A stretch of 64,000 nt of DNA, taken from Embleya hyalina (lineage in GTDB: Bacteria > Actinomycetota > Actinomycetes > Streptomycetales > Streptomycetaceae). The notes under the pieces were generated by a model. The model had not been told where the DNA came from and did not search any database. It worked only from the letters and a program-made list of their open reading frames with translations. Where the stretch lies: positions 124,001 to 188,000 of the forward strand of contig NZ_BIFH01000027.1 in NCBI RefSeq assembly GCF_003967355.1, written 5' to 3'. Below, one piece after another: positions 1 through 64,000 of this stretch. A program made the position numbers and the translations under genes. Positions within the stretch are counted from its first letter, which is position 1. Every line of letters begins with the position of its first letter.

Positions 1-1156
1 CGATCCGGTCGGCGACCGCGAGTCCGCGCAACATCGCCGGTCCGGCGAAGGCCAGCGGCCGGTCCCCGCGCATCGGCACCAGGCGGGTGTCGTGCGGGTG
101 GCCGGCGATGTCGGCGCCGGCCCGGATCCGGCGCGGGCGCGGTTCGGGGCGCCCGGACAACCGGCGCAGCAGCGGCACCGCGAGGGTGAGCATGCCGGCG
201 ACCGCCGCCAGCGGATTGCCCGGCAGGCCGACCAGATACCGCCCGGCGCCGGGGCGTTCACCGGGCAGGTGGGCGAGCAACATCGGATGCCCGGGGCGGA
301 CCGCGACACCGTCCACGAGGACGTCCGCGGCCAGCTCGGCGAGCAGCCTGTGCACGTGGTCGCGCGGACCGTCGGCGGTACCGCCGGTGGTGATCACCAC
401 GTCGGCCCGCGACCCGCTCACGTGGGCGCGCAGCGTGTCCGGGTTGTCCCCGACCCGGCGCACCCGCAGCAGATCGGCGCCCAGGGTGCGCAACCACGGC
501 GTGATCAGCGGGCCCAGCGCGTCCCGGATCCGACCCTCCCGAGGCAGCCCGGAGTCCAGCAACTCGTCGCCGAGCACCAGCAGTTCCACCCGCGGCCGGT
601 CCACCACGACCAGTTCGTCGTAGCCCGACGCGGCGGCCAGGCCGGTCACCCCGGGGGTGACCGTGGTACCCGCCGGCAGCAGTTCGTCGCCGCGTCGGCA
701 CTCCTGCCCGCACGCGCGGATGTCGGTGCCCTGCTGGATGTGCGCGTCGGCGAAGAGCGTGCGGCCCTCGACCCGGCTCTGCTCGCTGCGCAGCACGGCG
801 GTGGCCCCGTGCGGCACCCGCGCGCCGGTGGCGATCTCCACCGCGTCCCCGTCGCGCATCACCCCGATCTCGCCGCCCGAGTCGCCCGCGAGCAACCGGC
901 CGCGCACCCGCCACGGCCCGGGACCGGCGACCGCCCAGCCGTCCATGGCGGAGGTGTCGAAGGAGGGCAGATCGGTGAGCGCGACGATGGGCCGGGCCAG
1001 CACGTGATCGCGCGCGTGGTGCAGGGTGCGCGAGACCGCGGGCAGCGGTCGCCCGGCCGCGCGGGCGGTGGCCCGGGCCTCCGGCCAGCCGAGCGCCGAC
1101 GGCACCGGCGCATGCGGTTCGGGGCGCGGCACGGTCCGGCTCTCCCGAGGGACCAT
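1..1156 (-). CDS. moeA: Molybdopterin molybdenumtransferase MoeA (3' end cut by window)
   Basis: This enzyme inserts molybdate into adenylylated molybdopterin in the last step of molybdenum cofactor synthesis, in the cytoplasm. Reading leftward from ATG at 1154-1156, the protein shows the family's early MDGW signature, a central TGGT run followed by GPRDHV, and an LPGNP motif near the end. About 385 residues are visible; MoeA is usually about 400, so only the extreme C-terminus lies beyond base 1. The start codon overlaps the TGA stop of the upstream mobA fusion by one base, so the two are likely translationally coupled. The reading frame is open throughout. Confidence 0.93.
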   Translation of the reverse strand, partial: MVPRESRTVPRPEPHAPVPSALGWPEARATARAAGRPLPAVSRTLHHARDHVLARPIVALTDLPSFDTSAMDGWAVAGPGPWRVRGRLLAGDSGGEIGVMRDGDAVEIATGARVPHGATAVLRSEQSRVEGRTLFADAHIQQGTDIRACGQECRRGDELLPAGTTVTPGVTGLAAASGYDELVVVDRPRVELLVLGDELLDSGLPREGRIRDALGPLITPWLRTLGADLLRVRRVGDNPDTLRAHVSGSRADVVITTGGTADGPRDHVHRLLAELAADVLVDGVAVRPGHPMLLAHLPGERPGAGRYLVGLPGNPLAAVAGMLTLAVPLLRRLSGRPEPRPRRIRAGADIAGHPHDTRLVPMRGDRPLAFAGPAMLRGLAVADRI

Positions 1157-2022
1157 CAGGCGTCCGGTTCGGCGTCGGGGCCCCGGCGCTCGGCGAGTTC
1201 GCGCGCCTGCCGCAACGCCTCGGCCACCGCGTCGGCGCCGCCGCCGCGCATGGCCGCGGCGTAACCGACCAGGAAGGAGGTGAGCGGCGCGGCGGGTCGC
1301 TGCACGTTGTGCGCCGCCACCCGGGTCATGTCGAGCAGCGCCGCGATGTCCACGTCCAACTCGATGCCCAGTTCCTGCTTGACCGCTTCGGTCCACTCGT
1401 CCAGGCCAGTCATGTCTCTCCTCTTCGGGGCTGTGTCCATCCTCCCCGACCGTGCTCGCGCGTCGCGCACATCCGCCCAGGTGTCGCAGTCGAAGGCGGC
1501 GTCGGGACCGGCCTGGATCCGGCGCGTCGCCAGCGGGCCGACCACCCGGCGCAGCGCCGCCCCGGCGGGCTCGCCCAGGCCGGCCAGCGCGGCGCGAAGC
1601 TCGGCGGTGCGGTAGGCGGCGAGCAGGTACTGGTCGCGCCCGTCGGCGTCCACCGCGACCACGCCGGCCGGCGCGTCCGGCTCCCGGTCGGGGCCCAGCG
1701 CGGCCACCAGGCGGTCGAGCAACGCGGCCGACAGGAACGGCAGATCGGCCGCGAGCAGGACGACCGTGTCGGCCCGCACGGCGGGCAGCGCGGCGGCGAG
1801 CGCGGCCACCGGGCCGCCGCCGGGCGGGTCCTCGCGCACCCACACCACCTCGCGGCGGGTCGGTCGGCGCGGGCCCACCACGATGGTGCGCTCGGCGCCG
1901 GCCGCCGCGGCGAGCACCCGGTCGAGCAGCGGGACACCGGCCACGAGCAGGCCCGGCTTGTCCGCGCCGGCCAGCCGCCGGGCCGCGCCGCCGGCGAGCA
2001 CGATGGCGTCGTGGCCGCTCAT
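1156..2022 (-). CDS. mobA: Molybdenum cofactor guanylyltransferase (MobA) fused to a DUF6457 domain
   Basis: The N-terminal ~190 residues are a nucleotidyltransferase with the signature LAGGAARRLAGADKPGL at residues 8-24 and an ADLPF metal-binding stretch. MobA attaches GMP to molybdopterin. After a short linker the same frame continues into a ~90-residue helical DUF6457 domain beginning near MTGLDEWTEAVKQ, a family often encoded by its own gene beside mobA; here no stop separates them. The start is ATG at 2020-2022, overlapping the stop of the upstream methyltransferase gene. The coupling with moeA fits a cofactor operon. The function of DUF6457 is unknown; an internal start at that methionine could also yield it separately. 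Confidence 0.88.
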   Translation of the reverse strand: MSGHDAIVLAGGAARRLAGADKPGLLVAGVPLLDRVLAAAAGAERTIVVGPRRPTRREVVWVREDPPGGGPVAALAAALPAVRADTVVLLAADLPFLSAALLDRLVAALGPDREPDAPAGVVAVDADGRDQYLLAAYRTAELRAALAGLGEPAGAALRRVVGPLATRRIQAGPDAAFDCDTWADVRDARARSGRMDTAPKRRDMTGLDEWTEAVKQELGIELDVDIAALLDMTRVAAHNVQRPAAPLTSFLVGYAAAMRGGGADAVAEALRQARELAERRGPDAEPDA

Positions 2023-2765
2023 GCCGGCGCGTTCGCGGAGGTGCAGGACCAGCGGAAGAGGGTCATCCCGACACTGGTGGCCAGGTTGTAGCTGGAGACC
2101 TTCGGCCGCATCGGGATGGCCACACGTCGGTCGGCCCGCCCGCGCAACACCGCGGAGACGCCGTGTCGTTCGGTGCCGAAGGCGAGGACCGCGTCGTCGG
2201 GGATCCCGGTCGCCCGCAGGTCGTCGCCCTCGGGGTCGAGCACGAACAGCGGCCCGTCGGGCAGTTCGTCGAGACCGACCCGGGCGACCTCGGTGGCGAA
2301 GTGCAGCCCCGCGCTGCCCCGGATCACGTGCGGATGCCACGGGTCGAGGTCGCCGGTGGTCAGCACGGCGGCGGCGCCGAATCCGGCGGCCAGCCGGATC
2401 ACCGCCCCGACGTTGCCCAGGTTGCGCGGGTTCTCCAGGAGCACCACGGGCGCGGTGCGCTCGCCCGAAGGCGCCGGTTCGGGACGCCGGGCGAACGCGA
2501 GCACCCCGGTGGGACTGCCGCGCGGGACCAGTTCGCGCAGCAGGGGTTCCGGCACCTCGATCGCCGTCTCGTCCAGGTGTTCGCCCACGTCGGCCGCGAG
2601 TTCGTCGGCGAGCGCGCGGACCGCGGCCCGATCCGTGGTCACCACCAGGGAAACCTCCGCGCCGAACCGCAGTGCGTGCTTGACCGCGTGGAAGCCGTCG
2701 AGCAGCACCGTCCCGGGCGTCGCGGCCAGCCGGCGCACCCGGGCATCGACGTCGTGGGGGTCCAT
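2019..2765 (-). CDS. TrmH/SpoU-family RNA 2'-O-methyltransferase
   Basis: This 248-residue protein matches the SPOUT (knotted) class of RNA ribose methyltransferases. Three family motifs are visible in order: NPRNLGNVGAVIR (about residues 130-142), a GTERHGVS loop, and the C-terminal SYNLATSVGM knot. An N-terminal substrate-binding region of about 100 residues precedes them. It should transfer a methyl group from S-adenosylmethionine to a ribose in tRNA or rRNA; the exact target cannot be read from sequence. It overlaps mobA by four bases (ATGA), so it probably heads the mobA-moeA transcript although the roles differ. Confidence 0.9.
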   Translation of the reverse strand: MDPHDVDARVRRLAATPGTVLLDGFHAVKHALRFGAEVSLVVTTDRAAVRALADELAADVGEHLDETAIEVPEPLLRELVPRGSPTGVLAFARRPEPAPSGERTAPVVLLENPRNLGNVGAVIRLAAGFGAAAVLTTGDLDPWHPHVIRGSAGLHFATEVARVGLDELPDGPLFVLDPEGDDLRATGIPDDAVLAFGTERHGVSAVLRGRADRRVAIPMRPKVSSYNLATSVGMTLFRWSCTSANAPA

Positions 2766-2841
2766 GGCAGCAGCCTAGAACGCGACTCGCCCCCGCCCCG
2801 ACCGGCGTGGCGCGGATCGGGGCGGGGCGCGGCTGCCTCGG

Positions 2842-4137
2842 TCAGGCCCGACTCGCGGTCGGCGACAACCCCGCCGGCCCGTCGGACGCGGGCGGCACGG
2901 CCGGCGGCCGGGGATCGGCCGGCGCCCGCGCCGGCGCGGCGGGCCCGCGGCGCAACCGGGCCGTGAGCCGCCCGATCACCCGCGAGCGGGTCCAGATCAG
3001 GAACGCGGTGGGCAGGAACAGCGCGTCGCCCACCGACATCGACGCGGAGAACGCGGGCAGGCCGAGCAGGACGGCGATGCCGAAGTGCATGCCGAGCAGG
3101 ATCACGATCGCGACGTACTTGACCCGCTTCGCGAACAGCATGAAGACGAAGCCGACCTGGATGAACACCGTGAGGTAGGAAATCAGCACGCCCATCTCGG
3201 TGTTCGCGGCGAGCGTGTGGCTGACTCCGGGCCACGGCGCGAAGTACTCCAGGTTCAGCACGTAGTGCATCGCCGTGCCGTCCTGCCAGTACGAGCCCTG
3301 CACCTTGTAGAGGCCGGCCGCGCCGTAGATGAAGCACACCTCGGCGGCGATCACGAACAGCGCGCAGTTGTGGATCGCGGTGACCAGGCCGGCCCGTACC
3401 TGCTCCACCTCGCGCGGCAGTCGCCACAGCGCGCCGAAGACGACGAGGATCCCGGGGAGCCAGATCCATCGGCACACGAACGCGAAGGAGAACTCGGGGT
3501 GCACGGCCCACGAGTCGCCCCGGCAGGTGGTGCCCAGCACGACCATGGCGATCAGCCCGACGAGCACCCCGACCTCGTGCCCGGGACCGGTACCGGGGCG
3601 CACCCCGGTGCGGCGGGCCCGGCGGGCGTCGAGCGACCACACCCGTCCGCAGGCGGCGAAGGCGAGGTAGATCGACATCAGCAGCAGGACGGTGTCGCCG
3701 CCGTCGGTCATCAGGATGGAGCGGCTGTTGAAGGACACCACCATGACGGCGAACAGGATGCTCGTCGCCCGGGTGTGCCAGCCGAGCACGAACAGCGCGC
3801 TGACCACGATGGCGGCCAGGTAGACGCCCTCGAACCACCAGCGCGAGTCGCTTTCGAGCAGCAGGCTCACGCCCTCGATGCCGTTCAGCAACTCCCGGGC
3901 CATGTCCGGCGACCAGGCCGACCGATCACCCCAGATCTCCCGGCGGTTGAGGTACTCGCGGAGCAGGCTGACCAGGAACACCAGGCCGTAGCCGATCCGC
4001 AGCAGCGCCGCCTGGTGCACCGCGAAGGTGCGCGTACTGATCGCGTCCAAGGCCCCGACCAGCGCGCGGCCGACGGCGTCCTCCACGCGGCGGAACGGGC
4101 TCGCCGCGCCGGGCGACTGCGCCTCACCGGAAGTCAT
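2842..4137 (-). CDS. HTTM-domain membrane protein (vitamin K carboxylase-like)
   Basis: A 431-residue polytopic membrane protein with the HTTM (horizontally transferred transmembrane) fold related to vitamin K-dependent gamma-carboxylase. Hydrophobic segments recur from about residue 45 to 380; diagnostic runs include LLRIGYGLVFLVSLLREYLNRR and a WWFEGVY stretch. The C-terminus is a Pro/Ala-rich cytosolic tail. Bacterial HTTM proteins have no settled substrate. The start overlaps the end of the upstream DUF5819 gene by 14 bases, and the pair is commonly adjacent in Streptomyces, suggesting a shared membrane complex (inference). Confidence 0.85.
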   Translation of the reverse strand: MTSGEAQSPGAASPFRRVEDAVGRALVGALDAISTRTFAVHQAALLRIGYGLVFLVSLLREYLNRREIWGDRSAWSPDMARELLNGIEGVSLLLESDSRWWFEGVYLAAIVVSALFVLGWHTRATSILFAVMVVSFNSRSILMTDGGDTVLLLMSIYLAFAACGRVWSLDARRARRTGVRPGTGPGHEVGVLVGLIAMVVLGTTCRGDSWAVHPEFSFAFVCRWIWLPGILVVFGALWRLPREVEQVRAGLVTAIHNCALFVIAAEVCFIYGAAGLYKVQGSYWQDGTAMHYVLNLEYFAPWPGVSHTLAANTEMGVLISYLTVFIQVGFVFMLFAKRVKYVAIVILLGMHFGIAVLLGLPAFSASMSVGDALFLPTAFLIWTRSRVIGRLTARLRRGPAAPARAPADPRPPAVPPASDGPAGLSPTASRA

Positions 4138-4948
4138 CGGGCTTCGTCTCCCACCAACCGAGCGTGCGGTACGAGGTCGTCGGCGCGGGGCTCGCGTCGG
4201 GCTTGCCGATCGCCGTGGTCGCGACCCGGATCCGGATGGACTCCAGCGAGCGGTTCAGGCCCGCGTCCTGGAACCGGTGCACCACGATCCGGCGCAGGTA
4301 GCGCTGGGTCAGCGGGCCGCGACTGCCGATCGCCGACTCGTCCTTGGCGTCGTGGCTGTCGGAGTAGCTGGACCAGGCGCGCCGGATCATGTTCTGGTCG
4401 GCCTTGCTCGGATACGGATTTCCCCGGATGTGGTTCAGGTCGTCCAGGGTCAGGTCGGACCAGTCCGACTCGACGACCCCGCCGTCCGGACCGCGCACCC
4501 GCGACTGTGCCTGCACGCGGAAGTTCTCCGACATCGGATTGGGCGCGAACAGCGCCCAGTTCTGCTCGAAGTAGGGGTAGACCCAGGTTCCGGTCTCCTT
4601 CTGGTACTCCTTGGTCAGCGCGTTGCTCGGCGCCACGTGCAGGAACACGAAGAAGACGTGTACGAGGGTCACCAGGATCGCGAGGACGGCGAACACCGCC
4701 GTGACCGAGCGCACCGCGATCGACCGGCGCTCCTCGGCGGGCACCGCCGTGTCGGTCGGCACGTCGACGGGGGAACGCTCCCCCGCCTGTTCCGGGATGC
4801 GGACGGCGGGCGATGGTGTGCCGGGTGCCGGACCCGAATCCGTCGTCGGTCCGCCGGTCGCGGTGCCCACCGCCGCCGCCCCGGACTCGACTTCCGGCTT
4901 CGACCGATCCACCGGTTGCCCGGGCACCGCGTCGTCAGGCGACTGCAT
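4124..4948 (-). CDS. DUF5819 family membrane protein
   Basis: The start chosen is ATG at 4946-4948 (MQSPDD), which has a GGGAGAG ribosome binding site just upstream; an open frame continues further up but lacks one. The 274-residue product has a disordered Pro/Ala/Thr-rich N-terminus of about 85 residues, one transmembrane helix (AVFAVLAILVTLVHVFFVFLHV), then a soluble domain with the family's hallmark NWALFAPNPM run, which should lie outside the membrane. DUF5819 proteins are of unknown function and normally sit beside HTTM proteins, as here. A role as extracytoplasmic partner of the HTTM protein is inference. Confidence 0.83.
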   Translation of the reverse strand: MQSPDDAVPGQPVDRSKPEVESGAAAVGTATGGPTTDSGPAPGTPSPAVRIPEQAGERSPVDVPTDTAVPAEERRSIAVRSVTAVFAVLAILVTLVHVFFVFLHVAPSNALTKEYQKETGTWVYPYFEQNWALFAPNPMSENFRVQAQSRVRGPDGGVVESDWSDLTLDDLNHIRGNPYPSKADQNMIRRAWSSYSDSHDAKDESAIGSRGPLTQRYLRRIVVHRFQDAGLNRSLESIRIRVATTAIGKPDASPAPTTSYRTLGWWETKPDDFR

Positions 4949-5072
4949 GCCTCTCCCGTGGTCGATGGGTCCGATCCGGACCCGTGCGCCCGGCACGCTA
5001 CCGGGTCCGGTCGGCGGGGCGTACCGAAACCACCGCCGACCACCCGTTCCCCACGGGTTCCGCGACCTCGAC

Positions 5073-6719
5073 TCACAGGTCCAGCACATGCTCCCGGTCG
5101 TGCGCGCGGTAGCGTCCGATCAGCTCTTCCCGCCCGGCGTCGTCGAGCGGGCGGTACGCCCCCTCGCGCCCGGGACGCCACCACACCTCGCCCGCCGTCC
5201 GGAATCCCTCGCGGCGCAGTCCGACCTTGTGCACCTTGTTGGTCGCGGTGGTCGGCACCGTGTCCACCACCCGCACGAACGTCGGCGCCATCTTGGTGCC
5301 CAGGTCCGGCTGTTCGGCGATGAACGCGGCGAACTCCTCGGGGTCGAAGGCGGCCCCTTCGCGCACCTGCGCCGCCGCCATCACCAGGTCCCCGGTCACC
5401 GGGTCCGGCACCCCGTACACGACCACCACCTCGAACGGCGCGTGCCGGGCGAGGATGCCCTCGATCGTGGCCACCGCGAGGTTCTCCCCGTCCACCCGCA
5501 GCTTGTCGTCCGCCCGCGCGGCGAAGTAGAGATAGCCGGCCGCGTCCCGGTAGAAGTGGTCGCCCGTCCAGTAGCGGCCATCCCGGGACCGGGCCGCCGA
5601 CGCCTGCTCGTTGCGCCAGTAGCCCTCGAACCCGCTGCGCCCGGTGTTGACCAGCTCGCCGATCGCGGCGTCCCCGTTGACCAGCCGACCCGCCGCGTCG
5701 AACTCGGCCCGCGCGCACTCCTCGCCGGTCGCCGGATCCAGCACCGCGGCGTGCTCCGGACACGGCCCGACCGCGCCCGGGGGCGTCCCGGGCCGCCGGT
5801 TGACGCTCATCCCGCCCTCCGAGGAGCCGTACCCCTCGGTCAGCGGGCATCCGAAGCGCGCCTCGAAGCGCGCCATGTCCACCGCGCCCGCCTCGGTGCC
5901 GAACCCGGCCCGCAGCGGGTTGTCCCGGTCGTCGGGTCGCTCGGGGGTGGCCAGCAGATACGAGATCGCGCGCCCGACGTAGGTGAAGTAGGACGCGCCG
6001 TAGCGGCGGATGTCCGGCAGGAACGCCGACGCGGAGAACCGGCGGCGCAACGCGACCGCGCCACCCGCGCGCAGCGCCGGCGCCCAGTTCGCCATCAGCG
6101 CGTTGCCGTGGAACATCGGCATGCACACGTAGTTGACGTCGTTTGGGCCGAAGCCGAACTGCGCGGTCAGCGCGGTGCCCGCGCCGGCCAACCGGCCCTG
6201 CGAACAGATCACGCCCTTGGGCGCGCCGGTGGAGCCGGAGGTGAACACGATCAGCAGCCGATCCGACGGCTCGACGGTCGAGGTGGGCAGCGCGGCGTCC
6301 GCGTACGGCCGCAGCAGCTCGGCGTAGCCGGGGTCGTCGACCACCAGGATCCGCTCCGCCGGGATGCCCAGGTCCAATCCGTCGAGCAGCGGCAGGTGCG
6401 CCCGCTCGGTGACCAGGACGGCGCACTCGGCGTGGGTGATGTCGCGGGCCAGTTCCGCGCCGCGGCGCGTCGAGTTCACTCCCACGAGGGTGGCGCCCGC
6501 CACGGCCGCGGCGGACAACCAGAGCGGGAATTCGGGCACGTTGTCGAGCAGGACCCCCACGTGCGGCTCGACCCCGCGCGGCAGCAGGTCGGCGAGCAGC
6601 GCGGCCCGGGCGGCGGCGTCGCGGGCGATCCGGTCGTGCGTCCAGGTCAGGTCCTCGAAGTGCAGTCCGGTCCGTTCGTCGCCCCATTGGCGATGTACGA
6701 GTTCCGCGATCGTCACCAT
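5073..6719 (-). CDS. AMP-binding fatty acid--CoA ligase (FadD type)
   Basis: A 548-residue adenylate-forming enzyme. The phosphate-binding loop VFTSGSTGAPKG lies near residue 160, the YGSSEGG motif near the middle, the YWTGDHFYRD hinge region further on, and the C-terminal catalytic lysine region ends with NKVHKVGLRREG. It should activate a carboxylic acid, probably a fatty or related acid, to an acyl-AMP and then the CoA thioester. The overall layout resembles actinobacterial FadD17-like ligases. The start is ATG at 6717-6719. It is transcribed away from a thioesterase gene across a 162-bp gap containing repeats that could be an operator. Substrate range is unknown. Confidence 0.88.
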   Translation of the reverse strand: MVTIAELVHRQWGDERTGLHFEDLTWTHDRIARDAAARAALLADLLPRGVEPHVGVLLDNVPEFPLWLSAAAVAGATLVGVNSTRRGAELARDITHAECAVLVTERAHLPLLDGLDLGIPAERILVVDDPGYAELLRPYADAALPTSTVEPSDRLLIVFTSGSTGAPKGVICSQGRLAGAGTALTAQFGFGPNDVNYVCMPMFHGNALMANWAPALRAGGAVALRRRFSASAFLPDIRRYGASYFTYVGRAISYLLATPERPDDRDNPLRAGFGTEAGAVDMARFEARFGCPLTEGYGSSEGGMSVNRRPGTPPGAVGPCPEHAAVLDPATGEECARAEFDAAGRLVNGDAAIGELVNTGRSGFEGYWRNEQASAARSRDGRYWTGDHFYRDAAGYLYFAARADDKLRVDGENLAVATIEGILARHAPFEVVVVYGVPDPVTGDLVMAAAQVREGAAFDPEEFAAFIAEQPDLGTKMAPTFVRVVDTVPTTATNKVHKVGLRREGFRTAGEVWWRPGREGAYRPLDDAGREELIGRYRAHDREHVLDL

Positions 6720-6752
6720 GCCGCACTCCCTCACCGCGATCCGGCCGCGCCG

Positions 6753-6786
6753 GATCTGATAGACCGTTAGATCTGATGCACCGTCA
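6753..6786. repeat. Tandem 17-bp direct repeat in a divergent promoter region
   Basis: Two head-to-tail copies, 6753-6769 and 6770-6786, each begin GATCTGAT and match at 14 of 17 positions. They lie between the divergent acyl-CoA ligase and thioesterase genes. Just downstream, 6802-6807 TTCTTG and 6815-6820 CAAGAA form a small inverted repeat. Such arrays often bind a regulator of both genes; which protein binds is unknown. Confidence 0.5.
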
Positions 6787-6881
6787 TATTCTTGGCCCGC
6801 ATTCTTGGCAAGATCAAGAACCGCGTCGCGGAGGATGGGCATTCTCGGCAGGTTCCAGCAAAGTGTCACGAAGGGACGGGC

Positions 6882-7571
6882 ATGAACTCGAACACCAGGC
6901 CGCTGCCGCCGGCCTCGGCCACCGCCCTCGCCGAACTGATGGCCGGCACCCTGCCCGGGCCGGAGAGCGTGACCCCGGAGGCGCTCGACCTCGCGGACCG
7001 GGTGCGGGATCTGGTCGAGGCGGTGGTGTGGACCGACGTGGACGCGGCGGTACGCGCGGACGCGGCCGGGCGGATCGCCGAGCTGACCGCGCTGCTCGGC
7101 GCGGCCCGCCGTCCGCAGGCGGTCTCGCTGATCCGGTACCCGGACGGCCGGCTGGAGCACCTGACCCAGATGGGCTCGGGACGGCTCAACCCACAGGCGC
7201 CCCGGCTGGTGTTCGCCGAGCCCACCCCCAGGCCCGACCCGACGGCGGAGCCCGCGTCGGTGGAGATCCACGCCCGATGCACGCTGACCGCGGCACACGG
7301 CGGCCCGCCCGCCCGCGCGCACGGCGGCATCGTGGCGGTGATCCTGGACCAGCTCCTCGGGGTGGCCGCGGCCGCGGCCGGGGCGCCCGGGCTGACCGCC
7401 GGCCTCGACATCCGCTACCGCCGGGCGACGCCCTACGACGTACCGCTGGAGCTGACCGGGCGCTGGACCGGCCGCGAAGGACGCAAGAGCTTCGCGACCG
7501 GTGAGATCCGCGCCGACGGGGAGGTGACCGCCGAGGCGACCGCGGTGTTCATCGCGGAACGGCGGCCCTGA
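6882..7571 (+). CDS. PaaI-family hotdog-fold thioesterase
   Basis: A 229-residue protein starting at ATG 6882, seven or so bases after a strong AAGGGACGGG site. The C-terminal ~120 residues form a hotdog thioesterase domain: an HGGIVAVILDQLLG helix (the conserved His-Gly-Gly with Asp), then LTAGLDIRYRRATPYDVPLE. The first ~90 residues are an actinobacterial extension. It should hydrolyse an acyl-CoA. It is divergent from an acyl-CoA ligase, so the two enzymes may act on the same kind of CoA ester in opposite directions (inference). Confidence 0.85.
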   Translation: MNSNTRPLPPASATALAELMAGTLPGPESVTPEALDLADRVRDLVEAVVWTDVDAAVRADAAGRIAELTALLGAARRPQAVSLIRYPDGRLEHLTQMGSGRLNPQAPRLVFAEPTPRPDPTAEPASVEIHARCTLTAAHGGPPARAHGGIVAVILDQLLGVAAAAAGAPGLTAGLDIRYRRATPYDVPLELTGRWTGREGRKSFATGEIRADGEVTAEATAVFIAERRP

Positions 7572-7614
7572 GCCCGCACGACGGTCCCGAGCAAAGGGGG
7601 CGGCGCGGCGGGCC

Positions 7615-7947
7615 TCAGACCACCGCCGGAGCCGCCTCGGTCTCGCTCACCATCGGCCGCCCCGCGGCCTCCCAGGCGAGCATCCCGCCGTCCACGTTGA
7701 TCGCGTCCCAGCCCTGTTGGCCCAGATAGTGGGTGACCTGCGCGGACCTGCCGCCCACCCGGCACATCACGTACACCCGGGTGTCGTGCGGCACCTCGTC
7801 GATCCGGTCGATCAGCGTGTTCATCGGGATGTGCCGGGCGCCGGCCACGTGACCGGCGTCCCACTCGTGCGCCTCCCGTACGTCCAGTACGAAGGCGTCG
7901 TCGGGAACCGCGGCGGCGGCCACGGCCGGCGGGGGCGACAGGTGCAT
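7615..7947 (-). CDS. Single-domain rhodanese-like sulfurtransferase
   Basis: The start is ATG at 7945-7947 with a GGAG site upstream, giving 110 residues. The fold markers are VLDVREAHEWDAGHVAGARHIP near the start and the active-site loop CRVGGRS, whose cysteine would carry the persulfide. Rhodaneses transfer sulfane sulfur; this compact GlpE-like form could supply sulfur to thiolation or cyanide detoxification. No partner gene adjacent indicates the acceptor. It converges with the thioesterase gene. Confidence 0.88.
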   Translation of the reverse strand: MHLSPPPAVAAAAVPDDAFVLDVREAHEWDAGHVAGARHIPMNTLIDRIDEVPHDTRVYVMCRVGGRSAQVTHYLGQQGWDAINVDGGMLAWEAAGRPMVSETEAAPAVV

Positions 7948-8110
7948 CGGATCTCCGGAGGTCAGGCGTCCGGAACCCGTCCGGCCGCGCTCATCGCACA
8001 TTGTCGGTCATCGGCGCCGCGCACGGGTGCCCCGAACGGGCGAACCACCCGCTCGTCGCCCCCGACACACGCGCGGGCGGGGACGGCCCGGGCACCGGCC
8101 ACGCGGCCGA

Positions 8111-8920
8111 TCACGGCACCAGCGTGCCGAGCACCTTCTCCTTCTCCGCGATGTCGTGCAGGAGCTGGTCGGCCAGATGTTCGAGCAGGCCGTCCGGGTC
8201 CTGGGGGGCGAGCTGGAGCAGTTGCCCCATCGCACCCGCCATCAGCTCCTCGCGCAGCCCGGCCAGCTCGGTGCGGCGATGGGTGAGCCAGGCCAGCCGG
8301 CTGCGCAACCACTGCCCCCGGCCCTCGGTGCCCGGACCGCTCGCGCCCTCCGGGGACGTGGCCCATTCCGTACCCAGCGCCAGCAGCTCGGTCACGTCGC
8401 CGCGCGCGTACGCGGCGTTCACCCGGGCGATGAAGGCACCCCGGCGCTGCTTCTCCTCCGCGTCCTGGACCAGGTCCGGGTGCGCCCGGCGGGCCAGCTC
8501 GCGAAACAGCTTGCGCGCCTCGGCACCGGGGCTGACCCGGTGCACCTCCGGCACCGGCATCGATTCCTCGGCCGAACCGCCCTCCGCGCCGGGCGCCCCG
8601 TCGAGGGCACCCAAAAGCGAGTCCAAGTCCGGCATGTCCGTGACCACACCACGCAATTCGACCGCGCGCCGGATATCGGCGGGATCGCCGGTGTGCGCCG
8701 CGATCGCCTCCGCGATCAAGGCGTCCAACTCGTCCAGCCGCTCGTAGAGCGGACCGAGCCGGCGGTGATGCACGATCGCCAGGTTGTCCAGCTCGACCTG
8801 AAGGGTCGTCACATCCACTTCGTCGTCGAGCAACGCGGTCTCCTCGGCGGCGACCTGTCGCTCCAACTCGGCGATTTCGGGGTCCGACCAGGGGGTCGGC
8901 GCGCTGACCTCGTCCATCAC
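8111..8920 (-). CDS. J-domain-like protein of unknown role
   Basis: A 269-residue acidic protein. Residues 15-75 look like a coiled coil rich in Glu, Leu and Ala. At residues 135-180 a KLFRELARRAHPDLVQ helix with the invariant HPD tripeptide (147-149) and a following RVNAAYARGD helix match the J-domain of DnaJ co-chaperones, which stimulate DnaK ATPase. No Gly/Phe or zinc region follows; instead the C-terminus is helical. A DnaK partner role is inference. The alternative start is the second methionine, one codon later. Confidence 0.65.
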   Translation of the reverse strand: MMDEVSAPTPWSDPEIAELERQVAAEETALLDDEVDVTTLQVELDNLAIVHHRRLGPLYERLDELDALIAEAIAAHTGDPADIRRAVELRGVVTDMPDLDSLLGALDGAPGAEGGSAEESMPVPEVHRVSPGAEARKLFRELARRAHPDLVQDAEEKQRRGAFIARVNAAYARGDVTELLALGTEWATSPEGASGPGTEGRGQWLRSRLAWLTHRRTELAGLREELMAGAMGQLLQLAPQDPDGLLEHLADQLLHDIAEKEKVLGTLVP

Positions 8921-9099
8921 GTCCCTTGTGTGCTGTTCTGTTCCCGCGCGACACCGGCCGGCGGGCGCGTCTGCCGGACTTTGAAGATCAAATCACTCGC
9001 AACACCCCCCAGCAGCCTATGTGGTAGGGCAGCATGGTCAGGCCGTCCCTGGCCAGTCGATCCAACAAAGCAGTTGGCTAGAGGGGATAAGATCCAGCC

Positions 9100-9687
9100 A
9101 TGCCGCCCGACACCGCACGCACCCGAGCCAAACTTCTCGACGCCGCCCGCGCGGAGTTCGCCGAGCACGGCATCGCCGGCGCCCGCGTCGACCGCATCGC
9201 CCTGCGCGCCGGGGTGAACAAGGAGCGCATCTACGCGTACTTCGGCAACAAGGAGCAGCTCTTCCAGCACGTGCTGACGGAGTCGCTCCAGGAGCTCAAC
9301 ACGGTCGTCACGATGCCCAACGACGACCCGGCCGAGTACATCGCCCAGGTGTACGACTTCTACTGCGCCCGCCCGGAATTGCTCCGGCTGCTGGTGTGGG
9401 AGGCGTTGTACTACGGGCACGACCCGGTCCCGGACGAGGAGCGGCGAGTCACGAGCTACGCCGCGAAACTTCAGGAGTTCGCCGATCACCTCGGCGTGAA
9501 GCCCTCGCCCGACGTCGCCCAGCTGCTCTACTCGCTCATCGGCGTCGCCGCCTGGCAGCAGACGATGCCGCAGATGTCGCGGGTACTGCTCGGGGCCGAC
9601 TCGGAGTCCGAGGAGGCCCGGGCGAACCGGCGCAAGCACCTCATCGAGTTCACGCGAGCGTCCATCGCGTCGATGAAGCAGTCATAG
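9100..9687 (+). CDS. TetR-family transcriptional regulator
   Basis: A 195-residue regulator with the TetR DNA-binding domain at residues 5-55: TRAKLLDAARAEFAEHG, then the helix-turn-helix VDRIALRAGVNKERIYAYFGNKEQLF. The C-terminal all-helical domain, where an effector would bind, is WEALYYG-containing and of the common actinobacterial type. It is divergent from the J-domain gene over a 179-bp gap that probably contains both promoters. The hairpin 9697-9724 follows its stop closely. Ligand and targets are unknown. Confidence 0.9.
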   Translation: MPPDTARTRAKLLDAARAEFAEHGIAGARVDRIALRAGVNKERIYAYFGNKEQLFQHVLTESLQELNTVVTMPNDDPAEYIAQVYDFYCARPELLRLLVWEALYYGHDPVPDEERRVTSYAAKLQEFADHLGVKPSPDVAQLLYSLIGVAAWQQTMPQMSRVLLGADSESEEARANRRKHLIEFTRASIASMKQS

Positions 9688-9696
9688 TGCGCACGG

Positions 9697-9724
9697 CCGG
9701 ATGAAGGGTCCACCCTTCATCCGG
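9697..9724 (+). terminator. Hairpin after the TetR gene
   Basis: Two 13-base arms (9697-9709 and 9712-9724) form a near-perfect palindrome ten bases past the TetR stop codon. There is no T-tract, as is common for terminators in this GC-rich group. Confidence 0.6.
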
Positions 9725-10065
9725 CATGCCCACGAACGTGCCGTCCTTCCGGCGCGCTCTCCTCGAAGGAAGGCACGGTCGGGGCCCGCCCTCCCCCGGG
9801 CACCCCGCACACGCGGCGGCCGGCACACCCCATGCCCCCGCCGCCCGCACACCCCGTCCCCCGCCGCCCCGAAGGCGCGACCGGGATCGGCGACCGCGCC
9901 GGAACACCCCGCCGGCCCGGTCCACGACACGAAGCCCTCGTGCGCGGCAACGCGCACGAGGGAATCGCCCCCGAGCCGTCCCGCGCCCCGTGCTTCACCC
10001 CGGTCGGGCCGGCGGTCGTCCCGTCGCGACGAGGCAATCGGCCCGGGCAGCCCCCGACCCCCGAG
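9725..10065. other. Gene-free GC-rich stretch with a bidirectional hairpin
   Basis: No convincing gene is seen. The stretch is Pro/Arg-coding-like low-complexity GC sequence on every frame. It ends with a 12-bp perfect stem with a GCAA loop (9935-9946/9951-9962), which can terminate both the TetR gene and the converging DUF2252 gene. Confidence 0.55.
9935..9962. terminator. GCAA-loop terminator hairpin
   Basis: The arms 9935-9946 and 9951-9962 are perfectly complementary around a GCAA tetraloop. The hairpin lies between two converging genes and fits a bidirectional terminator. Confidence 0.6.
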
Positions 10066-11448
10066 TCAGACCCCGGTCTCGGCCGGCAGCCGTCCCGACC
10101 GCACGGCGGCGAGCAGCTGCTCGTGGTCGGCCTCCGTGCGATCCGCGTACCGCACCGCGAACCGCGCGAACGCGTCCTCCAGCCGGTCGTTCTTCCCGCA
10201 GTAGCCGGCCAACACCTGCGGGTCCACCGAGTGGCTGTGCGCCCGGGCCAGCAGCGCGCCGGTCATCCGCGCGTAGTCGTCTATCTCGTGCGCGGCCAGC
10301 AGCGTCGCGTCGATGCTGCCCTTCATATTGCGGAACCGCCGCACCATGAAGTCGCGCCCGTCGATCGAGGTCCAGCCGAGCAGCGCGTCGGTGCCGGCCT
10401 GCATCCACTTCTGCCCGACCACCACCCGACGCCCCTCGTGCTCGACCCGGGTGGGCGGCAGATACGGCGCCAGCGCCGACGGACGGGCCTCCTTCACCTG
10501 CAGCACCAGCGGCTCGTCGCCGTTGCCCAGGAGCAGCACCACATAGGCCCGGGTGCCGACGCTGCCGGTACCGACCACCCGGAACGCCACGTCCTCGACC
10601 GCGAACCGGGCCAACAGCGGCCGCCGCTCGGTGGAGAGGGTGTCCACGTAGCTCTCCAGGCCGCCCGCCACCGCGCGGGCGAGGTCGTCGTCCACCGCGG
10701 TGAGCACCGGCGGATCGGGGACGAAGTGCCAGGTGCCGTCGGAGCGCCGCGCGGTCGACTTGGCCGCGAACCGCGCGCTGGTGTTGCGCCGCGCTTTCGC
10801 GGTGACCTGCGCCAGCAGCCCGGACAACTCGTCCGCGTCCGCGTGCGCCACCAGCGAGTCGTCGGCGATCGCGTTCCAGGCCTGGAGCACGGGCATCCCG
10901 GCGAGCAGCGCCATCGTCTTGCGATAGGACGCGGCGGCGTCGTAGGCGGCCGCGTGGCACGCGTCCGCGTCCAGCCCACCGACCCGACCCGCCACCACGA
11001 GCGAGGCCACCAGCCGCTTGAGGTCCCACTCCCACGGTCCCTGCACGGTCTCGTCGAAGTCGTTGAGGTCCATCACGAGCCGACCCTCGGCCGTGCCGAA
11101 CACCCCGAAGTTCGCCGCGTGCGCGTCACCGCAGATCTGTGCGGTCAGCCCCGTCACCGGCTCCGCCGCCAGATCCGCCGCCATCAGGCCGGCCGCCCCG
11201 CGCAGGAACGCGAACGGCGAGGCCGCCATCCGCCCGATCCGCAACGGCACCAGGTGTTCGAGCCGCCCGGCGTTGGAGCGCTCGACGCTCTCCACCACGT
11301 CCGGCCGATCCACCGCCGGCTCGAACGCCGCGTGCGCGGACCGCGACACCCGCTCGCGCAGGCCCTTGCCCAGCGCCTTGGACGCGACATCCGACCTGTC
11401 CCGAAAACCCGGAACGATGAATTCCCGCCCCATCGAAGTCCCCGACAT
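10066..11448 (-). CDS. DUF2252 domain protein
   Basis: The start chosen is ATG at 11446-11448 (MSGTSMGREF) because a GGGGAGGAT site lies nine bases upstream; the longer open frame would run through a tRNA gene. The 460-residue product carries the DUF2252 fold, distantly related to aminoglycoside/choline kinases: FLRGAAGLMAADLA, the GDAHAANFG loop (the catalytic-loop equivalent), and DLNDFDETVQGPWEWDLKRL (metal-binding equivalent). The substrate is unknown. It stands alone, downstream of tRNA-Leu and its terminator. Confidence 0.85.
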   Translation of the reverse strand: MSGTSMGREFIVPGFRDRSDVASKALGKGLRERVSRSAHAAFEPAVDRPDVVESVERSNAGRLEHLVPLRIGRMAASPFAFLRGAAGLMAADLAAEPVTGLTAQICGDAHAANFGVFGTAEGRLVMDLNDFDETVQGPWEWDLKRLVASLVVAGRVGGLDADACHAAAYDAAASYRKTMALLAGMPVLQAWNAIADDSLVAHADADELSGLLAQVTAKARRNTSARFAAKSTARRSDGTWHFVPDPPVLTAVDDDLARAVAGGLESYVDTLSTERRPLLARFAVEDVAFRVVGTGSVGTRAYVVLLLGNGDEPLVLQVKEARPSALAPYLPPTRVEHEGRRVVVGQKWMQAGTDALLGWTSIDGRDFMVRRFRNMKGSIDATLLAAHEIDDYARMTGALLARAHSHSVDPQVLAGYCGKNDRLEDAFARFAVRYADRTEADHEQLLAAVRSGRLPAETGV

Positions 11449-11510
11449 GTACCGATCCTCCCCGGACGCAGCCCACGACCGGCCATGCAGACACACGGCC
11501 CGGCATACGA

Positions 11511-11541
11511 AAAGGCCCCAGGTCGATGACCTGGGGCCTTT
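11511..11541 (-). terminator. Terminator of tRNA-Leu
   Basis: The arms 11511-11524 and 11528-11541 pair perfectly over 14 bases with a three-base loop, seven bases past the mature 3' end of tRNA-Leu. On the minus strand the stem ends in a short T-run. Confidence 0.8.
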
Positions 11542-11547
11542 GCTCGG

Positions 11548-11631
11548 TGCGCGAGGGGGGAGTTGAACCCCCACGCCCTTTCGGGCACTGGAACCTGAAT
11601 CCAGCGCGTCTGCCTATTCCGCCACCCGCGC
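11548..11631 (-). tRNA. tRNA-Leu (CAG)
   Basis: An 84-nt class II tRNA with a long variable arm. The acceptor stem pairs GCGCGGG (5') with CTCGCGC (3') with one G-U pair. The anticodon loop TTCAGGT gives anticodon CAG, reading CUG codons, the commonest Leu codon here. The discriminator is A and the CCA end is not encoded. Confidence 0.95.
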
Positions 11632-12018
11632 GAGCAATCAAAGATTAGCACGGGCCCGAGGCCCATTACGAATCCTTACCCGCGGCCCCCATGGCTCACA
11701 CCATGAGCACCCGTATGGCCACCCAGAGCAACCAACGGTTCATCTTTCCGTACCGGGATCCCCACGACCCCCGCCTCTCCGGCATGCTTGCCCTGCACCG
11801 TACGGTGAACGGGCTTCGACCCGGTCCACGCACACGGTCGCGGCACAACTACTGCAAGCGAGCCACCGAGGGGTCGACAGGGTGTAGGAATCCCTGTGAA
11901 AGCCAACACTCCTTACAGTGGCCACGGTAGGGAACCGCGCCCGTTTCCCACGCGTGGATACGATCAGTGAGCAGACTGTAGGACCGGACCGGCCGATCGC
12001 GTACGGAAGGAGGTGCCC
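11632..12018. other. Upstream region of the fhaA-pknB operon
   Basis: 387 bp separate tRNA-Leu from fhaA. No supportable gene is seen; the short open frame at 11691-11930 has no ribosome binding site or recognisable product. The region should hold the promoters of the divergent tRNA and operon, but no clear -35/-10 pair can be named. Confidence 0.5.
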
Positions 12019-12903
12019 GTGGGTCCCCTGAAGAAGTTCGAGCAACGGCTCGAGGGCCTGGTCAACGGCGCCTTCGCCAAGGCGTTCAAGTCGGATGTCC
12101 AGCCCGTCGAGATCGCCAGCGCGCTCAAGCGCGAGTGCGACAACAACGCGACGATCTGGAACCGAGACCGCACCATGGTCCCGAACGACTTCGTCGTCGA
12201 GCTCGGACAACACGACTATGAGCGCCTGAGCCCGTACGTGCAGCAACTCGGCGGTGAGCTGGCGACCGTGGTGCGCGACTACGCGCAACAGCAGCGCTAC
12301 TCGTTCATCGGCCCCGTCGAGGTCCACTTCGAACATGCCGACGATCTGGACACCGGTCTGTACCGGGTGCGCAGTCAGGCACTCGCGGGCAGCCAGTCCC
12401 ATCTGGATCAGCAGCAGCCCCCGCAGGCATCGCCCTTCCCGGGCGGGGGGCCGCAACCCGAGCAGCCACCGCAGGGTTATGGATACGGTCGACCCGGCGG
12501 GCCACCCCCGCCCGGGGTGCCCGCACCGCCTCCCTTCGGCCCGCCCGGGACCCCGGGAACGCCGCCCCGGCCACAGCCGGGAGAGCAGGCCGGCTACGGT
12601 CAGACTCCGCCGCCGGCACCACGGCTGCGTACCTGGCTGGAGGTCAACGGGGTGCGTCACGAGCTCACCGCCCCGGTCGTGAAGTTGGGCCGCAGCACCG
12701 ATGTGGAAGTTCGCGTCGACGATCCGAGCGTTTCGCGGCACCACGCCGAGATCCGCGTAGGCGCCCCGGCGTCGATCACGGACCTCGGTTCGACCAATGG
12801 GATCGTCGTCGACGGCCAGCACTGCCAACGTGCCGGCCTGCGGGACGGATCGCGCATCGTGCTCGGCAGCACCACTGTCGTGTTCCGCCAAGCCGAGGGG
12901 TGA
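12019..12903 (+). CDS. fhaA: FHA-domain signalling protein FhaA (DUF3662)
   Basis: The GTG at 12019 is chosen because the AAGGAGG site at 12006-12012 precedes it at proper spacing; the GTG at 12013 directly abuts that site. The 294-residue protein has an N-terminal DUF3662 domain (residues 1-115, FEQRLEGLVNGAFAK), a long Pro/Gly/Gln linker, and a C-terminal FHA domain with GRS, SRHHAEI and STNG motifs (about residues 215-292) that binds phosphothreonine. In actinobacteria FhaA links PknB to cell-wall assembly. It opens the operon whose last gene encodes that kinase. Confidence 0.93.
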   Translation: MGPLKKFEQRLEGLVNGAFAKAFKSDVQPVEIASALKRECDNNATIWNRDRTMVPNDFVVELGQHDYERLSPYVQQLGGELATVVRDYAQQQRYSFIGPVEVHFEHADDLDTGLYRVRSQALAGSQSHLDQQQPPQASPFPGGGPQPEQPPQGYGYGRPGGPPPPGVPAPPPFGPPGTPGTPPRPQPGEQAGYGQTPPPAPRLRTWLEVNGVRHELTAPVVKLGRSTDVEVRVDDPSVSRHHAEIRVGAPASITDLGSTNGIVVDGQHCQRAGLRDGSRIVLGSTTVVFRQAEG

Positions 12904-12913
12904 CAACGGGCGC

Positions 12914-13453
12914 ATGTCTGAGCTGACCCTCACCGTTATGCGGTTGGGTTTCCTCGCTGTGCTGTGGTTGTTCGTGATCGTCGCCGTACAGGTGATCCGT
13001 AGCGACCTCTTCGGCACACGCGTGACTCAACGACCCACGCGGCGCAGAACCGCCGCGCCGGCCGCAGCCGGAGGAGGTGCCACTCCGCCTCCGCAGGCGC
13101 AGCCGGCCCCGCCTCCGCAGCGGCAGCAGGCCCGGCCCCGCCGCGGCCAACGCAACAACAGCCCGAGCAAGCTGGTGATCACCGAAGGCTCGCTGACCGG
13201 CACGACGATAAATCTGACGGATCAGCAGATCACCATCGGCCGGGCACACGACTCGACCATCGTGCTGGACGACGACTACGCGTCGAGTCGGCACGCCCGC
13301 ATCTACCCTGCGCCCGACGGCAGCTGGGTGGTCGAAGACCTCGGGTCGACGAACGGTACCTACCTGGACCGTACGCGCCTGACCGGTCCGACCCCCGTGC
13401 CGCTCGGTGCGCCGATCCGCATCGGCAAGACCGTTATCGAGCTGCGCAGGTAG
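12914..13453 (+). CDS. fhaB: FHA-domain membrane protein FhaB (FipA-like)
   Basis: A 179-residue protein starting at ATG 12914, ten bases after fhaA. An N-terminal transmembrane helix (LGFLAVLWLFVIVAVQVI) is followed by a basic, Pro/Gln-rich linker and a C-terminal FHA domain with IGRAHDSTIVLDDDYASSRHARI and STNGTYLD. FHA domains bind phosphothreonine, so this protein is expected to dock onto phosphorylated partners at the membrane, under control of PknB and PstP encoded downstream. Confidence 0.92.
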   Translation: MSELTLTVMRLGFLAVLWLFVIVAVQVIRSDLFGTRVTQRPTRRRTAAPAAAGGGATPPPQAQPAPPPQRQQARPRRGQRNNSPSKLVITEGSLTGTTINLTDQQITIGRAHDSTIVLDDDYASSRHARIYPAPDGSWVVEDLGSTNGTYLDRTRLTGPTPVPLGAPIRIGKTVIELRR

Positions 13454-13458
13454 CCTGA

Positions 13459-15048
13459 ATGAGCCTCTCTCTCCGCTTCGCCGCCGGATCCCACAAGGGC
13501 ATGATCCGAGAAGGCAACGAGGACTCCGGGTATGCCGGTCCTCGCCTGCTCGCGGTCGCCGACGGCATGGGCGGGCAGGCAGCGGGCGAAGTCGCCAGCT
13601 CCGAAGTCCTGTCCACCATCGTCGAACTCGACGAGGACGTGCCCGGGGCCGACCTGCTCGACGCGCTGCGTTCGGCGGTCGATCGCGCCAACGACCGACT
13701 GCGTGTGATGGTCGACGACGATCCCCAGCTCGAGGGCATGGGGACCACGTTGACCGCGCTGTTGTGGACGGGGAGCCGACTCGGCCTCGCCCACATCGGC
13801 GACTCCCGCGCCTACCTCCTGCGCGACGGCGCCCTGGAGCAGATCACCCAGGACCACACCTGGGTGCAGCGCCTGGTCGACGAGGGTCGGATCACCGAGG
13901 AGGAGGCCGACCACCATCCGCAGCGCTCGCTGCTGATGCGCGCGCTGGACGGGCGCGGCCACGTCGAGCCGGACCTGTCGGTGCGCGAGGCCCGGCCCGG
14001 TGATCGGTACCTGATCTGCAGCGACGGCCTGTCGGGGGTGGTCAGCCGGGAGACGATGGAGACCACCCTCCTCACCTACGGCAATCCGAACGACGCGGTC
14101 CAGGAGCTGATCCAGCTCGCGCTGCGCGGCGGCGGCCCGGACAACATCACCTGCATCGTCGCGGACGTGGTCGATCCCTCCGACCAGCCCTCCGACAGCC
14201 CGATCGTGGTGGGGGCGGTCGCGGCCGTGGTGGACGACACCACGACGCTGCCGAACACCCCGGCCTCCCGGGCCCGGGAGTTGACCGCCGGCGAGTACGA
14301 GACCGAGGCCCTGGTCTCCGAGCCGGGCAGCCGGCGCAAGCCCAAGCCGAAGTCCACCCTGCGCAAGACGCTGCCCATCTGGGGCGGCGTCGCGGTGCTG
14401 GTGGCGGCGCTCGGCGGCGCCTACTACTGGACCCAGACGCAATACTTCGTGGCCGACAAAGGAGACCACGTAGCGATCTACCGGGGCATCGACTCGAAGA
14501 TCCTGGGCATCAACCTCGCCAGCACGTACCAGAGTTACGACGAGGTGAAGCTGTCCCTGATCGGCCAGCCCAACCGGGACGCGGTCAACAGCACGCTCGA
14601 CGCGACCAGCCTGAGCGACGCACGGCACACCATCGACCGGCTCAAGCGGCAGGCCGACGTGTGTCGCAGGTCGTACTCGGCGCAGGACACCAAGAAGACC
14701 GAGAGTCCCGGCAACCCCGGCGCCCAGCCGGCGGGCAGCGTGGACGCGTTCCCCCAGCAGGTCCAGGGTCTCCCGGTGGCGCTGCAGACCAACCTGCCGG
14801 CCGCCAAGCACACCTCGACCACGGCCTCGCGCAGCAACCGGAGTTCGACCGCGCCGCCCACCGAGCCGGGCGGTCGGGGCAAGGGCGGCACGACCACGAG
14901 CCCGAGTGCCCCGGCGAGTTCGGCACCACCGAGTACGACACCACCGGCGGCGACACCGGAGGCACCCGCGGCGGGGCTGAGCGCCGAAGAGACCGAGCTG
15001 GCCAAGCAGTGTTATCCGCGACCGGCCGGAACCGCCGGAACGAACTGA
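13459..15048 (+). CDS. pstP: PP2C-family Ser/Thr phosphatase PstP
   Basis: A 529-residue protein. Residues 1-240 form a PP2C phosphatase domain with metal-binding motifs ADGMGGQAAGE, GDSRAYLLRDG, SDGLSG and GGPDNIT. One transmembrane helix (LPIWGGVAVLVAALGGAYYW, about residues 305-325) leads to an extracytoplasmic region ending in a Thr/Ser/Pro-rich tail of about 90 residues. It should reverse phosphorylation by PknB on FHA proteins and cell-division targets. The gene starts six bases after fhaB. Confidence 0.94.
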   Translation: MSLSLRFAAGSHKGMIREGNEDSGYAGPRLLAVADGMGGQAAGEVASSEVLSTIVELDEDVPGADLLDALRSAVDRANDRLRVMVDDDPQLEGMGTTLTALLWTGSRLGLAHIGDSRAYLLRDGALEQITQDHTWVQRLVDEGRITEEEADHHPQRSLLMRALDGRGHVEPDLSVREARPGDRYLICSDGLSGVVSRETMETTLLTYGNPNDAVQELIQLALRGGGPDNITCIVADVVDPSDQPSDSPIVVGAVAAVVDDTTTLPNTPASRARELTAGEYETEALVSEPGSRRKPKPKSTLRKTLPIWGGVAVLVAALGGAYYWTQTQYFVADKGDHVAIYRGIDSKILGINLASTYQSYDEVKLSLIGQPNRDAVNSTLDATSLSDARHTIDRLKRQADVCRRSYSAQDTKKTESPGNPGAQPAGSVDAFPQQVQGLPVALQTNLPAAKHTSTTASRSNRSSTAPPTEPGGRGKGGTTTSPSAPASSAPPSTTPPAATPEAPAAGLSAEETELAKQCYPRPAGTAGTN

Positions 15049-15058
15049 GGGGAACGCC

Positions 15059-16720
15059 GTGAGCAACACGACGATCACCCCCCAAGCCGCACCGAATCGC
15101 CGCAACACCGAGTTGATGATGCTCGGATTCGCGGTCCTGGTGCCGATGCTGGCCTACGCCAACGTGGGACTGGCGGGGGACGGGTCACTGCCCATGGGCA
15201 GCCTGATCAAGTACGGCTTCGGCCTCGGCGTCTTCGCGGGTATCGCGCACCTGCTGGTCCGCAAATTCGCGCCGTACGCCGACCCGCTGCTGCTGCCGTT
15301 GGCCACGTTCCTCAACGGCATGGGCCTGATGTTCATCAATCGGCTCGACCTGGACATCGTCAAGGGCATCGGCCTGGGCGGCAGGCACGGCACCGCGGCG
15401 GCCGGTTCGCAGCTGATGTACTCGGCGATCGGCATCGGGCTGTTCGTGGGCATCGTGGTGCTCCTGAAGGACCACCGGCTGCTCCAGCGCTACACGTACA
15501 CGTTCATGGCGCTCGCGCTGGTCCTGCTCGTGTCGCCGATCCCGTTCCCGGGCGACATGTACGGCGCGAAGATCTGGATCCGGCTCGGCCCGTTCAACTT
15601 CCAGCCCGGCGAGTTCACCAAGATCGTGCTGACGATCTTCTTCGCGGGTTACCTGATGGCCAAGCGCGACGCGCTCGCGCTGGCCAGTCGCAAGGTGATG
15701 GGGCTGTACTTCCCGCGCGGTCGGGACATGGGCCCGATCGTGGTGGTCTGGCTGCTGAGCATCCTGATCCTGGTGTTCGAGCGCGACCTCGGCACCTCGC
15801 TGCTGTTCTTCGGCCTGTTCGTGGTCATGCTCTACGTGGCCACCGAGCGCACGAGTTGGCTGCTGTTCGGTCTGTTCATGGCCATCGGCGGCGCGGTCGT
15901 GGTCGGCACGCTCGAACCGCACGTGCACGACCGCGTGGCGGCCTGGCTGGATCCGCTGGCCGCCTACAACGGCAGCGGGTCGGTGCAGTCCGAGCAGCTG
16001 GCCCAGGCCCTGTTCGGCTACGGGACCGGCGGCCTGCTCGGCACCGGCCTCAACCAGGGGCACCCGACCGAGATCGGCTTCGCCGCACGCAGCGACTTCA
16101 TCCTGACCACGGTCGGCGAGGAGTTGGGCCTGGCCGGGATGATGGCCATCTTCATGGTGTACGCGCTGCTGATCGAGCGTGGTCTGCGTACCTCGCTGGC
16201 CGCGCGCGACCCGTTCGGCAAACTGCTCGCCGCCGGCCTGTCGGTCACCATCGCGCTCCAGGTCTTCGTGGTCGCGGGCGGGGTCACCGGCCTGATCCCG
16301 CTGACCGGTATGACGATGCCCTTCCTGGCCCAGGGCGGCTCGTCCGTGATCACCAACTGGGCGCTGGTGGCGATCCTGATCCGGATCAGCGACACCGCCC
16401 GCCGACCCGCGCCGCCCGCCGGGACCTTCGACCCGGGCGCGCAAGTGGCTCCCCGGCGTGGCTCGCACGCCTCGGGCCGCGACGGCACCCCGGCCGGGGG
16501 CACCACCCCGCCGCAGCCGAGCGCGACGCCCGCCGACGGTTCGTCCGCTCCCGATCCCGAGGCGCTGACCGTGGCGGGCGGGGTGCCGAGCGCCCCCGGC
16601 GGCCCGCCTCCGGGCGGCTCCGGGACGCCGCCCAGACCATTCGTACCCCCGCCGAACCCCGGCGGCGGAGCCCCGTTCGGCCCACCGGGCCAGGGCGGCT
16701 CCGGCGGGCCGAACCCGTGA
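15059..16720 (+). CDS. rodA: Peptidoglycan polymerase of the RodA/FtsW (SEDS) family
   Basis: The start is GTG 15059, eight bases after GAGGGG. The 553-residue protein has about ten membrane helices and SEDS signatures including FQPGEFTKI, the catalytic-loop region and FLAQGGSSVITNWALVAILIRI near the end of the membrane part. SEDS proteins polymerise lipid II glycan strands with a class B penicillin-binding protein, encoded next. Residues from about 448 onward form an unusual Pro/Gly-rich cytosolic tail of roughly 105 residues that is not part of the SEDS fold. Confidence 0.93.
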   Translation: MSNTTITPQAAPNRRNTELMMLGFAVLVPMLAYANVGLAGDGSLPMGSLIKYGFGLGVFAGIAHLLVRKFAPYADPLLLPLATFLNGMGLMFINRLDLDIVKGIGLGGRHGTAAAGSQLMYSAIGIGLFVGIVVLLKDHRLLQRYTYTFMALALVLLVSPIPFPGDMYGAKIWIRLGPFNFQPGEFTKIVLTIFFAGYLMAKRDALALASRKVMGLYFPRGRDMGPIVVVWLLSILILVFERDLGTSLLFFGLFVVMLYVATERTSWLLFGLFMAIGGAVVVGTLEPHVHDRVAAWLDPLAAYNGSGSVQSEQLAQALFGYGTGGLLGTGLNQGHPTEIGFAARSDFILTTVGEELGLAGMMAIFMVYALLIERGLRTSLAARDPFGKLLAAGLSVTIALQVFVVAGGVTGLIPLTGMTMPFLAQGGSSVITNWALVAILIRISDTARRPAPPAGTFDPGAQVAPRRGSHASGRDGTPAGGTTPPQPSATPADGSSAPDPEALTVAGGVPSAPGGPPPGGSGTPPRPFVPPPNPGGGAPFGPPGQGGSGGPNP

Positions 16721-16754
16721 CCGCCGCACCGCACGTCCAGGGGAGGGAAACACC

Positions 16755-18278
16755 GTGAACAAGCCGTTGAGGCGGGTCTCCGTCTTCTGTCTGATCCTGG
16801 TCGCGGCACTGATGCTGCGGGCCAACTGGGTCCAGGTCGTCAAGGCCGACGACTACGCGAACAACAGCCACAACAAGCGGGCGATCTACGAGAAGTACTC
16901 GCACCCGCGCGGCGACTTCCTCGTCGAGGGCAAGCCGATCACCAGCTCGGTCAAGACCGACGACAAGCAGTACGAGTTCCTGCGCAAGTACGAGTTCGGC
17001 CCGATGTACGCGCCGGTCACCGGCTTCATCTCGCCGTTCGTCGGCAAGAACCTGCTGGAGAGCATCGACGACGACATCCTCAGCGGCAAGGACAGCCGGC
17101 TGTTCGTGCGCAAGGTGCTGGACACGGTGACCAACAAGGGCACCCGGGGCGGCAACGTCGCGCTGACGATCAACGCCAAGGCGCAGGAGGCCGCGTACAA
17201 CGGCCTCAAGGACAAGACCGGCGCGGCGGTCGCGATCGACCCGGACACCGGCAAGGTGCTGGCGATGGTCAGCACGCCGTCCTACGACCCGAACGTGCTG
17301 GCCCAGAACGACCGCAACGCGGTCGCGAAGGCGTACGACGGGCTCACCCTGGACACGAACAAGAAGCGCAAGACTCCGGACACGAACTTCGATCCGAAGA
17401 TGCCGATGGACAACCGGGCGCTGCGCTACACCTACGCCCCCGGCTCGACCTTCAAGCTGATCACCGCTGCGGCAGCGCTGTCCACGGGCCAGTTCAAGCC
17501 CGACACCGTGCCGACCGTCCCGCTGAGCGGTGGCAAGCTCTTCTACCCGAACTCCAACCAATTCCTGCCCGACTCGCACCCCGCGGAATGCGCGGGCGCT
17601 TCGCTCCAGAAGGCCCTGGAGCTGTCCTGCAACACGGTGTTCGCCAGCGTCGGTCAGCAGGTCACCCAGGAGAAGGTGAAGGCGCAGGCCGACGCCTTCG
17701 GCTTCAACAACTTCGGTAAGGGCAGCCAAAACCCGCTGGACATCCCGAGCCGGGCGGCGATGAGCGTGTTCCCCACCGGATTGGACCAGGGCCAGCTGAT
17801 GCGCTCGTCGATCGGCCAGGACAGCGTGGCCGCGACGCCCCTGCAGATGGCCATGGTCGTCGCGGGCATCGCGAACAACGGCAAGGTGATGAAGCCCTAC
17901 GTCGTCGACGAGTTGCGGGCGCAGAACCTCTCGGTGCTCGAGAAGACCCAGCCGCAGGTGGCCGGTGAGGCCATCACCCCCGAGGTCGCACAGATGCTCC
18001 AGGACATGATGAAGGGCGTGGTGGACAACGGCACCGGCAAGAGCGCCCAGATTCCCGGGGTCACCGTCGGCGGCAAGACCGGCACCGCACAGCACGGCGA
18101 GAACAACAACAAGAACCCCTACGCCTGGTTCGTCTCCTACGCCAAGGGTGCCGACGGCAAGAAGGTCGCCGTAGCGGTCGTGGTGGAGGACAGCGACGCC
18201 GAGCGCAACGAGATCAGCGGCAGCGGCCTCGCCGGGCCCATCGCCAAGGCAATCATGGAAGCCGTGGTCAAGAAGTGA
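16755..18278 (+). CDS. pbpA: Class B penicillin-binding protein PbpA
   Basis: A 507-residue peptidoglycan transpeptidase starting at GTG 16755 behind AGGGAGGG. It has an N-terminal signal anchor (VFCLILVAALMLRANW), a dimerisation region, and a transpeptidase domain with the three catalytic motifs in order: STFK (near residue 230, acylated serine), SCN, and KTGTAQ near residue 440. It cross-links peptides outside the membrane and pairs with the RodA-type polymerase encoded just upstream. In mycobacteria PbpA is a PknB substrate, consistent with this operon. Confidence 0.94.
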   Translation: MNKPLRRVSVFCLILVAALMLRANWVQVVKADDYANNSHNKRAIYEKYSHPRGDFLVEGKPITSSVKTDDKQYEFLRKYEFGPMYAPVTGFISPFVGKNLLESIDDDILSGKDSRLFVRKVLDTVTNKGTRGGNVALTINAKAQEAAYNGLKDKTGAAVAIDPDTGKVLAMVSTPSYDPNVLAQNDRNAVAKAYDGLTLDTNKKRKTPDTNFDPKMPMDNRALRYTYAPGSTFKLITAAAALSTGQFKPDTVPTVPLSGGKLFYPNSNQFLPDSHPAECAGASLQKALELSCNTVFASVGQQVTQEKVKAQADAFGFNNFGKGSQNPLDIPSRAAMSVFPTGLDQGQLMRSSIGQDSVAATPLQMAMVVAGIANNGKVMKPYVVDELRAQNLSVLEKTQPQVAGEAITPEVAQMLQDMMKGVVDNGTGKSAQIPGVTVGGKTGTAQHGENNNKNPYAWFVSYAKGADGKKVAVAVVVEDSDAERNEISGSGLAGPIAKAIMEAVVKK

Positions 18279-18484
18279 GCCATGGCACACGATCACCCCG
18301 ATAGTCACTCCGAGCACTACTGCAATCAGATATCGACGTGCCCTCGTGGCTCGGGTGTGACGGCTCGCCGAGCCGCCGCACCGGTACCGTGTCGGAGAAC
18401 GTGCCGGACCGTTGGGGCAATCACCGCGGTACCGGCCGGCCGAAGACCGAAGGCCGTGGACCGGTAAGGGAAGGGCTGGAAGTT

Positions 18485-20386
18485 ATGGAAGAGCCGCGTC
18501 GCCTCGGCGACCGGTACGAGATCGGCGCGGTCCTCGGCCGTGGTGGCATGGCCGAGGTGTACATGGGCCGTGACATTCGTCTGGGACGCAGTGTGGCGGT
18601 CAAGACACTGCGCGCCGATCTCGCCCGTGACCCAACGTTCCAGGCCCGGTTCCGCCGCGAGGCGCAGTCGGCCGCCTCGTTGAACCACCCGGCGATCGTC
18701 GCGGTCTACGACACCGGCGAGGACTACATCGACGGGATCTCGATCCCGTACATCGTGATGGAGTACGTGGACGGCTCGACGCTGCGCGAGCTGTTGCACT
18801 CCGGCCGCCGGCTGCTGCCGGAGCGGGCGCTGGAGATGACCGCCGGCGTGCTCCAGGCGCTGGAGTACAGCCACCGCAACGGGATCATCCACCGCGACAT
18901 CAAGCCCGCCAACGTCATGCTGACGCGGCAGGGCACGGTCAAGGTGATGGACTTCGGCATCGCGCGGTCCATGGCCGACAACGGCATGACCATGACGCAG
19001 ACCGCGGCCGTGATCGGCACCGCGCAGTACCTGTCCCCGGAGCAGGCCCGCGGCGAGACCGTGGACGCCCGGACCGACCTGTACTCCACCGGCTGCCTGC
19101 TCTACGAGCTGCTGACCGAACGCCCGCCGTTCATCGGCGACTCCCCGGTCGCGGTGGCCTATCAGCACGTCCGCGAGGATCCGCTGCCGCCGAGCACGTT
19201 CGACCCCGAGGTCTCGCCGACCATCGACTCGATCGTGCTCAAGTCGCTGGCGAAGAACCCGGACAACCGGTACCAGAGCGCCGACGAGATGCGCGCCGAC
19301 ATCGAGCGGGCGCTGCACGGCCTGCCGGTGGGCGCGCCGAGCGTGATGGCCGCGCCGATGGGGGCCGACCCGGCGACGCAGTACCTGCCGCCGACCGCGG
19401 GCGGGGCGACCCAGGTCATCCCGGCGCACGGTCAGGGCCCGGCCACCGGGCAGTACGAACTCGACGACAACGACCGCCGGCGGGACGAGCCGAGGAAGTC
19501 CCGGGGCGGCGCCTGGATCCTGCTGGCACTGGCGTGCATCGCGGTCCTGGTCGCCGCCTTCTTCATCGGCAAGACCCTGATGGGCGACGGCGAGGACAAG
19601 TCGGCCAGTGTGCCGACCCTCACCGGCAAGACCCAGGAGGAAGCCACCAAGGCGGTGGACAACGCCGGGTTCAAGCTCCACATGAACGACGACCCGGCGC
19701 AGTGCCCCCAGGGCGCCTCCGGGGCCAAGGGCACCATCTGCAAGCAGACCCCGGCGGCCGGGGGGAGCGCCAAGAAGGGCGACACCATCCAGGTCTGGGC
19801 CTTCGGCGGCCCGAAGAAGACCACCGTCCCCACGGGTCTCAAGGGCGCCACCGAGGAAGAGGCGACCAAGAAGCTGAAGGACGCCGGTCTGCTGGCCGAC
19901 CCCGTGCGCAGCCAGACGCTGACCAACTGCACCCGGGACACCGTCTGCTCGACCAGCCCCGACGCGGGTGCCGAGCTGAACGAGGGCGACAAGGTCACCC
20001 TCAACATCTTCACCGGCAAGACGCAGGTGCAGGTGCCGCAGGTGATCGGCCTCAGCTACGACGACGCCAAGGCCAAGCTGGAGAACCTCGGGTTCAAGGT
20101 CACCAAGTCCTCCGACCAGTACACGACGGAGAAGCCGGCCGGCCAGGTGTTCAAGCAGAGCGAGACCGCGGGCTCGAAGATCAACGAGGGCGGCACCATC
20201 AACCTGACCGTCTCCAAGGGCCCGACCCCGGCCACCACGGCCCCTCCGACCACGGGCACCCCGGGCGGCAGCACGGGCTCCAGCAGCCCGCCCCCGCCCG
20301 GTGGCAACAACCAGGGCGGCAACAGCGGCACCAACCCGCTGATGGGCGGCGACCTGAGGGGCGGCCACGGCAACTGGCCGAACTGA
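18485..20386 (+). CDS. pknB: Membrane Ser/Thr protein kinase with PASTA domains (PknB)
   Basis: The start is ATG 18485 (MEEPRRLGDRYEIG), behind AAGGG; the open frame extends further upstream without a site. The 633-residue kinase has a P-loop (LGRGGMAEVY), the VAVKTL lysine, catalytic HRDIKPANV, and DFGIAR with activation-loop threonines. A transmembrane helix (WILLALACIAVLVAAFFIG) near residue 345 separates it from three PASTA repeats beginning near VPTLTGKTQEEA, VPTGLKGATEEE and VPQVIGLSYDDA, then a Ser/Gly/Pro tail. PASTA repeats sense muropeptides or lipid II. It closes the operon; a 206-bp gap before it could hold a separate promoter. Confidence 0.94.
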   Translation: MEEPRRLGDRYEIGAVLGRGGMAEVYMGRDIRLGRSVAVKTLRADLARDPTFQARFRREAQSAASLNHPAIVAVYDTGEDYIDGISIPYIVMEYVDGSTLRELLHSGRRLLPERALEMTAGVLQALEYSHRNGIIHRDIKPANVMLTRQGTVKVMDFGIARSMADNGMTMTQTAAVIGTAQYLSPEQARGETVDARTDLYSTGCLLYELLTERPPFIGDSPVAVAYQHVREDPLPPSTFDPEVSPTIDSIVLKSLAKNPDNRYQSADEMRADIERALHGLPVGAPSVMAAPMGADPATQYLPPTAGGATQVIPAHGQGPATGQYELDDNDRRRDEPRKSRGGAWILLALACIAVLVAAFFIGKTLMGDGEDKSASVPTLTGKTQEEATKAVDNAGFKLHMNDDPAQCPQGASGAKGTICKQTPAAGGSAKKGDTIQVWAFGGPKKTTVPTGLKGATEEEATKKLKDAGLLADPVRSQTLTNCTRDTVCSTSPDAGAELNEGDKVTLNIFTGKTQVQVPQVIGLSYDDAKAKLENLGFKVTKSSDQYTTEKPAGQVFKQSETAGSKINEGGTINLTVSKGPTPATTAPPTTGTPGGSTGSSSPPPPGGNNQGGNSGTNPLMGGDLRGGHGNWPN

Positions 20387-20406
20387 CCCGAAGGCACCAC
20401 CGGATC

Positions 20407-20438
20407 GAGGCCCCGAGAGCCAAGGCTCCCGGGGCCTC
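20407..20438. terminator. Terminator between pknB and the convergent regulator gene
   Basis: The arms 20407-20421 and 20424-20438 pair over 15 bases with one mismatch around an AA loop; CCTTTTCC follows. It is placed to end both pknB and the convergent minus-strand gene. Confidence 0.8.
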
Positions 20439-20488
20439 GGCCTTTTCCACCCGACGCCCCGGCGGCCGGGCCGGGGTATGGGCGGGGG

Positions 20489-21472
20489 CTACGTCCGGAG
20501 ATCCTCGGTCGCCTCGGCGGGGGTGGGGTCGGGGGTGGCCGCCCGGGTGACGAGTGTGGCCAGGTGGGACAGGGCGAGCGCGGACGGGGTGTGCGGGCGG
20601 GCGCGGAAGACGTGGATCTCCAGGGCGGTGTCGCCCGTCGGGGTGGGGACGCGCAGGGTCTCGTAGTCCAGGTGCATCGGGCCGACCGCCGGGTGGTGCA
20701 CGCTCTTGTGGCCGGCGCCGCAGACCAACACCTTGCCGGTGGCCCAGATCCGCCGGAACTCGGCACTGTGGGTGGAGAGTTCGGTGATCAGCCCGGCCAG
20801 CTCCGCGTCGTCGGGGTAGCGCCCGGCCGAGACCCGCAGCTGGCCCACCGCGTCCTCGGCCCGTTCCTCCCACTCGGGGAACACGAGGCGGGAGGCGGGG
20901 TCGAGGAAGAGGAACCTGGCGTTGTTGCGGTCGCGGCGGCTCGGGTCGGCCAGGCCGCCGACGAGTTCGGCGCCCAGGTCGTTCCAGGCCACCGTGTCCA
21001 GGCGGTGGTTCGTGGCGAAGGCCGGGAGCCGGGTCAGCGAGTCCAGGATCTGCTGGATCAGCGGGCTGACCCGGGCCGTCGGCGCGGGGACGCGGCGGGT
21101 GCCGGCCAGCGTGATCAGGTGTCGATGTTCGGCGGCGTCGAGGCCGAGCGCGCGGGCGAGGGCGTCGAGCACCTCGGGGGAGGGCTGGGTGGCCCGACCC
21201 TGTTCGAGGCGTACGTAGTAGTCGACGCTGATCCCGGCGAGTTGGGCCAACTCCTCGCGGCGCAGGCCGCGGACCCGGCGTCGCCGACCGCCGACGAGCC
21301 CGACGTGCTCGGGTTCGACTCGGCCTCGGCGGGCCCGCAGGAAGCCGCCCAGCGCGCGCCGGACGTCGCCGACGCCCTCGACGTCGTGGTCGGTGTGCGC
21401 CGCGGGCACGGCCTTTGCCCCGGTATGCCGCTCGGTGCCGGTCGTACGCTCGCCCTGCTCCACCCCGTTCAT
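20489..21472 (-). CDS. XRE-family regulator with MmyB-like ligand-binding domain
   Basis: The N-terminal helix-turn-helix lies around LRREELAQLAGISVDYYVRLEQGR, typical of this actinobacterial family. The C-terminal ~160 residues match the MmyB-like domain, which can bind fatty acids: FPEWEERAEDAVGQLR, then HPAVGPMHLDYETLRVPT. The start is uncertain: ATG at 21470-21472 is used here (327 residues); a GTG at 21493 would add seven residues. It is divergent from an NAD(P)H oxidoreductase gene, a common pairing in which the regulator represses the reductase (inference). Confidence 0.85.
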   Translation of the reverse strand: MNGVEQGERTTGTERHTGAKAVPAAHTDHDVEGVGDVRRALGGFLRARRGRVEPEHVGLVGGRRRRVRGLRREELAQLAGISVDYYVRLEQGRATQPSPEVLDALARALGLDAAEHRHLITLAGTRRVPAPTARVSPLIQQILDSLTRLPAFATNHRLDTVAWNDLGAELVGGLADPSRRDRNNARFLFLDPASRLVFPEWEERAEDAVGQLRVSAGRYPDDAELAGLITELSTHSAEFRRIWATGKVLVCGAGHKSVHHPAVGPMHLDYETLRVPTPTGDTALEIHVFRARPHTPSALALSHLATLVTRAATPDPTPAEATEDLRT

Positions 21473-21598
21473 GCGGTCAAGTATGCGCGGCACCGGCCGG
21501 GTGCCGGGTCTGTGTGGTCCTCGCGGTACCAGGAACGTGGTTCCGCCGGTCGAACCGGGTCCTGGCTACCCGTTCGCGCCCGGAGGAGCGTTGGCTCC

Positions 21599-22423
21599 AT
21601 GAACCCCACCACACCGCGGTCCACCCGGCCCACACCGTCGCCGTCGCCGTCGTCGCGAAAGGTCCTCGTCGTCGCCGCCCATCCCGAGCCGCGTTCGCTC
21701 AACGGCGCGCTGACCGAGTTCGCGGTCGAGCGATTGCGGGCGGCGGGACACCACGTGCGGGTGTCCGACCTGTACGCGATGAAGTGGAAGGCGGTGGTGG
21801 ACGGCGACGACTTCCCGGAGCACGTCGCGGACCACCGCCTCCGGGTGATGGCCGAGTCGCAGCGGGCCACGCTGGCCGAGCGGCTGGCCCCGGAGATCGC
21901 CGCCGAGCAGGAGAAGGTGCTCTGGGCGGACGCGATCGTCCTGCAGTTCCCGATGTGGTGGTTCTCCGCACCGGCGATTCTCAAGGGCTGGATCGACAGG
22001 GTGTTCACCGCCGGATTCGCCTACGGCCCGGAGGTCCCGCCCCCGTACAGCGAGGGCGCGTTGGCCGGGCGGCGGGCGTTGTTGTCGGTGACGGCCGGCG
22101 CCCGGGAGACCGCGTTCTCCGACCGGGGCATCCACGGGCGGTTGGCGGAACTGCTCTTCCCGCTCCAGCACGGGTTGTTCTGGTTCGCCGGCCTGGCCCC
22201 GCTGGAGCCGTTCGCGGTGTTCGGCTCGAACGACGTCTCGCCGGAGCGGTTCGAGGCGGCGAGGCAGGAGTACGGCCGACGGCTGGACGCGCTGTTCACC
22301 GACGAGCCGGTGGCCTTCCGCTCGCTCGACGGCGGCGACTACGACCGTGAGATGCGACTGCTGCCGGGCGTCGAGGGGCCCGGGACGAGCGGGATCGACA
22401 TGCATGTGCGGTCGGGTGCCTGA
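21599..22423 (+). CDS. NAD(P)H oxidoreductase, flavodoxin-like quinone reductase family
   Basis: The start is ATG 21599 behind CGGAGGAG. The 274-residue protein begins with a flexible Pro/Ser stretch, then VLVVAAHPEPRSLNGAL (flavin-phosphate loop) and LQFPMWWFSAPAILKGWIDRVFT, the core signature of NQO1/MdaB/KefF-type reductases. It should carry out two-electron reduction of quinones or related electrophiles with FMN or FAD. The divergent MmyB-type regulator is likely its controller. Confidence 0.9.
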   Translation: MNPTTPRSTRPTPSPSPSSRKVLVVAAHPEPRSLNGALTEFAVERLRAAGHHVRVSDLYAMKWKAVVDGDDFPEHVADHRLRVMAESQRATLAERLAPEIAAEQEKVLWADAIVLQFPMWWFSAPAILKGWIDRVFTAGFAYGPEVPPPYSEGALAGRRALLSVTAGARETAFSDRGIHGRLAELLFPLQHGLFWFAGLAPLEPFAVFGSNDVSPERFEAARQEYGRRLDALFTDEPVAFRSLDGGDYDREMRLLPGVEGPGTSGIDMHVRSGA

Positions 22424-22662
22424 GCCCGGGGGCGGGTCGCGCCCGACTCCCCGGTACGCGGGGGCGGTTCGGGGCCGCGAAACGGCCGGCGACCTGCGCG
22501 GACCGGCTTCGCCGGGGGTCGACGACCGGCGCTCGGACCACGACTTTCGGTATTGGTCGGTGCCTCGGTCCACCTGTTATTGTCGAGCCCGACCCGACCG
22601 CGGCGCCCACGGCACGCGGACAGGTGCACGAACGTCACTCGCAGGACGGAGAGGCCACGCTG

Positions 22663-22800
22663 ATGAAGAAGCTGATCCTGGTGGCTTTGGCTGCTGTAGC
22701 CGGCCTGTTGGTCTACCGGCAGATTCAGGCGGATCGCGCCGAGCAGGATCTGTGGACCGAGGCGACGGACGCGGTTCCGGCGGGTACCGGCACTCGCTGA
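22663..22800 (+). CDS. DLW-39 family small membrane protein
   Basis: A 45-residue protein starting at ATG 22663 with GGAGAGG upstream. It has one N-terminal hydrophobic helix (LILVALAAVAGLLVY) and the family's DLW motif in EQDLWTEATDAV. This tiny protein is conserved in Streptomyces near the gyrase genes; its function is unknown. The family and position identify it. Confidence 0.88.
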   Translation: MKKLILVALAAVAGLLVYRQIQADRAEQDLWTEATDAVPAGTGTR

Positions 22801-22840
22801 ACAGATCGTGCGGGAGACCCCGCGCAGGCTTGAACCCGCT

Positions 22841-22882
22841 CGGGGAATTGCGACGTTTCACGTGAAACGTCGCAATTCCCCG
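22841..22882. other. parS: parS site centred in a 42-bp perfect palindrome
   Basis: The 14-bp GTTTCACGTGAAAC (22855-22868) is the ParB-binding parS consensus. It sits at the exact centre of a palindrome whose arms extend 21 bases each way (22841-22861/22862-22882). The extended palindrome could also act as a terminator between DLW-39 and tRNA-Ala. It lies about 32 kb from oriC, apart from the cluster near parAB. Confidence 0.92.
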
Positions 22883-22936
22883 GGTGAGGTGTCGTGAAAC
22901 CGCGGCCCGGTTGCCGCTAACCTGGTTCGGTACCGA

Positions 22937-23009
22937 GGGGCCTTAGCTCAGCTGGTAGAGCGCTGCCTTTGCAAGGCAGATGTCAGGGGTTCGACTCCCC
23001 TAGGCTCCA
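22937..23009 (+). tRNA. tRNA-Ala (TGC)
   Basis: A 73-nt tRNA with acceptor GGGGCCT/AGGCTCC, a D-loop GCTCAGCTGGTAGAGC, and anticodon loop TTTGCAA giving TGC. The T-arm GGTTCGACTCCCC is standard. No CCA is encoded. Confidence 0.96.
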
Positions 23010-23036
23010 CACAGGATCCACGAGTCGCGATACGAC

Positions 23037-23065
23037 GAAGGGCCCGGCACGATGCCGGGCCCTTC
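23037..23065. terminator. Terminator shared by tRNA-Ala and the DUF5324 gene
   Basis: The 13-base arms 23037-23049 and 23053-23065 pair perfectly around CGA. The hairpin lies between converging tRNA-Ala and the minus-strand gene. Confidence 0.8.
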
Positions 23066-23084
23066 GTCCGTGTGTTCGGGCCGG

Positions 23085-23702
23085 TCAGTCGGCGTCCCGC
23101 TTCGGGGCGGCCGAGCGGAACTCGTCCTCGGCGAGCTTGGCCTCGTCGTCGAGGGACGCGGTGGTGCGCGGGGTGGTGGCGGAACCCTGCGGGGCCTCGT
23201 CGGGCTCGTCGGTCAGCCACTCCGGCCGGGCGTTGCGGCGGCGCCACCACGAGAAGGCCACGCAGCCGCCACCCGCGACGAGCGTGATCACCAGGAACCT
23301 GCGCCCGCGGGCCCGACGCCGCTTGGCCCGGCCGGCCCGGGCGACGTCATCGGCGCTGATCTCGCCCTTGAGGACGGACAGCGCGGCGCCGGCTCGCAGC
23401 AGGGCCTCGTCGCGGACGGGTTCGGCGGCGCCCCGGGCCTGGTCGACCGCCGAGTGTACGCGCGGAACCACGTCGTGGCGGACCCGGTGGCGGGCCGTCT
23501 CCATGGCGTGCTCGACGTGCGGCGCGGCCGTGTCCTTGGCGTTCACCAGCGCGGGGACCACCTTCTCGCGGGTGGTCTCGACCGCTCGCTCACGGGCCGC
23601 GCCCGCGTAGTGGATCGCGGCCTCCTTGGCGTACGCGGCGTGTGGGGCAAGCCGGTCCCTGGTCCTGCCGGTCGCCTCGCGAACCGGATCCATGCGGGTC
23701 AC
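23085..23702 (-). CDS. DUF5324 family protein
   Basis: A 205-residue protein of the Streptomyces DUF5324 family. Residues 1-110 are a long amphipathic helical region of repeating Ala/Glu/Arg/Val segments (ERAVETTREKVVPALVNAKD), then a basic patch (RRRARGRR) and a single membrane helix (FLVITLVAGGGCVAFSWW) near residue 145, with an acidic tail. It may be a membrane-anchored coiled coil; no function is established. The ATG start (MTRMDPV) has GGAGGAGGA upstream. Confidence 0.83.
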   Translation of the reverse strand: MTRMDPVREATGRTRDRLAPHAAYAKEAAIHYAGAARERAVETTREKVVPALVNAKDTAAPHVEHAMETARHRVRHDVVPRVHSAVDQARGAAEPVRDEALLRAGAALSVLKGEISADDVARAGRAKRRRARGRRFLVITLVAGGGCVAFSWWRRRNARPEWLTDEPDEAPQGSATTPRTTASLDDEAKLAEDEFRSAAPKRDAD

Positions 23703-23894
23703 GACATCCTCCTCCTCGCCGGGTTCATCCGCTATCTGTTCCCGACGATCCCGGGATCATGCGCCGCGTATCGGCGCGGGATCCGTACGGTGGAACGATG
23801 ACCGCGGTGGTCTCGTGGCAGGAGCCGCCCGCGGCATGCGAGGATTTCGAGGATTCAAGAAGACCGTCCGTGTAACCGTAGGGAAGGCACATCA

Positions 23895-24425
23895 GTGGCC
23901 GAGGAACTTTTCGCCACCATCAAGACCAACCACGGGGACATCCGCATCCGGTTGTTCCCGAACCACGCACCGAAGACGGTCGCGAACTTCGTGGAGCTGT
24001 CGCAGGGGCAGCGCGAGTGGGTCCACCCGGCCAAGGGGCAGAAGACCACCGACCGCCTCTACGACGGCACCGTGTTCCACCGCGTCATCTCCGGCTTCAT
24101 GATCCAGGGCGGTGACCCGCTGGGCACCGGCACCGGTGGCCCGGGCTACCGCTTCGCCGACGAGTTCCACCCGGACCTGGCGTTCTCCAAGCCGTACCTG
24201 CTGGCGATGGCCAACGCCGGACCGGGCACCAACGGTTCGCAGTTCTTCATCACCGTGGGTGCCACGCCGCACCTGAACAACAAGCACACCATCTTCGGTG
24301 AGGTCGCCGACGGGGAGAGCCGCAAGGTCGTCGACGCGATCGCCGGTACCCAGACCGACATGCGCGACCGTCCGGCCTCCGACGTCGTGATCAACTCGGT
24401 CGAGGTCGAGACCGTCTCGTCCTGA
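23895..24425 (+). CDS. Peptidyl-prolyl cis-trans isomerase, cyclophilin type
   Basis: A 176-residue cytoplasmic cyclophilin with no signal peptide. The catalytic signature FHRVISGFMIQGGDPLGTGTGG contains the key arginine, and the substrate-binding MANAGPGTNGSQFFIT motif follows. It speeds proline isomerisation during folding. The start is GTG 23895, after AGGGAAGGCACATCA. It is transcribed toward the rhomboid protease gene. Confidence 0.94.
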   Translation: MAEELFATIKTNHGDIRIRLFPNHAPKTVANFVELSQGQREWVHPAKGQKTTDRLYDGTVFHRVISGFMIQGGDPLGTGTGGPGYRFADEFHPDLAFSKPYLLAMANAGPGTNGSQFFITVGATPHLNNKHTIFGEVADGESRKVVDAIAGTQTDMRDRPASDVVINSVEVETVSS

Positions 24426-24487
24426 ACCCCGAGCGCACGGGCCGGGGCCCTCGGGTCCCGGCCCGCGGCGCGTGCCTGAAGGTGAGC

Positions 24488-25369
24488 ATGAGCCCCGACG
24501 AGCAGCAGCCGAGTGCGACCGGCCCGGCCGGTCCGCCCGTGTGTTACCGGCATCCCGATCGGGAGTCGAACATTCGCTGTACGCGCTGCGAGCGGCCCGT
24601 CTGCGGCGATTGCATGGTGAGCGCGTCCGTCGGCTTCCAGTGTCCGGACTGTGTCCGGCAGGGCAGTCGCCAGGTCCGCGAGGCGCGCACCGTGGCGGGT
24701 GGCCGGGTCGCGCCCACCACCGCGACCGCGATCGTGACCAAGTCGCTGATCGGGCTCAACCTCGCCGTCTTCGTGCTGGTCCAGGTGCTCGGCAACACGT
24801 TCGTGGACCGGTGGATACTGGTCGGCCGCTTCTTCATGGGCGGCGAGTGGCAGGGTGTCGCCGAGGGCCAGTGGTACCGCCTGCTCACCGCGACGTTCCT
24901 GCACCAGCAGTTCTGGCACATCGGGTTGAACATGCTCGGCCTGTGGATGCTGGGGCCGCCGCTGGAGGCGGCGCTGGGCCGGAGCCGGTTCATCGCCCTC
25001 TACCTGGTCGCGGGCCTGGGCGGCAGCGCGCTGTCGTATCTGATCGCCGAACCGAACCAGGGCTCGCTGGGCGCCTCGGGCGCGTTGTTCGGGCTGTTCG
25101 GCGCGATGATCGTGCTCGGCCGGCGGATGAACTACGACCTGAAGCCGCTGATCATCCTGCTGGCGCTGAACCTGATGATCACGTTCCTCAACATGAGCAC
25201 GATCGACTGGCGCGCACACCTCGGGGGATTGGTCGCGGGCACCCTCGCCGCCATCGGGTTGGTCTACGCGCCGGCGCGGCAGCGGACCCTGATCCAGGTG
25301 GGCAGCCTGCTCGCGGTGCTGGCGGTCGTCGTGGCGATCGTGCTGATCCGGACCGCGCAGATCCTCTGA
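24488..25369 (+). CDS. Rhomboid-family intramembrane serine protease with N-terminal zinc motif
   Basis: ATG 24488 is preferred, five bases after AAGG; a GTG at 24482 is the alternative. In this 293-residue protein the first ~50 residues hold a B-box-like zinc motif (CYRHP...RCTRCERPVCGDCM...CPDC). Six membrane helices follow, with HQQFWHIGLNMLGLWMLG, the catalytic serine in GASGALFGLFG and a catalytic histidine in AHLGG. Rhomboids cut membrane proteins within the bilayer; the substrate is unknown. Confidence 0.92.
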   Translation: MSPDEQQPSATGPAGPPVCYRHPDRESNIRCTRCERPVCGDCMVSASVGFQCPDCVRQGSRQVREARTVAGGRVAPTTATAIVTKSLIGLNLAVFVLVQVLGNTFVDRWILVGRFFMGGEWQGVAEGQWYRLLTATFLHQQFWHIGLNMLGLWMLGPPLEAALGRSRFIALYLVAGLGGSALSYLIAEPNQGSLGASGALFGLFGAMIVLGRRMNYDLKPLIILLALNLMITFLNMSTIDWRAHLGGLVAGTLAAIGLVYAPARQRTLIQVGSLLAVLAVVVAIVLIRTAQIL

Positions 25370-25509
25370 GGCGGGAGGGCGACGGGCGGGCGGCCCGGGA
25401 TCCGAGGACCGAACACGGTCACTCCATGAATCCTACCAATGACCCGGAGTGATGAATCCGGGATGCGAGCCGTTACCCACATCCCGGCCGGTCGTTGGAC
25501 AGTAACGGG

Positions 25510-25561
25510 TTATCCACAGGATCCGCCCAGTTATCCCCACTGTGGATAACTCTGTGGAGTC
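25510..25561. promoter_or_regulatory. DnaA-box cluster between the rhomboid and crgA genes
   Basis: Four DnaA-box-like 9-mers lie within 52 bp: TTATCCACA at 25510-25518 (+), TTATCCCCA at 25531-25539 (+), TTATCCACA at 25541-25549 (-), and GACTCCACA at 25553-25561 (-). Two match the consensus perfectly. The sites are in the gap between converging genes and lie about 30 kb from oriC. Confidence 0.75.
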
Positions 25562-25595
25562 TCCCTGGGAAAACTCGCTGAGCTGCGCGTATGCG

Positions 25596-25847
25596 CTACT
25601 TCCACTGAGTGGACACGCCGAAGCCGGCGGCGATGAAGCCGAAGCCGACGACGATGTTCCAGTTCTTCAGGGACTCGATCGGGAAGCGCATGTCGGTCAC
25701 GTAGAAGACCACGATCCACAGCAGGCCGATCGCGAAGAGAGCCAGCATGAACGGCGCCACCCAGCGGCGCGAGTCCAGCTTTATGGTCGTCTTCTTGATG
25801 GGCGGCGGGGTGAAGTCGTCCTTCTTACGGATCCGGGACTTCGGCAC
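25596..25847 (-). CDS. crgA: Cell division protein CrgA
   Basis: An 83-residue protein starting at GTG 25845-25847. It shows the CrgA pattern throughout: basic N-terminus [15 protein letters not shown], two membrane helices ([22 protein letters not shown] and [16 protein letters not shown]) and the ending STQWK. CrgA inhibits FtsZ-ring formation in Streptomyces aerial hyphae and is a divisome component in mycobacteria. Length agrees with the family. It is divergent from the DUF881 gene. Confidence 0.95.
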
Positions 25848-25962
25848 GAGAGTCTCTCCTGTCGATGTAGCCGGACGAGTGGGTGCGCAGCACACGCGAC
25901 ACGATCCGGTGATGTGTCGGTTAGCGTAGTCGCTGTCAGGTCCGGAAGGAGGGTACGGCGAC

Positions 25963-26727
25963 GTGCGTATCTTCGCCATGCGGCCGTCCGGGATGTCCTG
26001 GCGTGCGATCGTACCCCGATTGTCCGCACTTGTGGTGTTCGCCCTGGCCGGTCTGCTCTTCTGGATCAGCGCCGACACCTCGCACGGCACCAATCTGCGC
26101 AGCGACGCGCAGATGCTCAAACTCTCCGACGTGATCCGGGACCAGGGTCGGCGCAACGAGAGTGCCCAGCAGGACCTGTCCAAGCTGCAGCGGGACGTGG
26201 ACGGGCTGGTCCAGGAGCAGGCCAACGACCCCCAGGCGCGCGGTCGCATCGACGCCGTCGCGGACCCGGCCGGGGTCACCCCGGTCTCCGGCGAGGGCCT
26301 GACGGTCACCCTGACCGACGCCCCGCCGGACGCCAAGTCGCGCGTACCCGGGGTGCGCGAGCCCACCGCCGACGACCTCGTGGTGCACCAGCAGGACATC
26401 CAGGGTGTGGTCAACGCGCTGTGGAACGGCGGCGCGCGGGCGATCCAGATCATGGACCAGCGGATCGTGGCCACGTCCGCGGTGCGCTGCGTCGGCAACA
26501 CGCTGATCCTGCACGGCCGGGTGTACTCGCCCCCGTACGTGATCTCGGCGGTCGGCGACATCGGCGCCCTGCGGCGCGCCCTGGATCAGAGCAAGAGCGT
26601 GTCCAACTACACCGACTACGTCGAGGCGTTCGGCCTCGGGTGGAAGGTCGAGGACCGCAAGCGCATCGATGCGCCGGGGTATACGGGCCCGCTGGGCCTG
26701 GAGTATGCGAAAGTCTCCGGGACGTGA
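25963..26727 (+). CDS. DUF881 family membrane-anchored protein
   Basis: A 254-residue protein with an N-terminal membrane helix ([15 protein letters not shown]), a coiled coil around residues 50-85, and a DUF881 domain ending in TVTLTDAP...[34 protein letters not shown]881 proteins lie outside the membrane and are often next to division genes; function is unknown. The start is GTG 25963; a later ATG at 25978 is possible. Confidence 0.85.
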
Positions 26728-26761
26728 TCGGCAGCGGTGAACCGAGGGGAGTCTGACGACA

Positions 26762-27472
26762 GTGTTGCGGACCACGATGCGAGGCCTCGGGGAGGTCTTC
26801 ATCACACTGGGCGTCGTCATCCTGCTGTTCGTCGTCTATCAGCTCTACTGGACCGGCGTGCTGGCCGATCGTGCGCGGGCCGACGAGATGCACAAGCTCG
26901 ACGAGGCGCGCAAGCGGATCGGGGCGACCGTGCCCAAGGACGTGCCGGTCGCGCAGGCACCCGCGGCGCAGGCCCCCTACGAGGACGGTGAGCCGTTCGG
27001 GACCATGTACATCCCCCGTTTCGGTGACGGCTGGTACAAGACGATCCGGCCCGGGGTCACGCCCAAGGAGCTGCAAAAGGGCCTGGGTTGGTACAAGGGC
27101 AGCGCGCAGGCGGGTCAGGACGGCAACTTCGCCATCGCCGGGCACCGCAAGACGTACGGCGACCCGTTCCTGAACGTGCCCAAGCTGCAGGTGGGCGACA
27201 AGGTCGTGATCGAGGGCATCACCGAGTGGTTCGTCTACTCGATCGACAAGCCGGTCAGCCTTCCCGGGGACAAAGCGGTCCTGAAGACCGTTCCCGAGGA
27301 TGTGCACGTGCTCGACCCGGTGCCGGCGAAGGCCTATACGGCGCCCGGGAAATACATCACCCTGACCACCTGCGAACCCGAGTTCGGCAGCACGCACCGG
27401 TTGATCGTCTGGGGTCACCTGGAGTCGCGCACTCCGCTGTCGTCCGGTCGGCCGGCGGCGTTGCAGGGATGA
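26762..27472 (+). CDS. Class E sortase (first of three)
   Basis: A 236-residue sortase with an N-terminal membrane helix (VFITLGVVILLFVVYQLYW). Catalytic residues are visible: histidine in AGHRKTYGDPF, cysteine in TLTTCEP, arginine in HRLIVWGHL. Class E sortases in actinobacteria anchor proteins carrying LAXTG-type signals to cell-wall peptidoglycan; in Streptomyces they act on chaplins. Two further class E sortases follow within 4 kb. Confidence 0.92.
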   Translation: MLRTTMRGLGEVFITLGVVILLFVVYQLYWTGVLADRARADEMHKLDEARKRIGATVPKDVPVAQAPAAQAPYEDGEPFGTMYIPRFGDGWYKTIRPGVTPKELQKGLGWYKGSAQAGQDGNFAIAGHRKTYGDPFLNVPKLQVGDKVVIEGITEWFVYSIDKPVSLPGDKAVLKTVPEDVHVLDPVPAKAYTAPGKYITLTTCEPEFGSTHRLIVWGHLESRTPLSSGRPAALQG

Positions 27473-27534
27473 GCGGGGCGGGGATGAGCGAGTCGGGCCG
27501 CGCGGGCGGCGAGCGAGAGAGGGCCTGGGCCTGA
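27469..27534 (+). CDS. Possible 21-residue coupling ORF
   Basis: An ATG overlaps the sortase stop (ATGA) and its TGA overlaps the ATG of the next gene (TGATG). The product (MSGAGMSESGRAGGERERAWA) has no recognisable domain. It may exist only to carry ribosomes from the sortase to the membrane-protein gene, or be chance. Confidence 0.25.
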   Translation: MSGAGMSESGRAGGERERAWA

Positions 27535-27791
27535 TGTACGGCTGGATCTGGCGCACCCTGCCGGGGAACGTGTGGGTGAAGCTCCTGCTCTCCCTGGTCC
27601 TGGTGCTGGCCATCGTGTACGCGCTGTTCACGTGGGTCTTCCCGTGGGCCGAACCCCTGCTGCCGTTCAGCGATGTGACGGTCGATCAGGACAACGTGAC
27701 GAACACCACCGGACCCGGCGGCGCGCCGCGTCCGGCCGGTGCGACCTCGGCGACTTCGCCCTCGTCACTGCCGGGGGGGCTGCCGGGATGA
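27534..27791 (+). CDS. Small single-helix membrane protein
   Basis: An 85-residue protein with one strong membrane helix (VKLLLSLVLVLAIVYALFTWVFPWA) after a short Trp-containing start (MYGWIWRTLPGNVW), and a Pro/Thr/Ser/Gly-rich tail. It is wedged between a class E sortase and the amidotransferase gene, whose ATG overlaps its stop. The arrangement is common in Streptomyces, but no function is known. Confidence 0.75.
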   Translation: MYGWIWRTLPGNVWVKLLLSLVLVLAIVYALFTWVFPWAEPLLPFSDVTVDQDNVTNTTGPGGAPRPAGATSATSPSSLPGGLPG

Positions 27792-28426
27792 GCGCGCGCA
27801 TTCTCGTCGTGGACAACTACGACAGCTTCGTCTTCAACCTCGTGCAGTACCTCTACCAACTCGGCGCGACCTGCGAGGTGCGGCGCAACGACGCGGTGAC
27901 GGTCGAGGAGGCCGAGGAATTCGACGGCGTGCTGCTGTCCCCGGGCCCCGGTACACCCGAGGGCGCCGGGATCTGTATGGAGATGGTGCGCCGCGAGGGC
28001 GGCCGGGTACCGGTCTTCGGGGTGTGCCTGGGGATGCAGTCCATCGCGGCGGCGCACGGCGCTACCGTTGGCCGCGCGCCCGAGCTTCTCCACGGCAAGA
28101 CCAGCCCTGTGGTGCATGAGGGGGCGGGCGTCTTCGCCGGCCTGCCGTCGCCGTTCACCGCGACGCGCTATCACTCGCTCGCGGTGGATCCGGACACGAT
28201 TCCGGCCGAACTGGAGGTGACCGCATGGACCGGGACCGGCGTGATCATGGGCCTGCGGCACCGCGACCGACCGGTCGAAGGCGTGCAGTTCCACCCGGAG
28301 TCGGTGCTGACGGAGTACGGCCACCGGATGCTGGCGAACTGGCTGGTGAGTTGCGGGGACCCGACGGCGCCGGACCGGTCGGCGGGTCTGGCACCCGTCG
28401 TCGGGCGCACGCCGCTCCCGGCCTGA
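27788..28426 (+). CDS. pabA: Aminodeoxychorismate/anthranilate synthase glutamine amidotransferase subunit
   Basis: A 212-residue class I glutamine amidotransferase. The triad is visible: cysteine in GVCLGMQSIAAAHG, histidine and glutamate in VQFHPESVLTEYG. The N-terminal VVDNYDSFVFNLVQYL and LLSPGPGTP are typical of PabA/TrpG. It feeds ammonia to an aminodeoxychorismate or anthranilate synthase large subunit; none is nearby, so it may serve folate, tryptophan or both. Confidence 0.92.
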   Translation: MSARILVVDNYDSFVFNLVQYLYQLGATCEVRRNDAVTVEEAEEFDGVLLSPGPGTPEGAGICMEMVRREGGRVPVFGVCLGMQSIAAAHGATVGRAPELLHGKTSPVVHEGAGVFAGLPSPFTATRYHSLAVDPDTIPAELEVTAWTGTGVIMGLRHRDRPVEGVQFHPESVLTEYGHRMLANWLVSCGDPTAPDRSAGLAPVVGRTPLPA

Positions 28427-28437
28427 CGGAGGGGTCG

Positions 28438-29802
28438 ATACCCGACAGCGGGTACGGGGCGGGCGAGGCCGGGCCGTATGGGCCGGGTGAGGGCGGCTCG
28501 TATCGGCCGGGTGGGGGCGGTTCCCACGCCTCGGGTGGGGGCGGCCGGCACGGAGCGGGTGAGCCGGTCCCGTACGCGCCCGAGGACTATGCGCGGGACC
28601 TGGTCGACCCCGGCTTCACCGCACCGCCCACAGCGGCCCTTCCGGCCGTTTCGGACCCGATTCCGGGCGGGCGCGCGGCCCGTCGGCGGGCCGCGCAACG
28701 CCAGCGGGCCGAGTCGATCGAGGAGACGGCGGTCCACATGCCGCCGGCGGCGATGGTGGAGGCGCCTCGGGCGCTGCCGGGGGCGCGGGCCTCGGCGGGT
28801 GCGCCGGACAGGGTGGGGGCGGCGGGCGCCGTGGAGGCGTCCGACGCGATGGACGCGTGGTTTCGGGCCGACGCGGGGGTGGTGGGCGCCGATCCGGTGC
28901 TCGACCCGGCGTACGCGCCCGCTCCGGAGGCCGTTCCGCCGTCGCCGGGCGGCGGCGCGGTCGTACCCGGCGGGCGGGCGGAGCGACGCAGGGCGCAGCG
29001 GAGGAAGGCCGGCCGGGGCGGCTCCCCTCCACCCGCGCGCCCGGGGCCGGCCGAGGGTGCCGGACGGGCCGCCCGGCGGCGGGCGGCCAAGCCGTCGACG
29101 GGCGCGCGGATACTGACCGCAGGCGCCCGCCTGGTGGGCGAACTCGCGATGACGGTGGGCGTACTGCTCGTCCTGTACGTGGTGTACCTGACCTGGTGGA
29201 CGAACATCGTGGCGGCGGAGAAGGCCAGGAACGAGGCGCACGACATACAGCAGAGCTGGAACAACACGCCCGGCCAGGTGGTCGACCCGCGCAACCCCGG
29301 CCAGTACGTCGCCCCGAACAAGGGATTCGCGCTGCTGTACATCCCCCGGATCGGGATGGAGAAGCAGGCGATCGCGGAGGGCACCGACCGGGGCAAGGTG
29401 CTCAACAACGGCCTGGTGGGCCACTACAACGACCCGAAGACGGCGATGCCTTGGGACGCCCAGGGCAACTTCGCGGTGGCCGCGCACCGCAACGGGCACG
29501 GCGAGCCGTTCCGCTACATCAACAAGCTCAAGCCCGGCGACAAGGTGGTCGTGGAGACCGCGACCACGTACTTCACGTACACCGTCGACGCGGACCTGCC
29601 GCAGACCTCGCCGTCGCACATCCAGGTGATCGATCCGATCCCCGACAAGGGGCCGTACACGAAGCCCGGCCGCTACATCACGCTGACCACGTGCACGCCG
29701 GACGGCGCCTCGACGTATCGGTTGATCGTCTGGGGCCACCTGGAGGAGGAGCGGCCGCGTTCCCAGGGCAAACCGGACGCGCTGCTGTCCGGGGCGAAGT
29801 GA
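28438..29802 (+). CDS. Class E sortase with long disordered N-terminus (second of three; start uncertain)
   Basis: The C-terminal ~220 residues form a sortase: membrane helix (ELAMTVGVLLVLYVVYLTWW), histidine in AAHRNGHGEPF, cysteine in TLTTCTP, arginine in YRLIVWGHL. An Arg/Ala/Gly-rich cytosolic region of about 230 residues precedes it. The start is a problem: GGAGGGG at 28428-28434 is correctly spaced from an ATA at 28438, but no ATG, GTG or TTG occurs in frame from there until ATG 28738. Upstream alternatives (TTG 28351, ATG 28225) lie inside pabA without a clear site. The coordinates given assume ATA. Confidence 0.8.
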   Translation: MPDSGYGAGEAGPYGPGEGGSYRPGGGGSHASGGGGRHGAGEPVPYAPEDYARDLVDPGFTAPPTAALPAVSDPIPGGRAARRRAAQRQRAESIEETAVHMPPAAMVEAPRALPGARASAGAPDRVGAAGAVEASDAMDAWFRADAGVVGADPVLDPAYAPAPEAVPPSPGGGAVVPGGRAERRRAQRRKAGRGGSPPPARPGPAEGAGRAARRRAAKPSTGARILTAGARLVGELAMTVGVLLVLYVVYLTWWTNIVAAEKARNEAHDIQQSWNNTPGQVVDPRNPGQYVAPNKGFALLYIPRIGMEKQAIAEGTDRGKVLNNGLVGHYNDPKTAMPWDAQGNFAVAAHRNGHGEPFRYINKLKPGDKVVVETATTYFTYTVDADLPQTSPSHIQVIDPIPDKGPYTKPGRYITLTTCTPDGASTYRLIVWGHLEEERPRSQGKPDALLSGAK

Positions 29803-29867
29803 CGGCGCATCACATTCCGGTCTCCGGGTCCTGACCGAACTTCTTGTCTGTGCCAAGCTGTCGACCC

Positions 29868-30623
29868 ATGGGCGCTGTACGCAAAACGATTCGCGTCGGG
29901 GCGGAACTCCTCCTGACCCTGGGCCTGGTCGGCCTGCTGCTGTGTGTGCACCAGCTCTACTGGACCAACTTCGAGGCCCGGGCCGAGGCCCGCAACGAGG
30001 TGGAACAGCTGCGCAAGGACTGGGCCCGCCAGGGCACCGCCGAACCACCCGCCGCGCAGCAACCCACCGACGTCCTGGACGGTCCCACCGACGTCAGCGT
30101 GGACGGCGGCAAGGACGGCCAGAAGGTGGTGGGTTCGCACACCATCCGCGGCGAGACGCTGGCCATCCTGTGGATCCCCAGGCTCGGCTCGGACTGGTAC
30201 CAGCCGATCATCGAGGGGTCGAGCCTGGCCTCGCTCTCGAAGGGCGTCGGCCACTACACGTACCCGCCCTACGTCGGCCCCGGCGGCGCCGGCAACTTCG
30301 GCCTCGCCGGCCACCGCAACGGGCACGGCGAGCCGTTCCGCCACCTGAACAACCTGCGGGCGGGCGACAAGGTCGTGGTGGAGACCAAGTCCCAGTGGTT
30401 CACGTACACGATCGTCAAGGGCCCGTTCATCACCAAGCCCTCCAACGGCTCGGTCCTCACCTCCCGCCCCCCGGACCTGGGCGGGCCCGCCGGGCGCAGC
30501 CTGATCACCCTGACCACGTGCGATCCGGAATTCACCTCCAAGAACCGCATGATCTATTGGGGCGAACTCACCACGACGGACCCGAAACAGGGCGACGCGA
30601 AGCCGGCGGCCCTGCGCCGCTGA
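29868..30623 (+). CDS. Class E sortase (third of three)
   Basis: A 251-residue sortase with a membrane helix (LLLTLGLVGLLLCVHQLYW), catalytic histidine in AGHRNGHGEPF, cysteine in TLTTCDP and arginine in NRMIYWGEL. The start is ATG 29868; no ribosome binding site is apparent, so a leaderless message is possible. It resembles the second sortase in its core more than the first, suggesting local duplication. Substrates would be LAXTG-type cell-wall proteins, none of which is in this window. Confidence 0.9.
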   Translation: MGAVRKTIRVGAELLLTLGLVGLLLCVHQLYWTNFEARAEARNEVEQLRKDWARQGTAEPPAAQQPTDVLDGPTDVSVDGGKDGQKVVGSHTIRGETLAILWIPRLGSDWYQPIIEGSSLASLSKGVGHYTYPPYVGPGGAGNFGLAGHRNGHGEPFRHLNNLRAGDKVVVETKSQWFTYTIVKGPFITKPSNGSVLTSRPPDLGGPAGRSLITLTTCDPEFTSKNRMIYWGELTTTDPKQGDAKPAALRR

Positions 30624-30833
30624 GCGCGGGGCGGACACCGGGAAGGCACGGGGCGCCGCGAGGACGCCGTCACGGTTCGGCACCGACAACGCTGCCGCCC
30701 GGAGCCGTAGGATCGAACCCACCCCCCATCGGCGGACCTGTGGATACGGCCCGGCGACTCGCCGTCCCTACCCAAACGACGACAGCGCTTGATAGCTTCA
30801 CTCTCCTTTCGATCTCAGCAACGGAGGGTGAAG

Positions 30834-32198
30834 ATGACCCTTGCCGTACGGGGCCACCTCTTGTTGATCGAGAGCGCGCGGGGTCGTGCGTCCCGTCGAC
30901 AGTTGCGCGGCACCGGCGCCAACCTGGGCGCGATGACCGAGGTACCCCCGGCGTGCTTTGCCCCCGGCGCCTCGGGTGTCGACGTCGTTCAGATAGACGA
31001 CGCGGTCAACCCCCACGCGGTACTGAGCCGCATCAAGGCCGCGGCACGAACCCCGGGGCCCGTGGTCGTGTACGTCTCGGGTCTGCTGATGTTCGATCGC
31101 ACCGGCGCTCCGCATCTCGGGCTGCGGGACTCCACGCCGCGCAGCGTGCGCTATGACGGGCTGCCGTGGGAGTGGCTGGTGAACGCGCTTCGTTCGCGGC
31201 CTCGCAGCGAAACACTGGTCATCGCGGACTTCGCCACCGACGCGCAGAGTTGGGCCCGACTTCGGGACGGCACCCCGGCGCCACTGACGAGCGGCCTGCC
31301 GGTGTGGGGCGTGATCAACCCGCCGGCCAGGTCGGCGGACGGCACCAGCCCCTTCACCCGCGCGTTGTCCGCGGTACTGCCGCGGGGCATACCTCGGGTG
31401 CCCGCCGAGGTGCATCCGTCCGACATCCACCGTGCGGTGGTGGAGCGGGCCGGTCTGGCGGTCGACACCGTGGAACTCGTACCGGATGTACCCGGGTTGC
31501 GGCTGGGGAACGTCCACCCGGGGGCGGCGCCGGCCGCGCTCGCCCCCTCCGACGTCAGGACTGCCGGGCCGCTCGCACAGACGCGCCTGCAACCGTCCGA
31601 CCCGGCGGCGTACACGGGTGATCTCACCCGGATTCGGACGGCGAGCGAAGCGGGTGACCACACAGTCGCCGTCCTCGTGGCCCGAGAGCTGGACAACCGC
31701 CTGGCAACGACTCTGGGGATCGAGCACCCCGACTCATGGGCCGCTCGGGAAGTCCACGCCTGGGCATCGGCGATGGCCGGCCGCTACCTTCAGGCCTGCG
31801 AGCTGTACCGCGACGTCGCCCGACGACGCATGCGGGCCCTGCCCAACGACCACGCGACCGTCCTGGGCCCCACCGACTGCGCCCACGCGGCGTGGCTCCG
31901 CATCACCGACGGGGACGACGCGCGCCGAGTCGGCCCTTCGATCGTCGCCCTTCGAGAACTCGTACCCGGCCCCGGCGGAGCGCTCTCGGCCGCACGGCGC
32001 CACCTGACCCGACTCCGAGACGACGACCCCGAGGCGCAACTGCGCCGCGGACCCGACGCATGGTCCGCCTACCTCGGCCGCCAAACCCGACAATCCACCG
32101 GCCACACCGACACCCCGGCAACAGTCGGGCGATCAACTCGGCCCAAAGTTGTTCAAGATGATCGTTCGCAGATCCGAGAGCCGAGATCATCACACTGA
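30834..32198 (+). CDS. Uncharacterised protein with caspase-like N-terminus and helical C-terminus
   Basis: A 454-residue protein starting at ATG 30834 behind CGGAGGG. Residues 1-190 alternate beta and alpha as in caspase-type folds (VVVYVSGLLMFD; LVIADFATDAQSW), but the positions where caspases keep the His and Cys dyad hold Leu and Thr/Ala, so it would be inactive if homologous. Residues 270-440 are helical with TPR-like spacing. Similar proteins seem conserved in Streptomyces near the gyrase region; this is from memory of the family, not a search. Function is unknown. Confidence 0.6.
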   Translation: MTLAVRGHLLLIESARGRASRRQLRGTGANLGAMTEVPPACFAPGASGVDVVQIDDAVNPHAVLSRIKAAARTPGPVVVYVSGLLMFDRTGAPHLGLRDSTPRSVRYDGLPWEWLVNALRSRPRSETLVIADFATDAQSWARLRDGTPAPLTSGLPVWGVINPPARSADGTSPFTRALSAVLPRGIPRVPAEVHPSDIHRAVVERAGLAVDTVELVPDVPGLRLGNVHPGAAPAALAPSDVRTAGPLAQTRLQPSDPAAYTGDLTRIRTASEAGDHTVAVLVARELDNRLATTLGIEHPDSWAAREVHAWASAMAGRYLQACELYRDVARRRMRALPNDHATVLGPTDCAHAAWLRITDGDDARRVGPSIVALRELVPGPGGALSAARRHLTRLRDDDPEAQLRRGPDAWSAYLGRQTRQSTGHTDTPATVGRSTRPKVVQDDRSQIREPRSSH

Positions 32199-32223
32199 AA
32201 CACGGCGTGAGGAGAGGGTGGAC

Positions 32224-32592
32224 ATGTCGGATCACGACGGGGCAAGGCTGTTCCGCGAAACGTGGATCGCCGGCGTACACAAGCACTTCCCGGGCGAACC
32301 CAAGCCTGGCTACGTCACGCCCTGGGACGACACCCCCGAGTGGGAGCGCAAGGCCGCCGGCGCCGTGTACCAACAGGTTCGACAGTTCCTGGAGCTGAGC
32401 ACGGGACATGCGGCACGGTTGACTCGCGAGCAGAAGGGGCGCTTCGTCGCCACCTGTTGGACGGCGCAGATGTTCAAGCACTTCGAGGACCCCAAGCCGG
32501 GCTACGTCGCCGACTGGGCGGACCTACCGGACTGGCAGCGGGAAACAGACTGCGACATCTTCGAGGCGATCGAAGGCTCTCCGAACCGATGA
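32224..32592 (+). CDS. Uncharacterised protein with two internal repeats
   Basis: A 122-residue protein starting at ATG 32224 behind GAGGAGAGGG. It contains two related halves: HKHFPGEPKPGYVTPWDDTP and FKHFEDPKPGYVADWADLP, each followed by a W-containing helix. The duplicated KHF-PKPGYV-W-D-P-W pattern suggests an ancient tandem duplication, perhaps a small binding fold. It lies just left of the mobile-element scar, and its codon use matches the host, so it is probably native. No function is known. Confidence 0.65.
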   Translation: MSDHDGARLFRETWIAGVHKHFPGEPKPGYVTPWDDTPEWERKAAGAVYQQVRQFLELSTGHAARLTREQKGRFVATCWTAQMFKHFEDPKPGYVADWADLPDWQRETDCDIFEAIEGSPNR

Positions 32593-32602
32593 AGCCCGTC
32601 CA

Positions 32603-32631
32603 AACACGTAGAGAAAGTTTGAACGCACGGC
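32603..32631. repeat. 29-bp direct repeat, copy 1
   Basis: A 29-bp sequence that begins AACACGTAGAG and ends GAACGCACGGC is identical to 36503-36531. It lies 11 bases past the 122-residue gene, at the edge of the old integrase remnant. Confidence 0.85.
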
Positions 32632-32860
32632 ATTACCGGCCCGACGGGTGGGCTCTGTCTCCGGAAGCCCAACAGCACCCCGAGCACCAGCGGAAGAAGC
32701 GCACACCGAGCCCTCCACCGGCCGTCGTCATGCGAACCCCTCGGTTCGCGCGGGTGCGAGGCAGGATCCAGGCGATCACGAACAGGATCACGGCCACGGC
32801 AGATCCCGAACTCGAAGGGCTCGGAGGCGATGCCGTCGACCTCCAACGCGACGATCTCCC
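32632..32860. other. Non-coding remnant between repeat and integrase fragment
   Basis: No intact gene is supported. This is probably decayed element DNA between the 29-bp repeat and the truncated integrase. Confidence 0.45.
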
Positions 32861-33134
32861 ACACTCGGACCGGATCGTGGTGGTTCACGTTCCACGAAGG
32901 GCGGGACACGCAGTCGACGTGGCTTGCGGAAGCCAAGATTCGGGAGGTCGCTCGGCGGGCTCGGCTCGGCCACAGGATGCCGGACATCGCGCGGGTCTAC
33001 GAAAGCACGTGACGCCGGAGATGGAACGGCAAGTACTGGACGCTCTCAACCACGATGAACGCGCCCGGCTCATAACCTGGTTTCCGCACCTGGAGGCGGT
33101 CATTGCCGAACTCCTGGAAGGGCGGGCGGCCTGA
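32861..33134 (+). pseudogene. 3' fragment of a tyrosine integrase, frameshifted
   Basis: One frame encodes WWFTFHEGRDTQSTWL, then VARRARLGHRMPDIARVYE, matching the C-terminus of the intact integrase at 43263-44549 (WFTFHEGRHTQSTWL; ARLGHKMPGIARVYE). At about 33003-33006 two extra bases relative to the intact gene shift the frame, which then continues as HVTPEMERQVLDAL to a GRAA ending. The HxxR histidine is changed to Asp (EGRD for EGRH). The 5' two-thirds are missing. It is the relic of an older element at the same att site. Confidence 0.85.
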
Positions 33135-33166
33135 TTCGGCTCACCCCTAAATGGCCCCTAAGTTGA

Positions 33167-33205
33167 TCAAGGGCCCTTCCCCGGCGTACGGGAAAGGGCC
33201 CTTGA
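33167..33205 (+). terminator. Terminator of the integrase remnant
   Basis: The arms 33167-33178 and 33194-33205 form a stem of the same sequence class as the hairpin after the intact integrase (44579-44621), supporting homology of the two element ends. Confidence 0.75.
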
Positions 33206-33216
33206 CCTGCATGTAC

Positions 33217-33266
33217 GAGAGTGGGCCTAACAGGACTTGAACCTGTGGCCTCTTCCTTATCAGGGA
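33217..33266. other. attL: att copy (left end of the AICE)
   Basis: This 50-bp segment is identical to 44631-44680, which contains the 3' half of tRNA-Ile. Here only the 3' half of the tRNA is present (from 33222); the sequence then diverges, so it is not a functional tRNA. It marks the junction between the old remnant and the present element. Confidence 0.92.
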
Positions 33267-33379
33267 TGCTCGGGCACCCCTCTGACCTGGGCAGACGCAG
33301 AGGACCCTTGCGTCACAAGGACCGTTGCCCCGGGTTGCGACGGGTTCCGGCGCCTTCCCGTCCGTTCCTCACCCCTAAA

Positions 33380-33607
33380 TCACCCCACATACATGGGAAC
33401 AAGATCGGCTTCGCAGGCTCGACTCAACGGGGGCACCTCGGCTCCCACGGGCGTGCTTGGCCCGGTCCGATCGAAGCATCGTCTGCACGCGTACTCGCTC
33501 CACCCGGGTCCGCTCGCGGTGACCACGCGGCGTACGACTTCGACGTCATCCCGCATCTCCGAGCAGCGATGGCAGAAACGCTTGCGTGCAGGTTGAGGCA
33601 GCGTCAT
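33380..33607 (-). CDS. Small cysteine-rich AICE protein
   Basis: A 75-residue protein starting at ATG 33605-33607. Two CxxC-type pairs (FCHRCSEM and YACRRCF) flank ASGPGWSEY, forming a likely single zinc-binding knuckle. Its start overlaps the stop of the upstream gene (ATGA), so it is the last gene of the leftward small-gene operon. Similar small zinc proteins occur in Streptomyces integrative elements; role unknown. Confidence 0.6.
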   Translation of the reverse strand: MTLPQPARKRFCHRCSEMRDDVEVVRRVVTASGPGWSEYACRRCFDRTGPSTPVGAEVPPLSRACEADLVPMYVG

Positions 33608-34128
33608 ACGAAGGCGGTCCCTCGGGATGTGATGGTGAAGGGTCGATCGCATCCGGCGCGGCCGGCTTCCGCTGCGTCTCGGCGCTCTCGCCGTACAACT
33701 CCCTCGTGCCGTCGCACGGCTTCCCGCTGCTCTCGCTCGGCGGCTTCCCGCTCCATCTGTTCGCCGCGGCGGACCCAGTAGGCATCCTCCTTGGCCTGCT
33801 TCCGGGCTCGCTCCTCCCAAAGCCGAGTCACGAACGGACGTACGAGCACATAACCGGGCTCGAACTCGGGCTCAGCCAGCACGGAGGACACAGGGCCAGG
33901 TGCGGCGATCACAGCCGGCTCGCGGGCAGCAACGTCCTCGGACGTCGGCGGGATGAAGTCGCGCCAAGTCACACCACTGGCCTTCCGCGTGGGCCTGGGC
34001 GTGCTCGGTCCGGCTGGGCGGGGTCGGCTCGGGCTGCTTGTGGGGCGAGCACGATGCATGCCGGTCGCCGTCGACGGGGCGGGACGTCCGAGAACCCATC
34101 CGAGTAAGCGGGCAATAAGCTCTGTCAT
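33604..34128 (-). CDS. AICE hypothetical protein with arginine/glutamate-rich C-terminus
   Basis: A 174-residue protein: a short hydrophobic start (MTELIARLLGWVLG), a Pro/Arg/Ser-rich middle, then VLVRPFVTRLWEERARKQAKEDAYWVRRGEQ leading into a charged helix rich in Arg and Glu (to about residue 160), probably a coiled coil. VRPY/VRPF-type proteins of this layout recur in Streptomyces AICEs. Function unknown. It is coupled to the zinc-knuckle gene downstream. Confidence 0.6.
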   Translation of the reverse strand: MTELIARLLGWVLGRPAPSTATGMHRARPTSSPSRPRPAGPSTPRPTRKASGVTWRDFIPPTSEDVAAREPAVIAAPGPVSSVLAEPEFEPGYVLVRPFVTRLWEERARKQAKEDAYWVRRGEQMEREAAEREQREAVRRHEGVVRRERRDAAEAGRAGCDRPFTITSRGTAFV

Positions 34129-34169
34129 TGCTTGGTCAGCTCCTGCTCAGGAATCGCTGATCGGCTATG

Positions 34170-34199
34170 CCTGGGGGCCGTTAGGCGACGGCCCCCAGG
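34170..34199. terminator. Hairpin within the leftward AICE operon
   Basis: The arms 34170-34181 and 34188-34199 pair perfectly over 12 bases with a six-base loop. It lies between the 97-residue and 174-residue genes and may attenuate or terminate transcription. The rest of 34129-34347 holds no supportable gene. Confidence 0.55.
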
Positions 34200-34347
34200 T
34201 GCTTGCATGTCTGCCCCTGGTCCGCGCGGAAGAGCTTCACCGCACCCGAAAGTGCCCTGGCGTTGAAGCTGGTTCACTGGATCAACTCCGCCCAGACGGC
34301 GCGATCCTGCGGGCCGCGAATCTGCATCGCGCGAGCAAGGGTGAGGG

Positions 34348-34641
34348 TCAGCTCGGCGGCTTGGCCCGGTACAACTCGGAACCCTTCAGCATGTACGGCA
34401 TGCCGCCCGGCGGAAGCACAATGACCACCTGGTCGTTGTCGAGCCCGGGTGAATTCTCGGCTCGCTCGACCCGCCCGGCGAGGTAGGCGTCGTGGCCGAA
34501 CCCGGGGCGCGGGGCGACCCAATCGCCAACCTTGATCCGCTCGGGCGCGCGGCGAAGTTCCTCACGGGGCGGCAGGGTGCGTGCCTCGATCACCGGCACA
34601 ACATCGCCGGTTGCGGTCACCACGAAGTCGGGGCGCGTCAC
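34348..34641 (-). CDS. AICE hypothetical protein, 97 residues
   Basis: The start is GTG 34639-34641, with GAGGA upstream. The product begins VTRPDFVVTATGDVVPVIEA and contains IKVGDWVAPRPGFGHDAYLAGRVERAE, a beta-rich KOW/SH3-like stretch, then VVIVLPPGGMPYML. No family name can be assigned. It overlaps the stop of the 44-residue gene upstream (GTGA). Confidence 0.55.
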   Translation of the reverse strand: MTRPDFVVTATGDVVPVIEARTLPPREELRRAPERIKVGDWVAPRPGFGHDAYLAGRVERAENSPGLDNDQVVIVLPPGGMPYMLKGSELYRAKPPS

Positions 34642-34772
34642 GACGGGGTTCCTCGGCGGGGAGCAGGGAACCACGCGTCCGCGCGAGCGAGATACCAACG
34701 ACGTGCCCGCCGCACGATGACGGCCCGTTGGGCAATCTCTCGCGGGGTCAACAGTGATTCGCCACGGCTCAT
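34638..34772 (-). CDS. Small AICE protein, 44 residues
   Basis: The start is ATG 34770-34772, eight bases after GGAGG. The product MSRGESLLTPREIAQRAVIV continues with an Arg/Trp-rich helix and stops at TGA 34638-34640, overlapping the GTG of the next gene. The strong site and coupled stop/start make it a likely real small gene. Unknown function. Confidence 0.5.
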   Translation of the reverse strand: MSRGESLLTPREIAQRAVIVRRARRWYLARADAWFPAPRRGTPS

Positions 34773-34799
34773 GCGCCCGTCCTCCTAATCGGCTGGTGT

Positions 34800-34887
34800 C
34801 CGGCGTGCCGTATCGCGGGGTGTACCGACACGGCACGCCGGAGTCGGGTGCCCTGGTGTCGGGGGCTCGGGCCGGGGACGACACCAG
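34800..34887. promoter_or_regulatory. Two consecutive hairpins in the leftward operon
   Basis: Stem 1 pairs 34800-34811 with 34830-34841 (12 bp); stem 2 pairs 34851-34860 with 34878-34887 (10 bp). They separate the 80-residue gene from the 44-residue gene and could form a terminator or an RNA control element. Confidence 0.5.
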
Positions 34888-34894
34888 GGGCAAT

Positions 34895-35137
34895 TCAGTA
34901 ATCGGTATGCAGGTAGCGGCAGTTCGCCGAGCACGCACACGGCGGCTCGTTCCTGGGCGCTCCGTCGCCCCACGGCCACGGGGCCGACGCTGACCCGAAA
35001 ACCCTTGTGTGCGCGATGAGTTCCCGTGTGCCGTCCTGATCGATGCGACGGATCGAGAGGGTCATTTCGCTACGCGAAGACTGCGGCAACTCGTTGAATC
35101 CGCCACCCGGCGAACGGCCGTGACTGGGCTCAACCAT
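34895..35137 (-). CDS. AICE hypothetical protein, 80 residues
   Basis: ATG 35135-35137 follows GGAGG at six bases. The product has MTLSIRRIDQDGTRELIAHT in the middle and ends CACSANCRYLHTDY. It is the first gene of the leftward set and divergent from the GntR gene, so it may be under its control. No function is known. Confidence 0.5.
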   Translation of the reverse strand: MVEPSHGRSPGGGFNELPQSSRSEMTLSIRRIDQDGTRELIAHTRVFGSASAPWPWGDGAPRNEPPCACSANCRYLHTDY

Positions 35138-35185
35138 GCTGCGCCTCCGCGAACTTGAGTGACTTAGATGACGCTAGCGTGTGGT

Positions 35186-35240
35186 CTAGTTCGCACTGAA
35201 CGGTCTTGGGAAGATTTGAGTTACCCTGCGAGTGAACTAG
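35186..35240. promoter_or_regulatory. Candidate GntR operator pair
   Basis: CTAGTTC at 35186-35192 and its inverse GAACTAG at 35234-35240 face each other in the divergent gap between the leftward small-gene operon and the GntR gene. KorSA-type GntR repressors of AICEs bind near their own promoter; that this is such a site is inference. Confidence 0.4.
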
Positions 35241-35268
35241 TTTGCTCGCCCAAACGAGAGAGCGTGGC

Positions 35269-35997
35269 ATGCCTAGCAACGTCAGATGGACAGCGATCGC
35301 AGACCACTACCGGGCTCAGGTCCTGTCCGGCGAGATAACCCCCGGCACCAAGTTGCCCAGTAACAAGGCACTTGCTGACTCTTGGGGAACAACCACCGCA
35401 ACCGTGAGTCGGGCCCTTGGCAACCTGGTGGTTGAAAAGGTCCTGTACACATCCCCACGGGGAACATACGTAGCGGATGCTCCGTACTCCTCGGCGTCGG
35501 CGAGTGACCGACTCACCCGGGTGCACCGTACGAAGTCGGCGTTGATGGACGGAGAGACCATCGTCGTAACGGCCGCTGGCCTGGTGGTACCGCCGAACTA
35601 CATACGAGAGATGTTCCAGCTCGATCACGGAGATCAAATCGTTCGGCGCGAATCCGTGATCGGTCGCGGTAAGACGCGAACTGCCCTGACCGTGACGTGG
35701 CATCCGGTCGAGTTCCTGGGCTTGGTGCCGGATCTCGTCAGTACGGCTGTTGGCAAGGCAGCTGGGCTGACGGACAAGGTCCTTACCGCCACTGGCCGGA
35801 AGATCACGCACGGCCGTGACGACATGCACGCGCGAACGGCGGATGCGCGCGAGGCTTCACACCTGGGGGTCCCCATTGGTGCGTCCATCCTCGGCCTGGG
35901 ATACAGGTGGTCCGACGAAGCAGGGATCATCGAGTTCGGGGAAGTGTGCCTGCCATCGATGTTGACCATTGGCTACCCGTACGAACTCGCAGACTGA
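35269..35997 (+). CDS. GntR-family regulator (KorSA-like) of the AICE
   Basis: The start is ATG 35269 (MPSNVRWTAIADHYRAQVL). In this 242-residue protein the winged helix occupies residues 5-70: SGEITPGTKLPSNKALADSWG and TVSRALGNLVVE. The C-terminal UTRA-like ligand-binding domain follows (FQLDHGDQIVRRESVIGRG to IIEFGEVCLP). In pSAM2 the related KorSA keeps replication and transfer genes off; the same role is likely here. It stands alone between the leftward operon and the non-coding region. Confidence 0.83.
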   Translation: MPSNVRWTAIADHYRAQVLSGEITPGTKLPSNKALADSWGTTTATVSRALGNLVVEKVLYTSPRGTYVADAPYSSASASDRLTRVHRTKSALMDGETIVVTAAGLVVPPNYIREMFQLDHGDQIVRRESVIGRGKTRTALTVTWHPVEFLGLVPDLVSTAVGKAAGLTDKVLTATGRKITHGRDDMHARTADAREASHLGVPIGASILGLGYRWSDEAGIIEFGEVCLPSMLTIGYPYELAD

Positions 35998-36135
35998 TCC
36001 ATCCCACGGCTGACGCCCCGTCATCTACGTGTATGCAGGGTGACGGGGCTTCGCAAAGGGCGAGTCCCTCGAACTCCGCAGCCTGAAGGCCGACGTCCCA
36101 CCCGACTTGGGCCCCCTACGGAAGGCGACCCACGG

Positions 36136-36178
36136 CCCCGGGCCCCGGTGTGCCGGGGCCCGGGGTGGCACACCGGGG
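36136..36178. repeat. Overlapping alternative hairpins
   Basis: Arm set A is 36136-36148 with 36153-36165 (13 bp, loop TGTG). Arm set B is 36143-36154 with 36167-36178 (12 bp). Both are perfect and share bases, so only one can form at a time. Confidence 0.7.
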
Positions 36179-36400
36179 TTTCGGCGCGCGGGTCACGCAA
36201 CCCGAGTATCAAATGGGGTCCTACGAAGCCGCGGGGCCAAACCTCGGCCAGGCCAACGCAAGTCCTACGCAACGAGCGCGCCCCCGGCGTGGCCGAAGGC
36301 CACGGGTCGCCCCCCAGGCGACTCGCAGCGCAGCTGCGAACCTGTCCTGCGGAAGTCTGCTTCACCACCAGGCCGTGCTCCTGGTCCTCGTCGTGGTTTC

Positions 36401-36498
36401 GCGGTTCTTGGCCGCCGGCGCGGCTCCCGCTGGGCCGGAGGCGGAGGCGGGGGCCGCGCCGGCGGCCAAGAACCGCGCGGCCCCGCGTGCGGGGCCGC
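36401..36498. repeat. Perfect 24-bp inverted repeat followed by a second hairpin
   Basis: 36401-36424 is the exact reverse complement of 36453-36476, enclosing 28 bases; immediately after it 36477-36486 pairs with 36489-36498. The total folded structure would be about 98 bases. Confidence 0.8.
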
Positions 36499-36502
36499 CT
36501 TG

Positions 36503-36531
36503 AACACGTAGAGAAAGTTTGAACGCACGGC
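36503..36531. repeat. 29-bp direct repeat, copy 2
   Basis: Identical to 32603-32631. It lies four bases after the second hairpin of the structured region. Confidence 0.85.
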
Positions 36532-36717
36532 GCTTGCTGCCAGAACCTGAGCTTCAGATTTCTCGATGATTTTTACGCCAACAGACCAGCGGCAAAGACG
36601 GACAAGCCCACCCGCAATACTGGCGTTGGGACTGTGCCGTGCGTCGACCAGCAGTTTTTTTGCCAGTGGGCCGGATGACGACTCGTAGTCTCGTGATCAC
36701 TACGGAAGGGGGCCACC

Positions 36718-37926
36718 GTGGAGACAACGGGGCAACGGATCGCGCGGGCACGGCACCGCAAGGGTTGGGACCAGGCGACGTTAGCGACTGAGGCTGGACG
36801 CTCGGTCAGCTGGGTGTCGAAGGTTGAGAACGGGCGTGTGCCTGTCGACCGGATGAGCGTCCTCGCCAAGCTGGCGAACGTCCTCGGCGTTGAGGTAGTC
36901 GAGTTGACGGGGCAGCCCTACCGCCACGAGACCGAAGAACTCGACTCCGGCCACGGGGGCATCCCGGCGCTTCGTCGGATGCTGCATCACGCGACGCTGC
37001 CCGGTGGGTCGTCGCTGGTCGGCTCCCGCCCCCCTCGGTCACATGACGAGCTGGCAGCCGAAGTTCAGTTCGCCGAACGGCTCCGCCAAGACGCCAAGTT
37101 CACCGCGCTGGGGGAGGTTCTTCCCGGTTTGATCGAGAGCCTGATCGTCTCCATCGGGGCCGCTTCGGGAACCGAGGTCGATCGCCTCGAAGCTCTCATG
37201 CTGCGGACCTGCCACATGGCACGGGTGACAGCCAACCTGCTCGGACACCATGACCTCGGGTGGACGGCCGTACAGCGCGAGTTGACCGCCGCACAGCGGG
37301 TCGGATCGCCCGAACTTGTGGCTGCTGCGACCTGGGACATGTGCGGCGTCTGGCTCCATGGCGCGTCCATCGACGATGCCAAGGCGACTGCAATCACAGC
37401 GCTCGATGCTCTCGACCCCATCGTGGGCGGCGGCGATCCGACCATCCTTTCCCTGTGGGGCGCGATGCACCTCCGGGCCGCGGTGGCGTACTCCCGCTTG
37501 TGGTCGAAGCCGGAAGCTGACGCACACCTCACAGAAGCGGCCCGGGTCGCTGCGCTGGTGCCGTCGGACGGCAACGTCTTCCAGACGCAGTTCAATCAGG
37601 TCAACGTCACCATTCACGCCGTGGAGATCGCCACCGAACTCGGTCGGCCGCGGGACGCCGTGACGTCGGCTGACGAAGTCGCCATCGGCACCATCGCATC
37701 GGCAGAACGTCAGTCGCACTACTGGGTCTGCTCTGCTGCGGGCTTCTTCATGAACCGCCAAGAGGACAAGGCGGTGGAGTCACTCCTGCAAGCCGACCGG
37801 ATCGCGCCCCAGCACGTGCGCAACCGTCCGCAAGTTCGGAACCTGGTCGACGACCTTCGCACGAGTGGGAAGCACACGAAGTCGCGGGAAGTGCGCAGTC
37901 TGGCCACGCGCATGGGTCTCGCCTAG
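36718..37926 (+). CDS. XRE-family regulator of the AICE
   Basis: A 402-residue protein starting at GTG 36718 behind GGAAGGGGG. Residues 5-62 are an XRE helix-turn-helix (RIARARHRKGWDQATLATEAGRSVSWVSKVENGRV). The remainder is all-helical with TPR-like repeats (AATWDMCGVWLHGASIDDAKATAI...), like actinobacterial regulators whose TPR domain may sense peptides or other ligands. It heads the rightward half of the element; such regulators often control AICE transfer, but the target is unknown. Confidence 0.83.
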   Translation: METTGQRIARARHRKGWDQATLATEAGRSVSWVSKVENGRVPVDRMSVLAKLANVLGVEVVELTGQPYRHETEELDSGHGGIPALRRMLHHATLPGGSSLVGSRPPRSHDELAAEVQFAERLRQDAKFTALGEVLPGLIESLIVSIGAASGTEVDRLEALMLRTCHMARVTANLLGHHDLGWTAVQRELTAAQRVGSPELVAAATWDMCGVWLHGASIDDAKATAITALDALDPIVGGGDPTILSLWGAMHLRAAVAYSRLWSKPEADAHLTEAARVAALVPSDGNVFQTQFNQVNVTIHAVEIATELGRPRDAVTSADEVAIGTIASAERQSHYWVCSAAGFFMNRQEDKAVESLLQADRIAPQHVRNRPQVRNLVDDLRTSGKHTKSREVRSLATRMGLA

Positions 37927-38001
37927 TCAGTCAGCCGGCTCGTACACGGCGGCGGTCCGATCGGGGGCCGCCGCTGGTCTTCTTGATGCCTTGGGGGCAC
38001 A

Positions 38002-38181
38002 GTGACACCCGCTGAAATGCGCATCGTGGCGGCCAAGCTCGAAGAACTCGCTGCCATGCATGCCGACTTAGGGCAGAGGATCAACCGGCTTGCTGACCTT
38101 GTCCGGCCTGGCTCTCAAGCTGAGTCACGCGATCCGCAAGAGCCTGCATGCCGTCACCCAGGGACTCAAGCTGCCGCATGA
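38002..38181 (+). CDS. Possible small coiled-coil AICE protein
   Basis: GTG 38002 follows GGGGGCACA. The first 35 residues (VTPAEMRIVAAKLEELAAMH...) form a heptad-like helix; the rest is unstructured and overlaps the 3' end of the convergent GntR gene by about 100 bases. It may be a real short gene with a fortuitous tail or not translated. Confidence 0.35.
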   Translation: MTPAEMRIVAAKLEELAAMHADLGQRINRLADLVRPGSQAESRDPQEPACRHPGTQAAA

Positions 38182-38479
38182 TGGCTGCGAACTCCGGGCT
38201 GGACGGTTGTGAAGCGCTCCGCGCCTCGTCGTCTGCGGCTTCGGCGGCCCGGTCGCGGACGAAGTTTCCACGCCCCTGCACTGAGTAGACGAAGCCCTTG
38301 TCCTTGAGCCGCTTGAGCGCGCTCTGAACCGTGCCGTTCGAGATCCCGTACTCCTGCTGGAGCTGGGTGCCGGACGGCAGCTGGTCACCTGCCTTGAGGT
38401 CGCCCGACAGGATCTTTGCTTCAAGATCGTCGGCAGCCTGAAGGTAGGGCGGGCGCGGGTCGTCCGCTGGCGTGCGCAT
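38081..38479 (-). CDS. GntR-family winged-helix regulator of the AICE
   Basis: The start is ATG 38477-38479 (MRTPADDPRPPYLQ), giving 132 residues. The winged helix spans residues 10-75 (ILSGDLKAGDQLPSGTQLQQEYGISNGTVQSALKRL). The C-terminus is a coiled coil (IMRQLESLGDGMQALADRVTQLESQ), with no ligand domain, as in short plasmid-type GntR proteins. It is divergent from the SCO3933-family gene; the palindrome at 38553-38568 between them is a likely operator. Confidence 0.83.
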   Translation of the reverse strand: MRTPADDPRPPYLQAADDLEAKILSGDLKAGDQLPSGTQLQQEYGISNGTVQSALKRLKDKGFVYSVQGRGNFVRDRAAEAADDEARSASQPSSPEFAAIMRQLESLGDGMQALADRVTQLESQAGQGQQAG

Positions 38480-38549
38480 GTTCTGAGCGTAGCGCCATAT
38501 ACGCCTCATCTCTTCCAAGACTTCTAAATATCCAGAGCACACATACAGG

Positions 38550-38577
38550 TTGACTCTTCTAGAAGAGTTAGTAATGT
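38550..38577 (+). promoter_or_regulatory. Promoter with embedded palindromic operator
   Basis: A -35-like TTGACT (38550-38555) and a -10-like TAATGT (38572-38577) are separated by 16 bases. The perfect 16-bp palindrome ACTCTTCTAGAAGAGT (38553-38568) overlaps the -35 and spacer. A GntR dimer here would block the promoter of the downstream regulator. Confidence 0.65.
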
Positions 38578-38622
38578 TGGGTCAGCCGGGTACGACAGAT
38601 ACCCCAGCAGAGAGGCTTTACC

Positions 38623-38955
38623 ATGCGTTCCATCCCCGTTGACACCTCGGCCGCGATGCTCATGTGCGCCACCGAACCGCAGGTCAAGCTGAAGGACCTG
38701 AAGACCGGTGAGGTCTCCACCGACCGCGACACCGGAGCGACGCTCTACACGGTCGGCATCGTCTTCATCGCGAACGGTGCGGCGGACGTCGTGAAGGTCA
38801 CGGTTCCTGAGCCGGGCCTCCCGAACGGGCTGACCGCCGGTTCGCCGCTGGTCCTCACGGGCCTGGTTGCGCTGCCCTGGGAGAACAACATGGGCGGCCA
38901 GATGCGGCACGGAGTGGCCTTTCGTGCCTCCGCCGTGGCGCTGAAGGCGGCCTGA
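38623..38955 (+). CDS. SCO3933-family regulatory protein
   Basis: A 110-residue protein starting MRSIPVDTSAAMLMC. The family pattern is clear: VKLKDLKTGEVSTDRDTGATLYTV, an IKV-type VVKVTVPEP stretch, then TGLVALPWENN and a closing HGVAFRASAV. Members occur in Streptomyces AICEs and plasmids beside the transfer gene, and are thought to help switch on replication or transfer. It opens a rightward operon with the next genes and is preceded by the promoter at 38550-38577. Confidence 0.85.
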   Translation: MRSIPVDTSAAMLMCATEPQVKLKDLKTGEVSTDRDTGATLYTVGIVFIANGAADVVKVTVPEPGLPNGLTAGSPLVLTGLVALPWENNMGGQMRHGVAFRASAVALKAA

Positions 38956-38959
38956 CTAC

Positions 38960-39211
38960 ATGTCCGGCCGAGCGCGATGCCTGGCTGCGCACCCGGACGA
39001 CTCAAGCGAATGTGACGGCGCTTCCGATCTCGTGCGCGTAGTCGATTCGCATGGTCGTGAGGTGCGCGGCTGTATCCACCATGCCTCGCGCATGCTCGCT
39101 TCCCTGGATGGCGCCCGGGTCTACCCGGGCGCCTCCGGCGGGGCGGCCATCGAGACGTTCAACCGGGCGCAGGACATCCAGCCCTTCGCCTGGCTCACTG
39201 GAAGGGGCTGA
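38960..39211 (+). CDS. Conserved AICE hypothetical protein, 83 residues
   Basis: ATG 38960 is four bases past the upstream stop. The product contains RCLAAHPDDSSECDGASDLV, a GCIHHASRMLASLDG helix, and IETFNRAQDIQPFAWL. Cys/His spacing could bind metal. This type of protein commonly sits between the SCO3933-family gene and the tra gene of AICEs. Function unknown. Confidence 0.65.
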   Translation: MSGRARCLAAHPDDSSECDGASDLVRVVDSHGREVRGCIHHASRMLASLDGARVYPGASGGAAIETFNRAQDIQPFAWLTGRG

Positions 39212-39215
39212 TCCT

Positions 39216-40544
39216 GTGGGATCTCCCGATCTCGTCGGCATGGTTCCCGAAGCCATCGCCGGTCTGGCAGCCGTCTACGGCGGCTCCAAAGTGACCCGCT
39301 ATGCCCGCGCTGACCGCGACACACGGGCCAGCATTCGGCAGGCATACCGCATACGTCGCCGGTGGAGACGCTTCGCACCGATGGCAGGGTTGTTTGCCCT
39401 CCAAGCCCCGGGACGACTCGCCGCGTTACGGACGCCGGACGGGTTCGCTCCCGTTCCGAAGACGCTGATTCCGACCCTCAAGACTCGACCCGACCGATTC
39501 GGCGTCACAGTCACGGCCAACACCCTGCCGAAGGTGGGTCTGACGGCTTGGCGGTCGGCCGAAGAGTCCTTGAGGGACGCGTGGGGCTTCCCGCGCGTCA
39601 AGATCTCGCAGCCGAAGCCGGGGCTCGTTCTCGTTCGCGGATTCCGGAACGAACCGCTCGACACGCACACCGACTCGGTCCTCATGACGTCGGGAGGTGA
39701 CCTCTGCTTTCAGCCCGGGGAGCTGACCTCCGAAGACCCGATCTTCCTCGGCTTCACGGAAGACGGTGAACCGGTCCGGCTGAACCTTCGCCGGTCTGCC
39801 CATGGACTCATCGCCGGGGTGACTCGCTCGGGGAAGTCGATCACCACGAACACGCTCTTGGCCGCAGCCTCACTGATGCGCGACGTGCGGATGGTGGTCA
39901 TCGATCCGAACCTTGCCGCGGCGGCTCCCTGGTGGCGTACCGCCCACACAGTCAGCAGCTCGGTTCAACCAGACGAGCCGATCGAGATCCTTCGCGAGAT
40001 CCGTGCGGAGATGGAACGGCGAGCTGGCACCTTCTGGGCCGGTCGCACGGACCGGATCGAGACCTTCTCGGAAGAGATGCCCCTGATTCTCCTGGTGATC
40101 GACGAGGTGGCGAACTACACCCGTCATCCCGACAAGAAGAAGCGTGAGGCGTTCGAGGCCGAACTGAGCGCCATCGCTTCCCAGGGCGCGAAGTACGGCG
40201 TGCGGCTGTGGTTGCTCGCACAGAAGCCGTCGGCGGATGTCCTGACTACCGCCATCCGCACCAACCTGTCCTCCCGTATCTGCCATCGCGTGGACACGAC
40301 TGAAGACTTCCTCCACCTCTTCCCGGATGGCCGCGACCTCGACGTCACGGCAGCCGATCGGAGCATGCCCCCGGGTGTCTCCATCGCCTCGCTGGGTGAC
40401 ATGAGGACGCCTTCACGAATGCGCTCGGTCTACCTCTCGACTGAGGACTGTTGGCGGATCAACGACGCGATGTGTGCTGCGGGCCTTCAGATACGTGAGC
40501 TGCCGGAGTCCGCACCCTCAATGCCCTTTGACGCTGCCGCGTAA
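39216..40544 (+). CDS. FtsK/SpoIIIE-like DNA translocase (AICE transfer protein)
   Basis: The start is GTG 39216 behind GAAGGGG. The 442-residue protein has a short charged N-terminus (RADRDTRASIRQAYRIRRRWRR), then a RecA-like motor: Walker A GVTRSGKS near residue 200, Walker B LLVIDEV near residue 292, and sensor region LLAQKPSADVLTTAIRTNL. In Streptomyces such Tra proteins pump double-stranded DNA between hyphae and are enough for conjugation. No N-terminal membrane helices are obvious, so membrane attachment may come from the DUF2637 protein. Confidence 0.9.
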   Translation: MGSPDLVGMVPEAIAGLAAVYGGSKVTRYARADRDTRASIRQAYRIRRRWRRFAPMAGLFALQAPGRLAALRTPDGFAPVPKTLIPTLKTRPDRFGVTVTANTLPKVGLTAWRSAEESLRDAWGFPRVKISQPKPGLVLVRGFRNEPLDTHTDSVLMTSGGDLCFQPGELTSEDPIFLGFTEDGEPVRLNLRRSAHGLIAGVTRSGKSITTNTLLAAASLMRDVRMVVIDPNLAAAAPWWRTAHTVSSSVQPDEPIEILREIRAEMERRAGTFWAGRTDRIETFSEEMPLILLVIDEVANYTRHPDKKKREAFEAELSAIASQGAKYGVRLWLLAQKPSADVLTTAIRTNLSSRICHRVDTTEDFLHLFPDGRDLDVTAADRSMPPGVSIASLGDMRTPSRMRSVYLSTEDCWRINDAMCAAGLQIRELPESAPSMPFDAAA

Positions 40545-40565
40545 GCGGTGGGAGGAGTGCCCTCC

Positions 40566-41351
40566 GTGCCCGACCGCAGTCACACTGCCTCGGGAGACGA
40601 CGTCTTCACACGGCGCACCGTTACCGCCGTCATGGTCCTCATCGCCGTGCTGGCCTTCGTCTTCTCCTTCGGCAACGTCTGGGCCCTGGCTCTGCGCCTG
40701 GGCATCCCCGCCTCGATCGCGCCACTCGTTGCGCCGATGGTCGACCTATCCGTCGTCGGCCTGCTCGTCGGCCTTCGCTACCTGTCTCTTCGTGGCGTTC
40801 CTGAGTCCGAACTCACTGATGCCACGCGACTCATGCATCTGTGTGGCTTCCTGACGCTGGCACTGAACGTCGCCGACCCGCTGATGCTCGGTCTGTACGG
40901 CAAGGCTGCGGTGGACGCCGTGGCCCCCGTGCTGCTGCTGGGCTGGGGCAAGGTCGGACCACAGTTCCTGCGCCACTTCCACACAGAGCGGCCGGTCGAC
41001 TTCACACCGGGACACGTGGCCCCGGTCAAACTCCAGGCGAATGACGAACCGGCACCCGCCCCGGTGCTGCCCGATGAGTCGCCTCGGGAAGAGACTCCCA
41101 ATCTGCCTGCCGCTCCGTCGACGGTCACCCAAGATCCGAAACCTGTGGAGTCGCGTCCGACCAATGGTCTCGAACCTCCTCCGGCGCTCGTCCAAGCTGC
41201 GCGGCGACTGGCTCAAGATCATCACGCACGCACCGGTGACCCGATCGACACAGCCACTCTGAAACAGAAACTCGGCCTTCCGATGGCCCTGGTCCTCGCC
41301 GTGCAAGCACGACTCGGCGACGTCGAAACTGTCGGCCGCTCTACCGGCTGA
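40566..41351 (+). CDS. DUF2637 membrane protein (SpdB-like spread protein)
   Basis: The GTG at 40566 is preferred, ten bases after GGAGG; GTG 40548 and 40557 are alternatives. The 261-residue protein has four membrane helices, including AVMVLIAVLAFVFSFGNVWALAL and LMHLCGFLTLALNVADPLML. A Pro/Glu-rich tail ends in a helix-turn-helix-like segment (DPIDTATLKQKLGLPMAL). DUF2637 proteins in Streptomyces elements are linked to intramycelial plasmid spread. It lies 21 bases after tra and before rep. Confidence 0.83.
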   Translation: MPDRSHTASGDDVFTRRTVTAVMVLIAVLAFVFSFGNVWALALRLGIPASIAPLVAPMVDLSVVGLLVGLRYLSLRGVPESELTDATRLMHLCGFLTLALNVADPLMLGLYGKAAVDAVAPVLLLGWGKVGPQFLRHFHTERPVDFTPGHVAPVKLQANDEPAPAPVLPDESPREETPNLPAAPSTVTQDPKPVESRPTNGLEPPPALVQAARRLAQDHHARTGDPIDTATLKQKLGLPMALVLAVQARLGDVETVGRSTG

Positions 41352-41484
41352 CCTTCTCCTTGCGGCCGGTGTGACCACTTCACGCCAAGTCCCTACCCGC
41401 CCCATGCCTCTTTCCGGTCGGGCGCGTCCCACGTCCAGGTCGACGCGCCCGGCCCGTCTTCGCTCAGGAAGGACAGACCCACCG

Positions 41485-42951
41485 ATGACAGCGCCACACC
41501 CCGTTGGCGGCCCCCTCGATGCCACACGACACACGCTGCTTTCACGGGCCGGCTCCGCCTCGTTCCCTGCCTGGCTGGCCCAAGTCAAGCGGACCGGCGG
41601 ATGCGCTCACCCGATCCGACTCACAGGTGAGTCCACAACTGTGGATAACGAGTCGGGGGCAACGCTCCACCGGTTCTCGACCTACGAACAGCCAACCGGA
41701 AGCCTCTTGGTGGCTTGTGGAAACCGCCGAGCAACGCGCTGCCCGTCGTGCTCGGAGACCTACCGCGCGGACACCTTCCAGCTGATCCGCGCCGGGCTGA
41801 CAGGCGGCAAGTCGGTTCCGGAATCGGTTCGCTCCCACAGCAGGGCGTTCGTCACCCTGACGGCACCCTCGTTCGGTGCCGTTCACAACCGGGCCAAGAC
41901 CCCTGCGGGCAAGTTGCTCGCCTGCCGATGCGGCAAGCACCATCCCGATGACGACCCTGCGCTCGGGACGCCTCTCAACCCCGGCACGTACGACTACGTG
42001 AGCGCGGTCCTCTGGAATGCCCACTCTGGCAAACTCTGGGCCCGGTTCACGACTCTGGTGCGTCGTCGCCTCGCCGCACTCGGGGGCCTGACTCAGCGCG
42101 AACTCCCTCATGTCGTGCGGGTGTCCTTCGCCAAAGTCGCCGAGTACCAGCGGCGTGGCTCGATCCACTTCCACGCCGTGATTCGCTTGGACGGCCCCTT
42201 GAGCGGCCAAGACCCGGCGGTCGTGACCGAACCCCCATCGTGGGCGACGGCTGACGTGCTTGCCGAAGCCGTCCGTGACGCTGCATGCGGCACCCGACTG
42301 CGGTCGTCCTTCGAAGCCGTCGGCCCCCGTGAATATCGCTGGGGCGAACAGCTCGACATCCGCCCCATCTCGGAACTCGGCTCCGGCGAACTCACCGATC
42401 GAGCCGTGGCCGGCTATGTAGCCAAGTACGCCACCAAAGGCGCTGAGGTCGCCGGGACCGTGGACCGTTCACTCTGCTGCCGCCGGTGCTCGGGTGTCGG
42501 GTCGCTGCTCCGCGGGGCCCCTCCGTGTCACAGCTGCGACGGTTCGGGCCTCGCGCGGCCGATCGAGACTCTCGACATCGACCCGCATGCACGCCGGATG
42601 ATCCGGGCCTGCTGGGACCTCGGCGGCCTGGTCGACCTCGCCGGACTGAACCTTCGCAAGTGGGCGCACATGCTGGGATTCGCCGGACACTTCTCCACGA
42701 AGTCCCGCCGGTACTCGACCACGCTCGGGGCGCTCCGCTCCGTCCGCACCGACTGGCGCGCCGAACAAGTCCGCGCCCTTCACGGCCTCCCAAACCCCTG
42801 TGACGGCTCCACGCTCGTCGTAGGCCACTGGGCCTTCGCCGGGTCCGGACACACGCCCGGAGAGGCGCTCTTGGCCGCCGGCGTCCGCCGAGACCTCGAC
42901 CTCAATCGCCGGACGGCAAAAGAGGAACTCGCCGCGGAGCGTGCGGCTTGA
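41485..42951 (+). CDS. repSA: RepSA-family rolling-circle replication initiator
   Basis: ATG 41485 follows AGGAAGGA. The 488-residue protein resembles RepSA of pSAM2: zinc-like C-x2-C pairs (CPSCSETYRAD; CRCGKHH), the HUH metal motif SIHFHAVIRLDGP near residue 227, and a second Cys cluster (CCRRCSGVGS...PCHSCDGSG). It should nick the element's origin after excision and covalently hold the 5' end. A DnaA-box-like pair lies inside its 5' end (41629-41648). Its stop overlaps the TTG of the excisionase gene. Confidence 0.9.
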   Translation: MTAPHPVGGPLDATRHTLLSRAGSASFPAWLAQVKRTGGCAHPIRLTGESTTVDNESGATLHRFSTYEQPTGSLLVACGNRRATRCPSCSETYRADTFQLIRAGLTGGKSVPESVRSHSRAFVTLTAPSFGAVHNRAKTPAGKLLACRCGKHHPDDDPALGTPLNPGTYDYVSAVLWNAHSGKLWARFTTLVRRRLAALGGLTQRELPHVVRVSFAKVAEYQRRGSIHFHAVIRLDGPLSGQDPAVVTEPPSWATADVLAEAVRDAACGTRLRSSFEAVGPREYRWGEQLDIRPISELGSGELTDRAVAGYVAKYATKGAEVAGTVDRSLCCRRCSGVGSLLRGAPPCHSCDGSGLARPIETLDIDPHARRMIRACWDLGGLVDLAGLNLRKWAHMLGFAGHFSTKSRRYSTTLGALRSVRTDWRAEQVRALHGLPNPCDGSTLVVGHWAFAGSGHTPGEALLAAGVRRDLDLNRRTAKEELAAERAA

Positions 42952-43244
42952 GCACTGACGAACTGACGGCCCGTGTCGAAGACCTGACGCGAATTCTGTC
43001 CGCCCTGATCACCTCTGCTGCCACTGCACCCGTGGGCGCTCTCCTGACCGCCGACGAACTGAGCGATCGATTCAGGATCCCTGCCCGCACCCTCCGGGAC
43101 ATGGCCAGTGCGGGCCTGATCCCACACCACCGACTCGGCAAGCATTACCGGTTCGCCGCCGACGACATCACAGACATCCTGCGCATCACGCGTCAACAGC
43201 CGGTCTCGCGACACGCGCGCGCCCGGCTCGCCACTGCTGCCTGA
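42948..43244 (+). CDS. xis: Excisionase-like helix-turn-helix protein
   Basis: The start is TTG 42948, overlapping the rep stop (TTGA), with GGAG upstream. In this 98-residue protein a MerR-like helix-turn-helix (LLTADELSDRFRIPARTLRDMASAGLIPHHRLGKHYRF) marks the excisionase family used by AICE integrases to direct excision. Its place between rep and int is the standard one. Confidence 0.83.
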   Translation: MSTDELTARVEDLTRILSALITSAATAPVGALLTADELSDRFRIPARTLRDMASAGLIPHHRLGKHYRFAADDITDILRITRQQPVSRHARARLATAA

Positions 43245-43262
43245 CTCACGGGGGAAACGAAC

Positions 43263-44549
43263 ATGGCACACGCAGAAAGCACCCGTGGAGTCTGGCGCGG
43301 CCGATACATGCGCCCGGACGGCACGCGCGGGTCCACCCCTTCCTTCTCCACACGGAAGCTCGCCCTGTCCGCTGCGCAGGACGAAGAATCGCGCATCCGA
43401 CACAACACGTGGACGGATCCTCGCCTGGCCGAAAGACCCTTCGGAGAGTTCGCTGAGGACTGGTTCAAGGCGGTGTGCCCGCGCCTGGCCCCCTCCACTG
43501 TGGCCAAGTACCGCAGCCACCTCGATCGGCAGATCCTGCCGACCTGGGCGGCGTGGCCCATGATCGCCATCTTCAACAGCCATCTTGAGATCGAGAAGTG
43601 GGTCTCAGAGTTGTGCGAAGATCACGCCGAATCCTCGGTGGCGTCGTACTTCGCGTTGTTCTCCACAGTCATGACCGCCGCTGTACGGGCCCGAGTAATC
43701 CCCGCCAGTCCATGCTCCGGCATCCGTGTCACGTCCGGCGGCTACGAGACAGAGAAGTACGTCGCGACGCCTGTACAGGGCCTGCGGGCGGCCATGCGCC
43801 TGCATGAGACAACCGGCCTGAGTGGCTTCGTGTTGTGCCTCCTCGACCTGTACACCGGCGCCCGTTGGGGTGAACTGGTCGGGCAGACGGCGGAGGAGTA
43901 CAACCCAGATACAGGTGCGATCGCTCTCCACCGCCCCCTCAAGGAGGTGGGCGGCAAGCTGGTCAAGGACGGTCAAAGCGTTCAGGAGACAACCGACCTC
44001 CTGTCGAGTTCCCGGCGGCCTCGGCGCAAGCGCACCGGACGGGGCAAGACCGCTTCCTCGGAACGATGGGTGACGCTGCCACCGAGCATGGCCGTGCTCT
44101 ATGAACTGCTGCTCGACAGCCACGACCATGAGTTCAGCTTCACCGCACCGGAGGGCGGCGGGCTGTACCGGGGCCACTTTCGCGAACGCTTCTGGCGCCC
44201 GGCCTGGGACGGCGTCGATGCGGACGATCCCGATTCACCGGCTCACCAACCGCCGATCCTTCGGTGGTTCACGTTCCACGAAGGGCGACACACGCAGTCG
44301 ACGTGGCTCGCAGACGATGATGTGCCGGAAGTCGCCCGGCGGGCTCGCCTCGGCCACAAGATGCCGGGTATCGCACGGGTCTATGAACACGTGACGCCGG
44401 AAATGGAGCAGCGGGTATCCGACGTCCTTGAGGCTCGCTGGGATGCCTCACTGCTGGCGCTCGACGCGAACGAACGCGAAACGCTCGTCGGCCTGCTCCC
44501 GCACCTGGGGCCGGTAATCGCCGACCTGGAGGAGAACCGGGCGGCCTGA
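43263..44549 (+). CDS. int: Site-specific tyrosine integrase of the AICE
   Basis: A 428-residue recombinase. The SAM-like N-terminal domain covers residues 60-150. Catalytic residues: arginine in TGARWGELVG (near 200), HxxR in FTFHEGRHTQSTW (near 338), histidine-region LGHKMPG, and nucleophile tyrosine in IARVYEHV (near 372). It joins the 50-bp att sites within tRNA-Ile. It lies next to the tRNA, followed by a strong terminator. A broken relative lies at 32861-33134. Confidence 0.94.
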   Translation: MAHAESTRGVWRGRYMRPDGTRGSTPSFSTRKLALSAAQDEESRIRHNTWTDPRLAERPFGEFAEDWFKAVCPRLAPSTVAKYRSHLDRQILPTWAAWPMIAIFNSHLEIEKWVSELCEDHAESSVASYFALFSTVMTAAVRARVIPASPCSGIRVTSGGYETEKYVATPVQGLRAAMRLHETTGLSGFVLCLLDLYTGARWGELVGQTAEEYNPDTGAIALHRPLKEVGGKLVKDGQSVQETTDLLSSSRRPRRKRTGRGKTASSERWVTLPPSMAVLYELLLDSHDHEFSFTAPEGGGLYRGHFRERFWRPAWDGVDADDPDSPAHQPPILRWFTFHEGRHTQSTWLADDDVPEVARRARLGHKMPGIARVYEHVTPEMEQRVSDVLEARWDASLLALDANERETLVGLLPHLGPVIADLEENRAA

Positions 44550-44578
44550 TCCGGATTCCCCACTATTTCCCCACACAT

Positions 44579-44621
44579 GATCAAGGGCCCTTCCCCGATG
44601 AATGGGGAAGGGCCCTTGATC
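44579..44621 (+). terminator. Terminator after the integrase gene
   Basis: The 18-base arms 44579-44596 and 44604-44621 pair perfectly with a seven-base loop, 30 bases past the integrase stop. Confidence 0.88.
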
Positions 44622-44630
44622 TGCACTTAT

Positions 44631-44680
44631 GAGAGTGGGCCTAACAGGACTTGAACCTGTGGCCTCTTCCTTATCAGGGA
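44631..44680. other. attR: att copy (right end of the AICE, in tRNA-Ile)
   Basis: Identical over 50 bp to 33217-33266. It covers the 3' half of tRNA-Ile from the anticodon arm to just beyond the acceptor, so integration leaves the tRNA intact on this side. Confidence 0.92.
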
Positions 44681-44709
44681 AGCGCTCTAACCGTCTGAGC
44701 TATAGGCCC
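44636..44709 (-). tRNA. tRNA-Ile (GAT)
   Basis: A 74-nt tRNA with perfect acceptor GGGCCTA/TAGGCCC, D-arm AGCTCAGACGGTTAGAGC and anticodon loop CTGATAA giving GAT. No CCA is encoded. It is the integration target of the AICE. Confidence 0.96.
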
Positions 44710-44759
44710 GCGTGCGTGCTCAGAGAGCGTACCGCACCGCTTGCCCGCCACCAAAATCC

Positions 44760-45566
44760 TTAGTCCTCCTCCGCCAGGGTGACCTCGATGCCTCCGGTGA
44801 AGGATGCGGTGAGGTTGTAGAGGAAGGCGCCGAGTGTGGCCAGTGCGGTCACCAGGATGACGTCGACGATGGCCACGATGCCGCTGAAGAAGAGCGTGTT
44901 CTTCAGGGACAGGAAGTGCTGGAGGTCGAAGCCGGAGTTGTTCTCCGACTGGGTCGCCTCCTTCACCGTGTCGCCGACCGAGGCGAATACGCCGAGGCCG
45001 TCCAGCACCAGCCACAACACGGTCACCGCCACCATCAGCACCACGCCCAGTGCCAGGGACAGCAGGAAACCGACCTTCATCACCGACCACGGATCCACCC
45101 GCGCCGCCCGCAGTCGGGCCCGCCTGGTGCGCGCGCTCGGCCGCGGCTGCGGCTCCGGGCCCGAGTCGGGCCGCCCACCCTGCTGCGCCGCGGGCCGCCC
45201 CGGCTGGTGGGCGGCCGCCGGGGTGCCCCGGATCGGGCGCGGCGTGGTGATCGTGCCGCCCGCCGTCGGACGGGCCGCGGCCGGCCTGCCGTTGACCGCG
45301 GCCGGCGGCCGCTCCGTGCCCTCGCTCGCCGCGGCCGCGGGAGGGAAGGGGGACGCGAACGGGGTCGGCCCGGCGGGACGCGGCGGATGCGCCGCCGCGT
45401 CCCGGGAGGGCCCGGCCCCGTGCGCGGGGGGTGGACCGGCCGGCCTCGGCGGCACCGCGTCCGGCGGCGCCGCCTCGCCGCGACCCGTGCTGTCAGCGCG
45501 CCCGCCGGTTCGACCCCGGTCGGCGCGCTCGCCTCTCCCGCCGGCCGACTTCCGGTCTGTGCTCAC
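44760..45566 (-). CDS. DUF3566 domain membrane protein
   Basis: A 268-residue protein starting GTG 45564-45566. The first ~155 residues are a Pro/Ala/Arg-rich disordered region. The C-terminal DUF3566 domain has two membrane helices (VGFLLSLALGVVLMVAVTVLWLVL and VAIVDVILVTALATLGAFLYNL) around an amphipathic segment. It regularly follows gyrA in actinobacteria; its role is unknown. The stop of gyrA lies just upstream, so it is likely co-transcribed. Confidence 0.9.
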   Translation of the reverse strand: MSTDRKSAGGRGERADRGRTGGRADSTGRGEAAPPDAVPPRPAGPPPAHGAGPSRDAAAHPPRPAGPTPFASPFPPAAAASEGTERPPAAVNGRPAAARPTAGGTITTPRPIRGTPAAAHQPGRPAAQQGGRPDSGPEPQPRPSARTRRARLRAARVDPWSVMKVGFLLSLALGVVLMVAVTVLWLVLDGLGVFASVGDTVKEATQSENNSGFDLQHFLSLKNTLFFSGIVAIVDVILVTALATLGAFLYNLTASFTGGIEVTLAEED

Positions 45567-45569
45567 GCG

Positions 45570-48194
<2,625 letters not shown>

Positions 48195-48275
48195 TGCTGG
48201 TCAATGTCCTTTCGAGCTGTGACGTGGGGCCGACTCGGATGTGGATATCCGCCGGCAGGCGGATGCCCCGGCCGG

Positions 48276-50703
<2,428 letters not shown>

Positions 50704-51219
50704 CTACGGCTGGGCGCGCCACTGGCCCCGGCGGCGCTCCTGGGCCGGACCGAGGACGCGGATGTAGGTGACGGTGCCGTCGCCCAGCTCCTGGTTGAGC
50801 CGGGCGAGCAGTTTCGGCGCGAGCCAGCGCACGTGGGTGGCGTAGTTGTCGGATTCGGCCCGCACCACGAGTTCGCCGTCCTCGAAACGTTCCGGACGGC
50901 AGTTGGCCGCCAGCGCCGGGCCGACGATTTCCGGCCAGCGCTGGAGTACGCCGTGCACCGCCGCCGGGGTCTGCCAGCCGCGCTCGCTGACCAGGCGCCC
51001 CATGATCTGTCGCAGCGGCTGGGGGTCGCGGTCGTCCGGTCCGGAACCGCTGCGTTTCAAGCCACGCCGGGCCCGGTCCTGGTCCTGCCGGTGGTCGTGC
51101 CGGGTGCGCGCCTGGGCCCGGGCCTGGGTCAGCGCGGCGCGGGCCAGGTCGATGCCGCGCGTCGGCTCGGCCGCGCCGGCGTCGCCCGAGGCGGGCGGGA
51201 TGTGGCCCTCGTCACTCAC
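50704..51219 (-). CDS. dciA: DciA-like (DUF721) replicative helicase loader candidate
   Basis: A 171-residue protein starting GTG 51217-51219, seven bases after GGAGG and overlapping recF by eight bases. The DUF721 domain in the C-terminal half shows [29 protein letters not shown], then [19 protein letters not shown]. DciA proteins help load DnaB at origins in bacteria that lack DnaC, fitting its place by oriC. Confidence 0.88.
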
Positions 51220-52354
51220 CCTCGACCCTCCGTACCTCACCGGCGGCGACGTCGTAGCGCGCGCCCACGAGCGCGGGCGGCACGTCCTCGGCCACCGCGG
51301 CCGTGACCAGCACCTGCTCGCCGTGCGCGACCATCTCGGCCAGCCGCGCCCGACGGGTGACGTCCAACTCGGCGAAGACGTCGTCGAGCACCAGGACCGG
51401 CTCGCCCCCGTCCGCGCGCAGCAGTTCGTAGGAGCCCAGCCGCAGCGCCAGCGCGTACGACCAGGACTCGCCGTGGCTGGCGTAGCCCTTGGCGGGCAAC
51501 GGACCCAGCCGCAGGACGAGATCGTCCCGATGCGGGCCCACCAGGGTCTGTCCGCGCTCGACCTCCGCCGCCCGACCGGCGGCGATCGCGGCGGTGAGCA
51601 CCGCGTGGATCCCCGCCCGATCCGAGGGCAGCGGGTCCTCCGACATCGAACTGCGGTAGTCGAGCACGATCGGTCCACCGCCTGTGGACAACGCGTCGTA
51701 CGCCTTGTCCACCAGGGGTTGCAGCGCGGCGACCAGGTCGAGCCGGGCCGCGGTCAACTCGGCGCCGGTCGCGGCCAGATGCTCGTCCCACACGTCGAGC
51801 GTGCTCAGCGCCCCGCTGCGACCGCCGCCCGCCCGACGGGCCAGCGCCGCGGTGCGAAGGAGCGTGTTGCGCTGCTTGAGCACCCGGTCGTAGTCCTGCC
51901 GCACCCCCAGCAACCGAGGAGTGCGCGCGGTCAGCAACTCGTCCAGGAACCGCCGGCGTTCCCCCGGGTCGCCCTTGACCAGGGCCAGGTCCTCCGGCGC
52001 GAACAGCACGGTGCGCAGCAGGCCGAGCAGATCGCGCGGCCGGGTGGCGGCCGAGCGGTTGATCCGGGCCCGGTTGGCCTTGCCGGGGTTGATCTCCAAC
52101 TCGGCCAGCGCGCTGCGGCCGTCCTCGCGGACGATGCTCGCGCGGACATAGGCCCGCTCGGCGCCGAGCCGGACCAGGGGCGCGTCGGAGGCGACCCGGT
52201 GGCTGCCGAGCGTGGCCAGGTAGCCGATCGCCTCGACCAGGTTGGTCTTGCCCTGGCCGTTGGGCCCCACGAACGCGGTCACGCCCGGTTCGAGGGGGAC
52301 CTCGACCCGGGCGTACGACCGGTAGTCGACGAGTGACAGGTGCGCTACATGCAT
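51212..52354 (-). CDS. recF: DNA replication and repair protein RecF
   Basis: A 380-residue SMC-like ATPase: Walker [10 protein letters not shown] near residue 32, signature region near [10 protein letters not shown], and Walker [13 protein letters not shown]. RecF helps load RecA on gapped DNA. Its start overlaps nothing; dciA begins inside its 3' end. Confidence 0.96.
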
Positions 52355-52372
52355 GGGCGGGCGGGCTGCCGG

Positions 52373-53314
52373 TCAGCCCGCGTCGGCCTCCTTCGGCGGC
52401 GTGACGTCGGCGCCGGGGGCGTCGGCGCCCTTGTGCGTCGACGCGGCGGTGACCGCGTGCCCACCGAACTGGTTGCGCAGCGCGGCGACCATCTTCATCT
52501 GCGGGGAGTCGTCCTGACGCGAGGCGAACCGGGCGAACAGCGACGCGGTGATCGCGGGCAGCGGTACGGCGTGGTCGATCGCCGCCTCGACCGTCCAGCG
52601 GCCCTCGCCGGAGTCCTCGGCGTAGCCGCGCAGGCCCTCCAGGTGCTCGTCGTCGTCCATCGCGCGCACGGCCAGGTCGAGCAGCCAGGAACGGATGACC
52701 GTGCCCTCCTGCCAGCTGCGGAAGACCTCGCGCACGTCGGTGACCACGTCGGCGGCCTCGAGCAGTTCCCAGCCCTCGGCGTAGGCCTGCATCAGCGCGT
52801 ATTCGATGCCGTTGTGCACCATCTTGGCGAAGTGCCCGGCGCCGACCTTGCCCGCGTGCACGAAGCCGGCCGGACCCTCGGGCTTGAGCGCGTCGAAGAT
52901 CGGCCGCACCTTGGCGATGTCGGCCGCGTCGCCGCCGCACATCAGCGCGTAGCCGTTGTCCCGGCCCCACACACCGCCGGAGACGCCGCAGTCGACGAAG
53001 CCGACGTTCTTCCCGGCCAGCGCCTCGGCGTGCTTGATGTCGTCCGTCCAGCGCGAGTTGCCGCCGTCGACGACCACATCGCCCGGGGACAGCAGTTCGC
53101 CCAGTTCGTCGATGGTGGCCTGGGTCGGCGCCCCCGCCGGCACCATCACCCACACCACGCGCGGCTCGGCGAGCGTGTCCACGAGTTCCTTGAGGCTGTG
53201 GACGTCCGCCACGTCGGGGTTGCGGTCGTAGCCCACCACCGTGTGGCCCGCGCGGCGCAACCGCTCGCGCATGTTGCCACCCATCTTGCCGAGGCCGACG
53301 AGTCCGAGCTGCAT
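52373..53314 (-). CDS. gnd: 6-phosphogluconate dehydrogenase, short decarboxylating form
   Basis: A 313-residue enzyme with NAD(P)-binding GLGKMGGNM at the start, GVSGGVWG in the substrate loop, and catalytic lysine region HFAKMVHNGIEY. It converts 6-phosphogluconate to ribulose-5-phosphate. The short type (about 300 residues) is usual in this position of Streptomyces between dnaN and recF. The start is ATG 53312-53314. Confidence 0.95.
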   Translation of the reverse strand: MQLGLVGLGKMGGNMRERLRRAGHTVVGYDRNPDVADVHSLKELVDTLAEPRVVWVMVPAGAPTQATIDELGELLSPGDVVVDGGNSRWTDDIKHAEALAGKNVGFVDCGVSGGVWGRDNGYALMCGGDAADIAKVRPIFDALKPEGPAGFVHAGKVGAGHFAKMVHNGIEYALMQAYAEGWELLEAADVVTDVREVFRSWQEGTVIRSWLLDLAVRAMDDDEHLEGLRGYAEDSGEGRWTVEAAIDHAVPLPAITASLFARFASRQDDSPQMKMVAALRNQFGGHAVTAASTHKGADAPGADVTPPKEADAG

Positions 53315-53513
53315 CCTGAAATCCTTCGTTCGCTGCTGCGATGCCGGGTGGGCACCGCCGAGGCCGCTTCCGCGCCCCCGGCGCCCTCGTAGGGGCGGGG
53401 GCTTTCACCGCGTCGACGGTACGCGGGTAGCGGTTGCCCGTGCGGCCGCGGGGTATGCACCGGCGCGTCGGTCGAACCCGGTTGTGCCCCGGGCCGGTTC
53501 GACGCCGTCCGGA

Positions 53514-54647
53514 TCAGCCGGAGAGCCGCACCGGCATGATCAGGTAGCGGTACTCGTCGGTGGCCTCGGCCTCCACGTCGGGCTTGCCGGTCATCACGGC
53601 GGGCTTCGTGGACGTGGTGAAGGAGATCTGGGCGACCGGGGAGTTGATCGCGCTGAGCCCTTCGAGCAGGAAGGTCGGGTTGAAGGCGATCGAGATCTCC
53701 TCGCCCTCCAGGCCCGCCTCGATCGCCTCGGAGGCCTGCGCCTCGTCGCCGGAGCCGGCTTCGAGCACGAGTCGGCCGTCCGAGAAGGACAGCCGCACCG
53801 GGGTGTTGCGCTCGGCGACCAGGGACACGCGCTTGACCGCGTCCACGAACGGCGCGGTCTCGACGGTGGCGACCGTCTCCGACTGCTCCGGGAACAACGC
53901 GCGGTACTTGGGGAATTCGCCTTCGAGCAGGCGGGTGGTGGTGCGCCGGCCCGAACCCTCGAAGCCGATCATGCCCTCGCCGATCTTGTCCCCGGACAGC
54001 GCGATCTGCACGCTGTCGCCCTGGGTCAGCGACTTGGCGGTGTCGTTGAGCGTCTTGGCGGGCACCAGGGCCACCGCCGAGGAGAGGCCGTCGGCCTCGG
54101 GCTTCCAGTGGAACTGGCGGACCGCGAGCCGGTATCGGTCGGTCGCGGCCAGGGTGACCAGGTCGCCCTCGATCTCGACCCGGACGCCGGTCAGCATCGG
54201 CAGCGTGTCGTCGCGGCCGGCGGCGATGGCCACCTGGGCCACGGCGGCGGCGAAGACGTCGCCCTCGACGGCGCCCGCGGCGGTGGGCATCTCCGGCAGC
54301 GCCGGGTAGTCCTCCACCGGGAGAGTGGGCAACGTGAAGCGGGCGCTGCCGCAGACCACGGTCACCTTGGCCCCGTCGGTGGACACCTCGACGGGGCGGT
54401 TCGGCAGGCTCTTGGAGATGTCGGCGAGCAGTCGCCCGGACACCAGCACCCGGCCCGGCTCGTCCACCTCGGCCTCGACGCCGCCGCGGGCGGAGACCTC
54501 GTAGTCGAAGCTGGACAGCGTCAGCCGCTGGTCCGCCGCCTCCAGGAGCAATCCGGCGAGGACGGGAACCGCCGGCCGCGCCGGGAGACTCCGCGCGGTC
54601 CACGCCACCGCATCAGCGAGAACGTCACGCTCGACCCGGAACTTCAC
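53514..54647 (-). CDS. dnaN: DNA polymerase III beta sliding clamp
   Basis: A 377-residue clamp protein of three similar domains, with conserved FSSFDYEVSAR near residue 65, TLPTLPVEDYP near residue 115, and the C-terminal peptide-binding YRYLIMPVRL. It forms a ring round DNA tethering polymerase. The 199-bp gap to gnd carries no gene. oriC lies upstream. Confidence 0.97.
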   Translation of the reverse strand: MKFRVERDVLADAVAWTARSLPARPAVPVLAGLLLEAADQRLTLSSFDYEVSARGGVEAEVDEPGRVLVSGRLLADISKSLPNRPVEVSTDGAKVTVVCGSARFTLPTLPVEDYPALPEMPTAAGAVEGDVFAAAVAQVAIAAGRDDTLPMLTGVRVEIEGDLVTLAATDRYRLAVRQFHWKPEADGLSSAVALVPAKTLNDTAKSLTQGDSVQIALSGDKIGEGMIGFEGSGRRTTTRLLEGEFPKYRALFPEQSETVATVETAPFVDAVKRVSLVAERNTPVRLSFSDGRLVLEAGSGDEAQASEAIEAGLEGEEISIAFNPTFLLEGLSAINSPVAQISFTTSTKPAVMTGKPDVEAEATDEYRYLIMPVRLSG

Positions 54648-55483
54648 CGGTTCACCGCCTCCTGCCGTTGCCGGCCGTCTGTCGTTTGGTCGCCGTTCGT
54701 TTCGGCGTCGGTGTCGGGCCGTCGGGGCCTACCACCGGGACACAGTCTGACGCACCGCGCCGACAGCCCGCGCAGCCCCCGGCAAACCCGCAGTCCACAG
54801 ATTCGGCCCGCCCCGACCGTTTTCCGTGGATCGCTCTTGAACTACGCGTGGTCGTAGTAGTAGGGGGTGTGGATACCGTGGATAACCGGTATATGCGCAG
54901 GTCAGAGCCGCTTTTTTATCCACTTCGGGGTGTGGGTGGACCCGTGGATAAACCCCCTGTGTCTGTGGATGCCCGAATTGGCTCCACAGGTCGTCCCCAG
55001 CCGTACCCCCGGTTGTCCCCAATCAATCCCCAGGTCGGGGGCCACTTGTCCCCACCCCCTGCGGACGCCATTCGGCTCGGGATTCACCGTAAGGGGTGAA
55101 ACCGGCCCGACTGTGGACAGATCCGTGGACAACCTGGGGACAAGCCGCGAATTCCGGTGGACGGGACGTGGACAACCGGACAACACGACGATGGACGGTG
55201 CGTCGCGGGAAAGTTATCCACAGTCTGTGGAGGACTCCGCTCCACATCACCACAGGAACCTGACCTGCCGGCTCGCCGGCGTTTTCCCCAGGTTCCCGCA
55301 GCCATTGTGGGGAACTCGACGGTAAACAGCTCGTCCCCATGGTGTGGATGCCCGACTCGGCGCCGATCGGTGGATAACTCACCTCCGTCGGAGCCGATGA
55401 GATGAAGGTCACACCACACACAAGAAGGCCGGCGCCCCGAAAAGGGAACGCCGGCCGGCCCGAGCGGGTGATCGGGACTCGAA
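54648..55483. other. oriC: Chromosomal replication origin oriC
   Basis: The 836-bp gap between dnaN and dnaA has no gene and at least 14 DnaA-box-like 9-mers on both strands. Examples: TTATCCACA perfect at 55214-55222; near matches at 54868, 54877, 54943, 54964, 55112, 55124, 55167, 55343 and 55369 (minus) and 54791, 54916, 54980 and 55238 (plus). The arrangement and location are typical of Streptomyces oriC. Confidence 0.95.
55427..55456 (-). terminator. Terminator of dnaA
   Basis: The arms 55427-55434 and 55449-55456 pair, with an inner CCC/GGG, 28 bases past the dnaA stop on the minus strand. Confidence 0.7.
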
Positions 55484-57475
55484 TCAGCTCTTGATCCGGT
55501 TCGTCAACTCGGTCACCTGGTTGTAGATCGACCGCCGCTCGGCCATCAGCGAGCGGATCTTGCGGTCGGCGTGCATCACCGTGGTGTGGTCGCGCCCGCC
55601 GAACTGGGCGCCGATCTTCGGCAGCGACAGATCGGTCAGCTCGCGGCACAGATACATGGCGATCTGGCGCGCGGTCACCAGCACCCGGCTGCGCGAGGTG
55701 CCGCACAGGTCCTCGACGGACAACCCGAAGTAGGCCGCGGTGTGCGCCATGATCGTGGTCGCCGTGATCTCGGGCCCCGCGCTGTCCGGAATCAGGTCCT
55801 TGAGCACGATCTCGGTCAGCTGCAGGTCCACCGGCTGCCGGTTCAGGCTCGCGAACGCGGTCACCCGGATCAGCGCGCCCTCCAGCTCGCGGATGTTCCG
55901 GGAGATCTTGCTGGCGATGTACTCCAGCACGTCCGGCGGCGCGTTCAACCCCTCCTGGATCGCCTTCTTGCGCAGGATCGCGATCCGCGTCTCCAATTCG
56001 GGCGGCTGGACGTCGGTCAACAGCCCCCACTCGAAACGATTGCGCAGTCGATCCTCCAGGGTCACCAGCTGCTTGGGCGGCCGGTCCGACGAGATGACGA
56101 TCTGTTTGTTCGCGTTGTGGAGCGTATTGAAGGTGTGGAAGAACTCCTCCTGGGTCTGCTCCTTGGTCTCCAGGAATTGGATGTCGTCCACCAGCAGGAC
56201 GTCGACATCTCGATAACGTCGGCGAAAGCCGTCGGCCTTGCCGTCGCGGATCGAGTTGATGAACTCGTTGGTGAACTCCTCCGAGCTCACGTAGCGCACC
56301 CGGGTGCCCGGATACAGGCTCTTCGCGTAGTGCCCGATCGCGTGCAGCAGGTGGGTCTTGCCCAGCCCCGACTCGCCGTAGATGAACAGCGGGTTGTACG
56401 CCTTCGCGGGCGCCTCGGCCACGGCCACCGCGGCCGCGTGCGCGAACCGGTTGCTGGAGCCGATGACGAAGGTCTCGAACAGGTACTTGGGGTTCAGTCG
56501 CGCGGCGGGCTCGTGCTCGACCACGCCGTGCTCGCGACCGGTGCCCGGCCGGGCCAGCCGCAGCGGCCGATTCCCCGGCACGTCGGCCGGCGGGGCCGAC
56601 GGCGGCTGGTGGGGCGGCGACTGCTGCGGCGGCTGCGGAGCGCCGGGAATCGGCTCTCTGTCGCCGGATTGATGTGTCGAATTATCCACAAAGCTGTGGA
56701 CGGAGGGTGTGGAAAAGCCGGGTGTCCCGAAGAGGTCCTCGCGATCGGCGAAGAGGGTCCCGTCGGACGGCGGAATTCCCGGGTGATCGGACGAGCCGCC
56801 CTGCCCGCCGCCATATCCGTATTGATCACGGGAATCGCGCGGATCGCGGGTGTCCCGGTGGTCCCGATCGCGCGGATCCCGACCGTCCCTGCCCTCGCGC
56901 GACTCCCGGGGGTCACGCTGCTCACGGGACTCGCGGGGATCACGCGCGTCCCGGGGATCACGCTGATCCCGATACGGTCCGGGCGCGTAGCGCTCGTGCG
57001 GGTAGTCCTGCTGGTACTGCGGCTCGGCGTACGGGTCGCGGTCCGGGCGATACGGCTGCTGGCCGTACGGCTCCTGCGGGTAGGGCTCCTGGGGGTAGCC
57101 GTCGCGGCCGTAGCGGTCGCCGTAGGCGGGCCGTCCGTACGGACCGGGGTTGTAGTCGTCGTGTCGGGGCGAGCGGTCGTGCCGCTCGGGCACCTGCTCC
57201 GGCTCGCCCGCCCCCGGCTCGACGCTGACCGCGAAGCGGATCGGCCGCCCGAAACCGTGGCTCAGCGCGTCCGTCACCACCTGGCGGAGCCGGGTCTCCA
57301 GCACTTCCTTCGCGAACTCGTTCGGCACCGCGAGCAGCGCGGTGTCGGAGAAGAGGGTCAGCGGCTGGGTGCGCTGGAGCCATCCCTTGTCCTTGGCCGT
57401 GACCGAGTCGTCGGTGGCCAGTCGTTCCAGGAACCGTGCCCAGACTGCGGCGAGGTCGCTGGTGATGTCAGCCAC
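55484..57475 (-). CDS. dnaA: Chromosomal replication initiator DnaA
   Basis: GTG 57473-57475 is chosen ([12 protein letters not shown]), matching the family start. The 663-residue protein has domain I (residues 1-95), an exceptionally long disordered domain II (about residues 96-320) dominated by Arg/Asp/Pro/Tyr repeats, domain III AAA+ with Walker [16 protein letters not shown] and [15 protein letters not shown], and domain IV with the DNA-binding [12 protein letters not shown]. It binds the oriC boxes. Perfect boxes also lie within the gene (56682-56690) and upstream (57605-57613), fitting autoregulation. Confidence 0.97.
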
Positions 57476-57826
57476 AGTGCACGCTCTTTCATTGCATCGA
57501 CGCAGGTCTCGGGAGGGCTCCCAGTGTCCCGGACCCCGGGAGCGAGCGCTCCGGTCCGACTCCACCAGTTCACGGTAGTGGCGGCCATCCACCTGCTCAA
57601 GCCGTTGTCCACAGCCTGTGTACAGCCTGCCCGACAGGGCGTTTCCGCAGGTGGGCGACGTGCCCCGGATCCCCCATTTGACCCCGTCGCCTGTTGGTAC
57701 GTACCGTGGGCCGGTCTAGTTGTCTGACGACCGCTGCCGCATGTCCGAGATCATGTCGATGCGGACGTACGGTGGTGGCCGGCGGTCTTTTCTGCCGGCC
57801 CACGATTCAAATCCTGGAGCCCCCGA
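57476..57826. other. dnaA-rpmH divergent region
   Basis: 351 bp with no gene. It contains a perfect DnaA box TTGTCCACA at 57605-57613 (+). A possible rpmH promoter is TTGACC (57678-57683) with TACCGT (57702-57707), 18 bases apart. Confidence 0.6.
57678..57707 (+). promoter_or_regulatory. Possible rpmH promoter
   Basis: TTGACC and TACCGT 18 bases apart lie about 120 bases upstream of rpmH, where a housekeeping promoter is expected. The -10 is a modest match. Confidence 0.35.
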
Positions 57827-57964
57827 GTGAGCAAGCGCACCTTCCAGCCGAACAACCGTCGCCGGGCGAAGACCCACGGGTTCCGGCTGCGCATGCGCAC
57901 CCGTGCCGGTCGCGCCATCCTTGCTGCCCGTCGCCGCAAGGGCCGCGCGGAGCTTTCCGCCTGA
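57827..57964 (+). CDS. rpmH: 50S ribosomal protein L34
   Basis: A 45-residue, highly basic protein starting GTG 57827: [20 protein letters not shown], then [19 protein letters not shown]. This is the standard L34 sequence. It leads the rpmH-rnpA-yidD-yidC cluster. Confidence 0.97.
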
Positions 57965-57980
57965 GTTCGCGGATCTCTCC

Positions 57981-58484
57981 GTGCTGCCTGCCGATAACCG
58001 GCTGAGGCGGCGCGAGGACTTCGCGATCGCGGTTCGCCGCGGGCGTCGAGCCGGCCGTCCGAGCCTGGTCGTCCACCTGCATCGCCAGGAGACGAGTGGA
58101 CTCGGCGCGCCCACGCACACCCCGGCGACCGCGCAGCCGTCCGAGCCGGACACCCTGCGCCAATCTGTGGCAGAGGACCCGCACGCGGAAGTGGAGCACG
58201 CTCCACCACCGCGTGCGGGTTTCGTCGTGAGCAAGGCCGTCGGCCCCGCTGTTGTCCGTAACGTCGTCAAGCGTCGGCTACGCCACCTCATACGCGATCG
58301 GATGGCCCTGCTCCCGGCAGGTAGCCTGGTCGTGGTACGGGCATTGCCACCCGCAGCCCAGGCGGACCATTCCGACCTGGCACGGGATCTGGACGCAGCG
58401 TTCGACCGGCTCCTGGGCCGGGCCGGGCGCCCCGTCGCGGTTCGAGCGGATGGGCCCGCGGCCAAGCCGGGAGCGACGGCGTGA
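57981..58484 (+). CDS. rnpA: Ribonuclease P protein component
   Basis: The GTG at 57981 ([20 protein letters not shown]) matches the family start. The 167-residue protein contains [21 protein letters not shown] and the RNR-type [16 protein letters not shown]. Between the first beta-strand and FVVSK it carries an insertion of about 35 residues ([20 protein letters not shown]...) not seen in typical RnpA. It binds RNase P RNA to process tRNA 5' ends. Confidence 0.94.
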
Positions 58485-58825
58485 AGTACCTGTTCATGGG
58501 GTTCATTCGGGTCTATCAGTGGACGATCAGCCCGATGCTGGGGCCGGTGTGTCGCTTCCACCCGTCGTGCTCGCATTATGGGTATGAGGCGATGTCCGTG
58601 CACGGTGCCGTCAAGGGCACCTACCTCACCGTGTGGCGCATCCTGCGCTGCAACCCCTGGAACTCTGGCGGTGTCGATCCTGTGCCGCCGCGCACACGCC
58701 GACCGTGGCGACTTCCCGAGCGGAAGTCGCGCTCGGAGTCGGAGCCGCAGGAGCGGCAGCAGACGTCCAGCACCGGCCGTACCGAGCCCGCGCCCGGTGC
58801 GAACACCACCGCCCGAGGAGCTTGA
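58481..58825 (+). CDS. yidD: Membrane protein insertion efficiency factor YidD
   Basis: A 114-residue protein overlapping rnpA by four bases (GTGA). The family core is evident: [31 protein letters not shown] and [17 protein letters not shown]. The two cysteines in the core are characteristic. The C-terminus is a Ser/Glu/Arg-rich tail of about 35 residues. It assists YidC-mediated insertion. Confidence 0.95.
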
Positions 58826-58827
58826 CC

Positions 58828-59994
58828 GTGGGGATTCTTAACCCCCTATATACCGCCGTCTCGTGGATCATCGTCCAATTCCACTCGTTGTTCAGCCCGA
58901 TCTTCGGCAAGAACAGCGGCTGGTCGTGGGGGCTGTCCATCGTCTGCCTCGTGGTCGTCATCCGGATCTGCCTGATCCCGCTCTTCGTGAAGCAGATCAA
59001 GGCGACCCGTGGACTCCAGGCGCTGCAGCCGCGGATCAAGGAGATCCAGAAGCGGTACAAGGACGACCGTGAGCGTCAGTCCCAGGAAATGATGAAGCTC
59101 TACAAGGAGACGGGCACCAACCCGCTCTCGAGCTGCCTTCCGATCCTGGTCCAGTCGCCGTTCTTCTTCGCCCTGTTCCACGTGCTCCAGCGGGTCTCGC
59201 AGAACAAGACGGTCGGCGTGATCGACCGCGACCTGGTGAACAGCGCCCAGCAGGCGCACATCTTCGGCGCGCCGATCGCCGCCAAGTTCACCGACTCGGC
59301 GGCCAAGATCGAAAGCCTCGGGGCCGACCTCACCACCGTGCGGATCGTCACGGTCGTGATGATCATCCTGATGTCGGCGTCGCAGTTCTTCACCCAGCGC
59401 CAGCTGATGACGAAGAACACCGACCCCGCTTCGCTCGTGGGCAACCCGTTCGCGAAGCAGCAGAAGCTGATGATGTACGCGTTCCCGATCATGTTCGCGG
59501 TCTTCGGCATCAACTTCCCCGTCGGTGTGCTCGTCTACTGGCTCACCACCAACGTGTGGACGATGGGCCAGCAGCTGTTCGTGATCAACCGCAACCCCAC
59601 TCCCGGCAGCCCGGCGTTCAAGGTGCGGCAGGAGAAGCTGGCGGAGAAGGCGCGCAAGCAGGGCAAGGTGCTGTTGCCCGACGGCAAGCTGATGGACCAG
59701 GCCGAGTACGACGCCCAGCAGGCCGAGATCAAGGCCCAGGCCGCCCGGCGCCAGCAGCCCACCCGACTGACCAAGTCGCAGCGCAAGGCTCGGGCCCGGG
59801 ACGAGGCGGAGGCGGCCGGTGCCGACGCCGAGGAGACCACCGACGCCGACACCGCGACGCGCAACGGCTCGGGTACACCCGCCAGGTCGAACGGCGCGGT
59901 CAAGGGCTCGACCGCGCGGACGCCGCACTCCGGTGCGCGCAACGCCGGCCCGCGCAGGCAGCCTCAGGGCCGGAAGCACCCGAGGAAGAAGTGA
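58828..59994 (+). CDS. yidC: Membrane protein insertase YidC/OxaA
   Basis: The start is GTG 58828 after GAGGAG. The 388-residue actinobacterial YidC has five membrane helices in the core ([76 protein letters not shown]), with the conserved arginine in the second. A long charged cytosolic tail (about residues 290-388) ends in basic residues, likely for ribosome contact. Confidence 0.96.
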
Positions 59995-60062
59995 CCGCCC
60001 TCGACGGGCCGGCCGCCGCCCACCCCCACGACTCGCTCACTCGTCCACAAAGGAGTTCCCCT

Positions 60063-60614
60063 GTGACGGAAGGCACGACCCCCGCCGTCGACTCACCCGC
60101 CGCGTCGCGTCGGATCACGCTCACCGCGGAGGAGATCAGCCGTCTGGAACAGGAGGGTGAGATCGCCGCGGACTACCTGGAGGCCCTGCTCGACATCGCC
60201 GACCTCGACGGCGACATCGACATGGACGTCGAGGGCGGGCGCGCGTCGGTCTCGGTGATCGCGGGCGAGGAGAGCGAATCCTCCGGCGCCGACCTCAAGC
60301 GTCTCGTCGGTCGTGACGGTGAGGTCCTGGAGGCCCTTCAGGAGCTGACCCGACTCGCGGTGCACCGGGAGACCGGCGAGCGCAGCCGGCTGATGCTCGA
60401 CGTGGACGGGTTCCGTGCCGCCAAGCGGGCGAACCTGGCACGGATCGCCGGTGAAGCGGTGGAACGGGTCAAGGCCGCGGGTACCTCGCTCAAGCTCGAA
60501 CCGATGACCCCGTTCGAGCGCAAGGTCGTGCACGACACCGTCGCGGAGGCCGGACTGCGCAGCGAGTCGGAGGGCGAGGAGCCCAATCGCTGCGTCGTCG
60601 TCCTGCCCGCCTGA
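60063..60614 (+). CDS. jag: Jag/KhpB family R3H RNA-binding protein
   Basis: The start is GTG 60063 behind AAAGGAG. The 183-residue protein has a KH-like region ([27 protein letters not shown]) and a C-terminal R3H domain ([22 protein letters not shown]). It binds single-stranded RNA; in Gram-positives KhpB affects division and cell-wall genes. Its position after yidC is standard. Confidence 0.92.
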
Positions 60615-60646
60615 TCGGATCCACGGATCCGTTTCCGCCAACCGTC

Positions 60647-60683
60647 GCGCCGGCCCCACCTGCACCACAGGTGGGGCCGGCGC
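60647..60683 (+). terminator. Terminator after jag
   Basis: The 16-base arms 60647-60662 and 60668-60683 pair perfectly with a five-base loop, just before rsmG. Confidence 0.85.
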
Positions 60684-60693
60684 CGTTCTTGGG

Positions 60694-61449
60694 ATGATGT
60701 TCCACGTGAAACGTCAGGACGACACGACCCCCGACCCGCCGGCGGACGAACGCGCGCCCGAGGCTCCGGAAGCGGCAGCGCGGCTCTTCGGGGCCAACCT
60801 CGACCGCGCGATCCGCTACGCCGACATGCTGGCCGGCCCCGGCGTACGCCGCGGCATGGTCGGGCCGCGTGAGGTCGGCCGGCTCTGGGAGCGGCACCTG
60901 CTCAACTGCGGGGTGGTCGCCGAATTGATCGCGGAGAACGCGATCGTGCACGACGTCGGTTCGGGCGGTGGCCTGCCCGGAATTCCGCTCGCCCTGGTGC
61001 GTCCGGACCTGCGGATCACCCTCGTCGAGCCGCTGCTGCGGCGCACCACGTTCCTCGACGAGGTGGTCGACGAGCTGGGCCTGGACAACGTACGGGTGCT
61101 GCGGGGTCGCGCCGAGGAGGTGCGCGGGCGTACCTGGGCCGACGTGGTCACCGCGCGCGCGGTGGCGCCGTTGGCCAAGCTCGCCGGATGGGGGCTGCCG
61201 CTGCTCGCCTCCGGCGGCGAGATGTTGGCGCTCAAGGGCGACTCGGCCGCCGACGAACTGCTGGAGTCGGAGGCGGATCTGCGCAAGCTCGGCGCGGTGT
61301 CGTGGGCGGTCGCGCACGCGGGTGCCGGGATCGTGGATCCGCTGACCACCGTCGTCCGGGTACGGATCGGCACCGTCGCGCCCAAGGAGTCGAAAGCGGC
61401 CAAGGCGCGCCGAACCGCCAAGCCGGCCCGGCGACGCCCCGCCAGGTAG
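60694..61449 (+). CDS. rsmG: 16S rRNA m7G methyltransferase RsmG
   Basis: A 251-residue enzyme: [18 protein letters not shown] is the S-adenosylmethionine loop, and [16 protein letters not shown] and [13 protein letters not shown] follow. It methylates G527 of 16S rRNA (E. coli numbering). ATG 60694 and 60697 are adjacent starts. A parS variant GTTCCACGTGAAAC (60699-60712) is embedded in codons 2-7, so the first residues FHVKR are constrained. Confidence 0.94.
60699..60712. other. parS: parS variant at the rsmG start
   Basis: GTTCCACGTGAAAC differs from the consensus at one base (C for T) and lies inside the first codons of rsmG. Confidence 0.8.
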
Positions 61450-61547
61450 GCGAACTCGCCCACGGGTTGGGCCGGACGGCTGAAACGCCGTTCCTGCCCG
61501 CTCGGGGTGTGTCGTGAACGCCGTCCCCCGACCGCACCCGGGATCGT

Positions 61548-61561
61548 GTTTCACGTGAAAC
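61548..61561. other. parS: parS site upstream of parA
   Basis: Perfect GTTTCACGTGAAAC between rsmG and the parA start. Confidence 0.93.
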
Positions 61562-61605
61562 GTCTTCCGTGGAAACGCTTCTACTCACCTGAGGCGCGCC
61601 GGAAC

Positions 61606-62655
61606 GTGACACCCTCTGAGGGTGCCGCCGCAGTGCGTGGTCATTCCGTCGGCCCGAGTTCCCATGTCGCCGCGGCAGGAGAGGAGAGTGGACCGTTGCC
61701 GTCCGAGTATCCGACAGCCTCGATGCCGGCGCCCCGTGTGGGTGCCGCCGTCGACGTTTCACGTGAAACAGAGGCGCCCGGTATCGAAGACACCCCGATC
61801 GCCCGAGCGGCCAGACAGGCCGTGGAGACGATGGGGCGCGCTTCGGAGGGATTGCCCCGCCCCGAGCGCACCCGCGTCATGGTGGTCGCGAACCAGAAGG
61901 GCGGCGTCGGCAAGACCACGTCGACCGTGAACCTCGCGGCCGCGCTGGCGATGCACGGCGCGCGTGTGCTGGTGATAGACCTCGACCCCCAGGGCAACGC
62001 CTCCACCGCGCTCGGGGTGGACCATCACGCCGGCACGCCGTCGATCTACGAGGTGCTGGTCGAGGGCCGCGACCTGGCCGAGGTCGTGCAGCCGGTGCGC
62101 GACGTCGAGGGACTGTTCTGTGCCCCGGCCACGATCGACCTCGCCGGGGCCGAGATCGAACTCGTCTCGCTGGTCGCCCGGGAGAGTCGGCTGCAACGTG
62201 CGATCGCCGCCTACGAGCAGCCGCTGGACTACATCCTGATCGACTGCCCGCCCTCGCTCGGTCTGTTGACGGTGAACGCGCTCGTCGCGGGCGCCGAGGT
62301 GGTCATCCCGATCCAGTGCGAGTACTACGCGCTGGAGGGGCTGGGCCAGTTGTTGCGCAACGTGGAACTGGTCCGCGCACACCTGAACCCGAACCTCGGC
62401 GTCTCGACGATTTTGCTGACGATGTACGACGCCCGGACCCGGTTGGCCTCGCAGGTGGCGCAGGAGGTGCGCGACCACTTCCCGGACGAGGTGTTGCCCA
62501 CCGCGATCCCGCGTTCGGTCCGCATCTCCGAGGCGCCCAGCTACGGGCAGACCGTGATGACCTACGACCCGGGGTCCACCGGGGCGTTGTCGTATCTTGA
62601 AGCGGCTCGGGAGATGGCGCTGCGCGGTGTGGCGAAGGCGAAGGAGGAAGTATGA
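61606..62655 (+). CDS. parA: Chromosome partitioning ATPase ParA
   Basis: A Walker-type ATPase with deviant Walker A KGGVGKTT, VIDLDPQGNASTALG and the DCPPSLGLLTVNAL motif. It directs origin segregation with ParB in hyphae. The start is uncertain: GTG 61606 gives 349 residues; TTG 61696, after GGAGAG at good spacing, is an alternative. A perfect parS is encoded within residues DVSRET (61756-61769). Its stop overlaps the parB ATG. Confidence 0.95.
   Translation: MTPSEGAAAVRGHSVGPSSHVAAAGEESGPLPSEYPTASMPAPRVGAAVDVSRETEAPGIEDTPIARAARQAVETMGRASEGLPRPERTRVMVVANQKGGVGKTTSTVNLAAALAMHGARVLVIDLDPQGNASTALGVDHHAGTPSIYEVLVEGRDLAEVVQPVRDVEGLFCAPATIDLAGAEIELVSLVARESRLQRAIAAYEQPLDYILIDCPPSLGLLTVNALVAGAEVVIPIQCEYYALEGLGQLLRNVELVRAHLNPNLGVSTILLTMYDARTRLASQVAQEVRDHFPDEVLPTAIPRSVRISEAPSYGQTVMTYDPGSTGALSYLEAAREMALRGVAKAKEEV
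61756..61769. other. parS: parS site within parA coding sequence
   Basis: Perfect GTTTCACGTGAAAC encoding part of Val-Ser-Arg-Glu-Thr. Confidence 0.93.
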
Positions 62656-63830
62656 GCGGACAACGCAGGGGATTGGGCAAGGGGCTCGAATCGCTCATCC
62701 CGGCCCGGCCGTTGAAGCCGTCCTCCTCCGCCGCGGCGACCTTGCGGAAGATGGCGGAGATAGCGACGGACGAGTCGGCCCTGTCGCCGACGTCGGTGCC
62801 GTTGCAGGATGCGCCGAAGACCGAGCCGGCTCCGCCGGCGGCGCTGTACGCCGAACTGCTCGTCGATCTGATCGAGCCGAATCCGCGGCAGCCGCGCGAG
62901 GTGTTCGACGAGGACGCGCTGGCCGAACTGGTGCAGTCGATCCGGGAGGTGGGCGTCCTCCAGCCGGTCGTGGTGCGTTCGACCAACGAGGGCAGCTACG
63001 AACTGGTGATGGGCGAGCGTCGGTTGCGGGCCTCCCGCATCGCCGGGTTGACCCGCATCCCGGCGATCGTGCGGGTGACCAACGACGACAAGCTGCTGCT
63101 CGACGCGCTCCTGGAGAACCTGCACCGCGCCGAGCTGAACCCGCTCGAAGAGGCGTTGGCCTACCAGCAGTTGCTGGAGGAGTTCCAGTGCAAGCAGGAG
63201 GAGCTCGCGGATCGTATCGGTCGCTCGCGTCCGCATCTGAGCAACACGATGCGGTTGTTGCGGCTGCCGATGGAGGTGCGCACGAGGGTCGCGGCGGGCA
63301 CGTTGCTCGCCGGGCACGCGCGTGCGTTGCTCGCCCTGCTGGATCGGCCCGACGAGCTGATCAAGCTGTCGAAGCGGATCATCGCCGAGGGCATGACGGT
63401 GCGTACGGTCGAAGAGATCGCGCGCACGATCAACAACCAGGAGCCGGTGGCGAAGCCGAAGCCGCAGAAGCCGCGTCCGGGTGCGATCGTGGCACCCGCG
63501 CTGAACCATCTCGCGGATCGGCTGAAGGACCGGTTCGAGACCGAGGTGAAGGTGGTGCTCGGTCCGAAGAAGGGCAAGATCGTCGTCGAGTTCGCCTCGG
63601 TCGAGGACCTGGAGCGCATTCTCGCCTCGATGGCGCCCGGCGAGGGCGATCAGTTCGCCAAGCAGCTCGCCGAGCGGGAGGTGCCGGGCCAGGCCGGGCG
63701 GGCTCGCGGCGCGGCGGCGTCCGGTGTCACGGCGTCGGCGGAGGAGGCGGGAGTCGAGGCGGGAGTCGAGGCGACGTCGACCACCGCGAACGACGCGGAC
63801 GACGCGGAGACTTCGGTGCTCGTTCCGTAG
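62652..63830 (+). CDS. parB: Chromosome partitioning protein ParB
   Basis: A 392-residue protein: N-terminal GLGKGLESLIP, CTPase/ParB-N domain with ELLVDLIEPNPRQPRE and GERRLRASRIAGL, ALLENLHRAELNPLEEA, helix-turn-helix EELADRIGRSRPHLSNTMRLL that reads parS, and a C-terminal dimerisation domain (VVLGPKKGKIVVEFASVEDLERIL) followed by an Ala/Glu-rich tail. It starts ATG 62652, overlapping parA. Confidence 0.97.
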   Translation: MSGQRRGLGKGLESLIPARPLKPSSSAAATLRKMAEIATDESALSPTSVPLQDAPKTEPAPPAALYAELLVDLIEPNPRQPREVFDEDALAELVQSIREVGVLQPVVVRSTNEGSYELVMGERRLRASRIAGLTRIPAIVRVTNDDKLLLDALLENLHRAELNPLEEALAYQQLLEEFQCKQEELADRIGRSRPHLSNTMRLLRLPMEVRTRVAAGTLLAGHARALLALLDRPDELIKLSKRIIAEGMTVRTVEEIARTINNQEPVAKPKPQKPRPGAIVAPALNHLADRLKDRFETEVKVVLGPKKGKIVVEFASVEDLERILASMAPGEGDQFAKQLAEREVPGQAGRARGAAASGVTASAEEAGVEAGVEATSTTANDADDAETSVLVP

Positions 63831-63873
63831 GCGGCGTCGCCATGGACCCGTAGCGGGTCGGCAAAGAAACGTG

Positions 63874-63910
63874 GGAAGGGGCCCGCGGTCGTTGACCGCG
63901 GGCCCCTTCC
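63874..63910 (+). terminator. Terminator after parB
   Basis: The 17-base arms 63874-63890 and 63894-63910 pair perfectly around GTT; TTGCTTGTGTTT follows. Confidence 0.9.
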
Positions 63911-63918
63911 TTGCTTGT

Positions 63919-63932
63919 GTTTCACGTGAAAC
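63919..63932. other. parS: parS site downstream of parB (1)
   Basis: Perfect GTTTCACGTGAAAC directly after the parB terminator. The rest of 63831-64000 holds only the terminator and two parS sites. Confidence 0.93.
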
Positions 63933-63963
63933 GCGCCGCCGCCGGAGATCGCGGCATGCCGAT

Positions 63964-63977
63964 GTTTCACGTGAAAC
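63964..63977. other. parS: parS site downstream of parB (2)
   Basis: Perfect GTTTCACGTGAAAC 45 bases after the previous copy. Confidence 0.93.
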
Positions 63978-64000
63978 CTGTCCTCACCCCTGGAGGGACG

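What the first reader, a model, noticed from the sequence alone, without database searches (positions are those of the whole stretch)
32603..33266. Remnant of an older AICE stacked against the present one at tRNA-Ile
Seen: left of the left att copy lies the 3' end of a second integrase, broken by a two-base insertion near 33003 and lacking its 5' part, with a terminator of the same type as that of the intact integrase, followed by the 50-bp att. Inference: a first element integrated in tRNA-Ile, a second integrated at the same site, and the first then decayed and lost its left att. Tandem accretion at a tRNA is known for integrative elements, but the scar here is unusually readable.
Basis: partly seen in the sequence, partly recalled or inferred. 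Interest (0 to 1): 0.6.

Follow-up and report, generated by a model that had tools for sequence, protein, structure and literature searches.

The report
Decayed AICE stacked beside intact AICE
Next to an intact conjugative element inserted in a tRNA gene of an Embleya bacterium lie the broken remains of a second, different element that used the same tRNA; such stacking and decay is already known in related bacteria.

Summary
At 32881-33134 lies the last fifth of a tyrosine integrase, with a two-base insertion at 33004-33005. It is followed by a terminator and a 50-bp exact copy (33217-33266) of the tRNA-Ile end at 44631-44680. It is only about 74% (DNA) like the intact integrase at 43263-44549, so it is not a recent copy.

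Comparison with three same-genus genomes (genus Embleya) supports the main inference: a second, different AICE once sat in tRNA-Ile and decayed. The scar is larger than reported (about 32150-33216). It also holds the end of a regulator gene, its intact partner gene (32224-32592) and a 29-bp piece of a non-coding block seen in other AICEs. The left att, the native terminator and the end of a caspase-like gene are gone, lost at a junction near 32140-32153. In relative G002 that gene still abuts the native terminator.

Corrections: the terminator is of the tRNA's own Embleya type, not a mark of AICEs. Which element arrived first is not shown. AICE accretion with a remnant is published (PMC9513070). 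Verdict: ordinary in kind, well documented here. Side leads: the conserved structured block and repeated inversions nearby.

The parts
30834..32140 (+). caspase-like (EACC1-associated type) chromosomal gene, left neighbour of the scar; its last codons are lost and the frame runs on into the scar to 32198
   Evidence: NCBIfam weak match; G002 homologue ends 34 bp from the native tRNA-Ile terminator; relatives
32150..32212 (+). 3' end of an XRE-type regulator gene, front part deleted; approximate left edge of the scar
   Evidence: match to G001 L065; homologues upstream of the partner gene in relatives
32224..32592 (+). partner gene of the regulator, 122 aa, intact frame, function unknown
   Evidence: 92% identical in G001, Ka/Ks about 0.06; no Pfam or NCBIfam match
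32603..32644 (+). 3' piece of a conserved non-coding AICE block; first 29 bp identical to 36503-36531
32645..32880 (.). unassigned stretch holding the second deletion junction
   Evidence: only weak collinear matches to G002 C4
32881..33134 (+). 3' end of integrase A, pseudogene (AG insertion at 33004-33005, 5' part missing)
33165..33205 (.). terminator of the type native to Embleya tRNA-Ile
33217..33266 (.). shared att: right att of element A and left att of element B, 50 bp exact
33217..44680 (+). intact AICE B
36340..36531 (+). intact copy of the conserved hairpin block in B
43263..44549 (+). intact tyrosine integrase of B
44635..44709 (-). tRNA-Ile (GAT), integration target; right att is 44631-44680

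Best explanation
The scar is what remains of a second AICE (A), of the same broad kind as the intact one (B) but of a different lineage, that was integrated in the 3' end of tRNA-Ile by its own tyrosine integrase. A and B stood in tandem, sharing the att at 33217-33266. At least two deletions removed most of A: one joined the end of the caspase-like chromosomal gene to the end of A's regulator gene and took the native terminator and A's left att; another took A's transfer and replication genes and the front of its integrase. A frameshift also hit the integrase. Shown: two non-identical integrase ends, each followed by a terminator and att; the left junction by comparison with G002. Inferred: that A was once complete, the deletion mechanism, and that A is the older. 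B keeps both att sites and its recombination genes, so it should be able to excise alone and leave A behind; A, without left att or integrase, should be immobile.
For: Two integrase ends 74% identical in DNA beside an exact 50-bp att. G002 shows the element-free order caspase-like gene, native terminator, tRNA-Ile. G003 carries a third, compact AICE with another integrase in the same tRNA, and G001 a decayed integrase end of type B there, so the site is used repeatedly. The scar keeps an AICE order: regulator pair, block, integrase end, att. The block motif occurs 17 times in 100 genomes against 0 for the reversed control, mostly upstream of AICE modules. Published precedent.
Against: No intact A-type element was found. 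The regulator pair also occurs outside AICEs in relatives. The stretch 32645-32880 is unexplained. Order of integration is not shown. Synonymous distances of the caspase-like and partner genes exceed those of neighbouring core genes, hinting at local recombination.
Confidence: 0.85

Rival explanations
1. Recent partial duplication of the right end of the intact AICE (integrase end, terminator, att), by unequal exchange or an abortive integration.
For: Same order integrase end, terminator, att in both copies.
Against: Only 74% DNA identity with several gaps while the att is exact; Ks about 0.57. The scar also holds a regulator end and partner gene that B lacks.
Confidence: 0.02
2. Stacking is right but the order is reversed: B was there first, and A integrated into the left att of B, then decayed.
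For: The map is the same as for the other order. A type B integrase end in G001, at core-like divergence (Ks 0.22 against 0.17-0.40 for core genes), fits a long residence of B-type elements.
Against: A is decayed and B intact, which weakly favours A first; integration into the full tRNA site is the usual event.
Confidence: 0.25
3. Only the integrase end, terminator and att come from an old AICE; the regulator end and partner gene at 32150-32592 are an unrelated chromosomal module.
For: The regulator and partner pair is common in Streptomycetaceae and shows no AICE genes within the fetched 11-19 kb in G003, G024 and G023.
Against: The 29-bp AICE block follows the pair 11 bp downstream, and in G001 the pair follows an AICE left-end gene. 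G002, with the element-free site, has no DNA match to the pair.
Confidence: 0.2

Closest known systems
Accretion of AICEs and defective AICEs at a tRNA-Arg in a Streptomyces population (PMC9513070)
   Same: Several elements with different integrases at one tRNA, plus a conserved remnant without traB next to the left repeat.
   Different: There the remnant lies between direct repeats; here the outer att is lost. Other tRNA, other genus.
Tandem AICEs Fean5518/Fean5534 (Frankia, tRNA-Lys) and Sav3708/Sav3728 (S. avermitilis, tRNA-Arg) (PMC3218068)
   Same: Two AICEs in tandem at one tRNA, with related or unrelated integrases.
   Different: Both members are complete there, and the Frankia pair was shown to excise singly and together.
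CIMEs and deletion derivatives of ICESt1-type elements (Pavlovic et al. 2004, as cited in PMC3218068)
   Same: Deletion derivatives beside an intact element at one site.
   Different: From general knowledge, a CIME keeps both att sites and can be moved in cis; this remnant keeps one.

Membership tests
AICE (pSAM2-like), element B | RepSA-type replication initiator | tested here: met
   PF20199 E 2e-151
AICE (pSAM2-like), element B | FtsK/SpoIIIE-type transfer protein | tested here: met
   PF01580 E 2e-15
AICE (pSAM2-like), element B | integrase and excisionase next to an att in a tRNA 3' end, direct repeats at both ends | tested here: met
AICE (pSAM2-like), element B | excision and transfer in vivo | not testable with these tools
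   needs PCR for attP and mating
Tandem accretion (two elements of one specificity in one site) | more than two att copies, or an element end beyond the outer att | tested here: met
   second integrase end and terminator outside the left att; a third att copy is not present
Tandem accretion (two elements of one specificity in one site) | elements are distinct, not copies | tested here: met
   74% DNA identity, Ks about 0.57
CIME | flanked by att on both sides | tested here: not met
   no left att

The most novel reading that the evidence does not exclude
The 29-bp piece in the scar is part of a widely conserved, structured non-coding element of RepSA-type AICEs (long GC-rich hairpin, second hairpin, then CTTGA-N4-GTAGAGAAA-N3-TGAAC) that matched no Rfam family and may be a single-strand replication origin or a structured RNA. 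That element family might be undescribed; the stacking is not new.
Probability: 0.4. Interest if true: 0.5.

Novelty: new member of a known kind. Interest (0 to 1): 0.28.

Why it matters
It documents turnover of AICEs at tRNA-Ile in Embleya: at least three integrase types have used the site in four species, with empty, intact, decayed and stacked states all visible. It also shows elements carrying a terminator of the host tRNA's own type. The stacking itself is an expected outcome.

Tried and rejected
Recent duplication of B: rejected by divergence. A left att for the remnant further left: none in the window, and none in the fetched G001 stretch besides the tRNA itself. An intact A-type element: not found in 199 relatives by DNA, in 395 family genomes or 130 relatives with the intact integrase as query, or in the named genome collection. 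The first of these integrase searches used too strict a threshold (1e-60) and was repeated at 1e-5. Terminator as an AICE hallmark: rejected. Terminator similarity as a clock: A is 54/63 to B and 50-51/63 to the native copies, not decisive. G001 as a simple earlier state of this scar: rejected, since its integrase end is of type B. Identity of 32645-32880: unresolved. RNAalifold on a sequence alignment of the block gave a weak consensus (-5.3 kcal/mol; 7 of 13 pairs with two-sided changes); the hairpin arms do not align well by sequence. A first translation of the G001 regulator used the wrong frame and was redone.

Full report
What is there. The window carries an intact AICE, called B here, between two exact 50-bp copies of the tRNA-Ile end, 33217-33266 and 44631-44680. 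tRNA-Ile itself lies at 44635-44709 on the minus strand. B has uninterrupted frames for GntR and XRE regulators, an SCO3933-family protein, an FtsK-type TraB, a DUF2637 protein, RepSA, an excisionase-like protein and a 428-aa tyrosine integrase. Left of the left att lies the end of a second integrase, called A (32881-33134), equivalent to residues 335-428 of B's. It is broken by AG at 33004-33005 and followed by a terminator at 33165-33205.

It is not a copy of B. The two integrase ends are 73.8% identical over the aligned DNA and 62-70% identical in protein, depending on how gaps are counted, while the att is exact. The synonymous distance is about 0.57 on 83 codons, a small sample.

The genus. 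The closest genomes are labelled same genus by the tool. A contig of one of them (G001, 265,948 bases) has the length of NZ_KB889730.1 of Embleya scabrispora DSM 41855 and shows the same sequence beside tRNA-Ile. So the window is probably from an Embleya species, an inference from kinship. By gyrA synonymous distance G002 is nearest (0.04), then G001 (0.17), then G003 (0.24).

Four states of one site. In G002 tRNA-Ile has a terminator, and 34 bp further left the match to window 30742-32124, a caspase-like gene, ends; there is no integrase trace. In G003 a compact 5-kb AICE with RepSA, Xis and a different integrase sits between att copies; its attL side has the Embleya-type terminator and its integrase side has another one. 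In G001 an integrase end of type B (Ks 0.22 to B) lies directly at tRNA-Ile, next to a piece of the AICE block and a truncated caspase-like gene. In the window, the remains of A and intact B stand in tandem.

Extent of the scar. Matches to G001 show that 32154-32579 is the end of an XRE regulator gene plus its partner gene of 122 aa. The partner gene is still an intact frame, 92% identical to the G001 copy with Ka/Ks about 0.06. Eleven bases on, 32603-32631 equals 36503-36531 of B base for base. That piece belongs to a motif, CTTGA-N4-GTAGAGAAA-N3-TGAAC, found 17 times in 100 genomes against 0 for the reversed control. Of the 14 loci fetched around it, 12 have at least two of the AICE modules SCO3933, TraB and RepSA downstream on the same strand. 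So the scar runs from about 32150 to 33216 and keeps an AICE order. The stretch 32645-32880 is unexplained.

How it arose. Compared with G002, the window lacks the end of the caspase-like gene, the native terminator and A's left att; the junction lies near 32140-32153. A second junction, within 32645-32880, removed the replication and transfer genes and the front of the integrase. These are readings of the sequence; the deletion mechanism is not known. The regulator and partner pair also occurs outside AICEs, so its place in A rests on the neighbouring block and on G001, where the pair follows an AICE left-end gene.

What is not shown. Which element came first cannot be read from the map: insertion of B into the tRNA beside A, or of A into the left att of B, gives the same result. 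Decay of A favours A first, weakly. Divergence values hint at local recombination: the caspase-like gene has Ks 0.29 to G002 where other genes have 0.04-0.09, and the partner gene has Ks 0.71 to G001 where core genes have 0.17-0.40.

The terminator. The GGGCCCTT stem-loop is present beside tRNA-Ile in G002, which has no element, and on the chromosomal side in G003, but was not seen in the other family members inspected. Elements A, B and the one in G001 therefore carry a terminator of the host tRNA's type. How they got it is not known.

Known precedent. Two AICEs in tandem at one tRNA are described in Frankia and S. avermitilis (PMC3218068). Accretion at a tRNA-Arg in a Streptomyces population, with different integrases and a conserved remnant devoid of traB, is described in PMC9513070. 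The present case is another member of that kind. It is not a CIME, since it has lost its outer att.

Verdict. Interest is modest. The conserved block deserves its own study.

Noticed in passing
window 36340-36531; L138, L149, L151-L162: Conserved non-coding block upstream of RepSA-type AICE modules: a long GC-rich hairpin, a second hairpin with two-sided changes, then CTTGA-N4-GTAGAGAAA-N3-TGAAC. 17 hits against 0 for the reversed control in 100 genomes; no Rfam family reached its threshold. Could be a single-strand origin or a structured RNA.
   Followed up: partly
window 20442-30742: A 10-kb segment (tRNA-Ala, rhomboid, sortases, glutamine amidotransferase) is inverted relative to G002 and to other Streptomycetaceae. 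G001 shares the window's orientation although G002 is the closer relative; G003 has an inversion with other breakpoints that includes the caspase-like gene. Repeated inversions beside the AICE site; no long inverted repeats at the breakpoints.
   Followed up: partly
L065 780-6622 (G001): The left part of an AICE, with a transposase-like tail at its left and a regulator gene with an in-frame stop, lies between the sortase genes and the truncated caspase-like gene: probably moved by rearrangement.
   Followed up: partly
G003 C446, L067: A compact 5-kb AICE in tRNA-Ile with GntR, RepSA, Xis and an integrase unlike A and B, and no TraB-like match in the search with B's proteins.
   Followed up: partly
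window 30834-32198: Caspase-like gene (weak EACC1-associated caspase match) found in all four Embleya genomes next to changing breakpoints; Ks to G002 several times that of neighbouring genes.
   Followed up: partly
L106-L110, L115-L117: Distant relatives of the integrase (about 32-67% identity) in Nocardiopsis, Streptomonospora, Actinomadura and Actinoallomurus lie next to tRNA-Val rather than tRNA-Ile.
   Followed up: no
window 25392-25487: ARAGORN reports a tRNA with an odd four-base anticodon (catc), probably a false call.
   Followed up: no

What the first reader, a model, noticed from the sequence alone, without database searches (positions are those of the whole stretch)
36401..36498. 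Perfect 24-bp inverted repeat plus second hairpin: candidate single-strand or double-strand origin of the AICE
Seen: arms 36401-36424 and 36453-36476 are exact, and another 10-bp stem follows at once. Gene-free, 720 bp long, between two regulator genes. Known: rolling-circle replicons need structured single-strand origins. Inference: this may be the sso or a transfer site (clt-like).
Basis: partly seen in the sequence, partly recalled or inferred. Interest (0 to 1): 0.5.

Follow-up and report, generated by a model that had tools for sequence, protein, structure and literature searches.

The report
Rolling-circle origin of a mobile element
The palindrome sits directly beside a short conserved DNA box that is very probably where a mobile element's replication protein cuts to start copying itself, and the folded DNA just upstream looks like the companion origin for making the second strand.

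Summary
The inverted repeat is real: 25 bp perfect, 31 nt with one mismatch, the longest perfect one in the window. It lies in an ~11.4-kb RepSA-type AICE in tRNA-Ile. A loose form of the box lies upstream of RepSA, on its strand, in 20 of 20 RepSA loci used to set the pattern and 17 of 20 held-out loci; reversed controls gave 0. Box variants track RepSA better than the FtsK-type translocase or the integrase, and the box persists in 4 of 6 held-out loci where no FtsK was found. I read it as the RepSA nick region (dso), cut at CTTG^A (36502/36503). The DNA from about -430 to the box is shared between elements with different RepSA proteins, folds strongly, and loses identity just after CTTGA: what a host-type single-strand-origin cassette beside the dso would look like (here 36128-36347, perhaps with the hairpins). 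So 'origin' is right and 'clt' is not supported; the best assignment is sso candidate + hairpins + dso nick box. Nicking and sso activity are untested.

The parts
36499..36526 (+). Conserved box, proposed RepSA nick region of the dso; predicted cut CTTG^A at 36502/36503
   Evidence: Strict form in 18 of 297 family genomes; loose form upstream of RepSA in 20 of 20 pattern-setting and 17 of 20 held-out loci; tracks RepSA
36477..36498 (+). Hairpin 2, ends directly at the box
   Evidence: a 3' arm ends within 3 nt of CTTG in 49 of 55 sites against 708 of 1100 shuffles
36400..36477 (+).
36128..36347 (+). Structured upstream module, candidate single-strand origin (sso)
   Evidence: 74-75% identical to stretches in two other genomes of the genus; fold z -3.5; 10 of 62 predicted pairs changed on both sides among 3 sequences
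41371..42951 (+). RepSA rolling-circle initiator
   Evidence: PF20199, E 2.3e-151; HFH and YVAKY
39051..40544 (+). FtsK/SpoIIIE-type transfer protein
   Evidence: PF01580
40548..41351 (+). DUF2637 protein
   Evidence: PF10935
42948..43244 (+). Small HTH protein, Xis-like by position
   Evidence: PF12728; the Xis role is inference
43263..44549 (+). Tyrosine-type integrase
   Evidence: PF14659; the match to PF00589 is under its cut-off
35242..35997 (+). GntR/UTRA regulator, left neighbour of the gap
36718..37926 (+). XRE-type regulator, right neighbour of the gap
38081..38542 (-). Small GntR-type regulator
33144..33269 (+). Left att repeat
   Evidence: 85% identical over 126 nt to 44558-44683, with a 50-bp exact core
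44558..44683 (+). Right att repeat, overlapping tRNA-Ile 44635-44709 (-)
32603..32631 (+). Half box in a remnant of an earlier AICE; identity to the live box begins at the A after CTTG

Best explanation
The region 36128-36526 is the rolling-circle origin region of a RepSA-type AICE. RepSA (41371-42951) nicks the + strand in the conserved box next to hairpin 2, most likely CTTG^AACACG at 36502/36503. The 3'-OH then primes leading-strand synthesis rightwards and a single strand is displaced. The palindrome and hairpin 2 end exactly at the box. They and the structured block 36128-36347 form an upstream cassette, exposed last as single strand, which most likely serves as the sso that host enzymes use to make the second strand. 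Shown: box conservation, its place upstream of RepSA, covariation with RepSA, hairpin adjacency, upstream folding, upstream sharing across Reps, and the homology edge at CTTGA. Inferred: nicking and the cut position, Rep binding, direction of synthesis, and sso activity. I put about 0.87 on the dso part and 0.6 on the sso part.
For: Box in 18 of 297 family genomes with reversed control 0. Loose box upstream of and on the strand of RepSA in 20 of 20 loci on which the regex was set and in 17 of 20 held-out loci, reversed control 0. Box distance follows RepSA distance (Mantel 0.54; partial given FtsK 0.46) more than FtsK (0.35; partial given RepSA 0.12) or integrase (partial -0.07). RepSA has HFH and YVAKY, invariant in 38 of 38. 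110 nt upstream of 55 unique boxes fold at mean z -2.38 against -0.46 in GC-matched controls. Block -430..-130 is shared in 71 of 809 pairs with RepSA identity under 50%, against 1, 2 and 3 of 809 in control regions; identity falls just after CTTGA; the block folds at mean z -4.14 against -0.28 to -0.87.
Against: No nicking, binding or replication was tested. 3 of 20 held-out RepSA loci (L166, L168, L180) show no box, and three distant RepSA loci (Gordonia, M. avium, Mycolicibacterium) show none. Box distance also follows the small protein o38623 almost as well (Mantel 0.52; partial given RepSA 0.25). Hairpin 2 by itself is only modestly above shuffles (10 of 42 sites at or under 4%), and the hairpins are shared across Reps, so they are not the Rep-specific part. 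Orientation of the upstream block is not settled, since 100 pairs also match on the minus strand, probably because the blocks are palindromic. In the other Embleya elements the module lies 1.2-1.8 kb from a variant box, not 152 nt.
Confidence: 0.85

Rival explanations
1. The hairpins and box are all sso and the dso lies elsewhere, for example in or near repSA.
For: The upstream block and hairpins are shared across Reps, as an sso would be.
Against: The box itself changes with RepSA and diverges between elements that share the cassette, as a Rep-specific nick region would.
Confidence: 0.06
2. It is a clt-like site on which the FtsK-type Tra loads.
For: It lies upstream of the transfer gene in many loci, and known clt loci can hold inverted repeats (PMC3583192, passages).
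Against: Little association with FtsK once RepSA is accounted for (0.12; 0.016 in the 25-locus set); box present in 4 of 6 held-out loci without a detected FtsK; no clustered short direct repeats, apart from one 9-mer three times within repSA.
Confidence: 0.04
3. It is a transcription terminator or regulatory hairpin between the two regulator genes.
For: Strong GC-rich stems between genes; in many related loci a GntR gene ends shortly beyond the box.
Against: No terminator-like or promoter-like site in 35950-36750 by a simple consensus scan; it does not explain the conserved unpaired box or its fixed strand relative to RepSA. The scan does not cover actinomycete signals without a T run.
Confidence: 0.03
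4. It is the end of an IS91-like or other single-strand transposon.
For: A hairpin next to CTTG is recalled as typical of IS91-like origins.
Against: The box occurs once per locus at a similar place upstream of RepSA in 20 of 20 loci and its sequence tracks RepSA; no transposase family among the window-element ORFs that I scanned.
Confidence: 0.02

Closest known systems
dso of the AICE pSAM2 (RepSA), Streptomyces ambofaciens
   Same: Same Rep family by Pfam (PF20199, 'Replication initiator protein, pSAM2'). PMC3218068 (passages) says that RepSA binds and nicks a dso and that a pC194-type nick site was reported.
dso of pC194-type plasmids and phiX174
   Same: HUH initiator; CTTG^A at the cut (recalled, not from a call).
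   Different: Beyond CTTGA the box (N4-GTAGAGAAA) is its own; RepSA has the two-tyrosine YVAKY motif.
sso of rolling-circle plasmids and of ICEBs1
   Same: [quoted passage not shown] PMC4595007 passages).
   Different: No known sso family was matched in the region by the tools used (Rfam, gathering threshold: no match there); function untested.
DSO-gene-SSO mobility of qacC plasmids in Staphylococcus
   Same: Exchange between rolling-circle replicons in which the DSO and SSO bound the moved piece (PMC5037232, abstract and section 12).
   Different: Here the shared block appears to be the origin cassette itself; no gene is required in it.

Membership tests
RepSA-type double-strand origin (dso) | Cognate HUH rolling-circle initiator in the same element | tested here: met
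   RepSA at 41371-42951; HFH and YVAKY invariant in 38 of 38 aligned RepSA
RepSA-type double-strand origin (dso) | Conserved nick-type sequence next to a hairpin, linked to the Rep | tested here: met
   that CTTG^A is the cut of pC194 and phiX174 is recalled
RepSA-type double-strand origin (dso) | Site-specific cutting and binding by RepSA | not testable with these tools
   Needs biochemistry
RepSA-type double-strand origin (dso) | Supports autonomous replication | not testable with these tools
   Needs mini-replicons
Single-strand origin (sso) | Strong structure as single strand | tested here: met
   z -3.5 for the window module; mean z -4.14, 36 of 53 under -2 for the block in 53 loci
Single-strand origin (sso) | Close upstream of the dso | tested here: met
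   152 nt upstream in the window; block at -430..-130 in 53 loci. In three other Embleya elements the module is 1.2-1.8 kb upstream
Single-strand origin (sso) | Depends on host, not on Rep | tested here: inconclusive
   Shared by elements with different RepSA and, for the window module, seen at length in its genus only; recognition by the host was not tested
Single-strand origin (sso) | Works in one orientation | tested here: inconclusive
   209 pairs match on the plus strand but 100 also on the minus strand; 26 of 53 blocks match their own reverse complement
Single-strand origin (sso) | Lowers circular ssDNA | not testable with these tools
   Needs Southern blots
[quoted passage not shown]
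   No 8-mer four times within 300 bp in 33270-44558; one 9-mer three times, at 42638-42906
[quoted passage not shown]
   Partial correlation with FtsK given RepSA 0.12 in 32 loci, 0.016 in 25
Intrinsic terminator | Stem-loop followed by a T run | tested here: not met
   0 found in 35950-36750

The most novel reading that the evidence does not exclude
RepSA AICEs carry a swappable origin cassette of about 430 bp (sso plus hairpins) that moves between elements with different Reps by strand transfer at the Rep nick, so that the nick site doubles as a recombination joint and the cassette is chosen by the host lineage. The remnant in this window whose identity to the live box begins exactly at the predicted cut would be a fossil of such an event.
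Probability: 0.35. Interest if true: 0.65.

Novelty: new member of a known kind. Interest (0 to 1): 0.45.

Why it matters
It gives a concrete, testable position for the replication origin of a common group of mobile elements (RepSA genes in 239 of 297 sampled family genomes) and a consensus by which such origins can be annotated and mini-replicons for actinomycetes designed. If the cassette exchange is real, it would explain how these elements mix replication modules and fit new hosts.

Tried and rejected
Terminator and promoter: a simple consensus scan found none. clt: rejected on covariation, FtsK-less loci and lack of clustered repeats. Known RNA: no Rfam match in the region at the gathering threshold. 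Transposon end: rejected on the similar position in each locus and on RepSA linkage.

More breakpoints at the nick: a search of 297 genomes for box halves with a base other than G before the A (HANGACGTAGAGAAAGTYTG) found 0. That pattern needs a G where the window's own remnant has a C, so it could not have found a copy of that remnant; the junction at 32603 stays a single case either way. Hairpin 2 alone as a signal: weak. The window module across the family: 55 of 297 genomes gave a match, but the long ones are in the window's genus; the listed matches in other genera are 26-65 nt and I treat them as chance. A first alignment of the module had one row on the wrong strand and is not used. Papers: te Poele 2008 was not held; the pSAM2 origin papers were seen only as entries in a reference list. 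The searches showed no listing that pointed to a printed consensus for this box; for most listed papers only the listing was seen.

Full report
OBSERVATION. It extends to 31-nt arms with one mismatch (36400-36430 / 36447-36477); its 25-bp perfect part is the longest perfect inverted repeat with a spacer of up to 60 nt in the window. Hairpin 2 follows at 36477-36498. The fold is far beyond shuffles (z -7.8 RNA, -8.9 DNA; 0 of 200 each).

SETTING. The element is an AICE of about 11.4 kb between att repeats 33144-33269 and 44558-44683 (50-bp exact core) at a tRNA-Ile gene. It encodes GntR/UTRA, XRE, a small GntR, an FtsK-type Tra, DUF2637, RepSA, a small HTH protein and an integrase. The genus is probably Embleya: a same-genus genome has its box on a contig of 265,948 bases, the length of the named Embleya scabrispora DSM 41855 contig that holds the box.

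THE BOX. With up to 2 mismatches to TTGAANACGTAGNGAAANTTTGAAC it occurs in 18 of 297 sampled family genomes, reversed-pattern control 0 in every row. Of the 17 loci fetched around such sites (L041-L057), 11 show RepSA by tblastn. In the other six it was not seen: L046 and L053 are cut by a contig or stretch end, L048 and L054 have Tra and integrase matches but no RepSA, L052 has no AICE gene found, and L057 is a remnant. Going the other way, from a list of RepSA genes (239 of 297 genomes), I took 20 loci by RepSA alone; each had a related box. A loose regex, CTTGA-N4-GTRRRRA, set with sight of those loci, matches once in each, on the strand of RepSA and 3.1-7.8 kb upstream of its ORF, with 0 in reversed sequence. 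Unchanged, on 20 fresh RepSA loci it matches upstream and on the same strand in 17, with one further off-target match and 0 in reversed sequence; the misses are L166, L168 and L180. Both sets came from the best-scoring RepSA rows of a capped list, so they lean to the family centre. Of 6 RepSA loci from plasmid records, 3 match the regex (L132, L133, L135), L131 misses by one letter, and L134 and L136, which also lack a detected FtsK, have none. A Nonomuraea locus matches; Gordonia, M. avium and Mycolicibacterium loci do not.

WHAT THE BOX FOLLOWS. In 32 of the 45 loci in hand (those with a box and all four proteins) box distance correlates with RepSA distance at Mantel 0.54, o38623 0.52, GntR 0.38 and FtsK 0.35. 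Partial values: RepSA given FtsK 0.46, FtsK given RepSA 0.12; RepSA given o38623 0.31, o38623 given RepSA 0.25; GntR given RepSA 0.25. In the 25 with an integrase: FtsK given RepSA 0.016, integrase given RepSA -0.07. Pairs are not independent and the proteins evolve at different rates, so this is a ranking, not a proof; o38623, the small protein next to FtsK, is a real competitor. In the held-out set the box occurs in 13 of 14 loci with FtsK and in 4 of 6 without, with the limit that about 11 kb upstream and under 1 kb downstream of RepSA was held. RepSA carries HFH and YVAKY, invariant in 38 of 38. That pC194 and phiX174 are cut at CTTG^A is recalled. For pSAM2, a dso bound and nicked by RepSA and a pC194-type nick site are stated in PMC3218068 (passages).

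THE HAIRPINS. Over 55 unique sites (63 before removing duplicates and one off-target match) the 110 nt upstream fold at mean z -2.38 (30 of 55 under -2) against -0.46 (9 of 55) in GC-matched controls, p 1.7e-6; a 3' arm ends within 3 nt of CTTG in 49 of 55 against 708 of 1100 shuffles. Hairpin 2 alone is only modestly above shuffles (10 of 42 sites at or under 4%).

THE UPSTREAM CASSETTE. In 53 loci with RepSA and a box, 809 of 1378 pairs have RepSA identity under 50%. A block of 80 nt or more is shared in -430..-130 by 71 of these pairs and in -120..+30 by 101, but in control regions by 1 (-1400..-950), 2 (+40..+340) and 3 (+600..+1050). The window's own block is shared with none of the other 52 at that setting. 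Across 211 of 1072 pairs with RepSA under 55%, chosen for a homologous -430..-160, aligned identity is 0.59-0.75 from -425 to the box and 0.39-0.45 from +20 to +300, near background (0.43). Its value at +0..5 is 0.67 although CTTGA is invariant, which shows the wobble of that gapped alignment. Anchored without gaps, 8 of the 1072 pairs (11 loci), chosen on -60..-31, are 99% identical over -30..-1 and 36% over +17..+30. The clearest case is two AICEs of one same-genus genome (L047, L200): RepSA 49% identical, a 477-nt alignment at 90% that runs identical through the last 51 nt into CTTGA and then meets different boxes. The block folds strongly (mean z -4.14, 36 of 53 under -2; controls -0.28 to -0.87, 6 to 12 of 53) and 26 of 53 match their own reverse complement (controls 0 to 2). 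Because of this palindromy, orientation is unsettled: 209 pairs match on the plus strand and 100 on the minus strand. The cross-Rep sharing can reflect exchange or common constraint; the sharp edge at CTTGA fits exchange at the cut but does not prove it.

THE WINDOW'S OWN MODULE. 36128-36347 is 74-75% identical over 219 columns to stretches in two same-genus genomes, with 57-64-nt matches elsewhere in the genus, a third genome included. It folds at z -3.5, with 10 of 62 predicted pairs changed on both sides among 3 sequences, two of them close to each other. In G001:C159, G003:C501 (partial match at a contig end) and G003:C1608 it lies on the strand of, and 1.2-1.8 kb upstream of, a variant box CTTGATCTAGTAG. 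In G001 the RepSA is only 26% identical to the window's; on G003:C501 the nearer RepSA is in two pieces, and none was listed on C1608. So related DNA goes with very different Reps, but the spacing differs from the window's 152 nt.

A POSSIBLE FOSSIL JUNCTION. Left of the AICE lies a remnant of an earlier one (integrase end at 32879-33042). Identity of its half box to the live box begins exactly at the A after CTTG (32603), as expected of a joint at the cut. It is a single case. An E. scabrispora remnant at a matching tRNA site joins instead inside hairpin 1.

CONCLUSION. Best reading: sso candidate (36128-36347, perhaps with the hairpins), hairpins, and RepSA nick box (36499-36526), a compact rolling-circle origin region. 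An sso just upstream of the dso is the usual order in rolling-circle plasmids (PMC5037232 section 12; PMC4595007 passages). The kind is known. The consensus across RepSA AICEs and the shared cassette with its edge at the cut were not seen in print in the searches, which cover open papers only.

Noticed in passing
window 32603-33269: Remnant of an earlier AICE at the same tRNA-Ile (half box, integrase end, att repeat): the site seems to be a repeated landing place.
   Followed up: partly
L053 6273, 11281, 14583 (- strand): Three box copies within 8.4 kb with several integrase matches: apparent pile-up of AICE remnants.
   Followed up: no
L132 (NZ_CP071873.1, 27,773 bases): A Streptomyces formicae 'plasmid' record holds two full and one partial head-to-tail copies of a RepSA AICE with a period of about 10.4 kb, perhaps an excised multimer or an assembly effect.
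   Followed up: no
window 38623-38955: Small protein without a Pfam match whose relatives lie beside FtsK in 39 of 45 loci searched and whose divergence follows the box nearly as well as RepSA's; possibly an accessory replication or transfer factor.
   Followed up: partly
L167, L170, L174, L176: RepSA loci with a box but no FtsK found within about 11 kb upstream: possibly satellite-like AICEs without their own transfer gene.
   Followed up: partly
window 25392-25487: ARAGORN reports a tRNA with a four-base anticodon (catc) that Rfam does not support at its gathering threshold; probably spurious.
   Followed up: no
window 29464-29596 and 30291-30423: 77% identical 133-nt direct repeat, 827 bp apart, next to a sortase-domain gene.
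   Followed up: no
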